Part shown: one piece after another, positions 1 to 64,000 of the stretch | How the letters are laid out: each line of letters begins with the position of its first letter | Numbering within the stretch: the first letter of the stretch is position 1 | Origin: Verrucomicrobiaceae bacterium | GTDB taxonomy: Bacteria; Verrucomicrobiota; Verrucomicrobiia; Verrucomicrobiales; Verrucomicrobiaceae | Assembly: GCA_027490195.1 (NCBI GenBank) | Contig: JAIXYN010000059.1 | Span: forward strand, 1-64,000 | Length of the DNA stretch: 64,000 nt | Direction: 5' to 3' | The notes under the pieces: model-generated | What the model saw: the letters and a program-made list of their open reading frames with translations, nothing else | What the model was told of the DNA's origin: nothing | Database searches by the model: none | Position numbers and translations under genes: made by a program

Positions 1-98
1 CAACGAGGCCAAAACAAGGCCGATGGCACCATGATGCCACGAGATGAAGCTCAAAAGGCACGCACAGACGGAAGCAGCGACGCCGAGATGAAATCTGG

Positions 99-120
99 CT
101 CGCCAAGGCGAGTTTTTTTT
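99..120 (+). terminator. Rho-independent terminator
   Basis: A 6-bp stem (CTCGCC / GGCGAG) with a 2-base loop is followed directly by eight T. It would end a plus-strand transcript entering from the left edge. A plus-strand frame open from base 2 stops at 32-34 and could be the last codons of such a gene, but too little is visible to name it. I see nothing else in bases 1-199. Confidence 0.55.
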
Positions 121-199
121 ACCCGAGGTGCGGGCGAGCGCTTCCGGAGGAGTTTTCACACAGCCTGTGAAGCCGGGACTACACTACGTGAGGCGGGTT

Positions 200-571
200 T
201 TAGACGTCCACGACTTTGCCGACTTTGGCTTGTGCGGCCTGCCACTCTTGGTAGCGCTCCAGTTCGCGCTGGACGAGTTTCAAACAGAAGGCGACTACAG
301 TGGCGTCATCGAGGTAGCCGACGCCGACGATGACGTCAGGGATGACATCGGCGGGGTTGAGCACGTAGAGCAATGCCAGCGAGACGGCGCTGATGGCCCA
401 GTAAGGAATCTCGCGGTAGGTTCCTGACCAGTAGTCCTTGACCATGCTGAGCATGATCTTGGTTTGCTCAAACACCTTCTTGAGCTTGGGCAGCTTGCTC
501 TCGATCTCCTGCGCGCGCTGGTTGACCTTGGCTATGTCCAGATCGTGGTCGCCATTGGGGGAAGTGCTCAT
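200..571 (-). CDS. YkvA/DUF1232 family membrane protein
   Basis: This 123-aa protein has the DUF1232 (YkvA) signature: a hydrophobic segment at about residues 58-75 (ISAVSLALLYVLNPADVIPD) running into the family's typical Pro-Asp-rich turn, then GVGYLDDATVVAF. The first 50 residues are charged and probably form a helix or short coiled coil on the cytoplasmic side. DUF1232 proteins are small membrane-associated proteins whose biochemical role is not established. The gene points away from the methionine-salvage operon and shares a short divergent intergenic region with it, so they may share a control region but not a transcript. The family call is firm; the function is unknown. Confidence 0.8.
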   Translation of the reverse strand: MSTSPNGDHDLDIAKVNQRAQEIESKLPKLKKVFEQTKIMLSMVKDYWSGTYREIPYWAISAVSLALLYVLNPADVIPDVIVGVGYLDDATVVAFCLKLVQRELERYQEWQAAQAKVGKVVDV

Positions 572-628
572 TCTGAAAAAATAACCAAAGGATTCCGTGA
601 AGTCCAGTGGGCAGTCAAAAGGGCGTGA

Positions 629-646
629 TGTGGAGATTCTGCCACA
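629..646. promoter_or_regulatory. Inverted repeat in the divergent DUF1232/mtnB spacer
   Basis: TGTGG and CCACA flank an 8-base centre in the roughly 120 bases between the two divergent start codons. It could be an operator or a small leader hairpin. The arms are short and no known operator is matched, so this is only a candidate. Confidence 0.2.
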
Positions 647-691
647 TGAGCACGATTGACTTCCCCGCCATGGGCCGAATCATGCCGAGCA

Positions 692-1354
692 ATGCCTCCA
701 GAAGAAGCCCCACCGCCTGCCACCGGCCACATTGACTTTTTGATCCGTGAACTCATCGAGTGCGGGAGGGATTTCCACCATCGGGGGTGGTCGCTGGGAA
801 CGAGCAGCAATTACAGTGCGGTGGTAGAACGCGAGCCGCTGGCGCTGCTGATGACCGGCAGTGGTTTTGACAAAGGGCGCCTGCAACCTGACCAGTTTGT
901 CATCGCGGATGAAAACGCCCGGGCGCTGGACGAAGCCTTTCCCAAGCCTTCTGCGGAAGCGCTGCTGCATACGGTGCTGGCGAAACACGGGGCGGGGGCT
1001 GTGCTGCACACTCATTCGGTGGCCGCCACTGTCTTGAGCGAGCACTTCCTGAAGGACGGAGGGCTGCGGATAGCCGGGTATGAAATGCTGAAGGGACTCT
1101 CCGGTATCACCACGCATGAGAGCGAAGCATGGATCGAAATTTATCCCAACACGCAGGACATTGCTGCGCTGGCGACGGTGATTGATGCGCGACTGCGAGA
1201 TCCTGCGCGCCCGCTGCGGCATGGTTTCCTGATGGCGGGCCATGGGCTTTACACCTGGGGTGAGAACATTGCTGCTGCGCGGCGGCAGATTGAGGTGCTG
1301 GAGTTTCTTTTCGAAGTCGTCACGCAGAAACGTTTGCTCTTCGGCTCGTTTTGA
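692..1354 (+). CDS. mtnB: Methylthioribulose-1-phosphate dehydratase MtnB
   Basis: MtnB dehydrates 5-methylthioribulose-1-phosphate to the 2,3-diketo intermediate in methionine salvage. The protein is a class II aldolase/adducin-fold enzyme. The zinc-binding HTHS motif follows GAGAVL, and a later GHGLYTWG supplies the third histidine expected in the family. The usual early glycine-rich stretch GWSLGTSSNYS is present. I start it at ATG 692 (220 aa); an upstream TTG at 656 would add 12 residues rich in Pro and Ser that do not look conserved. The gene opens a four-gene salvage operon and ends 14 bases before mtnD. AraD at 45.6-46.3 kb shares the fold, but the operon context fixes this one as MtnB. 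Confidence 0.93.
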   Translation: MPPEEAPPPATGHIDFLIRELIECGRDFHHRGWSLGTSSNYSAVVEREPLALLMTGSGFDKGRLQPDQFVIADENARALDEAFPKPSAEALLHTVLAKHGAGAVLHTHSVAATVLSEHFLKDGGLRIAGYEMLKGLSGITTHESEAWIEIYPNTQDIAALATVIDARLRDPARPLRHGFLMAGHGLYTWGENIAAARRQIEVLEFLFEVVTQKRLLFGSF

Positions 1355-1368
1355 GGAGCACTCCACGA

Positions 1369-1962
1369 ATGGCCTACCTACGCATTCCGTCAGCAGACCG
1401 CGTCATCGAAGATGCGGACAGCATCCGCAGTTTTCTTCTGCCGCATGGCATCCATTATGACCGCTGGCCGGTAGCGGGGCGTATTGACCGTGATGCCACG
1501 CAGGAGGAAATCTTGGAGGCGTACGCGCCTGAAGTGGAAGCGCTGAAGGAGAGCGGCGGCTACGTCACGGCGGATGTGGTGAATGTGACACCCGAAGTGC
1601 CCAATTTGCAGGAGATGCTTAACAAGTTTAATCAGGAGCACCGCCACGCGGAAGATGAGGTGCGCTTCATCGTCAAAGGCAGCGGCATCTTCTACATTAA
1701 TCCTGAAAATGGGGAACCGGTGTTTTCCATTGAGATTGAAGAAGGCGATCTGATCAACGTGCCCGCAGGCACGAAGCACTGGTTTGATCTGTGCGCCGAC
1801 CGCACCATCCGCGCTATCCGTCTTTTCCGCGAAAAAGCGGGCTGGACTCCGCTTTACACTGGAGATGCGATTGCGAGTGGGTATCAGCCGCTGTGCTTTG
1901 GGCCGAACCCGATGGCGGCCAAAGGCATCAAGATCGAGCAGGCAGTCTCCATCGCGGCATGA
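1369..1962 (+). CDS. mtnD: Acireductone dioxygenase MtnD
   Basis: MtnD is a cupin that oxidises the acireductone of methionine salvage: the Fe form gives the methionine precursor 2-keto-4-methylthiobutyrate and formate, while a Ni form makes an off-pathway product with CO. The metal site is visible as EHRHAEDEVRF (His, His, Glu) and the later GTKHWFD (fourth ligand His). I choose ATG 1369 (197 aa) because GAGGAG lies at 1353-1358, ten bases upstream, whereas an in-frame TTG at 1351 has no such site. The last base pairs overlap the mtnC start in an ATGA arrangement, which suggests translational coupling. Length and motifs are normal for the family. Confidence 0.95.
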   Translation: MAYLRIPSADRVIEDADSIRSFLLPHGIHYDRWPVAGRIDRDATQEEILEAYAPEVEALKESGGYVTADVVNVTPEVPNLQEMLNKFNQEHRHAEDEVRFIVKGSGIFYINPENGEPVFSIEIEEGDLINVPAGTKHWFDLCADRTIRAIRLFREKAGWTPLYTGDAIASGYQPLCFGPNPMAAKGIKIEQAVSIAA

Positions 1963-2645
1963 TCACGTTTGGAGGCAAACTGATCCTGCTGGACATTGAA
2001 GGCACGGTATCGCCCCTGGCGTTTGTGCATGACGTGATGTTTCCCTATGCGCGGCAGCATGCGGGAGTTTATCTGGCCACGAATTGGGGAACGGCGGTGA
2101 TCGAGCAGCTCGCACGTGATGCAGGTGTGCCTGCGTTTGCTTCTCCTGCCGAGGCCGAGGCTGCGGTGCATCGACTGATGGACGCGGACGCCAAGGTGAC
2201 TGGTTTGAAGCAGCTTCAGGGCATGATCTGGCAAGAAGGCTTTCGCAATGGCGAGCTGCGCAGCCTCATCTTTGATGATGTGCCGCCAGCGTTGGCTGGC
2301 TGGAGTCGCCAGGGGCTCGAAATCCGCATCTATTCCTCTGGCAGTGTTCATGCTCAGAAGCTTTTCTTTGAGCACACGAAGCGCGGCGATCTTACACCGC
2401 ACTTCTCCGGCTACTATGACACCACGACCGGCTCCAAACGCGAAAGCGCCAGCTATGCGGCCATCGCGGCGGATTGCGGTCTGCCGGCGGATCAAATTCT
2501 CTTTGTGAGTGATCTCGTGGAGGAATTGAACGCCGCGCGAAATGCAGGCATGTTCACCGCGCTGGCGGTCCGTCCAGGCAACAAACCAGCGCAGCCAAAC
2601 GACCACCCGGCCCTCCATTCCTTTTCAGACATTTTCCACGCATGA
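1959..2645 (+). CDS. mtnC: 2,3-diketo-5-methylthiopentyl-1-phosphate enolase/phosphatase MtnC (E1)
   Basis: MtnC is the bifunctional HAD-superfamily enolase-phosphatase that turns the diketone into acireductone, the substrate of MtnD. HAD motif I is DIEGTVSPLAF near residue 11. Motif II is SSGSV, followed by a conserved Lys region, and motif IV is FVSDLVEEL. The open frame reaches further upstream, but ATG 1959 overlaps the mtnD stop by four bases and begins a normal 228-aa E1 protein, so the longer start is rejected. The gene is followed by mtnA, again with an ATGA overlap. Separate MtnB and MtnC proteins show this is the MtnB+MtnC route, not the MtnW/MtnX route of Bacillus. Confidence 0.95.
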   Translation: MITFGGKLILLDIEGTVSPLAFVHDVMFPYARQHAGVYLATNWGTAVIEQLARDAGVPAFASPAEAEAAVHRLMDADAKVTGLKQLQGMIWQEGFRNGELRSLIFDDVPPALAGWSRQGLEIRIYSSGSVHAQKLFFEHTKRGDLTPHFSGYYDTTTGSKRESASYAAIAADCGLPADQILFVSDLVEELNAARNAGMFTALAVRPGNKPAQPNDHPALHSFSDIFHA

Positions 2646-3736
2646 ACATTCACGGCCAGCCGCACCGCTCCATTGAAGCCGATCACGCCACGCGGAGTGC
2701 GCGCATCATTGATCAAACCTTTCTGCCGCACCAGGTGGAGTGGCGTGAACTGCGGACGATGGAAGAGGCTGCTGAGGCCATTCAGGTCATGAGAGTGAGA
2801 GGTGCGCCGTTGATTGGTGCGACGGCAGCGTTTGGCTTGTTCTTTGCGCTGAGGGAAGATGCCTCCGATGCTGCGCTGCTACGGGCCTATGACCTGCTGC
2901 ATGCCACGCGGCCTACGGCGATCAATCTGCGGTGGGCGCTGGACCGGGTGAAGCGCGTGGTGATGCCACTAGGTGTTGAAGAACGTGCTGCAACTGCCTG
3001 GGACGAGGCATTGGCCATTTGCGAGGATGATGTGCTGACGAATCATGCCATCGGCCAGCATGGGCTGGAATTGTTTCGCGCCATTCAAGCGAGGAAGGCC
3101 GATGCTTCAGCCCCGCTGAATGTGATGACGCATTGCAATGCGGGCTGGCTTGCGACGGTGGACTGGGGCACGGCGATTTCACCCATTTATCAGGCGCATG
3201 ATGCGGGAATGAACATTCATGTCTGGGTGAGTGAGACGCGCCCACGCGGCCAGGGAGCATCGCTCACTGCTTTTGAACTGAAGGAGCATGGAGTGCCGTA
3301 TACTTTGATCGTCGATAACAATGCGGGGCATCTATTGCAGCGCGGGCTGGTGGACGTGGTCATCGTCGGCACGGATCGCGTCACGGCGCATGGCGATGTG
3401 GCGAACAAAATAGGCACCTATCTCAAGGCGCTGGCGGCCAAGGCGCATGACGTACCGTTCTATGTGGCCACACCTGTGAGCACCATTGATTGGACGATAA
3501 CGGATGGCATTCGTGAGATTCCCATCGAGCAGCGCAGTGCGCGTGAGGTGACGCACATGCCCGGTTTGAGTGCGGCAGGAGTGCGTGATGAAGTGCTGAT
3601 CACCCCCGAAGGCACCCAGGCACGCAATGACGGCTTTGATGTGACACCTGCGTCTCTCGTCACGGCGTTGGTGACTGAACATGGGGTTTTTGCGGCCAGC
3701 GCAGCTGCGTTGCATGAGCTGCAGGTCAAACGGTGA
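2642..3736 (+). CDS. mtnA: Methylthioribose-1-phosphate isomerase MtnA
   Basis: MtnA isomerises 5-methylthioribose-1-phosphate to methylthioribulose-1-phosphate, the substrate of MtnB. The 364-aa protein belongs to the eIF2B-alpha-like family. Key features are RGAPLIGATAAFG near residue 50, the catalytic-cysteine segment THCNAGWLATVDWGT, and VIVGTDRVTAHGDVANKIGTY, which holds the catalytic aspartate. It is the last gene of the mtnB-D-C-A operon and overlaps mtnC by four bases. Neither mtnK (kinase), mtnP (phosphorylase) nor the nucleosidase is in this window, so the step that makes its substrate must be encoded elsewhere. Confidence 0.95.
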   Translation: MNIHGQPHRSIEADHATRSARIIDQTFLPHQVEWRELRTMEEAAEAIQVMRVRGAPLIGATAAFGLFFALREDASDAALLRAYDLLHATRPTAINLRWALDRVKRVVMPLGVEERAATAWDEALAICEDDVLTNHAIGQHGLELFRAIQARKADASAPLNVMTHCNAGWLATVDWGTAISPIYQAHDAGMNIHVWVSETRPRGQGASLTAFELKEHGVPYTLIVDNNAGHLLQRGLVDVVIVGTDRVTAHGDVANKIGTYLKALAAKAHDVPFYVATPVSTIDWTITDGIREIPIEQRSAREVTHMPGLSAAGVRDEVLITPEGTQARNDGFDVTPASLVTALVTEHGVFAASAAALHELQVKR

Positions 3737-3759
3737 GGTGCCGAGCGCATTCCGTGGCT

Positions 3760-3775
3760 AATGATTGTCATCATT
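3760..3775. promoter_or_regulatory. Perfect inverted repeat upstream of a lipoprotein gene
   Basis: AATGAT and ATCATT form a perfect 6-bp inverted repeat around TGTC, immediately before the GAGG ribosome-binding candidate (3776-3779) of the lipoprotein gene. It could be an operator half-site pair or an RNA hairpin beside the ribosome-binding site. It partly resembles a Fur box but does not match the 19-bp consensus well enough to call it one. Confidence 0.3.
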
Positions 3776-3785
3776 GAGGCTTGTT

Positions 3786-4262
3786 ATGTTGAGCATTCGC
3801 GCAAACCCTGTGAATGTTATGAAACTCACACCGTTTATTCTCATTGGGCTGCTCGCGGGCGGCATCACATCATGCGACAGAAAATCACCCGAGGGTGCCA
3901 AAGCAGTTGAAGACACCAAGAAGGCGACTGAGGCCGTCAAGGAGGCTGTCAAATCCAACTCTGACGTTGCGGCGAAGGAACTGGAAGAAGCCAAGATTGC
4001 AGCTGAAAAGAAGGCGACTGAAATGAAGCTTGCTGCCGAAAATAAGGCCAATGAATTGAAAGTTGCGGCAGAAAAGGAAGCCGTAGCCCTCAAGGCAGCA
4101 GCAGAAAAGAAAGCTGCTGAAGCGGCCAAGGCCATCGAAGAAGCCGCTGCGAAAGCCAAGGCAGCACTGACGCCGGCACCTGCGGCTCCCGCAGATCCGG
4201 CTGAGCCAGCGCCTCCTGCCGCACCGGCCACACCGCCGACAGCACCTGCAGTGCCGAAATGA
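3786..4262 (+). CDS. Ala/Lys/Glu-rich coiled-coil lipoprotein
   Basis: The N-terminus has a lipoprotein signal: basic residues, the hydrophobic run FILIGLLAGG and a lipobox ending ITSC. From about residue 40 to 130 the mature protein is an almost pure A/K/E helix with repeats such as AAEKKA, AAEKEA and AAENKA, as expected of a long coiled coil. The last 35 residues are a flexible Pro/Ala tail. This resembles Lpp-like or TolA-like periplasmic spacers in composition only, and no family is claimed. ATG 3786 has GAGG six bases upstream; ATG 3819, which begins right at MKLTPF, is the alternative. It sits after mtnA and ends at a strong terminator. Confidence 0.75.
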   Translation: MLSIRANPVNVMKLTPFILIGLLAGGITSCDRKSPEGAKAVEDTKKATEAVKEAVKSNSDVAAKELEEAKIAAEKKATEMKLAAENKANELKVAAEKEAVALKAAAEKKAAEAAKAIEEAAAKAKAALTPAPAAPADPAEPAPPAAPATPPTAPAVPK

Positions 4263-4290
4263 TCGTCACTTCAGCATGAATCACGCGAAA

Positions 4291-4319
4291 GCGTCAGGAG
4301 TGACTCCTGACGCTTTTTT
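4291..4319 (+). terminator. Rho-independent terminator after the lipoprotein gene
   Basis: GCGTCAGGAGT and ACTCCTGACGC form an 11-bp perfect stem with a 1-base centre, followed by a T run. It lies 29 bases after the lipoprotein stop and closes the mtn operon/lipoprotein region. Bases 4320-4496 hold no further recognisable feature. Confidence 0.9.
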
Positions 4320-4496
4320 ATGTGAGGCTGGATCTTGGGGCCGCGGCTGTCATGCAGAATGACCCAGGGTCTCCTCGCTGAGGCTCGGCTGACCCAGGCT
4401 ATGATCCGCAGCACCTTTGGTGCTGATGTGACGCGGAGCGGCCAATGTATTGGCGCGCTTTTCAGAATGTCTATTTATGCAAAAAACAGCCCGAGA

Positions 4497-5930
4497 TCAC
4501 ACTGCCTTCGGAACTTCAAAGCCTGGGCGATACTCACGGGTGAGAAGGGCGAGGGCTTCTGGGGTGGCGGTGTCACCGATGAAGGTTTCCTTGGCGGAAT
4601 CGATTTCCAGCATGGGGCCCATTTTGATATCGAGCTTGGAGGCGTCGAGTTCGTTTTTGATGAGGTGCCCGTGGAAATCGGCGATGACGTCGTTCCAAGG
4701 CTGGAAGTCTTTGACCGCAGCTTCGGCTTGTTCACGGCTGTACTTCTGGCCGAGGCGATAGGAGTTGTTGGCGAGATGACACCAAGCGCTGGAGAAGTGG
4801 ATTTTTTCCACTTCGCCTTTCAGGTCCGCAGATTTGCGGCTGCGAATGGCGTCGATGAAATTCGCGGCGTGGCTTTTGCCGCCGTCGCCTTTGAAGATGT
4901 GGAGTTTCTGGCCTGCTGCGTCATAGGCGGTACCACCGCCACGACTGCCAGTGTAGTAGCCGCCTTCGCATTCAATGATGAGGAAGGCACCAGTGCGGCG
5001 GCGCAGATAAACATCCGGGGCCTTGATGCCCTTCTGGCGTGGGAGGTTGTGGAAGTCCACGATCACCGGAATATCGCCAGTGTCCATGTAGGCGAAATGG
5101 GTGTTGGGTGACTCGCCGGCGTCATCCCAGCCAAAGCGCCCGCCACCGGCGATGACGCGCTTGGGCAGCGTGACTTTGTCGCGGAAGACGACGTTGCGGA
5201 GGTCATCGAGGATGTGAGGACCCCAGTTGCCCATTTCGCCATTGCCGGTGTTCCAGTTCCAATGCCAATCGTAGTGGAATTTTTCGCGGTAGATGGGTTC
5301 GTCTTTGGCAGGGCCAAGCCAGAGATTGTAGTCCACGGTGGCAGGTGGCGTGAGTGGCTGGTCGAGTTTGCCGATGGATTTGCGCATGCTGTAGTGATTG
5401 CAGCGCACGTATTTGATCTTGCCCATGGTGCCAGCATCGAGGAAGCCTTTGATTTCTTCCTGCAGTGGATCGCTGCGCTGCTGGGTGCCGCCCTGGACGA
5501 TGCGGTTGTACTTCCGTGCTGCTTCGACGAGTTTGCGGCCTTCCCAGATGTTGTGTGAGACGGGCTTTTCCACATAGACATCCTTGCCGGACTGCATGGC
5601 CCAAATGGAGGCGAGGACATGCCAGTGGTTGCCGGTGGAGACGACGACGGCGTCGATGCTTTTGTCTTCCATGACCTTGCGGAGGTCCTGGGTGGTCTTG
5701 GCAGTGGGGAAAACTTTTTTGGCACGGTCCAACGCTGCTGTGTCGGGATCACAGAGATAGGCGATCTCCACTCCCGGGACTTTGGCCATGCGGCTGGCAT
5801 TGCCCATACCCTGGCCGCCGAGGCCGATGGAGGCGATGCGAATGGTTTCATTGGCCCCGAGTACGCGACTGGCTGAGAGGGCGGTGAAGGCGAGGGCGGA
5901 CTGGGTGATGAAGGAGCGACGTGAGGTCAT
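4497..5930 (-). CDS. TAT-exported Gfo/Idh/MocA family oxidoreductase
   Basis: This 477-aa NAD(P)-dependent sugar-type oxidoreductase starts with a twin-arginine signal (RRSFITQSALAFTALSASRV, cleaved near LGA), so it should be exported folded with its cofactor. The Rossmann motif is IASIGLGGQGMG (about residue 33). The EKPVSHN motif of the family follows near residue 120, and the C-terminal alpha/beta domain contains WHWNWNTGNGEMGNWGPH. Such secreted members are abundant in Planctomycetes and Verrucomicrobia and are thought to act on sugars or cyclitols; the substrate here cannot be read from sequence. The gene stands alone between convergent and divergent neighbours. Confidence 0.9.
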   Translation of the reverse strand: MTSRRSFITQSALAFTALSASRVLGANETIRIASIGLGGQGMGNASRMAKVPGVEIAYLCDPDTAALDRAKKVFPTAKTTQDLRKVMEDKSIDAVVVSTGNHWHVLASIWAMQSGKDVYVEKPVSHNIWEGRKLVEAARKYNRIVQGGTQQRSDPLQEEIKGFLDAGTMGKIKYVRCNHYSMRKSIGKLDQPLTPPATVDYNLWLGPAKDEPIYREKFHYDWHWNWNTGNGEMGNWGPHILDDLRNVVFRDKVTLPKRVIAGGGRFGWDDAGESPNTHFAYMDTGDIPVIVDFHNLPRQKGIKAPDVYLRRRTGAFLIIECEGGYYTGSRGGGTAYDAAGQKLHIFKGDGGKSHAANFIDAIRSRKSADLKGEVEKIHFSSAWCHLANNSYRLGQKYSREQAEAAVKDFQPWNDVIADFHGHLIKNELDASKLDIKMGPMLEIDSAKETFIGDTATPEALALLTREYRPGFEVPKAV

Positions 5931-6060
5931 GGCTGGGGCTGGTTGTAGGCTGGAGTTTTGCCAGAACGAAGCCCTAGATGCAACTCCTTCGCTAAATCCT
6001 GCTTTTATGTCTTATCGCAGGCCCTGAGGATGATGTGCGTGATAGACTGGAACTAAGCTT

Positions 6061-6160
6061 TGTGTCACCGCTACGCGGTTCCACGGGATTTAAACGCTGG
6101 ATGACTGCATACCGTGGGTTGGCACCCACGGCTACGAATGTGTCAGCGCTACGCGCTTAA
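6061..6160. repeat. Short palindromic repeat cluster in a 235-bp spacer
   Basis: CCGTGGGT-TGGC-ACCCACGG (6112-6131) is a perfect 8-bp stem with a 4-base loop. It is flanked by two near-identical 20-mers that begin TGTGTCA (6061-6080 and 6139-6158), each containing the small palindrome CGCTACGCG. The layout looks like an interspersed REP-like element. Similar GTGGGTTGGCACCCAC hairpins occur in Planctomycetes-Verrucomicrobia genomes to my recollection, which I cannot check here. Confidence 0.55.
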
Positions 6161-6165
6161 GACGT

Positions 6166-6588
6166 TCAGGCGTTGGTGCCGTTGCGGCCAGCCGCATTGA
6201 TGTTGCTGATCTGCGTGTTGAGCGTGCAAAAGTCGTAAACGATGCCGATCAGGAGACCACCGCCTGTCAATAGGTAGAGCAGACCGGTCACCCATTTACC
6301 CATGTAGAAACGATGGACGCCAAAGACGCCCAAAAAGGTGAGGAACACCCATGCGAGCGAGTATTCGAGATGGCCGGGGACAAACCTGCGATCCGCCTCC
6401 CGGTCCATGCTTGGAATGAGAAACAAATCCACGAACCAGCCGACCAGGAACAGGCCGCCAGTGAGGAACCACAGAATGCCAGTCTTGGGTTTGCCGAAGT
6501 AAAAACGATGAGCCCCAGTGAAGCCGAAGATCCAGAGTATGTAGCCGACCAGCTTGTTGTGGGTGGAAGGAAGCGGAGTGTTGTTCAT
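6166..6588 (-). CDS. Double TM2-domain membrane protein
   Basis: The 140-aa protein has two successive TM2-like units. The first contains GFTGAHRFYFGKPKTGILWF followed by a hydrophobic GGLFLVGWFVDLFLI segment. The second contains GVFGVHRFYMGKWVTGLLYL and GGGLLIGIVYDF. Each unit has the family's G-x-H-R-F-Y-x-G turn between two membrane helices, giving four predicted helices. I start at ATG 6588, giving MNNTPLPS; an upstream ATG at 6651 would add 21 non-hydrophobic residues. The role of TM2 proteins in bacteria is not established. The neighbouring toxin-antitoxin pair is divergently transcribed. Confidence 0.8.
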   Translation of the reverse strand: MNNTPLPSTHNKLVGYILWIFGFTGAHRFYFGKPKTGILWFLTGGLFLVGWFVDLFLIPSMDREADRRFVPGHLEYSLAWVFLTFLGVFGVHRFYMGKWVTGLLYLLTGGGLLIGIVYDFCTLNTQISNINAAGRNGTNA

Positions 6589-6702
6589 AGCGGTTCTAAT
6601 CATGAGGAGTTTTGGGCATTGTGCGATTCCAAGTTTGGCCGGTTTTCGCAAGCGGGAGCAGAGGAGTGGACAAATTGAAAATGATGAGCTACGACATATG
6701 GC

Positions 6703-6969
6703 ATGACGGTAACTGTCACTATTCCTGATGTGCTTGCTGCGGCACTCCAGCGAGTGCAGCCTGCTTTGCCGCAGGTGCTCCTCGACGGCTTTGCGGTCGA
6801 AGCCTACCGTGAAGGAATACTCTCGGCTGCAGAGGTACGAGTGTTGCTAGGGCATGAATCGCGCTGGGAAACCGAGGATTTTCTTGCTGCACATGAGGCA
6901 TGGCCAGGCAGCACCGCTGAAGAAGTCGCGGCTGATGGCAGCAGGTTGCAGGCCCTTCTTAGTCGATGA
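6703..6969 (+). CDS. UPF0175 family antitoxin
   Basis: The 88-aa protein carries the UPF0175 signature in its second half: VEAYREGILSAAEVRVLLG followed by a short linker and ETEDFLAAH. This family is the antitoxin partner of DUF3368 PIN-like toxins. The first half (MTVTVTIPDVLAAAL) is a beta strand and helix typical of the small DNA-binding fold of these antitoxins. The gene overlaps the following toxin by four bases (ATGA), which is normal for such modules and keeps antitoxin translation ahead of toxin. Autoregulation is likely but no operator was recognised. Confidence 0.8.
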   Translation: MTVTVTIPDVLAAALQRVQPALPQVLLDGFAVEAYREGILSAAEVRVLLGHESRWETEDFLAAHEAWPGSTAEEVAADGSRLQALLSR

Positions 6970-7448
6970 TTGTCGTAAGCGATACCACGCCGCTGCGTTA
7001 CCTCGCCGTGCTAGGACTGATAGACCTTCTGCCACGCTTGTTTGGCCGTGTTCATTGTCCTTCCGCCGTGCTTCAGGAGTGCTGTCATCCACGTGCTCCG
7101 TCAGCTTTACGAACATGGGCGGAACAGCCGTCTGAATGGCTCAGTGTCATTGAGGTGCCTGAAGTGGCGGCAGATCTTCGCGATGTCTTGGATGAGGGCG
7201 AAGCTGCGGCCATCACCCTAGCGCAGCAATTGCAAGCCGAGGTGATTCTGATCGACGAGAAGGAAGGACGCCGCTGCGCTCTTGCGCGCGGTTTTGTTAC
7301 GGCTGGAACGCTGAACATTCTCGCCCAGGCCGGACGGCGTGATTGGCTCGACTATTACTCGATAATTGAGCGACTAAAAACCGAGACCAACTTCCGTGCG
7401 GCGCAAGCGGTGATTGACTCCGCCTGGGCGGCCTCGGCATCTCGCTGA
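6966..7448 (+). CDS. DUF3368 PIN-like toxin
   Basis: The 160-aa protein has a PIN-like nuclease layout: MIVVSDTTPLRYL supplies the first acidic residue, a central DEGEAAAITLA supplies the Glu-containing helix, and VILIDEKEGRRCA supplies the later Asp/Glu cluster. DUF3368 proteins are considered ribonuclease toxins paired with UPF0175 antitoxins, exactly the partner found upstream. All expected acidic positions appear to be present, so the toxin looks intact. The gene ends about 90 bases from the convergent pnp stop, with the pnp terminator hairpin between them. Confidence 0.8.
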   Translation: MIVVSDTTPLRYLAVLGLIDLLPRLFGRVHCPSAVLQECCHPRAPSALRTWAEQPSEWLSVIEVPEVAADLRDVLDEGEAAAITLAQQLQAEVILIDEKEGRRCALARGFVTAGTLNILAQAGRRDWLDYYSIIERLKTETNFRAAQAVIDSAWAASASR

Positions 7449-7473
7449 TCCTATTTCCAGAAGTCAGCGCCGA

Positions 7474-7505
7474 CAAAAAAAGAGGCCGCATTGCTGCGGC
7501 CTCTT
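7474..7505 (-). terminator. Rho-independent terminator of pnp
   Basis: Read on the minus strand, AAGAGGCCGCA pairs with TGCGGCCTCTT (11 bp) around a GCAA loop, and a run of seven T follows. It lies 30 bases beyond the pnp stop codon. The stem is symmetric and could also slow plus-strand transcription from the toxin gene. Confidence 0.9.
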
Positions 7506-7534
7506 CGTGGTTTTGAGTGTTGAGCGGATGAGGC

Positions 7535-9694
7535 TTAGCCTGCGTCTTCAGCAGGAGCGGCGTCGCCAGCGGCGGCGGCGGCTGCAGCTGCGTCCTTGTC
7601 TTTCATGGCGGCCTTGCGGCTCATCTTGATGCGGCCCTTGTCGTCGATGCCAATGCACTTGGCGGAGACGATGTCGCCGGTCTTGACGACGTCTTCAGTG
7701 CGGTTGACACGGAAGTCGGCGAGTTCGCTGATGTGGATGAGGCCGTCTTTCTTGCCACCGAGGTTCATGAAGGCACCGAAGTTTGTGGTGCTGACGACTT
7801 TGCCTGTGTAGATCTTGCCGACTTCGATTTCCTGGGAGGTGCCGCTGATCATTTCGACTGCGCGCTCGAGGCTTTCCTTGCGGGAAGCGTAGATGTAAAC
7901 GGTGCCGTCGTCTTCGATGCTGATTTCAGCGCCGGACTCGGCCTGGATGGCCTTGATGTTCTTGCCGCCAGGACCGATGAGCTCACCGATCTTGTCTGGG
8001 TTGATCTTCACGATCTCGATGCGAGGAGCATACGGACTGAGAGGCTTCACTTCAGCGATGGCCTGAGCCATGGCGGAGAGAACCTGGGTGCGGCCGTCCT
8101 TGGCCTTGACGATGGCTTCTTCGAGAATGCTCAGGGGCAGGCCGGGAAGCTTGAGGTCAAGCTGGTAGCCGGTGACGCCTTCGGAGGTACCGCAAAGCTT
8201 GAAGTCCATGTCGCCGAAGTGGTCTTCGCTGCCGATGATGTCGAGCATCGTGAGGTAGCGCTTCATGTTGTCGCCTTCGAACTCAGTGACGAGACCGACG
8301 CTGATTCCGCCGACTGGGCGCTTGAGAGGCACGCCTGCATCGAGGAGGGCCATGACGCCGGAGCAAACGGAGGCCATGGAGGTGGAGCCGTTGGACTCCA
8401 TGACTTCGCTGCTCACGCGGATGGCGTAAGGGAAGACTTCCTTGGCTGGGATCACTGGCTCGATGGAGCGCTCTGCGAGGGCACCGTGGCCGATTTCACG
8501 ACGATTCTGACCACCGAAGCGGCCGGTTTCACCGACGGAGAACGGAGGGAAGTTGTAATGAAGGATGAAGCGCTTGGAGTCTGGACCACCTGCGTAGGTG
8601 TCCATTTCCTGAGCTTCGTCTGCTGGAGCGAGGGTGGCGATGGAGAGAGCCATCGTTTCGCCACGGGTGAAGCTGGCAGAGCCGTGGGTGCGGGGAAGCA
8701 CGGAGGCTTCGCCGGAAAGCTGGCGGAGCTGGTCGATGCCGCGGCCGTCGCAACGGTTCTTCTTGTCGAGGATGGAGATGCGGAAGGCTTTCTTCTGGAG
8801 GTAATCGAAGGCCTGGCTGACTTCGAAGCCGGTGGCTTCTGGGAACTTGGCCTTGATGGCTTCAGCGACTTCGTCCTTGAGGGCGCCGACGGCTTTGCCG
8901 CGAGCAACCTTGGAAGGGGTGTAGAGAGCGCCTTCGATGCGATCGCCAGCGACGGCGTAGGCGATTTCGAGGAGTTCGTCTTTCACGAGCATGAGAGGAA
9001 CTTCGCGCTTGGCCTTACCGGCGAGCTTGGTGAGTTCTTCCTGGGCGACGACGAGCTTGGCGACTTCGGCTTGAGCGAAGTGGAGGGCTTTGACGAATTC
9101 CGCTTCTGGGATTTCGTTGGCGGCGCCTTCGATCATGACGACTTCGGTCTTGTTGCCGACGTAAACGAGGTCGAGGTCGCTGTCGAGGCGCTGGCTCTGG
9201 GTGGGGTTCACAATGAACTCACCATTGATGCGGCCGATACGGACGGCACCGACTGGGCCTGCGAACGGGATGTCCGAGACGCAAAGAGCGGCGGAGGCGC
9301 CGTTCATGGCGCAGATGTCCGGATCGTTTTCGCCGTCAGCGCTGAGGAGGATGGCGACGACCTGGGTGTCGTAGTAGTAGCCTTTCGGGAAGAGCGGACG
9401 CAATGGGCGGTCCGTCATGCGGCAGGTAAGGATTTCCTTTTCCGTGGGGCGGCCTTCGCGCTTGAAGTAGCCACCAGGGAAGCGACCTGCTGCGGAGGCT
9501 TTTTCCTTGTACTCAACGGAGAGGGGGAAGAAGTCCTGGCCGTCTTTGACTTTCGTGGCGGAAACAGCAGTGACGAGGACGATGGTGTCGCCGAGACGCA
9601 CGGTAACGGCGCCGTCAGCGAGCTTGGCAAACTTGCCGGTTTCGATTTCGAGGGTACCAGCACCGAGCTGGATTTTTTGTGTATGAATGGCCAT
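7535..9694 (-). CDS. pnp: Polyribonucleotide nucleotidyltransferase (PNPase)
   Basis: PNPase is a phosphorolytic 3'-5' exoribonuclease and degradosome partner. All domains are present in the 719 aa: first RNase PH domain (about 5-235) with the FPLSVEYKEKASAAGRFPGG motif, the helical linker, and the second RNase PH domain (about 310-550) with SFTRGETMALSIATL and SDPFG-like EDHFGDMDFK. A KH domain follows (IGPGGKNIKAIQ, about 560-610), then an S1 domain (GAFMNLGGKKDGLIHISEL, about 625-695). The C-terminus is a short Ala/Asp tail. No Shine-Dalgarno is seen; the leader before ATG is unstructured and rich in A and C. The gene follows rpsO, the classical arrangement. Confidence 0.98.
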   Translation of the reverse strand: MAIHTQKIQLGAGTLEIETGKFAKLADGAVTVRLGDTIVLVTAVSATKVKDGQDFFPLSVEYKEKASAAGRFPGGYFKREGRPTEKEILTCRMTDRPLRPLFPKGYYYDTQVVAILLSADGENDPDICAMNGASAALCVSDIPFAGPVGAVRIGRINGEFIVNPTQSQRLDSDLDLVYVGNKTEVVMIEGAANEIPEAEFVKALHFAQAEVAKLVVAQEELTKLAGKAKREVPLMLVKDELLEIAYAVAGDRIEGALYTPSKVARGKAVGALKDEVAEAIKAKFPEATGFEVSQAFDYLQKKAFRISILDKKNRCDGRGIDQLRQLSGEASVLPRTHGSASFTRGETMALSIATLAPADEAQEMDTYAGGPDSKRFILHYNFPPFSVGETGRFGGQNRREIGHGALAERSIEPVIPAKEVFPYAIRVSSEVMESNGSTSMASVCSGVMALLDAGVPLKRPVGGISVGLVTEFEGDNMKRYLTMLDIIGSEDHFGDMDFKLCGTSEGVTGYQLDLKLPGLPLSILEEAIVKAKDGRTQVLSAMAQAIAEVKPLSPYAPRIEIVKINPDKIGELIGPGGKNIKAIQAESGAEISIEDDGTVYIYASRKESLERAVEMISGTSQEIEVGKIYTGKVVSTTNFGAFMNLGGKKDGLIHISELADFRVNRTEDVVKTGDIVSAKCIGIDDKGRIKMSRKAAMKDKDAAAAAAAAGDAAPAEDAG

Positions 9695-9830
9695 AGGTTG
9701 GCTTGTGTTGTTTGTTTGGTTTGGGTGAAATTAGATACCAGGCTTCGGCCCGGCGGCGGTGCGTCAATGCGCACCAAGCAGCATGAACATCGGCTTTGCC
9801 GACATGCGTGTAAAATCCTGCTACAGAAAA

Positions 9831-9858
9831 AGGGGGCGATGCACGTGGCATCACCCCC
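9831..9858 (-). terminator. rpsO-pnp intergenic hairpin/terminator
   Basis: On the minus strand GGGGGTGATGC pairs with GCATCGCCCCC (one G-U or mismatch) and is followed by five T, 14 bases after the rpsO stop. It could partially terminate rpsO transcripts. In Escherichia coli the same intergenic interval carries a terminator and RNase III site that control pnp, so a similar role here is plausible but inferred. Confidence 0.75.
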
Positions 9859-9871
9859 TCATGAAATTCTG

Positions 9872-10132
9872 TTAGCGGCGGAGACTGAGGCTCTTGAGGA
9901 GCTTCTGGTAGCGCTCGTTGGCGGTCAGCTTAAGGTAGTCAAGCAGCTTGCGACGGCGTGCGACCATCTGAAGCAGGCCACGACGTGTGGAATGATCTTT
10001 CTGATGCGCGGCAAGGTGCTGCGTCAGGTCGTTGATTCGCTTCGTCAAGAGGGCCACCTGAACATCGGAGCTGCCGGTGTCTTTTTCGTGGATCTTGAAG
10101 GAGGTGGAATCGATGGTGGTTGCTTCGCTCAT
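9872..10132 (-). CDS. rpsO: 30S ribosomal protein S15
   Basis: S15 binds the central domain of 16S rRNA early in 30S assembly. The 86-aa protein is the normal length and has the four-helix signature: [20 protein letters not shown], then [20 protein letters not shown], then [16 protein letters not shown]. The N-terminal [14 protein letters not shown] segment matches the usual start of the family. No clear Shine-Dalgarno precedes ATG 10132. It is the first gene of the rpsO-pnp pair. The 150 bases upstream hold no other gene, so the promoter should lie there, but no convincing -35/-10 pair was found. Confidence 0.98.
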
Positions 10133-10284
10133 GGTTCGTTTGAATGGCCGGACAACTTGTCAGGCGGTGTGTATTCTGGGATGTGGGGCTGCGAAGGAAC
10201 CATAAACGCTCTTTTTGGCAAGAGGAAGTTTGAGGAGTTTGCGGTTGCTGGCAGAGGTTTGTGGGAGGCGGGAAAGTGGTGTTT

Positions 10285-13200
10285 TTATGGGAAAACCCAG
10301 CCATGGGCTGCTGTGGCAGGCTGCACTTTCAAGAAAAACGCACGGTGAGCAGGCAGAGGGAGGGTGGCACTGACGTTCAGGAGGGAGGCGCTGCCTTTGG
10401 CGGCCCAGTAAGAGGTGGGGGAGCGCTTGAGGAGCCAGTAGGCGTCGTAGCTGGTGGCTCCGGGGACGGTGTCGCCTTTCCAGAGCTGGAGCTGGTCGGC
10501 GCTGGTCATGGTGGTGGAGGCGGTGAAGCCCTGATCAGCGGTCAGGCCCAGGCGCAGCGGGGTGGCGTCCACCGGCCAGGGCAAGGCCAGAAGGTTTTGA
10601 CCTTCATTCAATGATTTGCGCCAAGGGCTCACACGCACATGGCCTGCAAGCGTGACCGACTTGGGCTGGGAGGCGGCTTTGACCATGAGACCTGTGCCGG
10701 GAGGGATGATCTTCGCGTTCTGGGAAAGGTGCGCGGCATCATCGGCGGAGACCCACTGGCGGACGCCTGAACGTGCTGAGAGCCAATGGGCATGCCATGC
10801 TCCGTTCTCATAAAAGAGCACCTGATCGGCGGCTTCCGCCACTGCGGCGGCCTGAAAGACGTCCACCGGGAAAGCCTGCGCCAGCGTCACATGCGGACGC
10901 AGCACAACGCGAGCACCTATCAAGTCTTCCGGCAGCGTTTGGAGCGTGCTGAGCGGTGAAGCGGAAACCAGCGTGGCGACGCCCGCTGTGAGACTGGCGA
11001 TTTCAAAACGATGACCGGCCTGCGTGCCGTCCAGCACTTCAAGATAGCAGGAAGTGGCGGCATCGATGCGGACTGACTGAGCATTGGCGAGTATGAGCGC
11101 GGACGAACCGGAGAACTGCTCGATGCAACCGGCATACAACGGGGCATTCACAAGGGAGATGCCAGATGTCTGCGAACCAGCCGTGAAAGTGAAGCGCTGC
11201 CAGGCCTGGGGTGTGGTGACGGCGCTGGTGCCGTCACGATTGGTCACGCGCAGGCGCAGGATGCCGCGCTGCTTGTCCTGACCACTCAGACTGCTGATGC
11301 CGCGCCAGCTGAGCTGTTCCCTATCTCCGCTCAGGGGTGAAGGCGTGGGTGCCAGCATCACTGATGTCCAGGTAAGGAGATCGGTCGAACTTTCCAGGAG
11401 GAACGAAACTCCGGTGATGCTGCGAGGATGGTGGAGATGCGCATCCACGCGTCCATCGCTCGTGGTGGTCAACCACCAGCCACCGTCGAAGCTGCCGTCA
11501 CTGCCGAGAGCGTATTCGATGAGGTCACTGACGCCATCACCATCAAGATCTGCATTCGTAACGGGCTGAATTGAAGTCGATTGAACGGAGGCGGTCTGAA
11601 TGGAGACTGGGGAAGAGCCCAGAGCATTTTTGACGACGGTGGCCGCTGGCGGCGTGGGGACTGCCTGGATGATCTGCACCTTGTCGAAGGTGGAAACGCC
11701 GAGGTCGTAAGGGGAAGAAGACGTGACCGCCAGCCCAATGTGAACGACGTTTGCGAGTCCGGTCAATGTCGTGCTGCTGATCAGCGTCCAGGCATTGCCA
11801 TTGGACGAAGCATAGGAGGTCAGTGTGTCGCCGGTGCGCACGAGGCGGACCCAGTTGTTGGGCGCGGCGTTTACTGCGGGGCCCCCTGCGTATTCGGCGG
11901 CGGCATTGACGGTGGAGCGCCAGACCATGCCGAAGCCGTTGTTTTCTGCGGCAGGCGTGGTGAAGGCGATGGCGTGGCGTGCGCCGGCGGTGAGGGCCTC
12001 ACGGATCATGACGCCCGTTTTGCACCAAGGGTGCGTGTTGCTTTGGCTGGTGATGCGTGCGCGGATCTCGCCATTGCCGGTGAGCTGGGTGCTGGCGAAG
12101 TGGAAGCCGTCTGCGGCGAAGAAGATGTCCTCCCCTGCCCCGCTCAGCGTGTAGGTGTCCGTGGTGCTGTTGTAGGTAGTGCCGCCCGCTAGCTGAACGG
12201 TGCCGACATCTTGTCCCTGCAAGGCGATTGCCACTGGTGGTATATAGGTAACGCTGACGGTATTCGAAGCAGTGCTGCCTACCGCAGCCGCATTCTGGGC
12301 CGCATTGGCAGGCAGCGTCACCGTGACCACACCGGTGGCTGTGGGAGTCAGCGTCACGCTGTAGCTGGTGCCAGAGCCGGTGAGATTGGACGCTGTGGCA
12401 TTCGTCACCACGAAATCATTGAGGGCAAGTCCGGTGACCGCCTGGCTGAACTGCGCCTGAATGGTGAACGGTCCAGCTTCGGTCGAAGATGCTGCGCCCA
12501 GGGTCACCGCCGGAGCTACTACTGCCTGAGCACCGGCGACCTGCACGTTGTCAAAGGTGGACGTGGCGAGTATGGAGGGAGAAGAGGATGTGACGGCGAG
12601 ACCCACATAGACGGTGTTTGAGAGACCAGCCAGCGTGGCCGTGCCCATGAGCGTCCAGGCATTGCCATTGGAGGAAGCGTAGGCGCTGATGGTGGTGCCG
12701 CTGCGGACCAGGCGTACCCAGTTGTTCGGAGCTGCATTCAAGGCAGGACCGCCCGCGTAATTGGTGGCTGCATTGGCGATGGGACGCCAGACCATGCCAA
12801 AGCCGTTGTTCTCTCCGGCAGGCGTGGTGAAGGCCATGACATGCCGTGCGCCGGCGGTAAGTGCCTCACGCATCATGACTCCGGTTTTGGACCAGGGATT
12901 GGTGTTGCTCTGGCTGGTGACACGCGCGCGGATTTCGCCATCGCCCGTGAGCTGAGTCAGCGCGAAGTGGAAGCCGTCGGCAGTGCCGTAGATATCGCTG
13001 CCCGATCCTTTGACGGTATAAACGCCGCTGCTGAAGGTGGTGCTGCCAGCGACCAAGGGTCCGCCCACGTCCTGGCCTACGAACGCCACGGTGGCAGGCA
13101 CTGTGTAAGTCACAGAGACCACATTGGAAGCGGTGCTGCCGGTGGCTGCTGAATTTTGTGCTGCTCCTGCTGGCAGACTCACTGTCACGATACCCGAAGC

Positions 13201-16200
13201 CACGGGAGTCAAAGTGATGCTGTAGGCTACGCCGCTGCCGCTGAGGTTGGACGCCGTGGCATTGCTCACGGTAAAGTCAGACAGCGTCAGTCCCGTGACG
13301 GATTGGCTGAACTGTACCTGCGCCGTGAAGGGGCCAGTCTCGATGCCGGAGGCTGTGCTGAGGGTGACGGAGGGTGCCACTGCTGTCTGCGCGCCAATGA
13401 CCTGCACGTTGTCAAATTCAGCCGTGGTCGTCAAACCGCTGTCGGCAGCGGTCGCAGCCAGTCCGACATACACCTGCGCAGAGAGATTGGTCAGAGTGGT
13501 GGTGCTCACGAGCGTCCAGGTGGTTCCATTGGCGGAGGCATAGCCGGTGAGCACATTGCCTTCGCGCACGAGACGCACCCAGTTGTCCGGAGCCGTGCTC
13601 AGAGCCGGGCCACCTGCATAGCCCGTGGTGCCATTGGCGATCAGACGTGACACCATGCCAAAGCCATTGCCTGCGTCCGGTGGTGTGATGAACATCATGG
13701 CATGGCGTGAGCCGGCGGCCAGCGTCTCGCGCACCATGACGCCAGCCTTGGCCCAAGGGTTGGTGTTGCCAAAGCTGCGCACGCGGGCGCGCACTTCGCC
13801 ATCGCCAGTGAGCACGACCTGCTCAAAGCGGAAGCCGTCTTCGGTGGAGTAGATGTCCTGGCCTGAGGCGACCAGCGTATGAACGCCAGTGCTAATGTTG
13901 ATGCTGGTGGAGCCCGCAAGGAAACCACTGCCGATGTCCTGGCTCACAAAGGCGGGGCCGCTGGCTGCCGGTGTGTAGGTGCGTGTGAGGACGTTGGAGG
14001 CAAGGTTTGTCACCATGTCTGCATCCTGCGCCTGAGCTGCGGCGATGCTGATAGTGACATTGGCCGTGGGCGTGATGGTGAAGCTGTAACTCGTACCCGA
14101 GCCGGTGAGAGCACTGGCGGTGCCGCCGGTCACGCTGATGTCTGACTGAGTGAAGCCTGTCACGGGATGACTGAAAGTGGCAGTGACGCCAAAGGGAGCG
14201 CTCAAGGAAGCAGGGGCTGTGGTGGCGAGTTCCACCGTAACTGGCAGCGGCGCGGAGGCGGGTGCGTTGTCGATCTGCTGGAGATAGGCGACGAGGCTGG
14301 CGAGATCCGCCGCATTCAACGTCACGCCTTGATGCGCGGTGACGGCATCTGCCAGGGTGGCAGCAGAACCATCATGCAGATAGGGGGCCGTGGCCCAGAG
14401 ACCGCGCATGGTGGGAACATCGAAGCCGGTGAGCGCGCCGTTGAGACGCTTGCCGCTGGTGGGCTGCCTGATGGTGCCCACATCACGGAAGGCATTCAGC
14501 GCGCTGTTGGTGAAGGCTGAACCGCTGTGGCATGAGGCGCAGTTTTGCTGGCGGAAGATGCGCTCGCCTGCCAGTGCAGTGGTGGTCATGGTGCCGTCGG
14601 TGTTGCGATTTGGACTGACGGATTCCGTGGTGAGGGAGGTGACGTAGGCAGAGAGTGCATCGAGGTCAGAGCTGACGCCGGCTTTGGAATCACCCAGCGG
14701 CTGGTTGCGTGTACCTGTGTTGAACTGCGCATCTGTCATGAGTCCGGTGCCGCCGGAAAAGACGCGGATCTGTCCTTCAAAATCATGCACTTCGTCGAAG
14801 TTGCCCGTCCAGTGCAGGGCACCATGCGCGCCATGACCGCGAAGCGTGATGGTGTTGCGCAGGCCTTCGCCGGTGCCGGTGAAGTCCCAGGTGCGGCCGT
14901 CATGACCGCCGTCGTTATGACAGGAGGCGCAGGAAATGTATTCCTGCAAGGCCAGGCGCACATCCGCCGCGTCATAGAAGAGCTGCTTGCCCTTCAGCAC
15001 TGTGGCGCTGAGTTTTTCAGTGGTGACGGTGTTCACAACGCCCAGTGTGGCAGGTGTGCTGCTGCCACCCTGGATGAGGCTGCTGACGTCATGCACGCTG
15101 ACGGTGCGGCTCATGAAATTGTGCACGAAGAGAGTGCGGCCATCAGGTGACAGCGCGAGACCTTGAGGAGCGAGGCCGGCATCGAAGCGGGTGATGACAG
15201 TCTTGTTCCATGCGTCCACCACGGCGATGGCGCGGCTGCTTTCCAAGGCGACGAAGATGTAGATACCCCAAGGGTCAAACGCTGCTGCGCTGGGCATGCC
15301 GGCGTTGTCGAAGTCAACACGGCCCGCGTAGTCTTCGGATTGCGTGGTGAGATTGATGCGACTGGCGATGGCACGCAGTGACTGATCATGATTGAGGCCC
15401 TCGCCATTGCGCAAGGCACCGCGCTTGATGTTGTCCTGCTTGGAGGGCACCCAGGCGGAAAGGCCGTCGGGAGAGATGGCCGTTGCGCCGAGGTAGTTTG
15501 GTAGGCCGTGAGCGGAGGTAGGTGTGTCTGCTTGCTCGCTGTGCTGCAGGAGAATGGTGCGCTCCAGCGCGAGTGTGGAGGCGGTGACCACGAGCACTTC
15601 GCCGCCGCGCCCGTTGGTGTTTGGCGCAGCGGTGTTTTCTCCGGGAAGCGGAGGCGTGATGAAGCGGCTGACATACACACGCGCGCCATCCGCACTGACG
15701 GAGACATGACGCGCATGCTGGCCTGCATTGAGCGTGGCGATCTGAGCGCCCGTACTGGGATTCAGCTTCAGCAGACGCCCGCTGCCTTCGAGGGCCACGT
15801 AGGCGGCGGTGCCATTCGGATCAAAGGCGATGCCAAAGGGGCGCGAGCCGCGTGGCAGAGTTAGCGTGCCGACCACGGCATAGGTGGTGCCGTTTAAAAT
15901 CGAGATGGTGGAGCTCTCGGCATTGGTTACCCAAACGCGGCCATCTGGAGCCAGCGCCAGGCAGCGCGGTGCGGTGCCCACGCTGGTCTCGGCGAGCTTG
16001 CCGCGAGTCACCGCATCCAAGATGGTCACACTATCGGTGTCCGGATTGACGAGCCAGACGCGGTCATTGCCAGTGGCGCGGTCTTCGAAGATGAGGCTGG
16101 AGGAAACGGCAGGCTTCCTGGCGGTAAGCGGCGCATAAACGGCCTGGAAGAAGGTTCTGGTGACGACTGCGCCGGTATCATCCGTAGCTGTCACGACCAC

Positions 16201-19200
16201 GGTGTAGCGTCCCGGATTGGCGAAGGTGTGGCTGATACTGGCGCTGCTGCTGTAGGCGGTCTGAGGCGTGCCATCCCCGAAGTTCCAGCGGAAGCGTGGG
16301 TTCGCACCGCCCGTGCTGGCGGCGGTCAGGGTCACAGCAGCCCCTGAGCCCGCCGGGGCGGACTGCGACTGCTGCACGGACAGGGCATTGCTGATCACCC
16401 AAGTGAAGGATGCCGTCGCAGGAGTTGTGTTGCCATCGGTCACGCTAACGGTCACGGGAAAGCTGCCAGCGGCGGTCGGCGTGCCGCTGATGATGCCGGA
16501 TGCGGCATTGATGGAAAGGCCGGTGGGAAGACCGGTAGCGCTGAAAGCCAGCGTGTCCTGATTGAGATCCGTGGCCTGGATGCTCAAGGAGGTTGCTGCA
16601 TTGATGATGCTGCTGCGCGGGCCAGGATTGGTCACTACGGGCGGTGTCGGGGATGCAAAGGCATTGAGGTTTATCTCCCAGGACAGCACTTCATGCGTGT
16701 TGATGGAGCCGCCTGTCGCGCCGGTGAAACCCATCCATGCGCTGGGGCCGACGATGCTGGCGAGCTTCAGCGCTGTCTGGGTAAGAATAGGCGAGGCGGG
16801 CTTGGTGGAGCTGACGCCTTGGACGATGTAAACGCGCAGCGTGTCGGAGGGGCCATCGTAGTCCACCCAGAGCGTGTGGCTGGCGCCGTTCTCCATATCG
16901 AAGGAGGGTGTCGCAGTATTCAAGTGTGGCGAGACGACGCCGTTGGTGAGGATGCCGATGTGATTGGCATTGGGATCGGTGCCGCCGGTGTAGGTGTCGA
17001 GCTCGATGGCGAGGCTCTTCAGGATGCCTTCATACCCTTCCCCGCCACCCGCTGCGCCGAGTGCCGTGGCGGCGCTTCCTTGCAGCACGAAGGTCATACC
17101 GTCCGCGCCATCGCCGGTGCCATTCATGCGGAAGACGAAGCGGCTGGAGAAGGAGGTGCCTTCGGAGACTGGAACGGGTGCGGTGAGGAAGGCGGAGCCT
17201 GCTTGATTGCCGGCGTTTGGTGTGAGCACGAGCACGCCATTGCTCACTCTGGTGCTGCCGTTGAGCTGCAGGCCGGCGGCAGAGGTGAAGGTGGTGAAGT
17301 TTTGGCTCAGGTTAGGCGGTGTGATGGTCCAGGCGAAGGTGGCGCTGGCGGTGGTGATGCCGTCAGTCAGATTGACGCGCGCGCTGCTGAAGGTGCCGGT
17401 GACGGTGGGAGTGCCGCTGATGACGCCGGTGCTGGCATTGATAGCAAGACCGGTGGGCAAACCTGTGGCGGTGTAGGTCACAGCGCCATTGCCAGGAGCC
17501 ACGCCGTACACCGCTAATGTTGCGGGTGCATTCACCGCGCTGAACTGGCTGCCGGGATTGGCCACGGTAACGCTTTGAGCCGGATCGACCTGAATGACTT
17601 TTGCGACGGAATAGGCTCCACTGGCCGTGACGCCAAAGAGCATCCAATAGCCCGGCGTCATCACGCTGAGATTGGCGTGGCCCTGCACGACGTAAACGCC
17701 GGGAGAAGTCTCGGTGGATGGCAGACTGAGGTAGCGCAGATCGGTATTCACCGAGTGGGTCTGCGATGACATCTTGATGAAGCTGAACTTGGTGATGCCG
17801 GGCGTGGCCTGCACGGCAAAGGTGGTGCCAACGCCGATGTAGGAGGGTGCCTGGGTAATAACCGGGCGCGTGGCCAGACTGCCATCTGCATTGTACAGCA
17901 TCGGCGGAGTGAAGAGCTGGCCATCACGGTGGTCAGCGCTGTTGCCCGCAAGGCCGCCACCGCCGGACCACACGCGACCATCTGGCAGCAGCAGTGCGAG
18001 GGAATGGTAATTGCGTGGAACACTCATCGGTGCGAGCTGGCGCCACTGGCGCGTGGTGGGATTCCACAGTTCGGGAATCAGCACGGAGCCTGTGTCATTA
18101 AACTTCAAGCCGGAGGTGTTGCCGCCGATGACGAGCACCTCGCCAGTGGGAAGGATGACTGAATTGGCAAACTGACGGGTGTAGGTCATGGAGGGCACGC
18201 TGGCCACCACGGGAGTGCCGGTGCGGATGTCGATGGTGAAGGCAAGGTTGGTGCTCGTACCTGTGGAACTGTCGCTTGCGTTGGGTGTGGTGCTAGCTGA
18301 TCCGCCAGCCACCAAGATGCGTCCTTCATCATACATGGCAAAGCTGCCTTCCTTGGGGTAGTGCGCTCCGGGCACATTGACACCGGAATAGGTCAAGCTG
18401 CCGGTGCCTGTGGCAGTGAGCCAGTTCATCTGGTCTGTGGGGCCACCGTGAAACAGACGGCCATCAGGTGCGACAACGATGAGTGGATGCCAGCGCGTGA
18501 CATATCCTGGCAGGGCGACCTGCGGGGCCCAGTTGATGCCGCTCAGTCGCGCCCATCCGCCGGCTGCGGACCAGCGTTCTGCGGTATTGGTACCGCCGTC
18601 TCCTGTTACGGTGAAGACACTGCCATCCGTCAAAGCCACGCTCGTATTGTACCAGCGGCCGTCGTTCATGTTGGGCAGAGCGGTCCACTGATTAGTGCGC
18701 CAGTCGAACGCGCTGCTCAGCCTGGTGGTGTTGCGGCCGCCGTTGATGACGACCCGGCCGTCTGGAAGCATCGTGGTGCCACCGCAGAACATGTCGTGAC
18801 GCGTGTTGTTGATTTCGGTGAAGACACCGGTGGCGGGATTCCACACAGCGGCGTAAGTGAACTCTGCGCCTACCGGGAAGGTGGTGCGCTGATTTGAGGC
18901 AAAGGTCAGCAAGCGCCCGTCCGGCAGGGTGGCGGCCGTCACGGGAATGTGAGGCGTCCAGGAAATGACGCTGCCCCATTCTCCCTGTGAAATGCGATTC
19001 GTCAGCACCGTGGCAGCGGGTGCCAGAAGGGTAAAGGCAGGAGCCAGCGCTTGGGCTTCGGCAAAAAGCTGGTCACTCAGACCGTGATCATCTTCACCCG
19101 CGCGAAGAGAGCTGAGGCTCGAACTCGAGATAAGCAGGAAAAGGGCAGAGCGAGCCAGGGAACGAAAAAGTGATGGTCGCACCGCCTGATTTTTTACTTT

Positions 19201-19215
19201 ATCTGGAATATTCAT
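10285..19215 (-). CDS. Giant secreted copper-radical-oxidase/cytochrome c multidomain protein
   Basis: This 2976-aa protein begins with a signal peptide (cleavage near LRA, residue 39). Residues about 45-550 are a galactose-oxidase-like kelch domain plus C-terminal early-set domain. The copper and cofactor residues fall at C144, Y189, Y403, H404 and H487, with spacing close to fungal galactose oxidase. Next come a putative Ig (about 555-635), a legume-lectin-like domain (640-845), a second Ig, a PKD domain (WNFGDG, about 975), a YVTN-type beta-propeller (1045-1390) and a cytochrome c region (1400-1650) with CASCH at 1429 and 1559. Three concanavalin-like/Ig repeats (1750-2520) follow, then a C-terminal domain I do not recognise. 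It should be extracellular. The substrate is unknown. Coding is confirmed by the uninterrupted frame and conserved motifs. Confidence 0.9.
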   Translation of the reverse strand: MNIPDKVKNQAVRPSLFRSLARSALFLLISSSSLSSLRAGEDDHGLSDQLFAEAQALAPAFTLLAPAATVLTNRISQGEWGSVISWTPHIPVTAATLPDGRLLTFASNQRTTFPVGAEFTYAAVWNPATGVFTEINNTRHDMFCGGTTMLPDGRVVINGGRNTTRLSSAFDWRTNQWTALPNMNDGRWYNTSVALTDGSVFTVTGDGGTNTAERWSAAGGWARLSGINWAPQVALPGYVTRWHPLIVVAPDGRLFHGGPTDQMNWLTATGTGSLTYSGVNVPGAHYPKEGSFAMYDEGRILVAGGSASTTPNASDSSTGTSTNLAFTIDIRTGTPVVASVPSMTYTRQFANSVILPTGEVLVIGGNTSGLKFNDTGSVLIPELWNPTTRQWRQLAPMSVPRNYHSLALLLPDGRVWSGGGGLAGNSADHRDGQLFTPPMLYNADGSLATRPVITQAPSYIGVGTTFAVQATPGITKFSFIKMSSQTHSVNTDLRYLSLPSTETSPGVYVVQGHANLSVMTPGYWMLFGVTASGAYSVAKVIQVDPAQSVTVANPGSQFSAVNAPATLAVYGVAPGNGAVTYTATGLPTGLAINASTGVISGTPTVTGTFSSARVNLTDGITTASATFAWTITPPNLSQNFTTFTSAAGLQLNGSTRVSNGVLVLTPNAGNQAGSAFLTAPVPVSEGTSFSSRFVFRMNGTGDGADGMTFVLQGSAATALGAAGGGEGYEGILKSLAIELDTYTGGTDPNANHIGILTNGVVSPHLNTATPSFDMENGASHTLWVDYDGPSDTLRVYIVQGVSSTKPASPILTQTALKLASIVGPSAWMGFTGATGGSINTHEVLSWEINLNAFASPTPPVVTNPGPRSSIINAATSLSIQATDLNQDTLAFSATGLPTGLSINAASGIISGTPTAAGSFPVTVSVTDGNTTPATASFTWVISNALSVQQSQSAPAGSGAAVTLTAASTGGANPRFRWNFGDGTPQTAYSSSASISHTFANPGRYTVVVTATDDTGAVVTRTFFQAVYAPLTARKPAVSSSLIFEDRATGNDRVWLVNPDTDSVTILDAVTRGKLAETSVGTAPRCLALAPDGRVWVTNAESSTISILNGTTYAVVGTLTLPRGSRPFGIAFDPNGTAAYVALEGSGRLLKLNPSTGAQIATLNAGQHARHVSVSADGARVYVSRFITPPLPGENTAAPNTNGRGGEVLVVTASTLALERTILLQHSEQADTPTSAHGLPNYLGATAISPDGLSAWVPSKQDNIKRGALRNGEGLNHDQSLRAIASRINLTTQSEDYAGRVDFDNAGMPSAAAFDPWGIYIFVALESSRAIAVVDAWNKTVITRFDAGLAPQGLALSPDGRTLFVHNFMSRTVSVHDVSSLIQGGSSTPATLGVVNTVTTEKLSATVLKGKQLFYDAADVRLALQEYISCASCHNDGGHDGRTWDFTGTGEGLRNTITLRGHGAHGALHWTGNFDEVHDFEGQIRVFSGGTGLMTDAQFNTGTRNQPLGDSKAGVSSDLDALSAYVTSLTTESVSPNRNTDGTMTTTALAGERIFRQQNCASCHSGSAFTNSALNAFRDVGTIRQPTSGKRLNGALTGFDVPTMRGLWATAPYLHDGSAATLADAVTAHQGVTLNAADLASLVAYLQQIDNAPASAPLPVTVELATTAPASLSAPFGVTATFSHPVTGFTQSDISVTGGTASALTGSGTSYSFTITPTANVTISIAAAQAQDADMVTNLASNVLTRTYTPAASGPAFVSQDIGSGFLAGSTSINISTGVHTLVASGQDIYSTEDGFRFEQVVLTGDGEVRARVRSFGNTNPWAKAGVMVRETLAAGSRHAMMFITPPDAGNGFGMVSRLIANGTTGYAGGPALSTAPDNWVRLVREGNVLTGYASANGTTWTLVSTTTLTNLSAQVYVGLAATAADSGLTTTAEFDNVQVIGAQTAVAPSVTLSTASGIETGPFTAQVQFSQSVTGLTLSDFTVSNATASNLSGSGVAYSITLTPVASGIVTVSLPAGAAQNSAATGSTASNVVSVTYTVPATVAFVGQDVGGPLVAGSTTFSSGVYTVKGSGSDIYGTADGFHFALTQLTGDGEIRARVTSQSNTNPWSKTGVMMREALTAGARHVMAFTTPAGENNGFGMVWRPIANAATNYAGGPALNAAPNNWVRLVRSGTTISAYASSNGNAWTLMGTATLAGLSNTVYVGLAVTSSSPSILATSTFDNVQVAGAQAVVAPAVTLGAASSTEAGPFTIQAQFSQAVTGLALNDFVVTNATASNLTGSGTSYSVTLTPTATGVVTVTLPANAAQNAAAVGSTASNTVSVTYIPPVAIALQGQDVGTVQLAGGTTYNSTTDTYTLSGAGEDIFFAADGFHFASTQLTGNGEIRARITSQSNTHPWCKTGVMIREALTAGARHAIAFTTPAAENNGFGMVWRSTVNAAAEYAGGPAVNAAPNNWVRLVRTGDTLTSYASSNGNAWTLISSTTLTGLANVVHIGLAVTSSSPYDLGVSTFDKVQIIQAVPTPPAATVVKNALGSSPVSIQTASVQSTSIQPVTNADLDGDGVSDLIEYALGSDGSFDGGWWLTTTSDGRVDAHLHHPRSITGVSFLLESSTDLLTWTSVMLAPTPSPLSGDREQLSWRGISSLSGQDKQRGILRLRVTNRDGTSAVTTPQAWQRFTFTAGSQTSGISLVNAPLYAGCIEQFSGSSALILANAQSVRIDAATSCYLEVLDGTQAGHRFEIASLTAGVATLVSASPLSTLQTLPEDLIGARVVLRPHVTLAQAFPVDVFQAAAVAEAADQVLFYENGAWHAHWLSARSGVRQWVSADDAAHLSQNAKIIPPGTGLMVKAASQPKSVTLAGHVRVSPWRKSLNEGQNLLALPWPVDATPLRLGLTADQGFTASTTMTSADQLQLWKGDTVPGATSYDAYWLLKRSPTSYWAAKGSASLLNVSATLPLPAHRAFFLKVQPATAAHGWVFP
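11670..14240 (-). repeat. Three tandem concanavalin-like plus Ig-like modules within the giant gene
   Basis: Three copies of a roughly 185-residue module lie at about 13398-13953, 12540-13089 and 11670-12228. They are recognised by QDIG/QDVG near the start, TGDGEVRAR or TGDGEIRAR, NPWAKAGVM or NPWSKTGVM, GYAGGPA-type motifs and a final FDNVQV. Ig-like spacers of about 310 bases separate them, giving a period near 860 bases. Units 2 and 3 are more alike than either is to unit 1, which fits stepwise internal duplication. Confidence 0.85.
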
Positions 19216-19257
19216 AATAACGAGTCGCGTATTTTGGAATATTTATCGAAGAAGTAG

Positions 19258-20502
<1,245 letters not shown>

Positions 20503-20509
20503 TTTGATT

Positions 20510-20707
20510 ATGATTCCAAACTCGAATGCCGTGGCAACAGAGGAACCGCTTTTGTCGGTGCGGCGTTCGAGGATGGAGAATGAGGAGCTTGAGCTGCCAA
20601 TGAGCTTTGAGGAGCGGAAGGCGGACAGGAAGAGGCTTGATCAGTTGCATCCCGGGAACCGGTTTCGATTGATGTTTGGGCAGACGCTGCTGCGGCAGTA
20701 TCCGTGA
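20510..20707 (+). CDS. Small charged hypothetical protein
   Basis: A 65-aa frame begins seven bases after the leuB stop. It encodes a charged helical peptide (EELELPMSFEERKADRKRLDQLH) followed by PGNRFRLMFGQTLLRQ. Most third codon positions are G or C, as in neighbouring genes, which favours real coding. I recognise no family. It could be cotranscribed with leuB. It is bounded by a partial duplication of the leuB 3' end, so it may have come with that rearrangement. The rest of 20708-20846 shows no gene. Confidence 0.4.
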   Translation: MIPNSNAVATEEPLLSVRRSRMENEELELPMSFEERKADRKRLDQLHPGNRFRLMFGQTLLRQYP

Positions 20708-20811
20708 CTGAGGCACCTCTCTCGTCAACCTAAGCGAGCTTGGTCTTGCACGTGATGCAAATGTCATGCTGATCACTTTTCCTGGTTCCTCTGAAAACCG
20801 GAGCGAGCAAA

Positions 20812-20836
20812 GGCGATTATTGCGGCCCCGTGATTT
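20812..20836 (+). repeat. Partial duplicate of the leuB 3' end
   Basis: The 25 bases 20812-20836 match 20481-20505, which include the leuB stop codon, at 22 of 25 positions. The two copies are direct repeats that bracket about 306 bases, including the small ORF at 20510-20707. This suggests a local duplication or an insertion event. Confidence 0.5.
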
Positions 20837-20846
20837 TTCAAGCGGA

Positions 20847-21290
20847 TTAACCGCAAGCAAACATGGTTCGTTCGGGAAACTCTGCTTTCTGCCAGTGCCT
20901 CCGGAGCACCGAGGCAGCTCGATCAAATCTTTTGTTTCCTTCGTCCTCAGGCATTGCTTGGAGCATCTCAATTTTTCCTGAAGCCTTGGCGATTCGCAAA
21001 AGACCAATATTCACGCCTACTATCATTGATCGGCTTTTGAAGCGCGGATCTTTGTCAGTGACAGACGAACTGAAGAAATAATCGGCGTGCTCCGGAGTCT
21101 CGCTATCCTTGGTGATATCGATCAACATCCAATCGACGTGCCTGCCAGGCATTACTTCATGGAAGCCTGATCCAGCAGTGGATTTTCGTGCCTGACTGCA
21201 AGGCATGCACAATCCCCCATTTGCATCCGCTGTTGTTCGCAGAATGCTGGAACCACACTTTGTACAACTAGTTCTTTCTTCTGGCATCAA
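20847..21290 (-). CDS. Hypothetical protein with N-terminal zinc-ribbon-like cysteines
   Basis: The 147-aa protein starts with CTKC (residues 9-12) and a second CMPC about 16 residues later, a spacing typical of a small zinc ribbon. The rest includes HVDWMLIDITKD, a PEHADYFFSSSVTDKDPRFKSR segment and a C-terminal helix (RFDRAASVLRRHW). I do not recognise a family and propose no function. Third positions here are less GC-biased than in flanking genes, which hints at a more recent acquisition. It ends convergently with the leuB region and starts 13 bases after the stop of the upstream dehydrogenase, which is on the same strand. Confidence 0.6.
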   Translation of the reverse strand: MMPEERTSCTKCGSSILRTTADANGGLCMPCSQARKSTAGSGFHEVMPGRHVDWMLIDITKDSETPEHADYFFSSSVTDKDPRFKSRSMIVGVNIGLLRIAKASGKIEMLQAMPEDEGNKRFDRAASVLRRHWQKAEFPERTMFACG

Positions 21291-21303
21291 GACACGGTCT
21301 AAC

Positions 21304-22260
21304 TCACCCGTTCACCACATTGACCGGTTTGCCTGCGAGGAAGGCTTGGAGGTTAGCAGCGGTGATGTCGATGAGTCGGGCGCGGGATTCGCGGCTGGCC
21401 CAGGCGACGTGGGGGGTGATGACGGCGTTCTTGGCGGAGAGTAGAGGGTTGTCGGCTTTGGCGGGTTCGACGGAGAGGACGTCGAGTCCTGCACCGGCGA
21501 TGAGGCCTTCGTTGAGGGCTTTGGCGAGGGCGGGTTCATCGACGAGAGGGCCGCGGCCGGTGTTGATGATCATGGCCTCGCGTTTCATGAGATTGAGCGT
21601 GCGCTCGCCGACGAGGTGCTTGGTGGCGTCGGTGAGCGGGCAGTGAAGGCTGATGACGTCGGACTGGCGGAAGATGTCGTCGATTTCGGCGGCGGTGACA
21701 CCGGCGGGTGGGGGCTCTTTCCAGGTGCGCTTGGAGGCGAGGACCTTCATGCCGAAGGCGACGGCGATGCGCGCGACGGCGCTGCCGATTTCGCCGTAAC
21801 CGATGATGCCAAGGGTGCGGCCGGAGAGCTCGATGATGGGGTGATCCCAGTAGGCGAAATCGGGGCACTTGACCCAGCCGCCGGCTTCCACGCTCTTTGA
21901 TGCGTGGCCGACGTGGTTGGTCATTTCGAGCATGAGGGCGATGACATGCTGGGCGACGGCGGGGGTGCTGTAGCCGGGGACATTCGTAACGACGATGCCG
22001 CGTTCTTTGGCGGCGACGACATCGACCACATTGAAGCCGGTGGCGGTGACGCCGATGTATTTCAAATCTGGCAGCGCGGCGATGATTTCACGTGTGAGCG
22101 GCGCTTTGTTGGTGATGACGATCTCTGCGCCGGCACAGCGCGCGACGGTTTGATCCAGCGGCGTACGTGGATGCACTTCACAGGCGGCGATGGCTTCGAG
22201 AGGCTGCCAGGAGAGGTCGCCAGGATTTGCGGTGTGGGCGTCGAGAAGAACGATTTTCAT
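21304..22260 (-). CDS. D-2-hydroxyacid dehydrogenase (glycerate dehydrogenase-like)
   Basis: The 318-aa protein reduces or oxidises 2-keto/2-hydroxy acids with NAD(P). The Rossmann motif is LGIIGYGEIGSAVARIA near residue 150. The catalytic triad is visible as Arg in INTGRGPLVDE, Glu in the DVLSVEP region and His in ITPHVAWAS. The N-terminal substrate domain contains GVTATGFNVVDV. The overall pattern is closest to hydroxypyruvate reductase/glycerate dehydrogenase, but related lactate and phosphoglycerate enzymes cannot be separated by eye; the C-terminal ACT domain of SerA is absent. It lies 40 bases after the two-VWA protein on the same strand. Confidence 0.9.
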   Translation of the reverse strand: MKIVLLDAHTANPGDLSWQPLEAIAACEVHPRTPLDQTVARCAGAEIVITNKAPLTREIIAALPDLKYIGVTATGFNVVDVVAAKERGIVVTNVPGYSTPAVAQHVIALMLEMTNHVGHASKSVEAGGWVKCPDFAYWDHPIIELSGRTLGIIGYGEIGSAVARIAVAFGMKVLASKRTWKEPPPAGVTAAEIDDIFRQSDVISLHCPLTDATKHLVGERTLNLMKREAMIINTGRGPLVDEPALAKALNEGLIAGAGLDVLSVEPAKADNPLLSAKNAVITPHVAWASRESRARLIDITAANLQAFLAGKPVNVVNG

Positions 22261-22300
22261 GGGTGAGTAATCCTATGCCGACGATTTGGCGGCGCTCCAC

Positions 22301-24808
22301 TCAAATTCGTCGCAGGAGCACTCCGCCGAGGAGCATGCCCAGAGCGCTCCAGGCGAACCAGTGGCCGATGGGTTGCAGCTGTTTGGCGGGCGCGAGTCCG
22401 GCAGTGATGGCGGCGGTGTCGTATTTGGGCAGAGCGGTCAGGCTATCCGGTGTCTTGCCATTGAGGCGGTATTCGGCGGGATAGGGTGAGTGGTGGTGTT
22501 TTACTTCGAGCTTGTCGTGATCGCGATCATGCATGCGGAGGCTGAGGTGCTTGCGGGTGCCGATGGGGATGCGGGCCTCATAGCGGCCGAGGCCGGTCTC
22601 GCGAATGGTGACGTCCTGGGTGTTGCCATTTTCATCGAGGGATTGGGCGTTCCAATGAATGCCGGAAACGGGAGCGCCATCGTCGCCACGGCGGTCAATT
22701 TTCATGATCCATACGCCATCGCGGATTTCGCCGCGTGACTCCATGCCTTCGACATCTGCCTTGCGAAGAGCTCCGCGAAGAACCTGGGCCCAGAAGCGAC
22801 CGCAGCCGTCCCAGGCGAGCCATTCACCGCCCCAGATTTCGGTGAGGTCGCCGGTGTAGGCGAGGCCGATGCCGAGACCGAAGCGGCCGACGGCAAGGAG
22901 GGGATCGCCATTTTCAGCGCCGAGGAGAACTTGAGCAGCGGGTTTGGCTTCTGTCATGACGTAGCCGAGCACAACGGGGAGTCCTTCGGCTTCGTAGCCA
23001 GCGAGCATGGGGTGCTCGGTGATGCCAATGTGGGTGAAGACGCCTTCCTGCACGGCGCTCTTGGAAGCCTGCGTGGTCTCTTTGGTGAAGATCTGCGGGA
23101 GTGTGGCGGGATCGTTGCTTTCGTAATAGCGGCCTTTGCCGGCTTCGGCGATTTGTTGGAGGAGCTCACGCGCAGCGCCATCACCAAGGCCCACGGTGGA
23201 AACGGTCATGCCGCTGTCCACCATCTGCTGAACAAGGCCCATGTGATCTGCTTCCTGGGTCTGACCGTCGGTGAGGCAGATCATGTGCTTCACTTTAGCG
23301 GTGGTGCGCTCCAGCATGTCCTTGGCTGCGACCATGCCGGTGTACATGTAGGTGCCGCCGCCTTCGGCGATGGAGTCGATGGCGGCCTGGATGGTGCCCT
23401 GCTGTGAGGCGGGTGTCATTTCGCAGACGATTTGGGCATCGCCATCGAAGGCCACGACTGCGATTTGATCCTGGGGGCCGAGGAGTTCGGCGGCGCTCTT
23501 GGCGGCCTGTCGTGCCATTTGCAGCGGGAGACCGGACATGGAGCCGCTTTTGTCGATGACCAAGGCCATGGCGAGCGAAGGCTTTTCTTTTTCTTTTTCG
23601 AAACGTGAGACGAGGGGCAGCACCTCCTCGACGGGGGATTTGTAATAGCCGCCGAGGCCGAAGCTGTTTTCGCTGCCGGTCATGACCAGACCGCCACCAA
23701 AGTCGGAGACGTAGCTGCGCAGGAGACTCATCTGACGCGGGGTCATGTCGGTGGCGGACATGTTGGCGAGCAAGATGGCATCGAAGGACAGCATGTCTTC
23801 CATGCCTTCTGGGAGACCGCGTTTGCCGCGAAGGTCGACATCGAAGTCCTGCTCCTTCAGGGCGCGGATGAAGGGGCGCATTTTTTTCTCGTCCTGATGG
23901 ATGACGAGAATGCGCGGCTTGCCACGGACGGTGATGGTGGTGGTGGCCTGATTGTTGATAGGGAAGTGATCGCGCTCGGGGATGATTTCTGCGCTCCAGA
24001 CGCTGGGGCCTGGGGTGTTCATTTCGGTGTCGAACCAGACCTTGGCGTCTTCGCCGGGTTTGAGCGCGACGGTTTTTTCCTGCACGGCGACGCCTTTGTT
24101 AAGGAGGCGAACGCGGGAGTTCATGGGTTGATTGGCCATGACGCGTGCGGTGAGGCGCAGGACTTCGCCATGGAAGGCGAAGGGTGAGGTGCTTTCCAGG
24201 CTGACGAGAGCGACCTCGGGTTCGCTCAAGGTTTTGAGGGAAGCGAACTTCACGTCCACGCCTTCGCGTCGCAGTTGTTCTAGCGCTGCATCGACGCCGT
24301 TCTCGGTGTCGATGCCGTCGCTGAAGATGATGAGGCGCTTGGCTTTGCCTGCTGGAAATGCGAGGCGGGCGGCGAGCAATGAATCGCCTAGGCGGGTGTG
24401 GGAGCGGAAGGCATCGTCTGCGACGCCTTTGGTCCAGTCGTCGAGCATCTTGGTGAAGTCCGGGAGCTTCTTGTCGCGCAGGCCGTTGGCCATGGCGAAG
24501 AGGGAATGGGTGTCTTGAGGACGCAGGGCTTTTACGCCTGCTTCGATTTGTTTGAGGGCATCTTTGGCGGATTCGAGATCGATAGATTGCGAGACGTCGA
24601 CCAAGAAGACGACGTGCGCTTCGTCCGTCTCCTCGCCTGCGTAGGGCTGGCACAAAGCAAGCGCGAGGAGGATGACGCCGAGAACGCGGAAGGCGAATGA
24701 GGTGATCTTGAGGCCAGAGGGGCGGTCAACGAGGGAGCGCCAGTAGCCATAGCCTGCGATGAGGAGCAGGAGGAGCCAGAGGAGCGGGGTGAAGGTGGTG
24801 AAGCTCAT
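22301..24808 (-). CDS. Membrane protein with two VWA domains (Bat-like cluster)
   Basis: The 835-aa protein has two N-terminal membrane helices (about 8-22 and 38-54). A first VWA-like domain carries the MIDAS DVSQS at residue 71. After a beta-rich region, a second complete VWA domain carries DKSGS at 419, a Thr in GGGTYMYTG and an Asp in CLTDGQTQ. A C-terminal glutamine-amidotransferase-like/beta region and a final helix (WFAWSALGMLLGGVLL) complete it. Such proteins accompany MoxR ATPases, which are thought to remodel VWA partners. It overlaps the upstream kinase-like ORF by four bases (ATGA) and is the last tightly coupled gene of the cluster. Confidence 0.85.
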   Translation of the reverse strand: MSFTTFTPLLWLLLLLIAGYGYWRSLVDRPSGLKITSFAFRVLGVILLALALCQPYAGEETDEAHVVFLVDVSQSIDLESAKDALKQIEAGVKALRPQDTHSLFAMANGLRDKKLPDFTKMLDDWTKGVADDAFRSHTRLGDSLLAARLAFPAGKAKRLIIFSDGIDTENGVDAALEQLRREGVDVKFASLKTLSEPEVALVSLESTSPFAFHGEVLRLTARVMANQPMNSRVRLLNKGVAVQEKTVALKPGEDAKVWFDTEMNTPGPSVWSAEIIPERDHFPINNQATTTITVRGKPRILVIHQDEKKMRPFIRALKEQDFDVDLRGKRGLPEGMEDMLSFDAILLANMSATDMTPRQMSLLRSYVSDFGGGLVMTGSENSFGLGGYYKSPVEEVLPLVSRFEKEKEKPSLAMALVIDKSGSMSGLPLQMARQAAKSAAELLGPQDQIAVVAFDGDAQIVCEMTPASQQGTIQAAIDSIAEGGGTYMYTGMVAAKDMLERTTAKVKHMICLTDGQTQEADHMGLVQQMVDSGMTVSTVGLGDGAARELLQQIAEAGKGRYYESNDPATLPQIFTKETTQASKSAVQEGVFTHIGITEHPMLAGYEAEGLPVVLGYVMTEAKPAAQVLLGAENGDPLLAVGRFGLGIGLAYTGDLTEIWGGEWLAWDGCGRFWAQVLRGALRKADVEGMESRGEIRDGVWIMKIDRRGDDGAPVSGIHWNAQSLDENGNTQDVTIRETGLGRYEARIPIGTRKHLSLRMHDRDHDKLEVKHHHSPYPAEYRLNGKTPDSLTALPKYDTAAITAGLAPAKQLQPIGHWFAWSALGMLLGGVLLRRI

Positions 24809-25557
24809 GACTTGCGCACCCCCATCATGAAAAGATGATCCGCGTCAGGATGATGGATTGGGACCAGATCAATCGGCACCACCTGGCCGTCTGGCATACT
24901 GATGAAATTTCCCGGGTGTGCATCGAAGGCAGCAAGGTCATCGCTGGCACGATACCAATCGTTCGACCTCGTCTTCACAAACCCTTCAGCCGTCATGTAG
25001 GCATCAATGTGCTCATGTTTCGGATGATCGCCCTCTATGAATGTCTGGGAGATTACAAGAGTCACACGGCCCTGCTCGTCTTCGAAGGTGGCCTCAATCA
25101 GCACATCGTCACCGAAGACCTTGTTATGCAAGGCCATGCGAGTCAGATATTCAAATGGCAGAGCGTCCGTATTGCCGAGCCCTCCGCTGCCGTAGAAGGC
25201 CGTGCGTCCAAATTGGTTTGGGTAGGTGTATTTGTAGATCCGGCTGAAGTCAGCGTGCTTCCAAGTCCGGTGTTCACGGCCAAACGCCACCTGCGTCGAG
25301 TTTAGCCGGTCACGCCACTCACAAGGCATGCCGAAAGCGAAATGGTGCCCGGCTTGTCGTGAGGATTCAATGAGTGCCTGCTTCTGAACTCGGCGTAGAG
25401 TTTCGCGTTCTCCGGATGGTTCCGCTCCATCTGGGAGAGAAACTCCAGATAGGTAAGCTTGCGCTGATTCAAGCGCACTTTGCGGAGAGCGTCCGGACCT
25501 GTGACCATGAGGCAGATTGTGCTCTTCTCCTGGGTGAATGTCAAACTCGCCGCTCAT
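24805..25557 (-). CDS. Kinase-like (polyvalent-protein STY-kinase type) ORF with probable frame disruption
   Basis: From about residue 75 onward this 250-aa frame resembles the small serine/threonine/tyrosine-kinase-like domain of phage/plasmid polyvalent proteins. Landmarks are KHADFSRIYKYTYPNQFG, GLGNTDALPFEYLTRM and, near the C-terminus, AAFDAHPGNF plus VVPIDLVPI, which correspond to the catalytic and metal regions. It overlaps both neighbours by four bases (ATGA), so it is embedded in the MoxR/VWA operon. The first 70 residues look unlike coding sequence: by hand count third-position GC is about 40%, whereas the next frame (25302-25544) shows about 74% and reads like protein. A one-base loss near 25305-25360 or a -1 slip would join them. 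Confidence 0.6.
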   Translation of the reverse strand: MSGEFDIHPGEEHNLPHGHRSGRSPQSALESAQAYLSGVSLPDGAEPSGERETLRRVQKQALIESSRQAGHHFAFGMPCEWRDRLNSTQVAFGREHRTWKHADFSRIYKYTYPNQFGRTAFYGSGGLGNTDALPFEYLTRMALHNKVFGDDVLIEATFEDEQGRVTLVISQTFIEGDHPKHEHIDAYMTAEGFVKTRSNDWYRASDDLAAFDAHPGNFISMPDGQVVPIDLVPIHHPDADHLFMMGVRKS

Positions 25558-27263
25558 CCGACCTTCCTCCGGTCGTAAAGGATGGACTCGCCGACGAGGA
25601 CGCCGAGGGCGAGGACGAGGAGCCAGTAGCTGGGTGCTTCACCACTGGCGATGGGTTTGACGCTTTCTTTGAGGGTATCGTTTTTCAGCAGGCTTTCTTC
25701 GGGTGAGACGAGTGAGGTGGCGAAGGTCCATGAGCCGGTTTCGTGGAAACCGGAGGTCAGCATGGGGCCGTAGGGAGTGGGATCGGCGCGGCCGGGAACG
25801 CGTGCGCTGGAGCCGGTGGGCAGCGTGGCGGGGGGCATGTCCTCACGATGGGTGAGATGCGCGGCGGCGTTGTGGATGAGGACGGGGAACCAGGCGCTGA
25901 GATAGAACTGAGCGGCGAGTGGATCGAGATTCACGACGCAGACGGTTTGTGCGCCCTGACGCATGAGATAGATCAATGGGGGGCCGGATTCGTCGGCGAC
26001 GAGTACAACGGCACCGGTGGGGGCGGTGATTTGGCGTGCACCGGCGAAGGTCATCGCTTCGGCATCAAGGTAGCGCAGGAGGGGATGATCTTTTGCGAGG
26101 ACCTTGGGGACGGGCGCGGCGATTTCGGCGCCGACTTTGGACCAGACGGAAGAATCACCGGATGGTTGGAAGACGACGGTGCTGATCTCGGCAGGCACCT
26201 TGCCTTTACTGAGCATGAACTGGGCGGTCTTGGTGTCTTCCGCGAGGGAGAGAAGTTGATCGCTGCGCTCGAAGGCGCTGACGGCATTTTGGAAGAAGAA
26301 GGGATCATCGGCCATGACACCGACGGGAACGGGCTGGCGCGGCGGGACGTAGAGGAAGGCGGTGTTGTCGCTTTCCAGGGCGTCCTCCAGACCGAGCATG
26401 GCTTTCCAGCGGCCGGAGGGCGCGTCATCCAGCGTGAGGGTGACGGCGGAATTTTCGCTGGGCTGCAAAGTCACGGGGATGATTTTGACCAGCTTGTTGG
26501 AATCGACATGCATGAGGGTGATGTCGGTTTTCACCAGCTCGGTGAAGGATGAGACGGGCAGAATGAAGAGGCCGAGACGGGCGGGGCCGCCGGGAACGCT
26601 GCGGAGATCGGCGCGGGCGATGCCGACGTTTTTAGCGGCATCGGTGATGCGGAGAACTTCGACGTTGGGAAGACGTTCGGGGGCATCGAGGCAGCCGTCG
26701 GTGATGAGAAGAACGCGAGTGTCCTTCATCCATTCGTCACCGGGTTGGAGAGCGCGCAGGGCTTCGACGCGGGATGGGAGTTCCGTAGGCTGGATGGAGT
26801 TCACGGCTTCCAACAGGGCTTTGCGATGGCGGGTGGGGTGCTCGAGCATGCGCGTCACTTCGGCAAAGGAGGCGACTGCGGCGCGCTGGGTGCCGTTCAT
26901 TCCGGTGATGAGATCGCGCGCGCGCTGCTTTGCTTTTTCGAGTCGCGTGGTGGTGCCGTCTTTGGCGGACATTGAGGCGGAATGATCGACGACGATGAGG
27001 AGGTCTTTGCGCTCATCTCCGGCGAGGTCGGGCTCTGCCAAGGCGAAAGCGATGGCGGCAAAGGCGAGCACCATGAGAAGGAGGGAGAAGACGTCGCGCA
27101 GGCGTTTGAAGAGAGCGGAGGCTTTTTTCTCGGTGAAAATCTTCTGCCACAGGAAGAAGGCGGTGACCGGCTTTTTGCGCGGGCGCACCTTGAGAAAATA
27201 GATGGCCGCCAGCGGGACGAGGGCCGCCAGGGACCAGAGAAATGCCGGGGCGAGGAAGGTCAT
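25554..27263 (-). CDS. BatA-like VWA membrane protein
   Basis: The 569-aa protein begins with the Bat N-terminal region: FLAPAFLWSLAALVPLAAIYFL, a basic patch and a second helix at about 60-78. A VWA domain follows with an intact MIDAS start, DHSAS at residue 93, and a later LLITDGCLD. The central part is beta-rich, and a final membrane helix (YWLLVLALGVLVGESILY) anchors the C-terminus. This is the topology of aerotolerance-type BatA/BatB proteins, with the VWA domain outside the membrane. It overlaps DUF58 upstream and the kinase-like ORF downstream by four bases each. Confidence 0.88.
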   Translation of the reverse strand: MTFLAPAFLWSLAALVPLAAIYFLKVRPRKKPVTAFFLWQKIFTEKKASALFKRLRDVFSLLLMVLAFAAIAFALAEPDLAGDERKDLLIVVDHSASMSAKDGTTTRLEKAKQRARDLITGMNGTQRAAVASFAEVTRMLEHPTRHRKALLEAVNSIQPTELPSRVEALRALQPGDEWMKDTRVLLITDGCLDAPERLPNVEVLRITDAAKNVGIARADLRSVPGGPARLGLFILPVSSFTELVKTDITLMHVDSNKLVKIIPVTLQPSENSAVTLTLDDAPSGRWKAMLGLEDALESDNTAFLYVPPRQPVPVGVMADDPFFFQNAVSAFERSDQLLSLAEDTKTAQFMLSKGKVPAEISTVVFQPSGDSSVWSKVGAEIAAPVPKVLAKDHPLLRYLDAEAMTFAGARQITAPTGAVVLVADESGPPLIYLMRQGAQTVCVVNLDPLAAQFYLSAWFPVLIHNAAAHLTHREDMPPATLPTGSSARVPGRADPTPYGPMLTSGFHETGSWTFATSLVSPEESLLKNDTLKESVKPIASGEAPSYWLLVLALGVLVGESILYDRRKVG

Positions 27264-28126
27264 GTGACGAGACCTCCGCGACGCAGCAGGTCTGTGATGA
27301 CGGACTCAAACGACACGTCGGTGTTGGTGGCGAGAAAGCCGAGGCCGCGTTTGGCGCAGGTCTGTTTCAGGCCGAGGTTCCATTCGGCCATAGCGTCCTC
27401 GTATAGTTTTGCTTCACGGGGCGAGATGGTGACACGCTCGCTTTTTCCTGTTTCGACGCATTCGAGAGTGACGTCTCCTTTCCATTCACAGCGCAGGTCG
27501 TTGTCGTCGAGTGTCTGAAGGCAGAAGACTTCGTGCTTGTGCCATTGCAGACGGCTGAGTCCTTCCTCGTAGCCGCCTGAGAGCAAGAAATCTGAGATGA
27601 CGCAGACGAGGCCTTTACGGCGGTGGCGTGCTTCGAATTCGCGGGCGCAGGCGTTGAGATCGGTGTTGCCGCCAAAGGTTGTCGCGGCCTCCAGGGAGCG
27701 CAAAAGCGGGATGACTTGATTGCGGCCGCGTGAGGGTTCGAACAAGGGTTGCAGGCGGTCTGCGAGACCGTATATGGCGAGACGGTCCAGGGTGTTAAGC
27801 GCGATATATCCGAGAGCTGCCGCGAGCTGTTTGGCGTAGGCGTGCTTGGAGGCCATGGAGGGGCTGCAATCGACGAGGAGGTAGATGGTGGCGTCTTCCT
27901 CCAGTTCGAAGAGCTTGATGAGCAGGGATTCGAACTTGGCGTAAACGCGCCAGTCAATGCTGCGGTAATCATCGCCGAGGGAATACTGCGCGTAGTCGGC
28001 GAAGGTGATGCCCGCGCCTTTTTTTGTGCTGCGACGATCCGACTGCAACGAACCGCCCAAGATCTTGCGTGCGAGCAAGTAGAGGGATTCGAGGCGGCGG
28101 ATGAAGGCTGGATCGGTCAGGGTCAT
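27260..28126 (-). CDS. DUF58 domain protein (MoxR partner)
   Basis: The 288-aa protein carries the DUF58 hallmark YSLGDDYRSIDWRVYAKFES near residue 50, followed by a degenerate VWA-like fold (IYLLVDCSPSM, ISDFLLSGGYE). DUF58 proteins nearly always follow MoxR ATPases and are regarded as their direct partners. The start overlaps the moxR stop by four bases and the end overlaps the BatA-like gene by four bases, so stoichiometric, coupled translation is likely. A second, diverged DUF58 gene is present at 47.5-48.4 kb in the other cluster. Confidence 0.92.
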   Translation of the reverse strand: MTLTDPAFIRRLESLYLLARKILGGSLQSDRRSTKKGAGITFADYAQYSLGDDYRSIDWRVYAKFESLLIKLFELEEDATIYLLVDCSPSMASKHAYAKQLAAALGYIALNTLDRLAIYGLADRLQPLFEPSRGRNQVIPLLRSLEAATTFGGNTDLNACAREFEARHRRKGLVCVISDFLLSGGYEEGLSRLQWHKHEVFCLQTLDDNDLRCEWKGDVTLECVETGKSERVTISPREAKLYEDAMAEWNLGLKQTCAKRGLGFLATNTDVSFESVITDLLRRGGLVT

Positions 28127-29103
28127 GCCTTCACCTTTTCGATCACATCGGCGATGACTTCGTCGGTCTTCACACCTTCCGCCTCACCTTCGAAGGAGAG
28201 GAGAATGCGATGACGGAGAGCTGGGGTGGCGGCTTTGGCGATATCTTCACGGGCGACGTGATAGCGGCCATCGAGGAGAGCACGCACGCGGGCGGCGGCG
28301 AGAATGGTCTGCGCACCGCGAGGAGAGGAGCCGTGGCGCACATACTTTTTCACGCGGTCCGTTGCGTTCACATCGGTGGGATGAGTGGCGCGCACGATTT
28401 TGACGAGGTAGTCCTGCACGCTGGCCTCGACCGGCACTTCGCGCACGACCTGGCCCATTTGCAGGATGTCATCGCCGGTGGCGACGGCGTTGATTTCCGG
28501 AGAGGACTTGCCGCCGGTGCGGTTGAGAATTTCGATGAAGTCGTTGTGGCTAGGCACGGGCACGCAGAGCTTGAAGAAGAAGCGGTCGAGCTGGGCTTCT
28601 GGCAGCGGATAGGTGCCGTCCTGCTCGATGGGATTTTGTGTGGCGAGCACGAAGAAGGGAGAGCCTAGATTGTGCGATGTGCCGGCGACGGTGACGCGTT
28701 TTTCCTGCATGGTTTCGAGGAGGGCGGACTGGGTCTTGGGCGTGGCGCGGTTGATTTCGTCTGCGAGCAGGACGTTGCAGAAGACGGGGCCTTGCTGGAA
28801 TTCGAAGACCTTCTGTCCGCCGCGCTCGACGAGGATCTGCGTGCCCACGATGTCTGCGGGAAGCAGATCGGGTGTGAACTGGATGCGCTGGAATTTGAGA
28901 TGGAGGGCTTTGGCGAGCGTGTTCACCAAAGCGGTTTTGCCGAGGCCGGGGACGCCTTCGAGGAGGACGTGACCGCCGCAAATGACGGCGCTCAGTACCT
29001 GTTCGATAATGTCCTGCTGCCCGACGATGAATTTGGAGACTTCGGCTCTGAGTTTCTCAAACGTTTCCTTGAAGTGAACAACAGCGGAGGGAGTATCAGG
29101 CAT
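28123..29103 (-). CDS. MoxR family AAA+ ATPase
   Basis: The 326-aa ATPase has Walker A GVPGLGKT at residues 50-57, Walker B LLADEINR near 112, a sensor 1 region LATQNPIEQDGTYPLPEAQLD and a sensor 2 region SPRGAQTILAAARV. This is the MoxR subfamily, chaperone-like ATPases that activate VWA-domain proteins. It heads a run of five genes linked by ATGA overlaps (moxR, DUF58, BatA-like, kinase-like, double VWA). A paralog of similar length lies at 46.4-47.4 kb, so the genome has at least two such systems. Confidence 0.95.
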   Translation of the reverse strand: MPDTPSAVVHFKETFEKLRAEVSKFIVGQQDIIEQVLSAVICGGHVLLEGVPGLGKTALVNTLAKALHLKFQRIQFTPDLLPADIVGTQILVERGGQKVFEFQQGPVFCNVLLADEINRATPKTQSALLETMQEKRVTVAGTSHNLGSPFFVLATQNPIEQDGTYPLPEAQLDRFFFKLCVPVPSHNDFIEILNRTGGKSSPEINAVATGDDILQMGQVVREVPVEASVQDYLVKIVRATHPTDVNATDRVKKYVRHGSSPRGAQTILAAARVRALLDGRYHVAREDIAKAATPALRHRILLSFEGEAEGVKTDEVIADVIEKVKA

Positions 29104-29140
29104 TTGCAGGTGATGGGATAGGTGTGAATCTAGAGGTGCT

Positions 29141-29178
29141 TGAATGAGGAAACCAGAATGAGGAATGACGAATGAATG
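29141..29178. repeat. Degenerate GAATGA(G/C)(G/C) short repeat
   Basis: The spacer between moxR and the Q-rich membrane protein gene contains three or four copies of a GAATGAGGA/GAATGACGA unit over 38 bases. Similar ATTCGTCATTC strings are scattered in related genomes to my recollection; that cannot be checked here. Nothing else is seen in 29104-29207. Confidence 0.45.
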
Positions 29179-29207
29179 CCTGAAGAGGCGGGGTCGCTGA
29201 GCCTGGC

Positions 29208-30893
29208 TTATTTTGCGCCGGGTGCGGTTGTTTCGTTGCCGACCTGCTGGATGCCTTTGAAGTATTCTTTGACGCCTTCTTTGACTTCGGCGGGCACGTC
29301 TTCGCGCTGGATGAAACTTTCGACCTGACGCTGAAAGGCTTTTTCCTGCACGGTAGCGGTGCGGGTGGCGCGACCGCTGCCGCTGTCGGCAGATTCGATG
29401 CTGGTGTTGCTGGGGCCGCTGCCTTTCTGGCCGGTGAGCTGGTCGCGGTTGCCATTGTCCTGAGTGGCGTCGCTTTCAGCGCGTCGACTTTCGACGCTGC
29501 CTGAGCCAGCTTTTTTGCCGCCGGGTTTGGCAGTCAGGCATTGACTGAGGCTTTGACCTTGCTTGTCGCACATGAAGCCCTGGCATTTGCCCGCGCACTG
29601 GCTAAGCGATTGCAGCTTCTTCATCATATCGCGCTTAGCGGATGACTGGCACATACTCTGAGAAAGGTTCTGCAGCGCTTGATTGGCTTGGTTTTGGCAG
29701 GCCTGACACTGGCTGGGGTTTTGATTTGGATTCTGCTGCTGTTGCTGGAGCTGCTGTTCCAAATTTTGGACGGACTGCTCCAGAGCGGTCATCTGCTGGT
29801 CCATGCTCTGTTGCCCTTGTTGTCCCTGCTGGCCTTGGGACTGCTGCTGATTTTGACCGCTCTGCTGGGCGTTCTGGTTCTGGCTGGACTGGGACTGATT
29901 GCCTTTGCCTTGATTGCCCTGCTGTCCGCTACGCTGCTGAAAGTTGCGTGCGGCGGAGGCCATGCGCTGGGAGGCGGACTTGAGCCGGGCGAGTTCCTTC
30001 TGGGCTTCGTCGGGTTTACGGACGTCGGCCTGGAGCTTCATCTGGCGAAGCTGCTCGGCGGCGTGACGATAGTTTTGTTCTTCGAGTGATTTGGAAATGG
30101 GCTTGAGCTCGGCGGTCTGTTTCATTTCCTGCGCGGCTTTGGCGAGAAGCTGCTCGGTGTCGCGCTGGCTGAGCTTTTGGGCGGCCTCGGTGAGCTTGCG
30201 CTCAAGTTCGGCGTACTGACGCATCGCTGCATTGCGGTCTTTGGTCTCGCGCAGTTCATTCACCCACTGGCGCCATTCGTCGGGATGCAGGAGTTCCTTT
30301 TCCTCATCGCTGGCAGTTTTGAGAAGTTCCTCGACTTCCTTTTCGAGTTCCTTGTTGATTTCGTCACTTTTGCTCAGGGTCTCGGTTTCCAGTGCGAGGC
30401 GTTCGAGCACGATGGGCGAATCCTTTTTGAAACCCATGACGAAGCAAGCCAACAACAGCACGCCGGCGATGGTGAGCACGCGCCGCGGCCACTGAACTGG
30501 AATGCTGCGCGGTGAGAGCGCCTGAACGCGCACGGCGGTGGCCTCCGCCTGAAGCGCGATGAATTCGCCTTCACGATGCTCGTCACTGAAACCCAGGTGC
30601 GAGCTGATGGCGTCTTTCAAATCGAAGTGATCATCGGCGATGCGTGCGGCTTTGCGCTGGGAGGTCCGGCCGAGCAACCAGGCTGCAAGAGCCATGACGG
30701 GCAAGGCGACCGCTGAAGCGATGTAACCGCTGGCGGGCACGGCGTAACCGCGCAGCACCCAAACCAAACACCACAGGCAAAGAGCGGAGCCGATGAAGAG
30801 GAGAGAGCCGCAGAAAGCCCGGACGAGCCAAGCAAGATCTAGACGTGCTTTCACAGCTGACAGAAACGCGAGGATTCGATCGTGAGCAGGCAT
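29208..30893 (-). CDS. Membrane-anchored coiled-coil protein with Gln/Cys-rich tail
   Basis: The 561-aa protein has two membrane helices near the N-terminus (about 25-75) and a third at about 140-157 (VLTIAGVLLLACFVMGF). A long charged coiled coil covers about 165-310, with many LEKEVEELL-type heptads. Residues about 320-400 are almost all Q, N, G and S. The section that follows holds eight cysteines in a Gln/Ser context (CQACQNQ, CAGKCQGFMC). The C-terminal 60 residues form an ordinary charged helix. I recognise no named family. Its place, directly upstream of moxR on the same strand, suggests it works with the MoxR/VWA complex, as large DUF4175-like membrane proteins do in related loci. Confidence 0.75.
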   Translation of the reverse strand: MPAHDRILAFLSAVKARLDLAWLVRAFCGSLLFIGSALCLWCLVWVLRGYAVPASGYIASAVALPVMALAAWLLGRTSQRKAARIADDHFDLKDAISSHLGFSDEHREGEFIALQAEATAVRVQALSPRSIPVQWPRRVLTIAGVLLLACFVMGFKKDSPIVLERLALETETLSKSDEINKELEKEVEELLKTASDEEKELLHPDEWRQWVNELRETKDRNAAMRQYAELERKLTEAAQKLSQRDTEQLLAKAAQEMKQTAELKPISKSLEEQNYRHAAEQLRQMKLQADVRKPDEAQKELARLKSASQRMASAARNFQQRSGQQGNQGKGNQSQSSQNQNAQQSGQNQQQSQGQQGQQGQQSMDQQMTALEQSVQNLEQQLQQQQQNPNQNPSQCQACQNQANQALQNLSQSMCQSSAKRDMMKKLQSLSQCAGKCQGFMCDKQGQSLSQCLTAKPGGKKAGSGSVESRRAESDATQDNGNRDQLTGQKGSGPSNTSIESADSGSGRATRTATVQEKAFQRQVESFIQREDVPAEVKEGVKEYFKGIQQVGNETTAPGAK

Positions 30894-30956
30894 GGTATGC
30901 GGAATTGCTGAGGGTTTTACCAGAGAGGGACGTGCGGAACAAGACTTTGCTTGGGA

Positions 30957-33900
30957 CTATTTCGAAAGGCGTGCGATAGCGGCTTCGACGGATTTTTTAA
31001 CACCACCGCCCAAGCGTTTCTCGTCGAGGGATTTAAGCACTTGCAGCGCTTCCGGCTTTTTGCCGGTGCGCTCGAGAATCTCGGCCTGCTTTACGGCGTA
31101 GCCAGCGGCGAGACCGTAGTCCTTCTCGTTTTCTTTGCGGGCCTGCTCAAAGGCGAGCGCAAACAGCGGAGCGGCGGCGTCATTTTTCCCGTTCGCGGCC
31201 AGCAGGTCTGCGGCCTCGCTGGCGGTGCGCCCCATGCGGGGCAGAGCATTGGCGATTTGGGCGGCCACGGGGGCAAACTCATCAGGTTTGAAGACGGTGC
31301 TTTTTTGCACGATGTCGTTGATGAGATTGGGAATGCCCTGACCGGCGGCGGGATACTTCGAGGAACACCATTCATCTCTGGCAATGGCGACGACAAGCTG
31401 GCCGCGCTGCTCCGGCGTGAGGCGCATCTTTTTCTGAGTGCCCGCGAACTGGTAAATGTAGTCCCAAATTTCCCAGCGTTCATGAACACGTTTTTTGATA
31501 TCGCGCCGGTCCGCTTCCGCCAAGCCATTGCGCCACGATGCAAAGACAGCGGGCTCATTTAGGATAAGGTGGATCAGCCATTTCTGAGTCGCACAGTCTG
31601 CGACATGCATCTCCCGCAGATCGGCGGGAGTTTTAGAAAGGACATAATCAAGGAAAGGCAACACAACGCGAACATTGGGCTCATGACCAGCCTCGTATTC
31701 ACGGGCCCAGAGCCAGTTGGCGACCCAAGTTGGCCCCCAGCCTGTTTCTTTCACGGCGGAGCGCTGGTAGTGGATCTGGCTGTAGTGAGCGGCGAGTGCG
31801 CGGTCATAGGCGGCGATGTTTGGCTGCACGTCTCCCTGTGCAGCCTTGAAGCCGAGGGAAAATTGCAGGGGCTTGAGCTGACGCCAGTGTTCCCAAGTTT
31901 CATCGATGGCAGCAATCGCCTCAATGTTGGTCTTGGCGGCGACTTCATCGACCGCGTCGTGGATCAGGTCTGCGGCATCGTAGAAGTTGCAGATGATCTC
32001 GACGCAGTCTTTACGCACTTCCTCATCGGTGAACTTGGTTTCCTTGAATCGTTTCGCGATGTCTTTGAAGCGATCTTCGCGGGTCTTAAAGCCCGGAATG
32101 GAGGCCTGTTCGGTCTTGGCGGGATCTTTGATGTAGGAGAGATAAATCTCCCCCAGCAAGGCCAGACCGGGGTCGCCGCAGGCGGCTTTGAAAGCAGGCA
32201 GGTTTTCGATGATTTCCCTACTCCATCGCAATTCTGCTAGAGGATCGTATAAAAAGCCGCGCCACTCGGCTTTGAAATGCTCTGCGGCGAGCTGTGGCTG
32301 AGCGCCGAGCATGAGACTGACCATGCCGGACTGCTCGTCGTTCAATGTTGCATGATGCTGGCGGAGCATTGTGCGCATCCAGTCTTCGTTGCCTGCACGG
32401 GCAGTCATGCACAGCATGCTGTTGATGACCCATCCACAGGGCTCGTATTTATTCAATCCGCCATTGGCGAGACGAGCCAGCCATGCGTCCCAGTGCTCCT
32501 GTGCGGAGGCCTTCCACGAGGCATCGACAGGCAGGCGGTTGAAGGAGCGCATGATCCATCCGTACTGAAAACCGTGGATGCAGTGTTTCTGCTTCATGGA
32601 TTCCAGCGCAATGGCTGCGCCCAGCTTCGCGCAACCGGCATCCATGCCATCGAGGGCTTTGTACGCTAGGTGATGTGCCAGAGACTGACGCGCACGCGGA
32701 TTGATGGAAGTGTTGCCAAGGCAGGCGCGGTAGTGCTCCCAGGCTGGCTGCAGACCACCCGCAGCCTCCACGGCCTTCTGCGCGCCTGCATTTTGCGAGG
32801 ACTGGGGATCGAACGTTAAGAAGACGCGACCGGCATAATCGAGCTCCTTCAAGAGGTCGGCATGCGGGTGATCTTTCGGAGCTTTGGCCGCCCAGTTCAA
32901 GGCTGCAACACGCTGGGCTGCCGGCAGTTTGGTGAAGAAATCGTAAAAGGCGATGCCGAGCAGCGTGTGTGGTGTGTCGCCCATCTGCGCGGCCAGAGCT
33001 TTGAGCATAGCGTCAATGCCGCGCCCCATGGCGGCCCCGCCTGCGTTGTTGCGCCAGAGTTCGATCAGCACCTGGCCGTATTTTGAACTCTGCGACCAGC
33101 CATTCATCGCCAGGTTTCCGGTGGTGTCCGTGTGATACATGTGCATCACAAAACCGATGGCTTCGACCTTTGGCATTTTGGCCAGCAGATCATCAAAAAT
33201 TTCTGACCGCGTGGTCCAGCCGTTGCCGCTGTTACTTCCATTCCAGCCACCGGAGCGCTCCTTGGTTTCCAAGAGGATTGCAGCGGCGAGAAAGAGCTGC
33301 TCCGCTTTTGCACGATCCGTGGGGATCAACATGCGCAGCGCCTCAATGAGCTTCTGATCGTAGGCAGTGTTATTCGATGAAACGTCTTCGGCCCGCGTGG
33401 CGGCGATCCAGCGGTCAACCTCATCCATCGCCTTCTTGCGTTCGACGCCGAGCAGCGGATCGAGCACCTTCACCAAGGCAGGATCAGCACCGGCGGGCTG
33501 GTTGAGCGCGGGGATCTGCAATTTGATGAGCGCCATGATGGCAGTGCCGCTTTTTTCCGGAAGCTTCGCCACATCAGCCGCACGCCGTTTCAGCAGTGCA
33601 GATAGCGGGCCACCGGGGACATCCTGCAGAAGTGTCTCACACAGCTCCGTACCGAAGGTGCGCTCCTTCAGCGCCGCCAGTCTGGAGCGAAGTTCCTGCA
33701 TGGTTTCGCGATTTTCACGCACCTTTTTGATAAACTCCACCTGCAGGCAGTTGGGATCCTCCGGCAGGATCATTTTCTCCGCCGTCTCCATCCAGCCAAG
33801 TGCCCCAAGTGCGGCAAAGGCATGATCGGATGACTTCATGACTGCGGCCATGCTGGAGGAGTTGCTGCGCGACCAACTGGGATGGTCCGTGGCCCCCACG

Positions 33901-36900
33901 AGTGAGGCCATCTGCAGACCTGCGCCAAAAGTCACTGGCTTGCGTATCAGATTGTTAATGATCTCAATCAAAGTGTATGCGGAGGCATTGCCCATGGAAC
34001 CGCCGCCGCCGTAGTATGCATTGATCGTGCTCTGCATGGCCTTGCCCCAAGTGCTCTGGTCAGCGCCGAGTGCCCCGGAAATAAGACGGGTCAGGAACGG
34101 CAGCATTCCAGACTTTGGATGCATCTGCTGGCGCAGGGCGAGATAGTGGGAAACGGCGTACCCTTCGCTATAACCACCGCTTTGCTTCATGCTGGTGGCG
34201 AGAATTTCATCGAGAGGGAGTCCTTCGATCCCGCGCTCGCCCCAGCGGTCGATGAGCCACACCAGATTTTGATCCTCTGCAAAGCTCGAACTGCTGCGTC
34301 CACTGATCGTGGTGAGAAAGGTTTTTGCATTGTTAGCAAAAGCTTCGGGATTGCAGGACCAGACGTTCAACTGCGCGCGCAAAATGCTTTGCTGCGTGCT
34401 GTCCAAAGCTGCAGCGGCTAGAGGCATGATTTCCCGCTCGATTTGCTCCCCATGATTTTCTTTCCAAGCCTTCCAGATGAGAAACTCCGCCGGTGTAGGC
34501 GACCACAGGCTGGTCACTTCCAGAGAGGAGTGAAACCGGCGCCTCGCTGGGGCCCCGCGCTGCGAGCCTGAGGCAGCTTTGGCCGCCTCCAGCACCTGAC
34601 GGGCGGTGGTGGCGAGTTCGTCGGTTTTTTGCCCGTCCTGGATCACCAAAGACGCAAACCTGCGGAAGCCTTCCTCTGCTAGAACGGGATGCTTCATCAG
34701 GGCCTGGCACATTTGGTCATGCACTGCACGGCGCTTTTTTGCCTCGGGAGCAGTCGCAGGCAGGTAGAGCCCCTCACCATTCCCCTGCGATGATTCAGGT
34801 CGCAGGTACAAATATTCCAGCCGGGGTTGAGACCGGTACGTTTGTTTCGCGATGGTGGTGGGCAGGTCGATCATCCATTCCAGGCCTTTCACGCCTGATG
34901 CCGAAGGTGCGGAATCCAGCATCACTGCCAGCGCGGTGAAAATGCTCATTCGGGCCTCAAATGGCATTGCATCATCCTCGCGCAGCAGTTCGGCGATCTG
35001 GCTTCCCACGTTGCTCTGCTGGTAAGCAGAGAGCGGCACATCCGCCAACATCTTCACCGCCCGCGCCGGGTCAGCCGAGGCAGTCAGCGCACATAAATGC
35101 AGACGCGCCTCAAATTGCTTCGGGTTCATTTCCAACACTTTTTCCAGCGTCTTGATGGCTTTGGTTCTTTGGTCAATGAGCATCAAGAACTTCGCCTGCT
35201 CGTACAATTTCGTTACCGAGGCATTCTCTCCAGGGTCAAAGACCGCCTGGATTTTTTCAGGCAGGCCCGACCTGCCCGCGAGGCGCATAATCTCCTTGGC
35301 ACGGCTGGTTGCGTAACTTTGATTGCCGCTGCCGGCCATCGTTAGAACACGACGCAACTGGGCGACGGCCTCCTTAACGATGGCATCTTCATCTTTGCCT
35401 GCGACCAACGTCTTCAGCTTTTTCGTATCAACGTTGGAATTGCTGACGTAGCTGGAGGTGCGCTGACTCACTGATGGTGCCATCAGGGCGATATGCGACC
35501 ACTGTTCCGCCTCGTCGCTCAGGTGCAGCGTCTTCATGGCGGCGACCAGCTCATCCTTCTGCTCCGAAGTCACGCGTGCGCTGCGCAGACGGCGCAGGGC
35601 CATCTGTGCGGGCTCCAACAGCGGACTACCCGCCTGTGGTTTCAGCTTCATCACCGCATGCGCCAAGGCGGCGTCAAAAGCAGGGCGGACACTGGCAGGA
35701 ATGTTCATGCTTGAGGCGCGTATGAGCAAGTCGGCCACGCGGACGTAATCGTCCTCAATGCTGAACCATGAGGCGGCGAGCAGCAGATCATCCACGGAAG
35801 GGTTCGGTGCAGAGATAAGCAGGCTGACTTCGCGCGTCACTCCCTCGCGGTAACCGACCTTGTAAAAAAGCAGGCCACGCAAGGCAGGAGACTTGATGCT
35901 CTCAATCAGGGGTTTTAAGTCTGCATACTCCTCTGGTTCCGGCTCCAGCTTGTCGGTGTCACGTGGATTGTAGATGTCCTTGCGCCCGAAGTAGAGTACC
36001 ATAGAGTTAGGAAGCATGGTGCCCCCGGGAAACGGCAGGCGGGTGATCATCTCCCCGGCTGAGGTTTGGCTGTGGCGGTTAAAGTGCGTGCTTAATTTTG
36101 CCCATGACTGGCGTGTGGGCGCATGCTCCGTCCATATCCGAACCTCGCGCTCAAGAAGGGCAACAAATTCCTTCCAGGCTTTTATGCTGCGGCAGGCGTT
36201 GGCTGCACTGGGCAGACCTGAAGCGTACACTTTAACTGAGGCGTCAGGCGCGATTACGTCCATCTGCCGCAGCATCAAAGCCAAGATGCGGCGGCAGAGC
36301 GGTTCTGGCACCACATTGGGGAATGAGCCATCCCTCATGCGCTGGCTACCGCCGATCATGGCGCCGAGATAAGAGATTTGAACGCCATTTTTCAGCAGGT
36401 TTTCTGGAGACATTTTTTCAAGTAAATCCAAGGTCTCTTCGAGCATGGTTGCACCGCGCCCGCTGTCAGCCATCACTGCGTGCCTGACAGCCAAGACCAT
36501 CAGCTGAGGATATTTTATTTTAAAGCGATCGAAGGCTCGTGATGCGACATTGAAAGAGATATGGTCTCCCCTGCCGATGAAATAAGCCAGCAACGCGTCA
36601 TCATAAGGATGCTTTTCCAACGCATCCGGGCTGATGTTAAGCTGAAAGTATTGGTCAAGGTCGAATGCATCGAGGTAACGCGCCCCTGGAACTGCAGCGC
36701 TTACGGCCTCTGCAATCCATGCGGTTTTTTTCTCCAGACTCTCCGCCTTTAGCAGAGTCACGAGATGCGCCACAGACATTGAGTGCAGACTGCTCAGACC
36801 TGTGGGGACAATCACTGCTCTGCTGGCGCTCCGGGGTGTAAAGCGGATCGAAGTAGAACGATACTTGTAGGCCTCGTAGCTGGAGCCACCAAAGGGAAGC

Positions 36901-39773
36901 AATTCCGCACTGCCCTTTGGGAACTGCTTTATCATCTCTTCCTGATACTCCGCCCTGCTGACGGCGGTCTTTGCCGCAGCGGTGACGGCAGGCAGTTCCT
37001 GGGATTGCCCCATAAGTCGGATGAACAGGGCCATGGCTGCATCCTCCTTGCCATCCTCCTCCAATGCGACCGCCTGCAGATACGCCAGCCTGTAGTCGTC
37101 TGGAAAGCGAAGCAGGAGCGGTTCCAGAAAACTGATGACGCGTTTCCAGTCCTGCAGCGCTGTCATGCTTTTTGCCATGGTGAGCGCGTCATCGGCATCC
37201 ATTTGTGCGCCACCTGCCAGTTCGTAGAGCATGCGGTAGCCGGTGTTTGCATCGCCGTATTCAATTTCGATCGATGCGATCATCTGCTGCACGCGCCCGC
37301 CTTTGGAGCGGCCTGCTACACGCTGCAGTTCCTCAATGGCACGCTTCGACTGGCCCATGTCCAGGTCCATGCGAGCGATCTGCATGGCCAGATTGGCATC
37401 ATCAGGACGCAGACGCAAGGCCTCACGCAGCGCACGCTCCTGCTCGGTGGTGCTGCCTGCCACCCGATAGATTTCCGCCAGTGCCAGCCATGGTGCCGCA
37501 TCTGCGCGATTGGTGCGCTGACGTTCGAGGAATTTTTCTGTGAGCACTTTCAACTGGCCGCGATCACTGGCGATGCGCGCAAGGGTGCCGACCCAGCGCA
37601 TCTTAGCGTCCGGCTTGTCCTCTTTCTCAAACAGAGCCAGGTAAACTCGTTCCGCGTCACTCATCTGGCCCTGTTCGATGTAGGCGGAGGCCAGTGAATC
37701 TGCCACCGCCTCATCATCTTCGAATTTCCGTGTGGCTGCCTGAAGCACTTTCAATGCCTCGCGGCCTTTGCCATTGAGCTGCATAAGCTTGGCCTCGCGC
37801 AGCCAGGGAGAAGGTGAGCCGGGAGAAAGGGTCTTCCATTCCGCCACCCACTTCAGCGCCTGATCAGGTTTCCCAGAGCGTTCCGTCAGGTCTATCAGTC
37901 GCTGCATGTTGGTGGAATTTCTTCCCTGGGGCATGGCCATGAGCTTTTCCGCCTCCTCTGCCGCGCGGAGCCAGTCCTGGCGGGATTCCATCAGCTTGAG
38001 CAGCCGCGTCTGCGCCGCCAACGCATGTTCCGCCGGAATCTCACGCAGGGTTTTTTCTGCGCCAAGATGGTCCTGTTTTTCTTCGAGCAGGGTGGCCAGC
38101 AGGATGCGTTCCTGCACCGTTGGGGTGCCCTTTTGCAGAGCGGCCAGGGTTTCGGCAAATTTTGGCTCATCGGCCTTCAGACAGGCCACGGCCTGCCGCA
38201 GAGCATCATCCAGAAAACTGACGTCTGATGTGGCACGCACCCGAGCCAGCGCCCACGGAATGGCTTCCACCGGTTTCTTGGCGCTGAGCGCTGAATTGAT
38301 CAGCAGATCAAGAAAGCGCTCATCCTTTGCAAACTCCGTCCGGCGTGTTTGTAAAATCTCCAAAGCTGCCTGTGACTCAAGGCGCGTCATCAGCGCCTGG
38401 CCCACCGCCATGACCTGGGGAAGATCGCCGTTTTTTGCCAGATCACGCCAGATCGCCAGTGCTGCGTCACGTTTGCCGCTGCGGTGGAGGTAATGGGCCT
38501 GCGCTTCCTTGGCCGCACTGCTTTCAGGAAAAGACGCGACCATGCGTTCGTAGGCCAGAGTGGCATCTTCACCACGCTCCCAGCTTTCGTAGAGCCGCGC
38601 CACACGAAGGTGATCAAACTCTGCGGTGTCTTTTGCGGCTAGATATTTTTCCAGCGTCGCCTTGGCAGCCGCTTTCTCCTTTGCCCGTTCTTGCAGTGTT
38701 GCCAGGCGGATGAGGAGTTCGCGATCATCGGGCACCTGCTGGAGCAGGACGTTGGTTTGCGCGATGGCCTCCTTGAACTGCTCAAAGCGGGCCAGCAGAT
38801 CGAGGTAACTCTCACGCAGCTCCCGCTGGCCCGGTGTTTTTTGCAGCAGCGTCGCGTAAATGGCGAGCGCCTTGTCTTTTTCACCCAGCTCCGCCAGGAC
38901 GCGTGCGCGCTGCTGCTCCAGCGCTGTACGCTGCGGATGGGCGGCCTGGAGCTTTTCCAGCTCTTTCATCAGCCCGCTCAGGTTTTCGTCGCGACGAAAC
39001 AATGCTTCGATTTGCGCCAGCACCTCGCCCTCGATCCAGGTGCTCTGGCCGGTGTCCGCGAGTGTTTGGGTCAGCAGGGCCAGCGCAGATTCCCTCTTGG
39101 TGGCACGGAGTTGGATCTCCGCCAAACGTAACTGGCGCAGTGCTTTGGCATAGGCGTCCTTGGTTCTGGCGATCAACGCCAGCATCTGGGTCTCCGCCTC
39201 GGCAAAAAGTCCTTCGTCGAGCTGGAGTTCGACCACCTCCTCCACCAGATCTTCATCATCCGCGTTCGCTTTCACCAGATCCCGCCATGCCTGCAAGGCC
39301 GCTTCCGGCTTGCCGGTGCGCAGCAGCCAGCGCCCGCGCATCTGGCCGATCTCGCGGCCCAGCTCTGCATTCGCACCACCTTTTTCTGCTTCGATGAGCG
39401 ATTTCAAGGCTGACTCGAAATTCATCATGCGCGCTTCCAGCTTGGCGCGTTGCAGCCAAGCCTGTGCGTTCGTCCCATCGCGCGTAAGGGCGGCAGTGTA
39501 GGCTTTCAAAGCTTCGGTCTCGTTGCCACGCTGATCGTGAAAGATCGCCAGCACAAGCAGATCAGCCGTGGTGCTGGTGCGCTGGTTCAAAAAGTCCGAG
39601 AGCGAGTCCGCCGTGCCAGTTTCCATCCACGCCGAGTAGAACCTGTCATAGACCAGACCGGCCTGAGGACGCTTGAGCAGCATCTGATGATATTTTTCCG
39701 CCTCGGCACCCGGCGGCACGTTCTGTCCGAAACATGCCATGGCCGAGACGAGAAAAATAAACCGTATTTTCAT
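30957..39773 (-). CDS. Giant secreted TPR-repeat protein (2938 aa)
   Basis: A signal peptide (MKIRFIFLVSAMACFGQ) is followed by roughly 1000 residues of TPR-like helical pairs, for example ARVLAELGEKDKALAIYATL and LAMQIARMDLDMGQSKRAIE. The middle, about 1000-2750, is predicted helical by composition but has no motif I can name. TPR-like repeats return near the C-terminus (GKKPEALQVLKSLDEK). The protein should lie in the periplasm or outside and act as a large interaction scaffold. It ends 63 bases before the Q/C-rich membrane protein gene on the same strand, so it may belong to the MoxR/VWA operon. The open frame is continuous over 8.8 kb with no sign of decay. Confidence 0.85.
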   Translation of the reverse strand: MKIRFIFLVSAMACFGQNVPPGAEAEKYHQMLLKRPQAGLVYDRFYSAWMETGTADSLSDFLNQRTSTTADLLVLAIFHDQRGNETEALKAYTAALTRDGTNAQAWLQRAKLEARMMNFESALKSLIEAEKGGANAELGREIGQMRGRWLLRTGKPEAALQAWRDLVKANADDEDLVEEVVELQLDEGLFAEAETQMLALIARTKDAYAKALRQLRLAEIQLRATKRESALALLTQTLADTGQSTWIEGEVLAQIEALFRRDENLSGLMKELEKLQAAHPQRTALEQQRARVLAELGEKDKALAIYATLLQKTPGQRELRESYLDLLARFEQFKEAIAQTNVLLQQVPDDRELLIRLATLQERAKEKAAAKATLEKYLAAKDTAEFDHLRVARLYESWERGEDATLAYERMVASFPESSAAKEAQAHYLHRSGKRDAALAIWRDLAKNGDLPQVMAVGQALMTRLESQAALEILQTRRTEFAKDERFLDLLINSALSAKKPVEAIPWALARVRATSDVSFLDDALRQAVACLKADEPKFAETLAALQKGTPTVQERILLATLLEEKQDHLGAEKTLREIPAEHALAAQTRLLKLMESRQDWLRAAEEAEKLMAMPQGRNSTNMQRLIDLTERSGKPDQALKWVAEWKTLSPGSPSPWLREAKLMQLNGKGREALKVLQAATRKFEDDEAVADSLASAYIEQGQMSDAERVYLALFEKEDKPDAKMRWVGTLARIASDRGQLKVLTEKFLERQRTNRADAAPWLALAEIYRVAGSTTEQERALREALRLRPDDANLAMQIARMDLDMGQSKRAIEELQRVAGRSKGGRVQQMIASIEIEYGDANTGYRMLYELAGGAQMDADDALTMAKSMTALQDWKRVISFLEPLLLRFPDDYRLAYLQAVALEEDGKEDAAMALFIRLMGQSQELPAVTAAAKTAVSRAEYQEEMIKQFPKGSAELLPFGGSSYEAYKYRSTSIRFTPRSASRAVIVPTGLSSLHSMSVAHLVTLLKAESLEKKTAWIAEAVSAAVPGARYLDAFDLDQYFQLNISPDALEKHPYDDALLAYFIGRGDHISFNVASRAFDRFKIKYPQLMVLAVRHAVMADSGRGATMLEETLDLLEKMSPENLLKNGVQISYLGAMIGGSQRMRDGSFPNVVPEPLCRRILALMLRQMDVIAPDASVKVYASGLPSAANACRSIKAWKEFVALLEREVRIWTEHAPTRQSWAKLSTHFNRHSQTSAGEMITRLPFPGGTMLPNSMVLYFGRKDIYNPRDTDKLEPEPEEYADLKPLIESIKSPALRGLLFYKVGYREGVTREVSLLISAPNPSVDDLLLAASWFSIEDDYVRVADLLIRASSMNIPASVRPAFDAALAHAVMKLKPQAGSPLLEPAQMALRRLRSARVTSEQKDELVAAMKTLHLSDEAEQWSHIALMAPSVSQRTSSYVSNSNVDTKKLKTLVAGKDEDAIVKEAVAQLRRVLTMAGSGNQSYATSRAKEIMRLAGRSGLPEKIQAVFDPGENASVTKLYEQAKFLMLIDQRTKAIKTLEKVLEMNPKQFEARLHLCALTASADPARAVKMLADVPLSAYQQSNVGSQIAELLREDDAMPFEARMSIFTALAVMLDSAPSASGVKGLEWMIDLPTTIAKQTYRSQPRLEYLYLRPESSQGNGEGLYLPATAPEAKKRRAVHDQMCQALMKHPVLAEEGFRRFASLVIQDGQKTDELATTARQVLEAAKAASGSQRGAPARRRFHSSLEVTSLWSPTPAEFLIWKAWKENHGEQIEREIMPLAAAALDSTQQSILRAQLNVWSCNPEAFANNAKTFLTTISGRSSSSFAEDQNLVWLIDRWGERGIEGLPLDEILATSMKQSGGYSEGYAVSHYLALRQQMHPKSGMLPFLTRLISGALGADQSTWGKAMQSTINAYYGGGGSMGNASAYTLIEIINNLIRKPVTFGAGLQMASLVGATDHPSWSRSNSSSMAAVMKSSDHAFAALGALGWMETAEKMILPEDPNCLQVEFIKKVRENRETMQELRSRLAALKERTFGTELCETLLQDVPGGPLSALLKRRAADVAKLPEKSGTAIMALIKLQIPALNQPAGADPALVKVLDPLLGVERKKAMDEVDRWIAATRAEDVSSNNTAYDQKLIEALRMLIPTDRAKAEQLFLAAAILLETKERSGGWNGSNSGNGWTTRSEIFDDLLAKMPKVEAIGFVMHMYHTDTTGNLAMNGWSQSSKYGQVLIELWRNNAGGAAMGRGIDAMLKALAAQMGDTPHTLLGIAFYDFFTKLPAAQRVAALNWAAKAPKDHPHADLLKELDYAGRVFLTFDPQSSQNAGAQKAVEAAGGLQPAWEHYRACLGNTSINPRARQSLAHHLAYKALDGMDAGCAKLGAAIALESMKQKHCIHGFQYGWIMRSFNRLPVDASWKASAQEHWDAWLARLANGGLNKYEPCGWVINSMLCMTARAGNEDWMRTMLRQHHATLNDEQSGMVSLMLGAQPQLAAEHFKAEWRGFLYDPLAELRWSREIIENLPAFKAACGDPGLALLGEIYLSYIKDPAKTEQASIPGFKTREDRFKDIAKRFKETKFTDEEVRKDCVEIICNFYDAADLIHDAVDEVAAKTNIEAIAAIDETWEHWRQLKPLQFSLGFKAAQGDVQPNIAAYDRALAAHYSQIHYQRSAVKETGWGPTWVANWLWAREYEAGHEPNVRVVLPFLDYVLSKTPADLREMHVADCATQKWLIHLILNEPAVFASWRNGLAEADRRDIKKRVHERWEIWDYIYQFAGTQKKMRLTPEQRGQLVVAIARDEWCSSKYPAAGQGIPNLINDIVQKSTVFKPDEFAPVAAQIANALPRMGRTASEAADLLAANGKNDAAAPLFALAFEQARKENEKDYGLAAGYAVKQAEILERTGKKPEALQVLKSLDEKRLGGGVKKSVEAAIARLSK

Positions 39774-39904
39774 AAAAGAAATTTACTGCTCCTTTTACCA
39801 AATCCCTTATGCCAACAACAAGACAGAACCGCAGCCATTCGAGATTCATGCAAGACAAGGCATTCATTCCGCGCATACTCGACCACCCAACCTCATCCGC
39901 CGTC

Positions 39905-40705
39905 ATGCGTCCCCTTCTCATCTCCCTGCTGTCCATCGCCTGCCTGTTTGCCGTCGCCGCCCCGAAAGAAGAGGTGAAACCTCTCAAGGTTCTCATGATC
40001 ACCGGAGGCTGCTGCCACGACTATGAAAACCAGAAGCTCATCCTTAGCGAGGGACTCAGCGCCCGGGCGAATGTGGAGTTCACCATCGTGCATGAAGAAG
40101 GGCCTGAAGGTAAAAAGGACAAAAGCCACAAGATCTCAGTCTATGAAAAGGACAACTGGGCCGAGGGCTATGACGTGATCCTGCACAACGAATGCTTCGG
40201 CGCGGTCACGGACGTGGCTTTTGTCGAACGCATCGCCAAGGCTCACCACGATGGTGTTCCGGCGGTGATGCTGCACTGCTCCACCCACAGCTACCGTGCG
40301 GCCAAGACGGACGAATGGCGCAAGTGCGTGGGACAGACATCGATGAGCCACGAAAAGAACCGCGATTTGAACGTGAAGAACATCGCCGAGGGTCACCCGG
40401 TCATGAAAGGTTTCCCCGCAGAATGGCTGGACGCCAAAGATGAACTCTACAAAAACGAAAAACTCTGGGAGCACTTCGTCCCACTGGCCAAAGCCTATGG
40501 CGAAGACACGAAGATGGATCACAACGTCATCTGGGTGAACGAATACGGCAAAGCCAAGGTCTTCGGCACCACGCTTGGCCATGGGAATGAAACGATGCAG
40601 TCCCCTGTTTACCTCGACCTCGTCGCGCGCGGCCTCCTCTGGACCTGTGGCAAGCTTGGCGAGGATGGCAAGCCACTGCCTGGCTACGAGGCGAAGCAAA
40701 AGTAG
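39905..40705 (+). CDS. Secreted ThuA-like domain protein
   Basis: I start at ATG 39905, which gives a clean signal peptide (MRPLLISLLSIACLFAVAA) and a 266-aa protein; the open frame reaches back to 39809 but the extra residues are not signal-like. The mature part is a ThuA-like/class I glutamine-amidotransferase-like fold: KVLMITGGCCHDYENQK at the first strand, GYDVILHNECFG, AVMLHCSTHSYR and a final VFGTTLGHGNETM. ThuA-like proteins are linked to trehalose or other sugar use and are frequent in Planctomycetes and Verrucomicrobia. The exact reaction is unknown. It is divergent from the giant TPR gene. Confidence 0.85.
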   Translation: MRPLLISLLSIACLFAVAAPKEEVKPLKVLMITGGCCHDYENQKLILSEGLSARANVEFTIVHEEGPEGKKDKSHKISVYEKDNWAEGYDVILHNECFGAVTDVAFVERIAKAHHDGVPAVMLHCSTHSYRAAKTDEWRKCVGQTSMSHEKNRDLNVKNIAEGHPVMKGFPAEWLDAKDELYKNEKLWEHFVPLAKAYGEDTKMDHNVIWVNEYGKAKVFGTTLGHGNETMQSPVYLDLVARGLLWTCGKLGEDGKPLPGYEAKQK

Positions 40706-40807
40706 TTCAGACAGCCCCAAGGCCGTTGAGTAATCTTGATGCCTTCGTAGGCGGTCGGAGAGATCACTGGGCTTGGAGAGATCATGCTGAACCTATGTCT
40801 AGGCGTG

Positions 40808-43800
40808 TCAAATTTCATGCAGGTGCAGCACCGCATCCAGCGTCTTGAGCAAGGTTTCCGCTGTGTAGGGCTTGGGGATGAAATTTTTGACGCCTGCATT
40901 GGCGGCTTTTTCCTCCATGCCGGCGGCATTCATTCCACTGGCGGCAACAATGCAGATCTCTGGATTCAACCGCATCAGCACCTGAATCGTTGCCGGCCCG
41001 TCCATGACCGGCATCATCATGTCAGTGAGAACTAAGGCGACTTCAGAGCGATGCTTGGAATAGAGGGAGACTGCCTCAGCGCCATCTGCAGCAAGCAAAA
41101 CACGGTAGCCAAAGGTTTCCAAGGTCTGCTTGGTGATCTGCTGCACGGCGGCTTCATCATCGACCACGAGGAGCAGTTCACCGTTGCCACGTGGCAGTTC
41201 TCCCGGCACAGCCGCTTTAATTTCCACATGCTCGGGCGTATGCGCCGGCAGATAGACGTGAAACGTGGTGCCTTTGCCCATTTCACTTTCCACGCGCAGG
41301 AAGCCATGATGACTTTTGACGATGGCCATGACCGAAGACAGGCCAAGACCGGTGCCTTTCCCCAGTTCTTTCGTGGTGAAAAAAGGCTCAAAAATGCGGT
41401 CTGTCACCTCAGGCGGCATGCCTGTGCCATTGTCCTCCACCTGAATGTGGAGGTACTGCCCTGGTTTCGCACCCGCTATCATTGATGCGCATTGTCCATC
41501 CATCACCAGATTAACGGCGGACAGATTCAACTGACCACCGTTGGGCATGGCATCACGCGCATTCACACACAGATTGAGCAGCACCTGATGAATCTGCGTG
41601 GGATCCCCCTGCACGACCCACAAGGGTGCGGGAATTCTACAGCGAACCTGGATGGTTTTCAAAAAGGTCTCATTGGTGATCTTTTCGACTTCTTTGAGTA
41701 GGTGCCCGACCTGCACCGCGAGCTGCTTCCCTTCCACGCCTCTGGCAAACGAGAGGACTTGCTTCACCAGATCCGCCCCGCGCTTGGCGCTGCATTCGAT
41801 GGTGGTGAGAATTTCATGCTTTTGCGCACTCCGCTCCTGCAGCTTTAACAGCTCGATGGACATCATGATGGGGGCCAGCACGTTGTTGAGATCGTGCGCT
41901 ATTCCGCCAGCCAGTGTGCCGATGCTCTCCATGCGCTGCGAACGTAAAAACTGCTGCTCCAGTTTTTTGCGCTCGGTGATGTCGGTGTTGATGGAGAGGA
42001 TGGATTGGGGGCGGCCCTGAGCATCCTTGATCAAGGTCCACCGCGATTCCACAATCACCAACCGCCCTTCCTTGTCATACTGCTGCATTTCACCGGCCCA
42101 CTCCCCCTGTGCCATGACGGCTTTCATCACGCCAAGAAACTGCACTGGATCGCGATTGAGCAGCTCCTTTTGCGAATGATCCAGAACTTCGGCAGCCTGC
42201 CAGCCATAGAGTCGTTCCGCACTGCGGTTCCAGTAAATGATGCGATGCTCATCCGGGCCGCACACGATGATGGCGTCACGCGCCTTGTCTAAGAGGGAGG
42301 CCTGTTCGCGGATTTTGTCTTCAGCCATCTTGCGCTGGGTGATGTCGCGCATGATGCATTGCAGGCGACCGTCAGGAAGAATGGTTGAGCCGACTTCGGC
42401 GGGAAACTGGGTTCCGTCTTTACGGCGGCACAGCCATTCACTCCGCACCACTTCACCTTCACTCAACTGCGCAACTTCGGGCAGAATCTTGACCATTTCA
42501 CCGGAAGCGACGATATTCACAAAACCCATCTGCCTGAGTTCCTCACGGTTGTAGCCCAGCATCTGGCAGGCTGCAGCATTGGCTTCGAGAAGATGTCCGG
42601 CGGTATTCGAAACCAGGATGCCGTCCGAGGCTGATTCAATGAGCGTTCGGAACTCGGCCTCACTCGCTAGCAGGGCCAGTTCAGCCTGCTTCCGAGTGGT
42701 GATATCCTCAGAAAAGATGATGATGCCACCGATTGTGCCGTCGGCCTGATGCCATGGCCGGATCTCCCAGCGTATCCAGTCAATGGAACCATCCGCACGA
42801 ACGAACTTTTCATCTTCATTTTTTTCGACAGCCCCTGCCAAGCAACGACGGTGGATCTCCAACCAGTGAGCCGGCACTTCTGGAAAAACGTCATAATGGC
42901 TGCGTCCAGTGACTGACTCTGCACCCAGGCGGTAGTCATCCATCCAGCGCAGACTGACCACTAGATATTTCATGTCACGATCCAGCATGGCGATGGCTGC
43001 CGGACTGTGTTTAACGCAGAGGCGCAGCTGCTCTTCCTTCTCCTGCAGAGCACGCGTGCGAATCCTGACCTGGCCCGCCAGCATCCAGTTCAATCCAAGC
43101 AGCAGTGTCACCAGTGAGACTGCGGCCAATGCGGCGTAACCCAGGCTGCGCAAATAGGGATGGCCGTCCAAGGTCTGCCCGAACCATTTTTTCTCGATCC
43201 AGGCGAGTTCCTTTGGCCCCACATCTTCGAATCCTTTTTCGACCAGTTGCAGGAGCTTGGTGTTGCCTTTGCGAACCGCGCGATGGAACTCCCCGATGCT
43301 GACGGGTTCAGACATCCTGAACTCAGCCCCCATGCCAAGCTTCTGGAGAAAGTATTGAGCCGGAGGCTTGTCCATCACGAAGACGTTCACCTTGCGCTCA
43401 TTGGCCGCCGTGATGATGGACTCGTAGTTGTTGTACAACAACATGGGGGTGATGTCATTTTCCTGCAGCAGCTTGACCACGGTGTCTCCCAGCTTGGCCG
43501 CGACTGGAAATCCCCGCAGGGAAGAAAGGTTGTTTATGCCAGCGATGGAGGAACGAAAAAAGATGGAGACTTCGATGGTGGTGTACTGCTTTCCGAAATC
43601 CAGGTATGCATTGCGCTCCGGTGTTTTAAACATCGCGTCGATGACATCAAACTCACCGTCCTTCATTCGGCGTACGGCATCGTTCAAGTCCATGCCATGA
43701 ATCTCAGCAGTGACTCCAGTGCGCCTTTCCCAAACACGCCATTGATCGATGATGATTCCCTGCAGCCTCCCCTCATTGTCCCTGAAAACATAAGGAGGAA

Positions 43801-44032
43801 AATTGTCATCCATCACCACGGTAATGGTATGAAGAGGTGCTGTTTCCTGCCCCGAAACCTCCAGGGAGACGGGGAGGAAAGACAAAAGCAGGAGAATGAA
43901 TCTCCTGCGGCGGCGGCTTTTTGCCTCAGCCTGCCCTGATGAGAGTGAAGAAATAAATCGTCGAAGCAATGATGCCAGCAACCTGCCCGGAACCGTAGCG
44001 CAAGAGGGAGGGCTGACTGAATATTCAGTCAT
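40808..44032 (-). CDS. Hybrid sensor histidine kinase with periplasmic solute-binding domain
   Basis: The 1074-aa protein has an N-terminal membrane segment after RRRRRF (about 42-62), a family 3 solute-binding domain outside the membrane (about 68-290: DDNFPPYVFRDNEG, FDVIDAMFKTPERNAYLDFG) and a second helix at about 297-318. Three PAS domains follow (about 335-700). The HisKA motif AGGIAHDLNN has H713, the HATPase contains DNGTGMPPE and GKGTGLGLSSV, and a C-terminal receiver has the phospho-acceptor D1004 in LTDMMMPVMDG. The kinase therefore senses a small ligand such as an amino acid and could phosphorylate its own receiver. Immediately upstream are remnants of another two-component pair whose receiver ends in a similar PYTAETLL motif. 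Confidence 0.93.
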   Translation of the reverse strand: MTEYSVSPPSCATVPGRLLASLLRRFISSLSSGQAEAKSRRRRRFILLLLSFLPVSLEVSGQETAPLHTITVVMDDNFPPYVFRDNEGRLQGIIIDQWRVWERRTGVTAEIHGMDLNDAVRRMKDGEFDVIDAMFKTPERNAYLDFGKQYTTIEVSIFFRSSIAGINNLSSLRGFPVAAKLGDTVVKLLQENDITPMLLYNNYESIITAANERKVNVFVMDKPPAQYFLQKLGMGAEFRMSEPVSIGEFHRAVRKGNTKLLQLVEKGFEDVGPKELAWIEKKWFGQTLDGHPYLRSLGYAALAAVSLVTLLLGLNWMLAGQVRIRTRALQEKEEQLRLCVKHSPAAIAMLDRDMKYLVVSLRWMDDYRLGAESVTGRSHYDVFPEVPAHWLEIHRRCLAGAVEKNEDEKFVRADGSIDWIRWEIRPWHQADGTIGGIIIFSEDITTRKQAELALLASEAEFRTLIESASDGILVSNTAGHLLEANAAACQMLGYNREELRQMGFVNIVASGEMVKILPEVAQLSEGEVVRSEWLCRRKDGTQFPAEVGSTILPDGRLQCIMRDITQRKMAEDKIREQASLLDKARDAIIVCGPDEHRIIYWNRSAERLYGWQAAEVLDHSQKELLNRDPVQFLGVMKAVMAQGEWAGEMQQYDKEGRLVIVESRWTLIKDAQGRPQSILSINTDITERKKLEQQFLRSQRMESIGTLAGGIAHDLNNVLAPIMMSIELLKLQERSAQKHEILTTIECSAKRGADLVKQVLSFARGVEGKQLAVQVGHLLKEVEKITNETFLKTIQVRCRIPAPLWVVQGDPTQIHQVLLNLCVNARDAMPNGGQLNLSAVNLVMDGQCASMIAGAKPGQYLHIQVEDNGTGMPPEVTDRIFEPFFTTKELGKGTGLGLSSVMAIVKSHHGFLRVESEMGKGTTFHVYLPAHTPEHVEIKAAVPGELPRGNGELLLVVDDEAAVQQITKQTLETFGYRVLLAADGAEAVSLYSKHRSEVALVLTDMMMPVMDGPATIQVLMRLNPEICIVAASGMNAAGMEEKAANAGVKNFIPKPYTAETLLKTLDAVLHLHEI

Positions 44033-44056
44033 GCTGGGTATGGATTGAATTTCGTT

Positions 44057-44500
44057 TCATCTGCTTAACGGGAGGAAGTTCGCTGCATGTTCACTACGGC
44101 ATGAAGCCATCTCAGCAAAGTTTCCGCCGTATAAGGCATGGGAATGAAGTCTGTGACGCCAGTACTCGTGGCCTTGGCCACCATGTCTTTCACGCTCAGG
44201 CCGCTGGCGGCGGTGATGCGCATCTTTGGATTTATGCGCATGAGCAGCTGGATCGTCTCCAGGCCATGCTCCAGCAGCAACCGCGATTTTTCCGTGAGTG
44301 AAATGGCCACCTGCAGCACTTCGATGATGTCGAACGGCTTCTTCAAAATGAGCATGCGGTCGCGCGGCTTCAGCGGCCACCACCGACTCTTCTACATTAC
44401 CAACATGTGCCAAGATTTTACGGAAGACATCATGAATGGAGCGGTTGTCATCGATGACTAAAATGCGCCGATGGGCTGCTGTCGTGGTTCTACGTATCAT
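44057..44500 (-). pseudogene. Response regulator remnant (deleted and frameshifted)
   Basis: The start is a normal receiver: RILVIDDNRSIHDVFRKIL. After about 45 residues the frame degenerates, and receiver-like sequence resumes in another frame (44065-44355) with LILKKPFDIIEVLQ, then ITAASGLSVKDM and GVTDFIPMPYTAETLL. The part that should hold the phospho-acceptor Asp is gone. The two later pieces look like the ends of two different receiver domains brought together by an internal deletion. It begins seven bases after the stop of the histidine-kinase remnant upstream, so the pair was once an operon. Confidence 0.8.
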
Positions 44501-44507
44501 GGTCAGA

Positions 44508-45244
44508 TTAATTCTCCAATGGCAGTGTCAGTGTGAAGATGGTGCCCAGTCAGGGACCATCGCTGTGCGCCTTTAATGTTCCGCCCAACTCCTTGGCTGC
44601 CAGCGCGCCGCTATGCAGGCCAAAACCGTGCCCCAGCTTTTTGTTGGTGAAGACATGGAAAAAATGCGATCGCTGTTTTCCGGGGGGATGCCGGCGCCAT
44701 TGTCCATCAGAGCAATTTCAAGCCACCCCTCCTGGTTTCGTGTTGCGCGCACCGCCATGCGCCTGCCTCCCTCGCTGTGATCCCGCGCATGCTTGGCATT
44801 GATCAGAAGGTTCATTAGAATCTGCATCACCTTATGCCTGTCCGTTTTCAGCGGTGGCAACGGAGCAATTTCACAGGCGGCATGGATACGGATGATGTCC
44901 TCAATCAAATTTGCCACTGAGAGCACTTCGACGCCCCCGGTGACACGTGCGTTGCGCTGCTGCATTGCCACGATCCCCTTGATGTGATCCATGTTTTTTT
45001 GCAGCATTTCCATTCCCTGCGGAATGGCCACCTGCGGCTCCGCCGGATGCGCTGGCGAGCGGGCTGTGGCATCGGCGGCTTGAGAATACTGGGCCATCAA
45101 CAAGCTTACCGTGAGAACCATCCCTAGCCAGATCATGGCCATGGTGCTGATTTTCAATGCGGTAGAGCCAAAGCGCGTTAGCCCTGTCACCGTGTCAGGT
45201 GAGGGCGTCGGTTGTGTCGGATTTGGCAAACCGGTGTTGATCAC
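44508..45244 (-). pseudogene. Histidine kinase remnant with frameshift and stop
   Basis: The open part encodes a membrane segment (MIWLGMVLTVSLLMA) and the second half of a kinase: MDHIKGIVAMQQ, then VMQILMNLLINAKHA (N box) and [16 protein letters not shown] (G1 box). At IF the frame is lost: one T is missing from a T run near 44668, after which the next frame reads [20 protein letters not shown] and [16 protein letters not shown] at 44550-44552 then interrupts GP-LGTIFTLTLPLE before TAA at 44508. The region upstream of the N box is also shorter than in the family. Two independent lesions make a pseudogene more likely than sequencing error. Confidence 0.85.
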
Positions 45245-45346
45245 CCCTAAACATAAGGGCCAGCGTCAAAGCCACCCAACTAAACCAAGCTTTATTTAAT
45301 TCGAATGAACCGCTTAGTGCCGCAGTCATTCTGAGCCTTGTTTTTA

Positions 45347-45589
45347 TTAATTGAGCTCCAACGCCATGCCATCGCTTTTCGAGGGACTGCTGGACTCTGG
45401 ACTGCGCAGAGCTCTTGCACCGTTGAAGCTTTCACTGTGTGCATGCTTGTAACCAGCTGGATCGATCGTCTGCCAGAGCCGGTCCCTTTTTTCACTGGAA
45501 CACCCCGCCAGAAGGACTGCGACCAGCCCCCCAGAGAGCAGAAGCAGTCGTTGGGAACAAAGGGGCGAGAGTGGATTGAGGGTTTTCAT
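45347..45589 (-). CDS. Small lipoprotein
   Basis: This 80-aa protein has a long lipoprotein signal peptide with hydrophobic core LLLLSGGLVAVLLAG and lipobox LAGC (Cys at about residue 30), followed by SSEKRDRLWQTIDPAGYKHAH. The remaining 40 residues are Ser-rich and probably disordered. No family is recognised. It lies just downstream of araD on the same strand, 21 bases after its stop, so the two may be cotranscribed. Confidence 0.6.
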   Translation of the reverse strand: MKTLNPLSPLCSQRLLLLSGGLVAVLLAGCSSEKRDRLWQTIDPAGYKHAHSESFNGARALRSPESSSPSKSDGMALELN

Positions 45590-45610
45590 CGTTGGAGAGG
45601 GGGTAGGGAG

Positions 45611-46318
45611 TTACTTTTGTCCGTAATACGCGTCCGGTCCGTGCTTGCGCAAATGATGCTTTTCCAGGATGTGCCCGGGGATGGAGCCGATGGCGGGATT
45701 CAGAGTGGCAGAACCGAGGGCCATGTGAGCGCACATTTCAAGGGCGATGCTGTTCTTCAGCGAATCCATGGCGTTTTTACCGAAGGTGAATGGGGCGTGA
45801 TGGATCTGCAGCACAGCGGGCATTTCGAGAGGGCTGAGTTTTAGCTCGCGCAGGCGCTCGACAATGGCGACCCCGGTGAAGTGTTCATAATCCTGGTTCA
45901 CTTCTTCAGGTGTGAGCGCACGTACAAGAGGAACGGTGCCATGAAAGTGGTCCGCGTGAGTGGTGCCAAAGCAGGGGATTTCGCGTCCAGCCTGCGCAAA
46001 CATGGTGGCATGCAGGCTGTGGGTGTGCGTGATGCCGCCGATCTCGGGAAATTCACGGTAGAGCACGAGATGCGTCTTGGTGTCGGAGGAGGGCCGCAGA
46101 CTGCCTTCCACCACACGGCCATCCAGGTCGAGAACGACGATGTCGGCGGGCCTGAGCGCCGAATAATCCACCCCGCTGGGTTTGATGGCCCAGAGGCCAG
46201 AGGCACGGTCGATGCCGCTGACATTGCCCCAGGTCAGGCGTACGAGGCCGCTGGGTTCTAGGGCACGGTTGGCTTCACAGACTTGTTCGCGGAGGTCTTG
46301 GAGGGTCATTGACGGCAT
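45611..46318 (-). CDS. araD: L-ribulose-5-phosphate 4-epimerase
   Basis: AraD converts L-ribulose-5-phosphate to D-xylulose-5-phosphate in arabinose use. The 235-aa class II aldolase-fold protein shows LTWGNVSGIDRASGLWAIKPSG near the start, the zinc histidines in GITHTHSLHATMFAQAG, the FGTTHADHFHGTVP segment and the third zinc histidine in LQIHHAPFTFGK. These AraD-specific motifs, especially THADHF, set it apart from fuculose and methylthioribulose relatives. A second ATG three codons in (46309) is an alternative start. No araA or araB is in the window, so it may serve another pentose or ascorbate route. Confidence 0.92.
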   Translation of the reverse strand: MPSMTLQDLREQVCEANRALEPSGLVRLTWGNVSGIDRASGLWAIKPSGVDYSALRPADIVVLDLDGRVVEGSLRPSSDTKTHLVLYREFPEIGGITHTHSLHATMFAQAGREIPCFGTTHADHFHGTVPLVRALTPEEVNQDYEHFTGVAIVERLRELKLSPLEMPAVLQIHHAPFTFGKNAMDSLKNSIALEMCAHMALGSATLNPAIGSIPGHILEKHHLRKHGPDAYYGQK

Positions 46319-46434
46319 GAAAGCCCAAACGTCTTACAATTCCAGCAACATAAACCGTCCCTCGGGGCGTTAATACACTGATCCTTGAGAGTTGACGTGG
46401 GGAACGCCCCCGTTGACCTGTACCGCACACACAC

Positions 46435-47436
<1,002 letters not shown>

Positions 47437-47464
47437 CACTGCCCAAACCGTGAACGGGGAAACT

Positions 47465-48370
47465 GTGCAGAACGACAACGACGCCAGACTCACGCGCATT
47501 TTGAAGCGCGTGCGGCGCATCGAACTGCTCACGCGCGGCATGGTGAAGGAGATCCTAGGCGGCCAGTACCACTCCCGCTTCAAGGGCCAGGGAATCGAGT
47601 TTGATGATTTTCGCGAGTACCAGCCGGGGGACGACGTGCGTTTCATCGACTGGAACGTCACTGCGCGCATGAACGATCCGTTTGTGCGTAAGTATGTCGA
47701 GGAGCGCGAACTGACGGTGATGATCTGCGTCGATGTCAGCGGCTCCGGTGACTATGGCAGCCAGGAAGACTCGAAGCGCGAACGTGCGGCAGAGATTGCG
47801 GCGGTGTTCGCCTTCAGCGCCGTGCAGAATCAGGACAAGGTGGGGCTCACGCTCTTTTCCGACGGGATCGAGCACTACCTGCCTGCACGCAAGGGGGCAG
47901 CGCACGCCCTGCGCATCCTGCGCGATATTTTAAACAACGAGCCGAAGCGGCACGGCACGGACCTCAAGCCGGCGCTCGACCTATCACTCGAACGCATCGC
48001 CCATCACGCGCTGGTGATCGTGGTTTCGGATTTTATCACGCCTGATCAAAGCTGGGAGAAAAGCATGAGGGCAGTGGCGGCCAAACATGATGTGATTGCA
48101 GCGCAAATCCTGGACCCGCGTGAAATCACTCTGCCAGATGCTGGCCGAGTCTGCCTTGAAGACCCGGAGACCGGGGAGCAATTTCTCATCAACACCTCCC
48201 ATCCGGCTGTGCGCGAGCAGTATGAACAACGCCTAGCGGAACGACAGGATGCGCTGGAGCACCTGCTGCGGCGCTGCGGTGTGGAACGCATCACCGTGCG
48301 CACTGACGAAGACTACGCACCCGCCTTGAAAGCCTATTTCCGTTCGCGCAAAAGGAGGAAACGCGGATGA
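47465..48370 (+). CDS. DUF58 domain protein (second cluster)
   Basis: The hallmark motif YQPGDDVRFIDWNVTARMND is followed by VEERELTVMICVDVSGSG and a later VVSDFITPDQSW. I choose GTG 47465 (301 aa) because GGGGAA precedes it at a proper distance; the open frame extends back to 47393 and overlaps moxR but has no ribosome site there. The gene overlaps the next by four bases (ATGA). The DVSGSG MIDAS-like site is more complete than in the first-cluster DUF58 protein. Confidence 0.92.
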   Translation: MQNDNDARLTRILKRVRRIELLTRGMVKEILGGQYHSRFKGQGIEFDDFREYQPGDDVRFIDWNVTARMNDPFVRKYVEERELTVMICVDVSGSGDYGSQEDSKRERAAEIAAVFAFSAVQNQDKVGLTLFSDGIEHYLPARKGAAHALRILRDILNNEPKRHGTDLKPALDLSLERIAHHALVIVVSDFITPDQSWEKSMRAVAAKHDVIAAQILDPREITLPDAGRVCLEDPETGEQFLINTSHPAVREQYEQRLAERQDALEHLLRRCGVERITVRTDEDYAPALKAYFRSRKRRKRG

Positions 48371-48927
48371 AGGCCACGCTGCTCGACATGCATATCCTGC
48401 TGGCGCAGTTTCAAGGACCGGGCCCGCTGCCGCACCCAGAACTGCCACCGCCAGACAGCGTGGAGCTGCCGCCCGCATGGTGGATTCCCTGGGTAACCCT
48501 GCTGCTGCTTTGTCTCCTGATCGCGCTCATCGTCTGGCTGCTGGTCCGTCCCAAAGAGACGCCATCAGCGCCGCTGCGGCAGCCATGGAGTTCGGCCTTT
48601 CGTGCCTTGAGTGATCTGCGCGCGCGCATTCAAACCATCCCGCCACAGGACATGAGCCATAGGATCTCACAGATTTTGCGACGCTACCTGCAGGAGCGCT
48701 ACGCGGTGCCCGCGCCAGCCCGCACGACACGCGAATTGTTCGACGGTCCATTGGAACGGAAACCCGGAATGCCGGTGCCGCGATCCCAGGGAATGTGGCG
48801 CGAGCGTTTTGAACCTGTGGCTCTTCTATGTGACGACATTTCGTTCATGCCAGCTCCGCGCACGGAGGAGGAATCGACCATGCTCATCGATCAGGCGCTC
48901 GCACGCATGCAGGAGGAGAAACCATGA
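48367..48927 (+). CDS. DUF4381-like single-helix membrane protein
   Basis: The 186-aa protein has a short Pro-rich N-terminal part (PGPLPHPELPPPDSVELPPA), one membrane helix (WVTLLLLCLLIALIVWLLV, about 40-60) and a cytoplasmic alpha-helical tail with RISQILRRYLQERYAVPAPARTTRE-like sequence. The PP-x-W-W-x-P-W pattern before the helix and the position between DUF58 and batA fit the DUF4381 family. Function is unknown; it is likely part of the membrane complex. It overlaps both neighbours by four bases. Confidence 0.75.
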   Translation: MKATLLDMHILLAQFQGPGPLPHPELPPPDSVELPPAWWIPWVTLLLLCLLIALIVWLLVRPKETPSAPLRQPWSSAFRALSDLRARIQTIPPQDMSHRISQILRRYLQERYAVPAPARTTRELFDGPLERKPGMPVPRSQGMWRERFEPVALLCDDISFMPAPRTEEESTMLIDQALARMQEEKP

Positions 48928-49952
48928 CGATTCCGGGCCTTCCTAGTGTTCAGATTTTGCACCCGCTGTGGCTACTGGTGCTGCCTCTGGTGCCGCTGAT
49001 GGGCCTGCTGCGGGGTGCACGTGGCAAACGGGCGGCCATCAAATTTCCCACCGCTTCCTTGCTGCGTGATCTCGGAAGACCGGCGCGCAGCAGCCCCGGG
49101 GGCTTCGTCTTTGGACTCATTTTGACAAGCCTAACCTTCGGCATCCTGGCGCTGTCACGACCGCAGAAAATCCTATCCTACGAAGAGGAAAAATCGGAGG
49201 GTATCGCCATTATGCTGACGGTGGACGTCTCGCTGTCGATGCTGATTGAAGACTTCTACATCGGTGGTCAGCCCGTGAACCGCCTCACAGCGGCCAAAAG
49301 GGTGATGGCAGACTTCATCAAAGGCCGCCGCAGCGACAAAATCGGCATCGTGGCCTTTGCCGGTGAAACCTACCTGCCCTGCCCGCTCACGCTTGACCGC
49401 GACTGGCTGATCAACAATCTTGACCGAGTGGAAACCCAACGTGTGGGTGACGGTACGGCCATCGGGTCCGGTATTGTCTCCGCCGCCAACCGCATGAGCC
49501 GTGAAAAATCACCGAGCAAAGTCATCGTGCTGCTAACGGATGGAGCGAACAATTCCGGCCGCTTAAACCCGCAGGATGCGGCAAAGCTGGCCGCCACGCT
49601 CGGCATCAAGATCTATACGATCGCGATCGGCACGCCGGGCATGCACAGCATCCCCGATCCCAGACGCGGCACATTCACGCCGGTGGGACAGCAGTTATTT
49701 GATGAAGACACGCTCAAAGAAGTAGCGGCCATCGGCAGCGGCCAGTTCTACATGGCGCAAAACCTCAATTCGCTCAGCGATGTGTTTGCCACCATCGACA
49801 AGCTCGAAAAAGCCAAGATCGAACATCACAAGATCATCGAAACCGAAGAGCTGTTTCCATGGCCGCTTGCCGTTTCCGCCATCGCGTTGTTTCTCGCGTT
49901 GCTGCTATCGTTGACCGTTCTGCACTCCGCCCCTGAGCCAGTCGCCACCTGA
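48924..49952 (+). CDS. batA: BatA, VWA membrane protein
   Basis: The 342-aa protein has the classic BatA layout: an N-terminal helix (PLWLLVLPLVPLMGLL), a second helix (about 55-72), the VWA domain starting at about 95 with MIDAS DVSLS (D101), ending in VIVLLTDGANNSGRLNP and FYMAQNLNSLSDVFATID, and a C-terminal helix (LAVSAIALFLALLLSLTVL). The MIDAS looks intact. Bat proteins were named for aerotolerance in Bacteroides, but their role elsewhere is envelope-stress-related and poorly defined. It overlaps the DUF4381-like gene by four bases and precedes batB by five. Confidence 0.92.
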   Translation: MTIPGLPSVQILHPLWLLVLPLVPLMGLLRGARGKRAAIKFPTASLLRDLGRPARSSPGGFVFGLILTSLTFGILALSRPQKILSYEEEKSEGIAIMLTVDVSLSMLIEDFYIGGQPVNRLTAAKRVMADFIKGRRSDKIGIVAFAGETYLPCPLTLDRDWLINNLDRVETQRVGDGTAIGSGIVSAANRMSREKSPSKVIVLLTDGANNSGRLNPQDAAKLAATLGIKIYTIAIGTPGMHSIPDPRRGTFTPVGQQLFDEDTLKEVAAIGSGQFYMAQNLNSLSDVFATIDKLEKAKIEHHKIIETEELFPWPLAVSAIALFLALLLSLTVLHSAPEPVAT

Positions 49953-49957
49953 TTGTC

Positions 49958-51934
49958 ATGAGCTTTGCCCACCCACACCTGCTCTGGTTCCTGCTGATCA
50001 TTCCCGCACTGGTGGGACTGAAGCTGCTGGTGGATGCACATGGTTCGAAGGCAGAACGTCTGTTCACAGCCGTGCGTCTGCGGACAGCGCTCGTCATAGG
50101 GCGTTCCCTGTGGCGTTCCTGGTTCGTGTATGTTTTGTACATCATGGCCATGGCGTGCCTCGTCGTTGCCGTGGCGCAACCGCGATGGGGAGAAGACAAA
50201 CTCGAGATTCCCGACAAGGGGCGCAACATTTTCATCGCCATCGACACCTCGCGTTCCATGCTCGCGCGCGACGTGCCCCCCGACCGCCTCACGCGGGCAA
50301 GGCTGGCTGCGCATGACCTCGTCATGGAACTCGGCGGCGAGCGGATCGGCCTGCTGGCCTTTGCAGGCCTCGCCTACCTCCAGGCACCGCTGACGACCGA
50401 CCATGACGCCATCATCGAGTCGTTGCAGTCGTTTGACCACACGATCATCGAATGGGGTGGCAGTAATCTGAACGATCTGCTGGATTTGACCCTGCGTGCC
50501 ATCAAAAATCTGCCAAAGAGCAACTACGCACTGGTTGTTTTCAGTGACGGCGGGGATGCCGACGCCAGCCTCGTCGCCAACATCCAGCGTCTTACTGCGG
50601 CAGGTGTCGTTGTCGTTACGGTGGGGGTCGGCACAGATACTGGCACGCTCATTCCCAATCCTGAGGTGGAAGGTGATTACATCCGAGACGAGGCCGGCAA
50701 TGTGGTGCGGTCACAACTGCAAAGCGGCGTGCTACAGCAACTGGCCTCCGCCACCGGCGGACGCTTCCTCAAACTTGATGCCCAGCCGCTCAGCCGCCAG
50801 TCTATTCAGCCCGTGCTCGACCGCCTGACCGAGCAGCAGTCCGCCAACCGGCAAACTTCGCGGCCGATTGAGCGCTTTGCCTGGCCCTTGGGTCTGGGTA
50901 TATTCTTGCTTATGCTTGCCTGGATCATCAGCGCCCTTCCCCGCCCCGCCGCACGCCCGTTCGTGCTGGCACTTGCTGTGGCCACCTTTGCGTCAGCACC
51001 TTCGGCGCAGGCCGCAGGTCAGCCAGACCTGCTGGCCTTTATGTTTCAATCCAGCGGCCCGACGCCTGAGGATGCGCTCAAAGCGCTACAGACTCATGAT
51101 TTCAGAAAAGCCCGCGAACTTTACGAAGCGCTGCTGAAACGCGAGGACTTCGACGTGCATTCCCGCGAGGAACTCCTCTACGGCCTGGCCACTACGGAGC
51201 ATGACCTCACCAACTATGACGGCAGCGTCAAGAACTTCAGCGAAGTGCTGCACACGCAGGACAAATCGCTGCGTGCACGCGCCCATCGCGGCCTCGGCCA
51301 GACGCTTTATGATCAAGGCGTGCGCGGCCTGCAGCAGCAACCGAAGATTACCCTCCAACGCTGGATCGACGCGCTGCGTCATCTGGATGCAGCGCTGGAA
51401 CTCGACCCCGAGAACAAGGATCTGCGCGATAACCGCAGTCACGTGGACAAAATGCTCGTCCAACTGCGCGAGATGATCAAGCAGATGGAGGAAAAACAGG
51501 GCAAAAAAGGAGACAAAGGCCAGAAGGGGCAGAAAGGTGACAAGGGCGAAGGCCAGGAAGGTGAAGAAGGCGACGCTGGAGAGGAAGGCAGCGACCCTAA
51601 CGGTCAGGACAAACTCAAGGAACAAAAGGAATTCAAAGGCGAAAAGAAGGGAACGGATGATGGCATTGGCGGCAAGGATGCCAAAGAACTGCCCGAGGGA
51701 CGGCTCCAGGCCGCTGGTGGCGAGACCAGCGAAAAAGAAGGCCCAAAACCTGTCGGCGAAGGTGATGATGAAAAGAACAAAACGGCCAAAACCCGCCCCT
51801 CCGACCAGCGCAACCCGCGCACTGGTTACACCCCTGCCGAGGCAGCAAGCTTCATCCGCCAGTATAGGGACGAGATCACCGGACCTCTAAGCCACCGCCA
51901 CCACACCCCGCCGCCGAACAAAAAAGACTGGTGA
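49958..51934 (+). CDS. batB: BatB fused to a BatC-like TPR protein
   Basis: Residues 1-330 are a BatB protein: two N-terminal helices, a VWA domain with MIDAS DTSRS (D96) and LVVFSDGGDADAS, then a helix at about 310-325. A second hydrophobic run with a signal-peptide look (PFVLALAVATFASAPSAQA, about 335-352) follows. Next is a TPR segment (ALKALQTHDFRKARELYEAL and later helices, about 370-500), as in BatC. The tail is highly charged, with collagen-like Gly-X-X triplets (GKKGDKGQKGQKGDKG) and a conserved-looking end RTGYTPAEAASFIRQYRDE. At 658 aa it is about twice the length of ordinary BatB, so it is a fusion. Confidence 0.9.
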   Translation: MSFAHPHLLWFLLIIPALVGLKLLVDAHGSKAERLFTAVRLRTALVIGRSLWRSWFVYVLYIMAMACLVVAVAQPRWGEDKLEIPDKGRNIFIAIDTSRSMLARDVPPDRLTRARLAAHDLVMELGGERIGLLAFAGLAYLQAPLTTDHDAIIESLQSFDHTIIEWGGSNLNDLLDLTLRAIKNLPKSNYALVVFSDGGDADASLVANIQRLTAAGVVVVTVGVGTDTGTLIPNPEVEGDYIRDEAGNVVRSQLQSGVLQQLASATGGRFLKLDAQPLSRQSIQPVLDRLTEQQSANRQTSRPIERFAWPLGLGIFLLMLAWIISALPRPAARPFVLALAVATFASAPSAQAAGQPDLLAFMFQSSGPTPEDALKALQTHDFRKARELYEALLKREDFDVHSREELLYGLATTEHDLTNYDGSVKNFSEVLHTQDKSLRARAHRGLGQTLYDQGVRGLQQQPKITLQRWIDALRHLDAALELDPENKDLRDNRSHVDKMLVQLREMIKQMEEKQGKKGDKGQKGQKGDKGEGQEGEEGDAGEEGSDPNGQDKLKEQKEFKGEKKGTDDGIGGKDAKELPEGRLQAAGGETSEKEGPKPVGEGDDEKNKTAKTRPSDQRNPRTGYTPAEAASFIRQYRDEITGPLSHRHHTPPPNKKDW

Positions 51935-51975
51935 GCCGCCGCCAACGGCAATGACGAACGAAATCCCAAGCTCGA

Positions 51976-54573
51976 ATGATTCAAAGCCTCCAACACACCT
52001 CAAGCCAGGCACGGTCCGCACTCATGGCCGGCCCCTGGAAGTGCAGTCCTCAATCCATCCTGCTGCAGGCGCTGCTGTTTCTTACATTTTTTATCACGAG
52101 TGCCACCGCAGCCACGGTGCGCGCCTACATGCAGCCTGATCAGGCGCACACCGGCCAAGTGGTCAACTATGTCATCACCATCCAAAACGGCACTGTGCAA
52201 AGCGTGCCGCAGTTACGGCTGCCGGTGCAGGTCGGAATGAGTGCCGGCCCCTCCACCGCACAGAACATCGAAATCCGCGGCTCCCAGCGGGTCTTTTCCA
52301 CGCAGTTCTCCTGGGGTGTTGCTGCTACTGAACCCGGAGAGTTTGTCATTCCACCGCAGGAGGTGCTGGTGGACGGAGCGATTGTCAAAACCAACGAGGT
52401 TCGTCTCATCGTGAGTGAGTCTTCGACCACCGCTCCTACTGCGGCCGAAGATGCCAGCATACCGCTGTTTCAGATCGAAGTCGGCAAGACGGAGATTTAT
52501 CAGGGCGAGGTGGTTCCCATCAGCGCCAGCCTGTTTGTACCGCGCGGCAGTGTGATGCTGCGCCGAGTCGGCCTGATCGATATAAACAAGAGTGATTTTG
52601 CCATCGCCCGCTTTCCGCAGCAGGCCGACCAGAATGCGCAACGCATTAATGACATCGACTACGTGGTCATCACCTATCGCAGCACACTTTCCGCACTGCA
52701 CGCAGGCGATCTGAAAGTGGGGCCCGCGACTTGTGAGCTGTTGTACGAGGTTTATGACGAAAATTCCCAGAGACAAATGAGCCGAGGACTGCCTTTTGGC
52801 ATGATCATGGGCAGCACGGAGCCACGCAAGCAGGTGGTCAAAAGCCAGGAGGTTAAGATCAAGGTGCTGCCGCTTCCCGCCGAGGGCAAACCCGCCAATT
52901 TCAGCGGTGCCGTCGGCGATTTCAGCATCAGCGCCACAGCCACTCCCAATGAGCTCAGTGTCGGTGATCCGATAGCCGTGGACATCACCATCGATGGTTC
53001 GGGCAATTTCGACGCGCTCAACCCACCTAGCCTCATGCCACCCGAGGGCTGGAAGGCATACCCCCCTAGGCGCTACAATGTAGATGGCCCGATCGATCCC
53101 AACCTTACGCCCACCCTGCAGCGCCGCATCGGCTATTCGATGGTCTTCGTGCCGGAAAAAGTGCACGCCGAGTTGCCACCGTTTGAGCTTAGTTACTTCA
53201 GCCCTTCGCAGAAAAAATACGTCTCCGCACGTACCCCGGCGATCGCGATGAAAATCAAACCCGGTGCCGTGGTGGCCGCTGCTGCGGGAGTGGAAGGCAG
53301 TGGCGGTGTGGAGGCCCCCAAACCGCCTCCCGTTCAGCAGCCCAAGCCGCAGATCAGTGACATCCTCATGAATGTCCCGACCCGAGCCACTTGGCTGAGC
53401 ACCACTGCCGTCAGCGCCCCACTCACCAGCAGTGCACGCTTTTGGGCCATCCAATCGATTCCGGCCGCACTCGTAATTCTGGCAGCACTGTTCACGTGGC
53501 TTCGCCGCTATCGAGCAGAAAAAACGAATGGACTGCGAGGCGAACTGCAGCGGTTGTGGCATGGGCTGGAAGAGAGCAATCTTGCGGATCGTGATTTCCT
53601 CCAGCGCGCCGCGCATTTCATCCACCGCAGCCAGCCGGGAGAAGTGAAGGACGAGGAGCTGAGGCAGATCATCCACCGCTACGAAACTCAAAGTTTCACC
53701 GCAGCTCCAGCCTCGGGAAAAGAACTCGGCACGGAGGAGCGCAGCCGCATCCTCTCCACACTCTCGCCGCTGCTGAAACGCACAGCCATTGTCATCGCTG
53801 CGCTGGCCACGTTCTCACTCAATGCCGGGGCCGCAGAGACTTCGCCTGACGAACTTTATCAGCAGGCACGCGAGGCTCTGGAAAAAGGCAAGTTTACCCA
53901 GGCGCAATACCTCGGCGAATCACTCACCAAGCAGCAACCGCCCGCCTTGAGTTCTGCGCTCTTCGCCCTCATCGCCAACGCCCGCTACCGGCAGGAGGAC
54001 ATGGGACGTGCAGCCCTTTGGTACCAGCGTGCGCAGTTGCTGGATCCCCTGAATCCTGAGGTGCGGCAGAATATGCGGCACCTGGATGAAAAGCTGCGAT
54101 TCTTCCGCTTTGGAGAGGGCTCTCCGCTGGCTGAGTGGAGCCTGCTGCTGAACAAAAACACCTGGGTCATCGCCGCATCCGCAGGCGTGTGGCTCATTTT
54201 ACTGGCCCTCATGCGCTGGATTCTTGGCTCCTCACTGCAAGGCAGCAGTGGCGCATTTGCACTTTTTTTCGGCATCGTTGGCCTGCTGATTTTCATTCCT
54301 TCAGCCACTTTCGCCTCCATCCGGCCCACACAAGGCGACCGAGTGAAGGATGTGATGGTGGTGACTGTGCGCGAAGTCAGCGCCTACAGCGCCGCCACGA
54401 TGACTTCAGGCAATGTCATCGCCCTTCCCCCCGGTAGCCAAGTGCGTTTGCTCGAAAAACGCGGAGCTTGGAGCTATGTCGAAGTCCCCAGCGGCGACGA
54501 ACACGTGCGCGGATGGGTTGAATCTGCCACGTACACACCGCTGTGGCCGTGGGATATGCAGTTGCTGCCGTAA
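51976..54573 (+). CDS. batD: BatD fused to a BatE-like TPR/SH3 protein
   Basis: The first 460 residues are a BatD oxygen-tolerance protein: signal peptide (SILLQALLFLTFFITSATA), then beta-rich repeats with DQAHTGQVVNYVITIQNG and PRGSVMLRRVGL, and a membrane helix at about 490-510. A cytoplasmic-type helical stretch follows. A second signal-like helix (TAIVIAALATFSLNAGAAE, about 603-620) leads to a TPR pair (SPDELYQQAREALEKGKFTQ), two more helices, and a C-terminal SH3-like domain (about 790-855, GSQVRLLEKRGAWSYVEV and GWVES). That second half matches BatE. Total length is 865 aa. ATG 52024 is an alternative start; no clear Shine-Dalgarno favours either. Confidence 0.88.
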   Translation: MIQSLQHTSSQARSALMAGPWKCSPQSILLQALLFLTFFITSATAATVRAYMQPDQAHTGQVVNYVITIQNGTVQSVPQLRLPVQVGMSAGPSTAQNIEIRGSQRVFSTQFSWGVAATEPGEFVIPPQEVLVDGAIVKTNEVRLIVSESSTTAPTAAEDASIPLFQIEVGKTEIYQGEVVPISASLFVPRGSVMLRRVGLIDINKSDFAIARFPQQADQNAQRINDIDYVVITYRSTLSALHAGDLKVGPATCELLYEVYDENSQRQMSRGLPFGMIMGSTEPRKQVVKSQEVKIKVLPLPAEGKPANFSGAVGDFSISATATPNELSVGDPIAVDITIDGSGNFDALNPPSLMPPEGWKAYPPRRYNVDGPIDPNLTPTLQRRIGYSMVFVPEKVHAELPPFELSYFSPSQKKYVSARTPAIAMKIKPGAVVAAAAGVEGSGGVEAPKPPPVQQPKPQISDILMNVPTRATWLSTTAVSAPLTSSARFWAIQSIPAALVILAALFTWLRRYRAEKTNGLRGELQRLWHGLEESNLADRDFLQRAAHFIHRSQPGEVKDEELRQIIHRYETQSFTAAPASGKELGTEERSRILSTLSPLLKRTAIVIAALATFSLNAGAAETSPDELYQQAREALEKGKFTQAQYLGESLTKQQPPALSSALFALIANARYRQEDMGRAALWYQRAQLLDPLNPEVRQNMRHLDEKLRFFRFGEGSPLAEWSLLLNKNTWVIAASAGVWLILLALMRWILGSSLQGSSGAFALFFGIVGLLIFIPSATFASIRPTQGDRVKDVMVVTVREVSAYSAATMTSGNVIALPPGSQVRLLEKRGAWSYVEVPSGDEHVRGWVESATYTPLWPWDMQLLP

Positions 54574-54584
54574 AAAGCGTCAGT

Positions 54585-55121
54585 TTATGCACCGCCGCTA
54601 ACCGCGCTGGGGCGGGAACCACCGACTGCGGACTTTCGACTGCCTGCTTCGCGGTCGAGAACTAGGAGACTGGCAACATCATCGCCCGCAAGCTTGAGCC
54701 GGTCGAGCATGTCGCGCACGGTCTTCTCTTCCTCCATCTGCTCATTGAGGAACCAGAGCAGGAGGTTTTTCGAAGCGTGATCTTTGACCTGCTCCGCCAC
54801 TTCGTACAAGTCATTGATCTGCTGGGTGACCTTTTCTTCCTGTTTCAGGCTGTATTGAAAGGCGTCCATCACCGATTTGTAGTCCATCTTCGGCTTCTCG
54901 ATCGGCTGCAGCTCCACTTTGGCATCACGGTCCACGAGGTACTGGTAGAATTTCAGAGCATGCATGGTCTCCTCACCGCTCTGGGCGAACATCCACTGAG
55001 CAAAGCCGGCATAGGGAGTCCGCTCAAACCACGCCGCCATGGCGAGATAGACATAGCTGGAGGACATTTCATTGTTGATCTGCTCATTGAGCAGCTTGGT
55101 AAGCTTGGGATTGAGAGTCAT
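54585..55121 (-). CDS. Ferritin
   Basis: Ferritin stores iron in a 24-subunit shell and oxidises Fe(II). I start at ATG 55121 (178 aa), the position where bacterial ferritins begin (MTLNPKLTKLLNEQINNEM); the longer frame adds 19 unlikely residues. Ferroxidase residues are visible in EMSSSYVYLAMA (first Glu), SGEETMHALKF (Glu-x-x-His), the KQEEKVT helix and NEQMEEEKTV. The final 20 residues (SRKSAVGGSRPSAV) form an unusual Ser/Arg/Gly tail not needed for the fold. It lies convergent to batD with an 11-base gap. No Dps or iron-uptake gene is adjacent. Confidence 0.93.
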   Translation of the reverse strand: MTLNPKLTKLLNEQINNEMSSSYVYLAMAAWFERTPYAGFAQWMFAQSGEETMHALKFYQYLVDRDAKVELQPIEKPKMDYKSVMDAFQYSLKQEEKVTQQINDLYEVAEQVKDHASKNLLLWFLNEQMEEEKTVRDMLDRLKLAGDDVASLLVLDREAGSRKSAVGGSRPSAVSGGA

Positions 55122-55281
55122 AGTGCCGGCAGAGTTTGAATTTGCGGAGATTGAACCAGCAGAGCAAACGCAGTGCAAGACTGCTCAATGCTTTTTTTAG
55201 GCTGGAAAAGCAGCGCTAAAAGGTAACGGACGATTCGCTTTCCTTTAGGCCAGTACACGCCACGATGCAGTCTCCCCAGCG

Positions 55282-56550
55282 ATGCCACCCGACACCGCAG
55301 TCTCACCTCAACAGCATCACCCGCAGGTCGTGCGGCGGAATTTCATCTGCCACTGCCTGGAGGGCGGGTTGTACATGGGCGGAGTGGCGTTTCTCCAGCC
55401 GGAGACTGTGATGCCCAAAATGGTGGAGCAACTGGGCGGACGCTCCGCGATTATCGCGATCATGCCAGCGATCTTGCCGGCGGCGTTTGCGATGGCGGGG
55501 CTGTTTGTGTCACCGCTGGTGGAACGGCTCACGAAGTTCAAGCTGTGGGTGATGAGCTTTGGGCTGCTGCAACGCCTGCCCTACCTCATCACGGGACTGG
55601 TGCTATGGTTCTGGCAGGATGCCGGACCGTGGCTGCTGCCCGTGGTGGTGCTGACGCCGGTGGTCTCCGGTCTCATTGGCGGCGTGGGGGTGGTGGCCTG
55701 GATGGAAATGGTGACGCGCATGGTGCCGGAGCGTGTCCGCGCCGCAGGCTGGGCGGCGCGCTACATCACGCAGGCGTGTATTGGCATGGTGGCTGGTGCG
55801 GTAATCCATCAGGTGCTGACTCATTCTCCAGGGCAGCGTGGCTACGCGGTGCTGCACCTGATCACGTTTGGCTTTTTGTTTTTGTCCTGGGTTTCGCAGT
55901 CGTTCATGCGCGAACTACCAGCGGCACATCATTACCATCCGCAATCCGGCAACTACTGGACCTACCTGCGCAGTCTGCCGAGACTGCTGGGCAAACATCC
56001 ACAGCTACTCAAGATGATCGCTGCACGTTTCACCGGTATGGGTTATTTGATGGTGGTTTCATTTCTCACTCTGCATGCGCTGCACACCACGGGCAGACCG
56101 GAGGCGGATGAGGGCAGTTTCGTGTCGTTCCAGAACATCGGCACCATTCTTGGTAGCCTGCTCGCGGGCTGGTTGGGCTATCACAAAGGAGGCAGGGTAC
56201 TGCTGATTCTCTCGCGCCTCATCTGTATTGTCATGTGCATCTGGGCCAGCTTGACGCATTCATTTGGCGGCTTCACCGCCGCTTACTTCATCCTGGGATT
56301 CGGACTGTTCCTTGATCGAGTAGGAGATCTGACTCTCACAGCAGAACTCTGCCCGCCGGAGCGCCGTTCCACGCTTCAGGCCATTCTTGGCTTCTGCAAT
56401 GTGTGGTCGCTGATGCTCGCCACGAGCCTGGGCGGAGTGATTTACTCGCTCAGTGGTTCGTTTTACCTCGTCGCCTGCCTCGCGGCGGTGATGTCGGTCC
56501 TTTCCATCTTGATACTGTGTGGCATTCCCGAGCCGCGTGGACAGCGCTGA
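55282..56550 (+). CDS. MFS transporter
   Basis: The 422-aa protein has about 12 hydrophobic segments in two halves, with a long charged middle loop (about residues 210-240, ELPAAHHYHPQSGNYWTYLRSLP), as in major facilitator transporters. The first half includes ILPAAFAMAGLFVSPLVERLTKFK, where a basic loop sits between helices 2 and 3 as expected. The substrate cannot be read from sequence; no solute-specific neighbour is present. It has no detectable operon partner, since ferritin is divergent and clpS convergent. Confidence 0.82.
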   Translation: MPPDTAVSPQQHHPQVVRRNFICHCLEGGLYMGGVAFLQPETVMPKMVEQLGGRSAIIAIMPAILPAAFAMAGLFVSPLVERLTKFKLWVMSFGLLQRLPYLITGLVLWFWQDAGPWLLPVVVLTPVVSGLIGGVGVVAWMEMVTRMVPERVRAAGWAARYITQACIGMVAGAVIHQVLTHSPGQRGYAVLHLITFGFLFLSWVSQSFMRELPAAHHYHPQSGNYWTYLRSLPRLLGKHPQLLKMIAARFTGMGYLMVVSFLTLHALHTTGRPEADEGSFVSFQNIGTILGSLLAGWLGYHKGGRVLLILSRLICIVMCIWASLTHSFGGFTAAYFILGFGLFLDRVGDLTLTAELCPPERRSTLQAILGFCNVWSLMLATSLGGVIYSLSGSFYLVACLAAVMSVLSILILCGIPEPRGQR

Positions 56551-56559
56551 ATACAGCAG

Positions 56560-56943
56560 CTACTCCGAGCACTCGATCAAAGCTTTCATGGAGACTTGTC
56601 CTTGGGGAGTGTTCTCTTGCGGGTCAGGCCCGAATTCTTCAATCTGCTGCTGCCGCAGTTCCGCGAGCTCCTTGTGAACTGTCGCCACGATCACGCGCCC
56701 CTTTTCGTTCACTTCATCTGCCATGCGTTTGGCGAGCTCGCGCGAATGCCCCAAGATGGCGTGCAGCATTTCAATCACGTATTCAAACGTGTGGAAATCA
56801 TCATCCAGCAGGATGACATGCCAAGGGGGCTCCAGCGCGGGCGGAGCTGTGAGCGGTTGCACACGCGGCTGGTGAGGAGCTACGCGGGGCTGGCGAGGTC
56901 TCACCGGAGCGGTGGCGCAGCGGATGTCAGCAGGAGGAATCAT
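56560..56943 (-). CDS. clpS: ATP-dependent Clp protease adaptor ClpS
   Basis: ClpS delivers N-degron substrates to ClpAP/ClpCP. I start at ATG 56943 (127 aa); the frame remains open further upstream but lacks family character. The fold core is WHVILLDDDFHTFEYVIEML, then LGHSRELAKRMADEVNEKGRVIV and THKELAELRQQQIEEFG-type ending. The DDD-x-H/N-x-x-x-x-YV binding-pocket motif is present, with His replacing the usual Asn. The N-terminal 40 residues are a Pro-rich flexible arm. No clpA is adjacent. Confidence 0.9.
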   Translation of the reverse strand: MIPPADIRCATAPVRPRQPRVAPHQPRVQPLTAPPALEPPWHVILLDDDFHTFEYVIEMLHAILGHSRELAKRMADEVNEKGRVIVATVHKELAELRQQQIEEFGPDPQENTPQGQVSMKALIECSE

Positions 56944-57084
56944 GGTACAAACTATGCCATAGCCCAGCCTTCTCTCAAGCTCCCGCAACACGACGCGCCT
57001 GCGGCTGCGATTTAGTCCGCCGGATTTGCGCTTGAGGCGGTGATTGCTTGCGGGAGGGCACGAGGGCGTGGCAGAGTTTGAACC

Positions 57085-57342
57085 ATGAATCCTTCCATCT
57101 GCCGCACCCTCAGCACGATCTGCTTCCAGGCGGGCATGCTCTCTGTCGTTCTCTCCATCTGGAGCTGGTGGTTTTTTAATGGTAACACCCCCGAGCAGGC
57201 GGCACATGCCGAGCGCCTGGGCATTTTCATCGGACTGTGGGCTCCCACGCTGCTGATCCTCTCCAATCGTTTCGACCGCTATGCGGACAAAGCCAAGGAC
57301 CTCCCCGGCTTGAACAGTGGCGAAACAACTGACGAAGTCTGA
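57085..57342 (+). CDS. Small two-helix membrane protein
   Basis: The 85-aa protein has a hydrophobic segment at about 18-32 (MLSVVLSIWSWWFF) and a second at about 45-60 (LGIFIGLWAPTLLIL), separated by a short polar loop with TPEQAAHAER, and a charged C-terminus. This is the layout of small conserved inner-membrane proteins. I know no named family. It is convergent with the gene at 57349-57894 with only a six-base gap. Confidence 0.6.
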   Translation: MNPSICRTLSTICFQAGMLSVVLSIWSWWFFNGNTPEQAAHAERLGIFIGLWAPTLLILSNRFDRYADKAKDLPGLNSGETTDEV

Positions 57343-57348
57343 CTGTGT

Positions 57349-57894
57349 TTACATTGGCTCGCGGCCGGTTGATTCGATAAACTGCTGGCGCAGTCCATTG
57401 TAAGCCTGCTGCCATTCATCCACGACGCGCTGCAGCTCCATTACCTGCTTTTCAAGCGTGGCGATGCGCGACTGCTGCATGACATCTCCCATGCCGCTCT
57501 TTTCATCAGGGCGCCCGGTGCCGATCAAGGTAGTGGCGGCGCTTCGAATATGTTGCGGGCTTGCCTGAAACCACGACAGATCCGCCAGACGCGACTCCGT
57601 GTTGTCGAGGCAGTTGATGATGGTCACATTCTCATCGATCTCGCCGGTGGCCATGAACTCCTGGATGGTCGCCACGTTCGTCGGGCCGTAGAGATAATTG
57701 TCCGGCATCTGCACGAGCAGGTCCATCTGCAGTTCCTCGATCATGGGCGCACGCTGCCAGCTCATACGGTTGTCGTTGGAGATCTTGTCGAGCGGGGATA
57801 TCTTGGCGTCAGCCGCCCATCCACGCAGAGTTTCGAGATCTTTGGCTTCATAAACTTCCTTGTCCGAGGCTTTGAGCAGATACCAAGTGTGCAT
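57349..57894 (-). CDS. Tandem GYF_2-like domain protein with coiled-coil tail
   Basis: The 181-aa protein starts with WYLLKASDKEVYEAKDLETL and continues with a second similar unit around MPDNYLYGPTNVATIQEFM, both patterned like GYF_2 domains (an aromatic strand, then Y-G-P). A linker of about 45 residues leads to a coiled coil at about 140-175 (QSRIATLEKQVMELQRVVDEW). GYF_2 modules bind proline-rich peptides or act as membrane-system scaffolds in bacteria. The partner is unknown. There is no signal peptide or membrane segment, so it is probably cytoplasmic. It diverges from the cupredoxin gene. Confidence 0.65.
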   Translation of the reverse strand: MHTWYLLKASDKEVYEAKDLETLRGWAADAKISPLDKISNDNRMSWQRAPMIEELQMDLLVQMPDNYLYGPTNVATIQEFMATGEIDENVTIINCLDNTESRLADLSWFQASPQHIRSAATTLIGTGRPDEKSGMGDVMQQSRIATLEKQVMELQRVVDEWQQAYNGLRQQFIESTGREPM

Positions 57895-58018
57895 GGGGAG
57901 AGATAACCAAATTCCGAGGCCTGCGCCAAGCCCAAAGTGCGGAGGAAATAAAACTCAGGGCATTGACGCTACCTTTTCGCAAGGCAACCTCCAACGCCTT
58001 CGTTTAAACGCGCTCCCT

Positions 58019-59578
58019 ATGACCCGCCTGCTTTTCGCCATTCTTTTCGCCGCCGCCACTGTCCGGGCCGTCGAGCCCGCCGTCTTTTCGATCAAGACGA
58101 TGACTGCGCAGATGAAATATGACACTGCCGAACTGCTGGTGCAGCCGGGGCAGGCGGTGAAGATCACCTTTGAAAATGGGGATGATCTGCCGCACAACCT
58201 GGTCTTCTGCCAGCCGGGCACGGACACCGCCGCCATGGCGATGAAGCAGATGGAAAAGCCTGAGGATGCCCTGAAACGCAACTGGCTGCCCTACGACAAG
58301 CGCATCTGGGCGCATTCCAAGATGCTCAATCCGCATGAAAAGGAAGTGCTCAGTTTCTCTGCGCCCGAGAAGGCAGGCAGCTACCCGTATGTCTGCACCT
58401 TCCCTGGCCATGCGCTCACCATGCGGGGTGTGCTGAAAGTGGCGCCGGTGGGAGACACGCTGCATGACCTGCAGTTCGCGCTCTACCTTGGCAACTGGAA
58501 GCTGCTTCCGGATTTCTCCAAGCTGAAGCCCCACCGTGAAGGTAAAATCGAGGACAATCTGCTTCAGGTGAAACTGGACGACTACAAGAATGAGTTCGGC
58601 GTGGTCTTTACTGGCAAGCTCATCGCCCCCAAGAAAGGCTCGTATCGCTTTTATCTCTCCAGTGATGATGGCTCGCGAATCCTGATCGACGGGAAGGAAG
58701 TCCTTGCTTACGACGGCATCCATCCTTCGGGCGACATCAAGGAGGCAGGCATCACGCTCGAAAAGGGCGACCATGTGTTTCGTCTCGAATATTTCCAAGG
58801 CGGTGGGCAAATCGAACTCTATGCGGCATGGAAAGGTGCGGACACTCAGATCACGCCGTTGTCCAAATGGCTGCACCCGAAATGGCAGGGCGGCACTAAG
58901 AAGCAGAAGGAGTTCGATCCCATCCCGCTGGTGGTGAAGGACGAGGCGGTGATCTATCGCAATTTCATTCAAGGCGCGGGCAATCGCGGCATTGGTGTCG
59001 GTTATCCCGGAGGCGTGAACATCGCGTGGAGCGCCGAGAGCATGAATCTGGCGCTGATCTGGCGCGGTGCCTTCATGGATGCCTCCAGGCATTGGAACTC
59101 TCGCGGCGGCGGCCACGAAAAGCCGCTGGGGTATGATATGCTGATGCCCACTGGAGAGGTCACACCGGCATTCTTTGTGACGGAAAAACCCGATGCGCAA
59201 TGGCCAAAGTGGGACAAGGCCAAACGCTACGAAGGCTATCACTGGCTGGGCTATTCGCTGGACGCCAAGCGCCATCCCACCTTCCGCTACACATGGCAGG
59301 GAGCCGAGATTGAAGAGTCTTTCGCCATCGAAGGCAACGGCAACAAGCCTGATGGAAACGCGAAGCTGATCCGCACAGTCAAGGTAGCCGGCAAAGTGCC
59401 AGCCAACGCTTGGTATCGAATCGGCAGCGGTGCATTTGTGAGCAAAGACGGCAGCTTTTTCAGCCAAGGGCCGGTCCCCTACCGCATCTCCATCAGCGAA
59501 GCCCAACTCGCCGGCCAGAATCTCGTTGTTCCTGTGAAGCGGGGCACGATGACCGTCACTTACCAGTGGGCTCAGTAA
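58019..59578 (+). CDS. Secreted cupredoxin-PA14 protein
   Basis: I start at ATG 58019, which gives the signal peptide MTRLLFAILFAAATVRA and a 519-aa protein; the frame is open upstream but unlikely. Residues 20-140 form an azurin/plastocyanin-like cupredoxin with H59, C126, H131 and M135. The spacing C-x4-H-x3-M equals that of azurin, so a type 1 blue copper site is expected. A PA14 domain follows (about 190-285: YRFYLSSDDGSRILIDG), probably binding carbohydrate, then a beta-rich C-terminal region of unknown type. With the propeller gene 20 bases downstream it may form an extracellular electron-transfer pair. Confidence 0.88.
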   Translation: MTRLLFAILFAAATVRAVEPAVFSIKTMTAQMKYDTAELLVQPGQAVKITFENGDDLPHNLVFCQPGTDTAAMAMKQMEKPEDALKRNWLPYDKRIWAHSKMLNPHEKEVLSFSAPEKAGSYPYVCTFPGHALTMRGVLKVAPVGDTLHDLQFALYLGNWKLLPDFSKLKPHREGKIEDNLLQVKLDDYKNEFGVVFTGKLIAPKKGSYRFYLSSDDGSRILIDGKEVLAYDGIHPSGDIKEAGITLEKGDHVFRLEYFQGGGQIELYAAWKGADTQITPLSKWLHPKWQGGTKKQKEFDPIPLVVKDEAVIYRNFIQGAGNRGIGVGYPGGVNIAWSAESMNLALIWRGAFMDASRHWNSRGGGHEKPLGYDMLMPTGEVTPAFFVTEKPDAQWPKWDKAKRYEGYHWLGYSLDAKRHPTFRYTWQGAEIEESFAIEGNGNKPDGNAKLIRTVKVAGKVPANAWYRIGSGAFVSKDGSFFSQGPVPYRISISEAQLAGQNLVVPVKRGTMTVTYQWAQ

Positions 59579-59597
59579 TTTTTCGCCAAGCATTGTC

Positions 59598-61106
59598 ATG
59601 AAACGCTTTTTCATTTTCTCCCTTCTCTGCTCACCACTGTTCGCCGCTGATCCGGTCGAAGCTGATTTCTACAAGATCACCACCTTTGAAACACCGAAGG
59701 AAACCGCGTTGGAGGTTGGCTCCATCGACTTGATGCCTGACGGCAAGCTCGCCCTCGGCACCCGCCGTGGGGAGATATGGGTCGTCAGTGGCGCTGGCAG
59801 CAGCGATGCCTCAAACGTCAGCTACAAGCTCTTTGCCTCCGGCCTGCATGAGGTGCTCGGAATTGCCTACAATCCGAAGGACAAGAACCTCTACGCGACT
59901 ACGCGCTACGAGATCACCCGCCTCATAGACACGGATCATGATGGCCGTGCCGATGTCTTTGAAAATGTGAACGACAGCTGGGGCGTCTCCGGTGATTACC
60001 ACGAGTACGCCATCGGCAGCCGTTTTGACAAAGCGGGGGACCTTTGGGTGACGCTGTGCCTGACTGGTTCCTTCGGCAGTGCGGTGCCGTTTCGCGGCTG
60101 GGCACTCCGCATCAAACCTGACGGCACCATGGTGCCCACCTGCTCCGGCATCCGCAGCCCTGGCGGCATTGGTTTCGATGCGGATGGCGAAGTTTATTAC
60201 TGTGACAACCAAGGCCCGTGGCATGGCTCATGCACGCTCCAGCATCTAGTTCCTGGCAGCTTTCAAGGACATCCCGGCGGCAACATCTGGTATGATCTCG
60301 CTCCGAACATGGGACCGCGTCCGACCGACCCCATCCCAGAGGCCTTTCAAGGCGAGCGCAGCCGCAAGGAAAACCGCCCCGATGGCGATCCTGACCGCAT
60401 GGTGATGGAACGCGAGCGCATCAAACAACTCCTGCCGCCGGCGGTTTATCTGGTGCACGGCAAGATCGGCAACTCTGCCAGCGCCATCATCTGTGATCTC
60501 AGCGCGGGCAAGTTTGGCCCCTTCAGCAAGCAGCTCTTTGTGGCGGATCAAAGCCACAGCAATCTGAGCCGCGTCTATCTGGAGACGGTGAACGGCATCA
60601 GGCAGGGGGTGGTCATTCCCTTCCGCAGCGGCTTCGCCAGCGGCATCATAGGCGGACGCATGGATCAAGAGGGCCGAGTCTTTGTCGGTGGCAGTGACCG
60701 TGGCTGGGGCGCAAGAGGCGGAAAACCCTTCTGTTTTGAGAAATGCGAATGGACCGGCAAGACGCCTTTTGAGGTGCATGAAATGCATGCGAAGCCGGAC
60801 GGCTTTGAGATCACCTTCACGCAGCCTGTAGATCCCGCTTCCGCAGGTGATTTGAAGAGTTACAGCATGCGTGAGTTCACCTATGCGTATCGCGAGCAGT
60901 ACGGCGGCGATGAGGTCTCAGAGATCCTGCCCAAGATCACCGCCGCAAGTGTCGCCGCAGATGGCAAATCCGTGCGCCTGACGATCTCACCCCTCACCAA
61001 AGGCCACATCCATGAGCTGCATCTGGATGGGGTGAAGAGCGCTGAGAAGCTTCCGCTGCTGCACAAGGTGGGCTATTACACGCTGAATGAGATTCCCTCG
61101 AAGTAG
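59598..61106 (+). CDS. Secreted PQQ-dependent sugar dehydrogenase-like beta-propeller
   Basis: The 502-aa protein has a signal peptide (MKRFFIFSLLCSPLFA) and a six-blade propeller pattern: SIDLMPDGKLALGTRRGEIW, YATTRYEITRLIDTDHDGRAD with a calcium-loop-like D-x-D-x-x-G-x-A-D, SPGGIGFDADGEVYYCDNQG and FVADQSHSNLSRVYLE. This is the soluble glucose dehydrogenase/sorbosone dehydrogenase fold, which uses PQQ. I cannot confirm each PQQ-binding residue. The last 110 residues form an extra beta domain. It probably works outside the membrane and may pass electrons to the adjacent cupredoxin. Confidence 0.82.
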   Translation: MKRFFIFSLLCSPLFAADPVEADFYKITTFETPKETALEVGSIDLMPDGKLALGTRRGEIWVVSGAGSSDASNVSYKLFASGLHEVLGIAYNPKDKNLYATTRYEITRLIDTDHDGRADVFENVNDSWGVSGDYHEYAIGSRFDKAGDLWVTLCLTGSFGSAVPFRGWALRIKPDGTMVPTCSGIRSPGGIGFDADGEVYYCDNQGPWHGSCTLQHLVPGSFQGHPGGNIWYDLAPNMGPRPTDPIPEAFQGERSRKENRPDGDPDRMVMERERIKQLLPPAVYLVHGKIGNSASAIICDLSAGKFGPFSKQLFVADQSHSNLSRVYLETVNGIRQGVVIPFRSGFASGIIGGRMDQEGRVFVGGSDRGWGARGGKPFCFEKCEWTGKTPFEVHEMHAKPDGFEITFTQPVDPASAGDLKSYSMREFTYAYREQYGGDEVSEILPKITAASVAADGKSVRLTISPLTKGHIHELHLDGVKSAEKLPLLHKVGYYTLNEIPSK

Positions 61107-61109
61107 AGA

Positions 61110-61128
61110 GGGATTGATTCCCCTTTTT
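61110..61128 (+). terminator. Weak terminator after the propeller gene
   Basis: GGGA and TCCC form a short stem with a 5-base loop just after the propeller stop, followed by five T. The stem is only four pairs, so this is tentative. It also touches the stop codon of the convergent minus-strand gene. Confidence 0.3.
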
Positions 61129-61703
61129 CATTTCATCGGTTTTGCCTTGGGCACATCCATCAGTTTCAGGGATGGCTCGGGCTCTTGCACCTGCATCTCC
61201 ATGGCCGCCGCTGGTTCAGCACGCCGCACTTCGACGATTGGAATGCTGCGGGTTTGCAGGGGCAGTTCTGCACGCATCACCTGTTCTCCAGCCATTGGCT
61301 GTGGGGCGGCGGCAGTCGGCAGGACTGCGCGACGCACCTCCAATTGCTCTTCGGCGGCTGCCACGACTATCGGTACTGTGTAATTTTTCACCGCTGCGGT
61401 GATCAGGGCTGCACGAGCTGGAGCTAGATCCATCGCCGTCTCTACAATTTTACGCACCTGTCCTGGCTCTGCATTCACGGCATCAATCGCTGCTGTCACG
61501 ATCTCACCGGCGCAGGCTTCGTGGATGATCAGCGCTTCTTCCAGGCGCATCACCATCTTGCCTGGCTCCGTGCGGATCGAATTAAACAACTCCCCGCAAA
61601 GCGTCTCGCAGGTGATCTGGGCGGGAGTTGATTTCACTGGCTGAGAAAGCCCTGGTGAAGTCACCAGAGCAAGCAGAGAGCAAAATACAGAGGTCAAACG
61701 CAT
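61128..61703 (-). CDS. Ala-rich secreted hypothetical protein
   Basis: I start at ATG 61703, giving the signal peptide MRLTSVFCSLLALVTSPGLS and a 191-aa protein. The mature N-terminal half is helical (CETLCGELFNSIRTEPGKMV, VRKIVETAMDLAPARAAL) with three cysteines, and the C-terminal half is Pro/Ala/Glu-rich and likely disordered. The helical part, with repeated short segments such as EPGKMVMRLEEAL and EPGQVRKIVETAM, looks like an internal duplication. No family is recognised and no function is proposed. A longer ATG at 61751 exists but would bury the signal sequence. Confidence 0.65.
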   Translation of the reverse strand: MRLTSVFCSLLALVTSPGLSQPVKSTPAQITCETLCGELFNSIRTEPGKMVMRLEEALIIHEACAGEIVTAAIDAVNAEPGQVRKIVETAMDLAPARAALITAAVKNYTVPIVVAAAEEQLEVRRAVLPTAAAPQPMAGEQVMRAELPLQTRSIPIVEVRRAEPAAAMEMQVQEPEPSLKLMDVPKAKPMK

Positions 61704-61768
61704 GGATTGAAGGAGCAGTATGAATGACGGATTCAAATGGGCTTCCTTCAAATCATCTTTTGTGGTTT

Positions 61769-62449
61769 TTAGTCTTTTTCTGGCGGTGGGTTCAGAATAT
61801 CTGCTCCAGCACCTCGATTTGCTCGAATGAACTGTTCGGGTGCGACGCGGTTCAAGGGGGTATCAGCATATCCCTGGCCAGGATTCACATAAGGACCGAG
61901 CCGAACTTCGAAATGCAAATGTGCCAAATAGGCACCTTCGGCCGTTCCCACCATGCCGATTTGGTGGCCGCGCTGTACATTCTGCCCGGCTTGCACCCGG
62001 ATCGACTCCAGATGCGCATACATGGTCTGGACAACAGGACCGAGTTCGTCTCCTTCCGGCAGGCGATGGGCGATCAGGATCATTTTGCCCCATCCTGGCC
62101 CAGGGCTACCGGCATACACCACGCGCCCGGCTCCTGCCGCGTAAACTGCATCGCCGAGATCGGAGTTTCCGCCGCCGATGCCGTTCAAATCGTCGCCGAG
62201 GTGCCGCGAGATGCGAAAAGGCCGCGCATTGTAGGTGAATGCGCCGTGCTCAGACCCCATAGGCATGTCAAACCGGGTAGCGAGAGGCAGGGTCGCAACT
62301 TCAAGAGGAGTCAGCCGCACGAAAGCCGGATCGAGCGGCGGGAATCCGAGGGAGGGCGAGGTCCCAAACCGCAGCCAGATCATGCGGATGACCACCGCCG
62401 TGAGGGCGAGGGTCAAAAGCACGCGCATGATCCGCACCAGTGTCTGCAT
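61769..62449 (-). CDS. M23 (LytM-type) metallopeptidase
   Basis: I start at ATG 62449 (226 aa) because a membrane helix follows directly (VLLTLALTAVVIRMIWL); ATG 62512 or 62575 would be alternative starts. The catalytic domain has the zinc motif H-x3-D in SRHLGDDLNG, a glycine-rich turn, the DAVYAAGAGRVVYAG strand pair and the HLH motif in AHLHFEVR. This is a peptidoglycan hydrolase fold of the M23 family, anchored to the inner membrane or released. It diverges from the DUF362 gene. Confidence 0.85.
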   Translation of the reverse strand: MQTLVRIMRVLLTLALTAVVIRMIWLRFGTSPSLGFPPLDPAFVRLTPLEVATLPLATRFDMPMGSEHGAFTYNARPFRISRHLGDDLNGIGGGNSDLGDAVYAAGAGRVVYAGSPGPGWGKMILIAHRLPEGDELGPVVQTMYAHLESIRVQAGQNVQRGHQIGMVGTAEGAYLAHLHFEVRLGPYVNPGQGYADTPLNRVAPEQFIRANRGAGADILNPPPEKD

Positions 62450-62516
62450 GAGGGAGATTCGATGGTTGCGGGAGCGTTGCAAAGGGAACGTGCCGCCCTT
62501 AAATAGCCGCATTCCT

Positions 62517-63935
62517 GTGAACACGCTCTCCCCTTCCTCGTTCGGCGCCCCCAAAGTCTCTGTCTTCAGCGGCAAAGCCAGCTATGACGATGCCGATGCG
62601 CTGCGGCAGCAGATTGAGGATGCGATCAATGCATTGGAACTTGCGGCAGACTTCATCACTCCTGGCGACCGCGTCGTCATCAAGCCGAACTGGGTCAAGG
62701 AGCACAATGCCAGCAAGCCGGAGGATGAAGGTGGCTGGCTCACCATCATCACTCATCCCGCAGTCGTGCGCGAAGTCGCCCGCTGGGCCGCGAAAAAGCT
62801 TCAAGGCCATGGTTCGGTGACGCTTTGTGATGCGCCGCAGAGTGATTCGTCCTTTGCCACGATCCGCCGACTGCACCGGCTGGATGATCTCATCACTGAT
62901 CTCACGAAGGAGTTTCCGGGGGTCGCGTTTCTGCTGTTCGACATGCGGTGTGAAGAGTGGACCATTGATGACGGGGTCACCATCGCCAAACGCGAACTGC
63001 CGAGTGATCCGTCTGGGTCTGTGGACATTCATCTGGATGCGGACAGCGAATTCCTTGGGCATCCCGGCCTAGGCAAGCTGTATGGAGCGTCGTTTGATTT
63101 CGCCACAACGAACAGGCAGCACACGGACCCTCATCATGAGTACCGAATCTGCCGCACGCCGATGAATGCGGATGTGCTGATCAATGTGCCAAAGCTCAAG
63201 ACGCACAAGAAAGTGGGGCTCACCGTGGCGCTGAAAAATCTGGTAGGCACCACGCCGCGCACCAACTGGCTGCCGCGCCATACGGAGGGCACGCCTGCGG
63301 AGGGTGGCGACCAGTTTGCTGAATCCACCGCCAAGCGCGCGCTCGAAGGCACGCTGATGCGCACCGCCAAAAAGATCCTCTTCGGGCGGTTTTTCCTCTC
63401 CAAGCTTTTCGTGCCACTGAAGAAGCTGGGGCGTGTCATCTTCGGAGACACCAAGGAAGTCGTGCGCTCTGGCAACTGGCACGGCAATAACACCGCGTGG
63501 CGCATGATCCTGGATCTGCACAAGTGCTTCTTCTATTTTGACGGACGCGGGGTGCGACGCGACAAACCGCTGCGCTACCTGACGATTGTCGATGGCATCA
63601 TTGGTGGCGATGGTGACGGCCCGATGTCATGCGATCCTGTGGCCAGTGGAGTCATCCTCGCGGGAACACATCCCGTGGCAGTGGATTGTGTCAGCGCGCA
63701 GCTCATGGGGCTTAATTGGAAAAAGACTCGGCTGCTTAATGACGCATTCGCCATTGAGCGACTGCCCATCACGGGCTTTGGGCCTGCGGATATCACCGTC
63801 GCATCCAACAAATCGGAATGGACTGGGCCGTTTGAGCAGATGAAGGAGTGTTTCGAGTTTCAATGCCACTTTGGCTGGGCCGGGCATCTGGAGAGTGATG
63901 AGCGACTGGCGAAGATGGGGAAGTCAGCGGTCTGA
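62517..63935 (+). CDS. DUF362 domain protein
   Basis: I start at GTG 62517 (472 aa); the frame is open further upstream but overlaps the M23 gene on the other strand. The core DUF362 pattern is visible as VVIKPNWVKEH, then INVPKLKTHKKVGLTVALKN and DGIIGGDGDGPMS, ending VAVDCVSAQLMG. Some DUF362 proteins carry iron-sulfur clusters, but I see no ferredoxin-type CxxCxxC set here. Its biochemical role is unknown. It is the last complete gene in the window and its stop overlaps the convergent partial toxin gene. Confidence 0.8.
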   Translation: MNTLSPSSFGAPKVSVFSGKASYDDADALRQQIEDAINALELAADFITPGDRVVIKPNWVKEHNASKPEDEGGWLTIITHPAVVREVARWAAKKLQGHGSVTLCDAPQSDSSFATIRRLHRLDDLITDLTKEFPGVAFLLFDMRCEEWTIDDGVTIAKRELPSDPSGSVDIHLDADSEFLGHPGLGKLYGASFDFATTNRQHTDPHHEYRICRTPMNADVLINVPKLKTHKKVGLTVALKNLVGTTPRTNWLPRHTEGTPAEGGDQFAESTAKRALEGTLMRTAKKILFGRFFLSKLFVPLKKLGRVIFGDTKEVVRSGNWHGNNTAWRMILDLHKCFFYFDGRGVRRDKPLRYLTIVDGIIGGDGDGPMSCDPVASGVILAGTHPVAVDCVSAQLMGLNWKKTRLLNDAFAIERLPITGFGPADITVASNKSEWTGPFEQMKECFEFQCHFGWAGHLESDERLAKMGKSAV

Positions 63936-64000
63936 TCCCGAACGTTGCTTCCAGAAATCGGGATGCTGGCTGGCATGTGCTACTGCTGCGATGATGATTC
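63924..64000 (-). CDS. RelE/ParE-family toxin, C-terminal end (partial)
   Basis: A minus-strand frame enters from the right edge and stops at TGA 63924-63926. The last 25 residues read VAHASQHPDFWKQR followed by a short tail. The A-V-A-H-x-x-x-x-P-x-(Y/F)-W pattern is the typical C-terminus of RelE/ParE-type toxins. The start and antitoxin lie outside the window. The stop overlaps the DUF362 stop region by twelve bases. Confidence 0.55.
   Translation of the reverse strand, partial: IIIAAVAHASQHPDFWKQRSGSDR

What the first reader, a model, noticed from the sequence alone, without database searches (positions are those of the whole stretch)
10285..19215. Copper radical oxidase and cytochrome c fused in one 2976-aa secreted protein
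The N-terminal domain keeps all five galactose-oxidase site residues (C144, Y189, Y403, H404, H487), with spacing close to the fungal enzyme. Later in the same chain are a YVTN propeller and two CASCH heme sites (C1429, C1559), in a layout like cytochrome c peroxidase relatives. The oxidase makes H2O2, so the heme part could consume it or take the electrons. I infer a self-contained extracellular oxidation unit that lectin, PKD and concanavalin-like modules anchor to a polysaccharide.
Basis: partly seen in the sequence, partly recalled or inferred. Interest (0 to 1): 0.8.

Follow-up and report, generated by a model that had tools for sequence, protein, structure and literature searches.

The report
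Copper oxidase fused to di-heme cytochrome
A very large, probably secreted protein of a Prosthecobacter-like bacterium joins a galactose-oxidase-like copper enzyme to a two-heme unit resembling part of hydrazine synthase; the same joined protein recurs in several bacterial phyla, often beside a copper-handling gene, so it looks like a real oxidation machine whose chemistry still has to be tested.

Summary
ORF 10285-19215 (-), 2976 aa, carries a complete AA5-type copper radical oxidase (CRO) head, Ig/lectin/PKD modules, a YVTN propeller, two c-type heme sites, then Big_12/DUF1349 modules. It is no assembly error: of 80 CRO loci kept by one scan, 57 have CRO+YVTN+diheme in one frame, 3 reach the propeller at a contig end, 3 are split, 5 undetermined, 12 unfused. 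Fused CROs lie in one clade with members from Verrucomicrobiota, Gammaproteobacteria, Chloroflexi, Blastocatellia and Phycisphaerae (names as deposited), three of them isolates.

The window's gene and its nearest relatives do not; its genome has one elsewhere.

The CRO has Trp188 beside the cross-linking Tyr, as in aldehyde oxidase FgrAldOx, and lacks Trp290 of galactose oxidase.

Best guess: H2O2 made by the head is used by the di-heme unit; a dehydrogenase passing electrons to the hemes is the main rival. No activity is shown.

The parts
10285..19215 (-). whole gene, 2976 aa
19099..19215 (-). probable Sec signal peptide, about residues 1-39
   Evidence: read by eye from the sequence; no signal-peptide program run
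17581..18978 (-). AA5-type copper radical oxidase head (kelch propeller + E-set), residues about 80-545
   Evidence: Pfam; phmmer to 9g8h; fold tested on the same part of relative L120
18784..18786 (-). C144, predicted Cys of the Tyr-Cys cofactor
18649..18654 (-). W188-Y189: predicted cross-linking Tyr preceded by Trp
   Evidence: W and Y in 65 of 65 fused, split or undetermined rows and W in 8 of 12 unfused rows; PMC13094651 passages
18004..18009 (-). Y403-H404, predicted axial Tyr and copper His
17755..17757 (-). H487, predicted second copper His
16654..17307 (-). legume-lectin-like domain, residues 637-854
16147..16383 (-). PKD domain, residues 945-1023, just before the propeller
15040..16128 (-). 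YVTN propeller, residues about 1030-1392
   Evidence: fold tested on the same part of L120
14266..15033 (-). di-heme c-type cytochrome domain, hydrazine synthase gamma / cytochrome c peroxidase-like, residues 1395-1650
14917..14931 (-). heme site 1, CASCH 1429-1433
   Evidence: Cys and His kept in 58 of 58
14809..14811 (-). W1469, aligned with the Trp of the FWDGR motif of di-heme peroxidases
   Evidence: 58 of 58
14527..14541 (-). heme site 2, CASCH 1559-1563
   Evidence: Cys and His kept in 58 of 58
14332..14334 (-). H1628, in the column of the Met that I recall as axial ligand in peroxidases: predicted bis-His heme 2
   Evidence: alignment; His 57, Met 1 of 58
11716..14241 (-). Big_12 Ig-like and DUF1349 modules, three stretches each, approximate span
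10288..11538 (-). C-terminal 417 aa shared with the genome's second copy, no Pfam family

Best explanation
It is a multi-modular, probably secreted copper radical oxidase (AA5 type) with a built-in di-heme unit. Shown by sequence and model: a complete set of copper-site residues in a galactose-oxidase fold; a PKD-YVTN propeller-diheme unit resembling hydrazine synthase beta-gamma; and, in many relatives, a directly upstream MbnP-MbnH gene. Inferred: the head oxidises an aldehyde or primary alcohol at a surface reached through its lectin-like modules and reduces O2 to H2O2. Heme 1 (His1433, Trp1469) takes up that peroxide and heme 2 (His1563/His1628) handles single electrons. This removes peroxide at the source and supplies the one-electron oxidant that keeps the Tyr-Cys radical active, as separate peroxidases are said to do for other copper radical oxidases. 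MbnP-MbnH would supply or store the copper.
For: Five first-shell residues and fold. Fusion in 57 of 80 loci plus 3 that reach the propeller at a contig end; distances of the parts correlate over 54 proteins (Mantel r 0.86 CRO-YVTN, 0.74 CRO-diheme, 0 of 999 permutations as high), consistent with joint inheritance, though shared species descent alone would also give a correlation. The heme part keeps both CxxCH and the peroxidase Trp in 58 of 58 and has a di-heme peroxidase / hydrazine synthase gamma fold. R-W-Y in 65 of 65 fused, split or undetermined CROs; in FgrAldOx (AA5_1) the second-shell Trp is consecutive with the cross-linked Tyr, in the orientation also seen for GlxA W288 (PMC13094651 passages). 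Precedent for a CRO feeding a heme peroxidase, and for that peroxidase and copper proteins being needed for CRO maturation at low copper: GlxA with DtpA, Sco, ECuC (PMC4736821 sections 18, 19). MbnP in 24 of 24 CRO-positive against 11 of 32 CRO-negative genomes.
Against: No activity, heme loading, copper binding or secretion is shown. No proton-handling residue at heme 1 was placed; E1475 and E1480 are conserved (58 of 58) but unassigned. The propeller-diheme unit also sits in three proteins without a CRO. W188 is not special to fused CROs: 8 of 12 unfused rows have it. With GlxA and DtpA no strong physical interaction and no gain of activity over horseradish peroxidase was seen. MbnP-MbnH is not beside the window's gene or its nearest relatives L065, L066, L068; it is missing at 15 of 47 assessable verrucomicrobial loci and at 9 of 9 assessable fused loci elsewhere. 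Co-occurrence is not corrected for kinship; within the genus it is 23 of 23 against 7 of 12.
Confidence: 0.45

Rival explanations
1. Copper radical dehydrogenase: the hemes, not O2, take the electrons from the reduced copper site and pass them to an outside acceptor, as in enzymes that join a catalytic domain to a cytochrome domain. O2 reduction would be a side reaction.
For: Heme 2 predicted bis-His (H1628, 57 of 58); heme gamma-II of hydrazine synthase is described as bis-His and thought to serve electron transfer (PMC12758564); one chain favours direct transfer; the unit is combined with different heads.
Against: I recall no CRO that physiologically uses an acceptor other than O2. Heme 1 keeps the peroxidase Trp. 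Copper-heme distance unknown: no model coordinates were available.
Confidence: 0.27
2. MauG-like maturation unit: the di-heme part (or the neighbouring MbnH) builds the Tyr-Cys cofactor or modifies a residue of the head, then is idle.
For: Weak MauG and MbnH profile hits in the heme part, below cut-offs (TIGR03791 1.3e-9, TIGR04039 7e-12), and MauG-like fold (Z 13.1); GlxA is immature without DtpA at low copper.
Against: Purified apo-GlxA needs added copper to form the link (figure legend), and copper restores mature GlxA in dtpA mutants. H1628 aligns with a Tyr of the genome's own MbnH, so that ligand differs from the MauG/MbnH type. The unit occurs without a CRO. Two relatives with Ala for the cross-linking Cys keep the diheme (L111) or reach the propeller (L112).
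Confidence: 0.13
3. Modules without coupling: the oxidase and the di-heme unit act on different things and share the chain only for display at the same surface.
For: Linkers of 99 to 964 residues between CRO and propeller; proteins with the unit but no CRO.
Against: In all 56 full spans the order is CRO, then propeller, then diheme; branch distances correlate; only two unfused rows lie inside the fused clade.
Confidence: 0.12
4. Assembly or frame artefact joining two genes.
For: Three of 80 loci show split frames (L078, L081, L100; L100 labelled by hand).
Against: 57 of 80 loci and 31 of 33 genes of the relatives set, window included, carry all parts in one frame, the other two being cut by contig ends; includes isolates Brevifollis gellanilyticus, Haloferula luteola and Leucothrix pacifica.
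Confidence: 0.01

Closest known systems
Bacterial galactose oxidase of Pseudarthrobacter siccitolerans (PDB 9g43/9g8h), AA5 copper radical oxidases
   Same: fold (relative L120: Z 55.1, rmsd 1.7 over 454 residues) and all five first-shell residues
   Different: the WS of its GGSWSGG loop is missing here; Trp188 beside Tyr189 instead; fused propeller-diheme unit
GlxA with DtpA, Sco and ECuC in Streptomyces lividans (PMC4736821: abstract and sections 18, 19)
   Same: CRO (relative L120 Z 43.7 to GlxA; NCBIfam GlxA 1.9e-42 but far below cut-off) with a heme enzyme that uses its H2O2 and with copper proteins needed for maturation
   Different: DtpA is a separate DyP-type peroxidase; here the heme part is c-type, di-heme and in the same chain, and the copper candidate is MbnP-MbnH
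Hydrazine synthase beta and gamma subunits (PDB 5c2v; fused in Ca. Scalindua japonica) and their homologues (PMC12758564: section 8 and passages)
   Same: top VIA match of the propeller (Z 38.1, rmsd 1.8, 304 residues, tied with the archaeal YVTN protein 1l0q at 37.2) and of the di-heme domain (Z 16.6, rmsd 3.7, 226 residues); NCBIfam hydrazine_BC 2.3e-24, below cut-off
   Different: F/L/M in the column of gamma-Cys165 (58 rows); peroxidase Trp kept; no alpha subunit among the 10 neighbouring ORFs scanned; CRO head in front
Di-heme cytochrome c peroxidases and MauG/MbnH
   Same: two CxxCH, Trp, general fold (Z about 13)
   Different: axial Met column is His1628
AA5 alcohol oxidase fused to an inactive CE3 domain (seen only as a title in the reference list of PMC11267884)
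   Same: bacterial AA5 enzyme in a fusion
   Different: partner is an esterase-type domain, no hemes

Membership tests
AA5 copper radical oxidase | kelch propeller plus E-set fold of galactose oxidase | tested here: met
   fold tested on relative L120, not on the window's own head
AA5 copper radical oxidase | Cys, Tyr, Tyr, His, His first-shell set | tested here: met
AA5 copper radical oxidase | Tyr-Cys cross-link, bound Cu, H2O2-forming oxidase activity | not testable with these tools
   needs protein
Galactose oxidase (AA5_2) | stacking aromatic residue at the W290 position | tested here: not met
   the WS of 9g8h falls in a gap of the window; GGSWSGG only in 3 of 12 unfused rows. By sequence alone; another residue may take the place in space
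Di-heme cytochrome c peroxidase / MauG | two CxxCH sites in the shared two-domain fold | tested here: met
Di-heme cytochrome c peroxidase / MauG | conserved catalytic Trp | tested here: met
   W1469, 58 of 58; alignments; feature named in PMC12758564 section 8
Di-heme cytochrome c peroxidase | axial Met on the C-terminal heme (feature recalled) | tested here: not met
   His in 57 of 58, Met in 1; column from alignment
Di-heme cytochrome c peroxidase | peroxidase activity | not testable with these tools
   needs protein
Hydrazine synthase beta-gamma | propeller followed by di-heme domain of that fold | tested here: met
Hydrazine synthase | third thioether cysteine (gamma-Cys165) | tested here: not met
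   F1486; F 32, L 23, M 3 of 58, column
Hydrazine synthase | alpha subunit encoded nearby | tested here: inconclusive
   none among 10 neighbouring ORFs scanned; rest of the window and genome not searched for it
CRO genes with an adjacent MbnP-MbnH gene | MbnP + di-heme MbnH gene next to the CRO gene | tested here: not met
   not met for the window's gene; met in 32 of 47 assessable verrucomicrobial loci; the genome's only MbnP match is at G000:C2

The most novel reading that the evidence does not exclude
A copper radical enzyme that does not need O2 as its electron acceptor: electrons from the Cu/Tyr-Cys site leave through a hydrazine-synthase-type di-heme unit in the same chain, and the MbnP-MbnH protein encoded upstream in many relatives is its dedicated copper inserter. 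This would be the first physiological client known to me for the widespread MbnP-MbnH pair.
Probability: 0.2. Interest if true: 0.88.

Novelty: new variant of a known kind. Interest (0 to 1): 0.7.

Why it matters
It ties three lines studied apart: copper radical oxidases, whose known peroxidase partners are separate proteins; hydrazine synthase beta-gamma homologues, called highly prevalent in environmental bacteria (PMC12758564, passages) but without a role that I know of; and MbnP-MbnH, called mysterious partners in 2013 (PMC3621798, passages). The fusion makes testable how a CRO and a heme domain exchange peroxide or electrons, what the hydrazine-synthase-like unit does outside anammox, and what MbnP-MbnH serves. 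CROs are routinely assayed with added peroxidase (PMC8207647, PMC13094651, passages), so a single-chain version would be of use in biocatalysis.

Tried and rejected
Assembly artefact: rejected. Operon in the window: rejected, neighbours are PNPase, a 121-aa ORF without Pfam family and divergent leuB. Plain galactose oxidase: not supported; the WS of its stacking-Trp loop is missing and column 241, which I take by recall for the galactose-binding Arg, is N 13, R 9, I 3 of 27. Hydrazine synthesis: not supported (F1486). Copper genes near fused loci outside Verrucomicrobiota: up to three ORFs on each side were listed for 8 such loci (among 13 loci), and 7 of those ORFs, with 2 from unfused loci, were scanned. 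Metal- or heme-related were an HMBD protein next to L114, and a CCP_MauG protein, a weak YtkA hit and a Cu amine oxidase domain next to L110. Copper-heme distance: not measured, no coordinates are given. The diheme model is weak around heme 1 (pLDDT under 50 at model residues 54-70 and 81-89), so its distal pocket was not interpreted. The long model's heme part was hardly tested. RoxA came at Z 9.2. Ten literature searches in an open-licence library listed no paper on this fusion; only the listed rows were seen, and subscription papers and preprints are not held.

Limits of the sets. The 80 loci come from patterns that include HDMFCGG around Cys144 or the motif [STA][VI]xxPEIWNP, 80 of 87 relatives kept: fractions fused are not population frequencies and Cys conservation is partly selected. 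MAG names may be wrong. First operon count undercounted and was redone from the CRO domain start. The 51-locus verrucomicrobial set was defined by locus number. A1 used the window and 26 of 31 other spans, A2 the window and 27 of 30, A3 44 of 56, A4 the window and 57 of 58. The tree left out L092, L100, L117, L123, L139 and labelled L067, L078, L081, L095, L112, L113 by hand.

Full report
What is there. The frame 10285..19215 on the minus strand is open from ATG to stop and encodes 2976 aa. Pfam finds the galactose-oxidase E-set and kelch repeats, a legume-lectin-like domain, He_PIG, PKD, half of CCP_MauG, Cytochrom_C, RoxA-like_Cyt-c, and three stretches each of Big_12 and DUF1349. NCBIfam adds YVTN repeats over the cut-off and, far below their cut-offs, GlxA (1.9e-42) and the hydrazine synthase beta-gamma fusion (2.3e-24). 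The flanking genes are PNPase, a 121-aa ORF without family, and divergent leuB, so no operon is seen here.

The oxidase head. It aligns with solved bacterial and fungal galactose oxidases (best 9g8h and 9g43, E 7.8e-102), and C144, Y189, Y403, H404, H487 fall on the matching residues. In the wider set of 65 fused, split or undetermined rows the two Tyr and two His are kept in 65, the Cys in 63. A model of the compact relative L120 (1175 aa, pLDDT 85.8, pTM 0.64) matches 9g43 with Z 55.1, rmsd 1.7 over 454 residues, and GlxA with Z 43.7. The WS of the W290 loop is missing in the window. Trp188 directly precedes the cross-linking Tyr in 65 of those 65 rows and in 8 of 12 unfused rows; three unfused rows have the galactose-oxidase pattern RGY...GGSWSGG, one has Phe. 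So Trp188 is old, not tied to the fusion. In the AA5_1 aldehyde oxidase FgrAldOx the second-shell Trp is consecutive with the cross-linked Tyr, flipped as GlxA W288 is (PMC13094651, passages). I infer an aldehyde/glyoxal-type rather than galactose-type head.

The propeller-heme unit. By sequence the propeller's best solved match is the archaeal surface-layer YVTN protein 1l0q (4.8e-30), with hydrazine synthase gamma (4.3e-14, heme part) and beta (6.1e-13, propeller) next. By VIA the propeller of L120 matches hydrazine synthase beta at Z 38.1 (rmsd 1.8, 304 residues) and 1l0q at 37.2, a tie. The heme part alone matches hydrazine synthase gamma best by phmmer (1.4e-15). The model of the window's residues 1386-1660 (pLDDT 73.7, pTM 0.70) matches gamma at Z 16.6 (rmsd 3.7, 226 residues), cytochrome c peroxidases at up to 13.7 and MauG at 13.1; Foldseek E-values put cytochrome c peroxidases first and gamma sixth. 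The model is weak around heme 1. The CxxCH residues and Trp1469 are kept in 58 of 58 rows; His1628, in the column of the peroxidase Met, is His in 57 and Met in 1. The column of gamma-Cys165 is F, L or M. So the unit is built like hydrazine synthase beta-gamma, lacks that cysteine, and keeps the peroxidase Trp, as homologues elsewhere are said to do (PMC12758564 section 8). The main text of that paper has no occurrence of galactose oxidase or Verrucomicrob, though it treats an Opitutus terrae homologue.

Spread. In 56 related genomes (own included) 24 have PF09118; of 33 genes, 31 show both heme motifs in the same frame and 2 are cut by contig ends; 0 of 14 control genomes have PF09118. A scan of named genomes with the CRO alignment kept 80 of 87 relatives: 57 fused, 3 reaching the propeller at a contig end, 3 split, 5 undetermined, 12 unfused. 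The search patterns favour near kin, so these are not frequencies. The CRO tree (quick search, 77 rows, SH-aLRT only) puts all fused rows on one side of a branch at 97, with two unfused rows inside (Colwellia L121, Nitrospirales L124); fused against unfused needs 3 changes. In a draw of 288 genomes of the phylum 7 have PF09118, all 8 matches in frames over 2600 aa, fusion not checked in the five new ones. Distances of the three parts correlate over 54 proteins.

Copper neighbour. On the same strand, ending within 700 bases of the CRO domain, 32 of 47 assessable verrucomicrobial loci have a gene with MbnP and/or MbnH-like parts, 30 of the 32 with both in one frame; 15 of 47 lack it, among them the window's nearest relatives; 0 of 9 assessable fused loci elsewhere and 0 of 9 unfused loci have it. 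Three of these proteins scanned are over the Pfam cut-offs for MbnP and CCP_MauG; one scanned with NCBIfam hits MbnH (2.1e-74) and MbnP (1.9e-9) models below their curated cut-offs. The window's own genome has one such gene, on another contig and without a CRO beside it. MbnP is in 24 of 24 CRO-positive genomes against 11 of 32 others (Fisher 1.1e-7; within the genus 23/23 against 7/12, 0.0024; kinship not corrected). In 2013 no data linked MbnP homologues to copper (PMC3621798, passages). That MbnH makes kynurenine in MbnP is recalled; kynurenine-copper binding in CorA and MopE is in the abstract of PMC3912023.

Other heads. The genome has a third propeller-diheme protein (G000:C71, 2392 aa) without a CRO. 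In 96 genomes of the phylum two more have such proteins without a CRO, one with an LVIVD repeat in front. So the unit is exchangeable.

How it may work. [quoted passage not shown] GlxA makes H2O2 that DtpA uses, and matures poorly without Sco or DtpA at low copper, though DtpA neither binds GlxA strongly nor speeds it up (PMC4736821 sections 18, 19). That lignin peroxidase activates glyoxal oxidase I know here only from a title in a reference list. I therefore favour an oxidase-peroxidase in one chain (0.45) over a copper radical dehydrogenase (0.27), a maturation unit (0.13) and uncoupled modules (0.12). Every functional step is inference.

Verdict. The setting is richer than was seen. No report of the fusion was listed in the held library.

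Noticed in passing
L111 (410-4931), L112 (494-3485): Two Thiotrichaceae/Cocleimonas proteins have Ala in place of the cross-linking Cys while keeping the other four copper-site residues: possibly natural copper oxidases without the Tyr-Cys link.
   Followed up: partly
L156:1316-8494 (-) in the window's genome (G000:C71); L157:2006-7075; L158:712-6594: The same propeller-diheme unit in proteins without a CRO; an LVIVD repeat in L157; L158 was not scanned with Pfam.
   Followed up: partly
L146:7794-9581 (G000:C2): Lone MbnP-MbnH fusion gene in the window's genome, next to a small protein with a PEP-CTERM-like tail (read by eye; Pfam).
   Followed up: partly
L114:11654-12631: Heavy-metal-binding-domain (HMBD) protein starting about a dozen bases after a fused CRO gene in a Blastocatellia MAG.
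   Followed up: no
L110:17382-21264: Downstream of the Leucothrix fused gene, on the other strand: a CCP_MauG protein, a weak YtkA-like protein and a Cu amine oxidase domain with Big_9 repeats.
   Followed up: no
window 30957-39773 (-): A second giant frame, 2938 aa; the best Pfam stretches shown are TPR-like and lie in residues 75-820 and 2849-2914.
   Followed up: no
window 10288-11538 (-): C-terminal 417 aa 40% identical to that of the genome's second copy, no Pfam family; perhaps a sorting or surface domain.
   Followed up: partly
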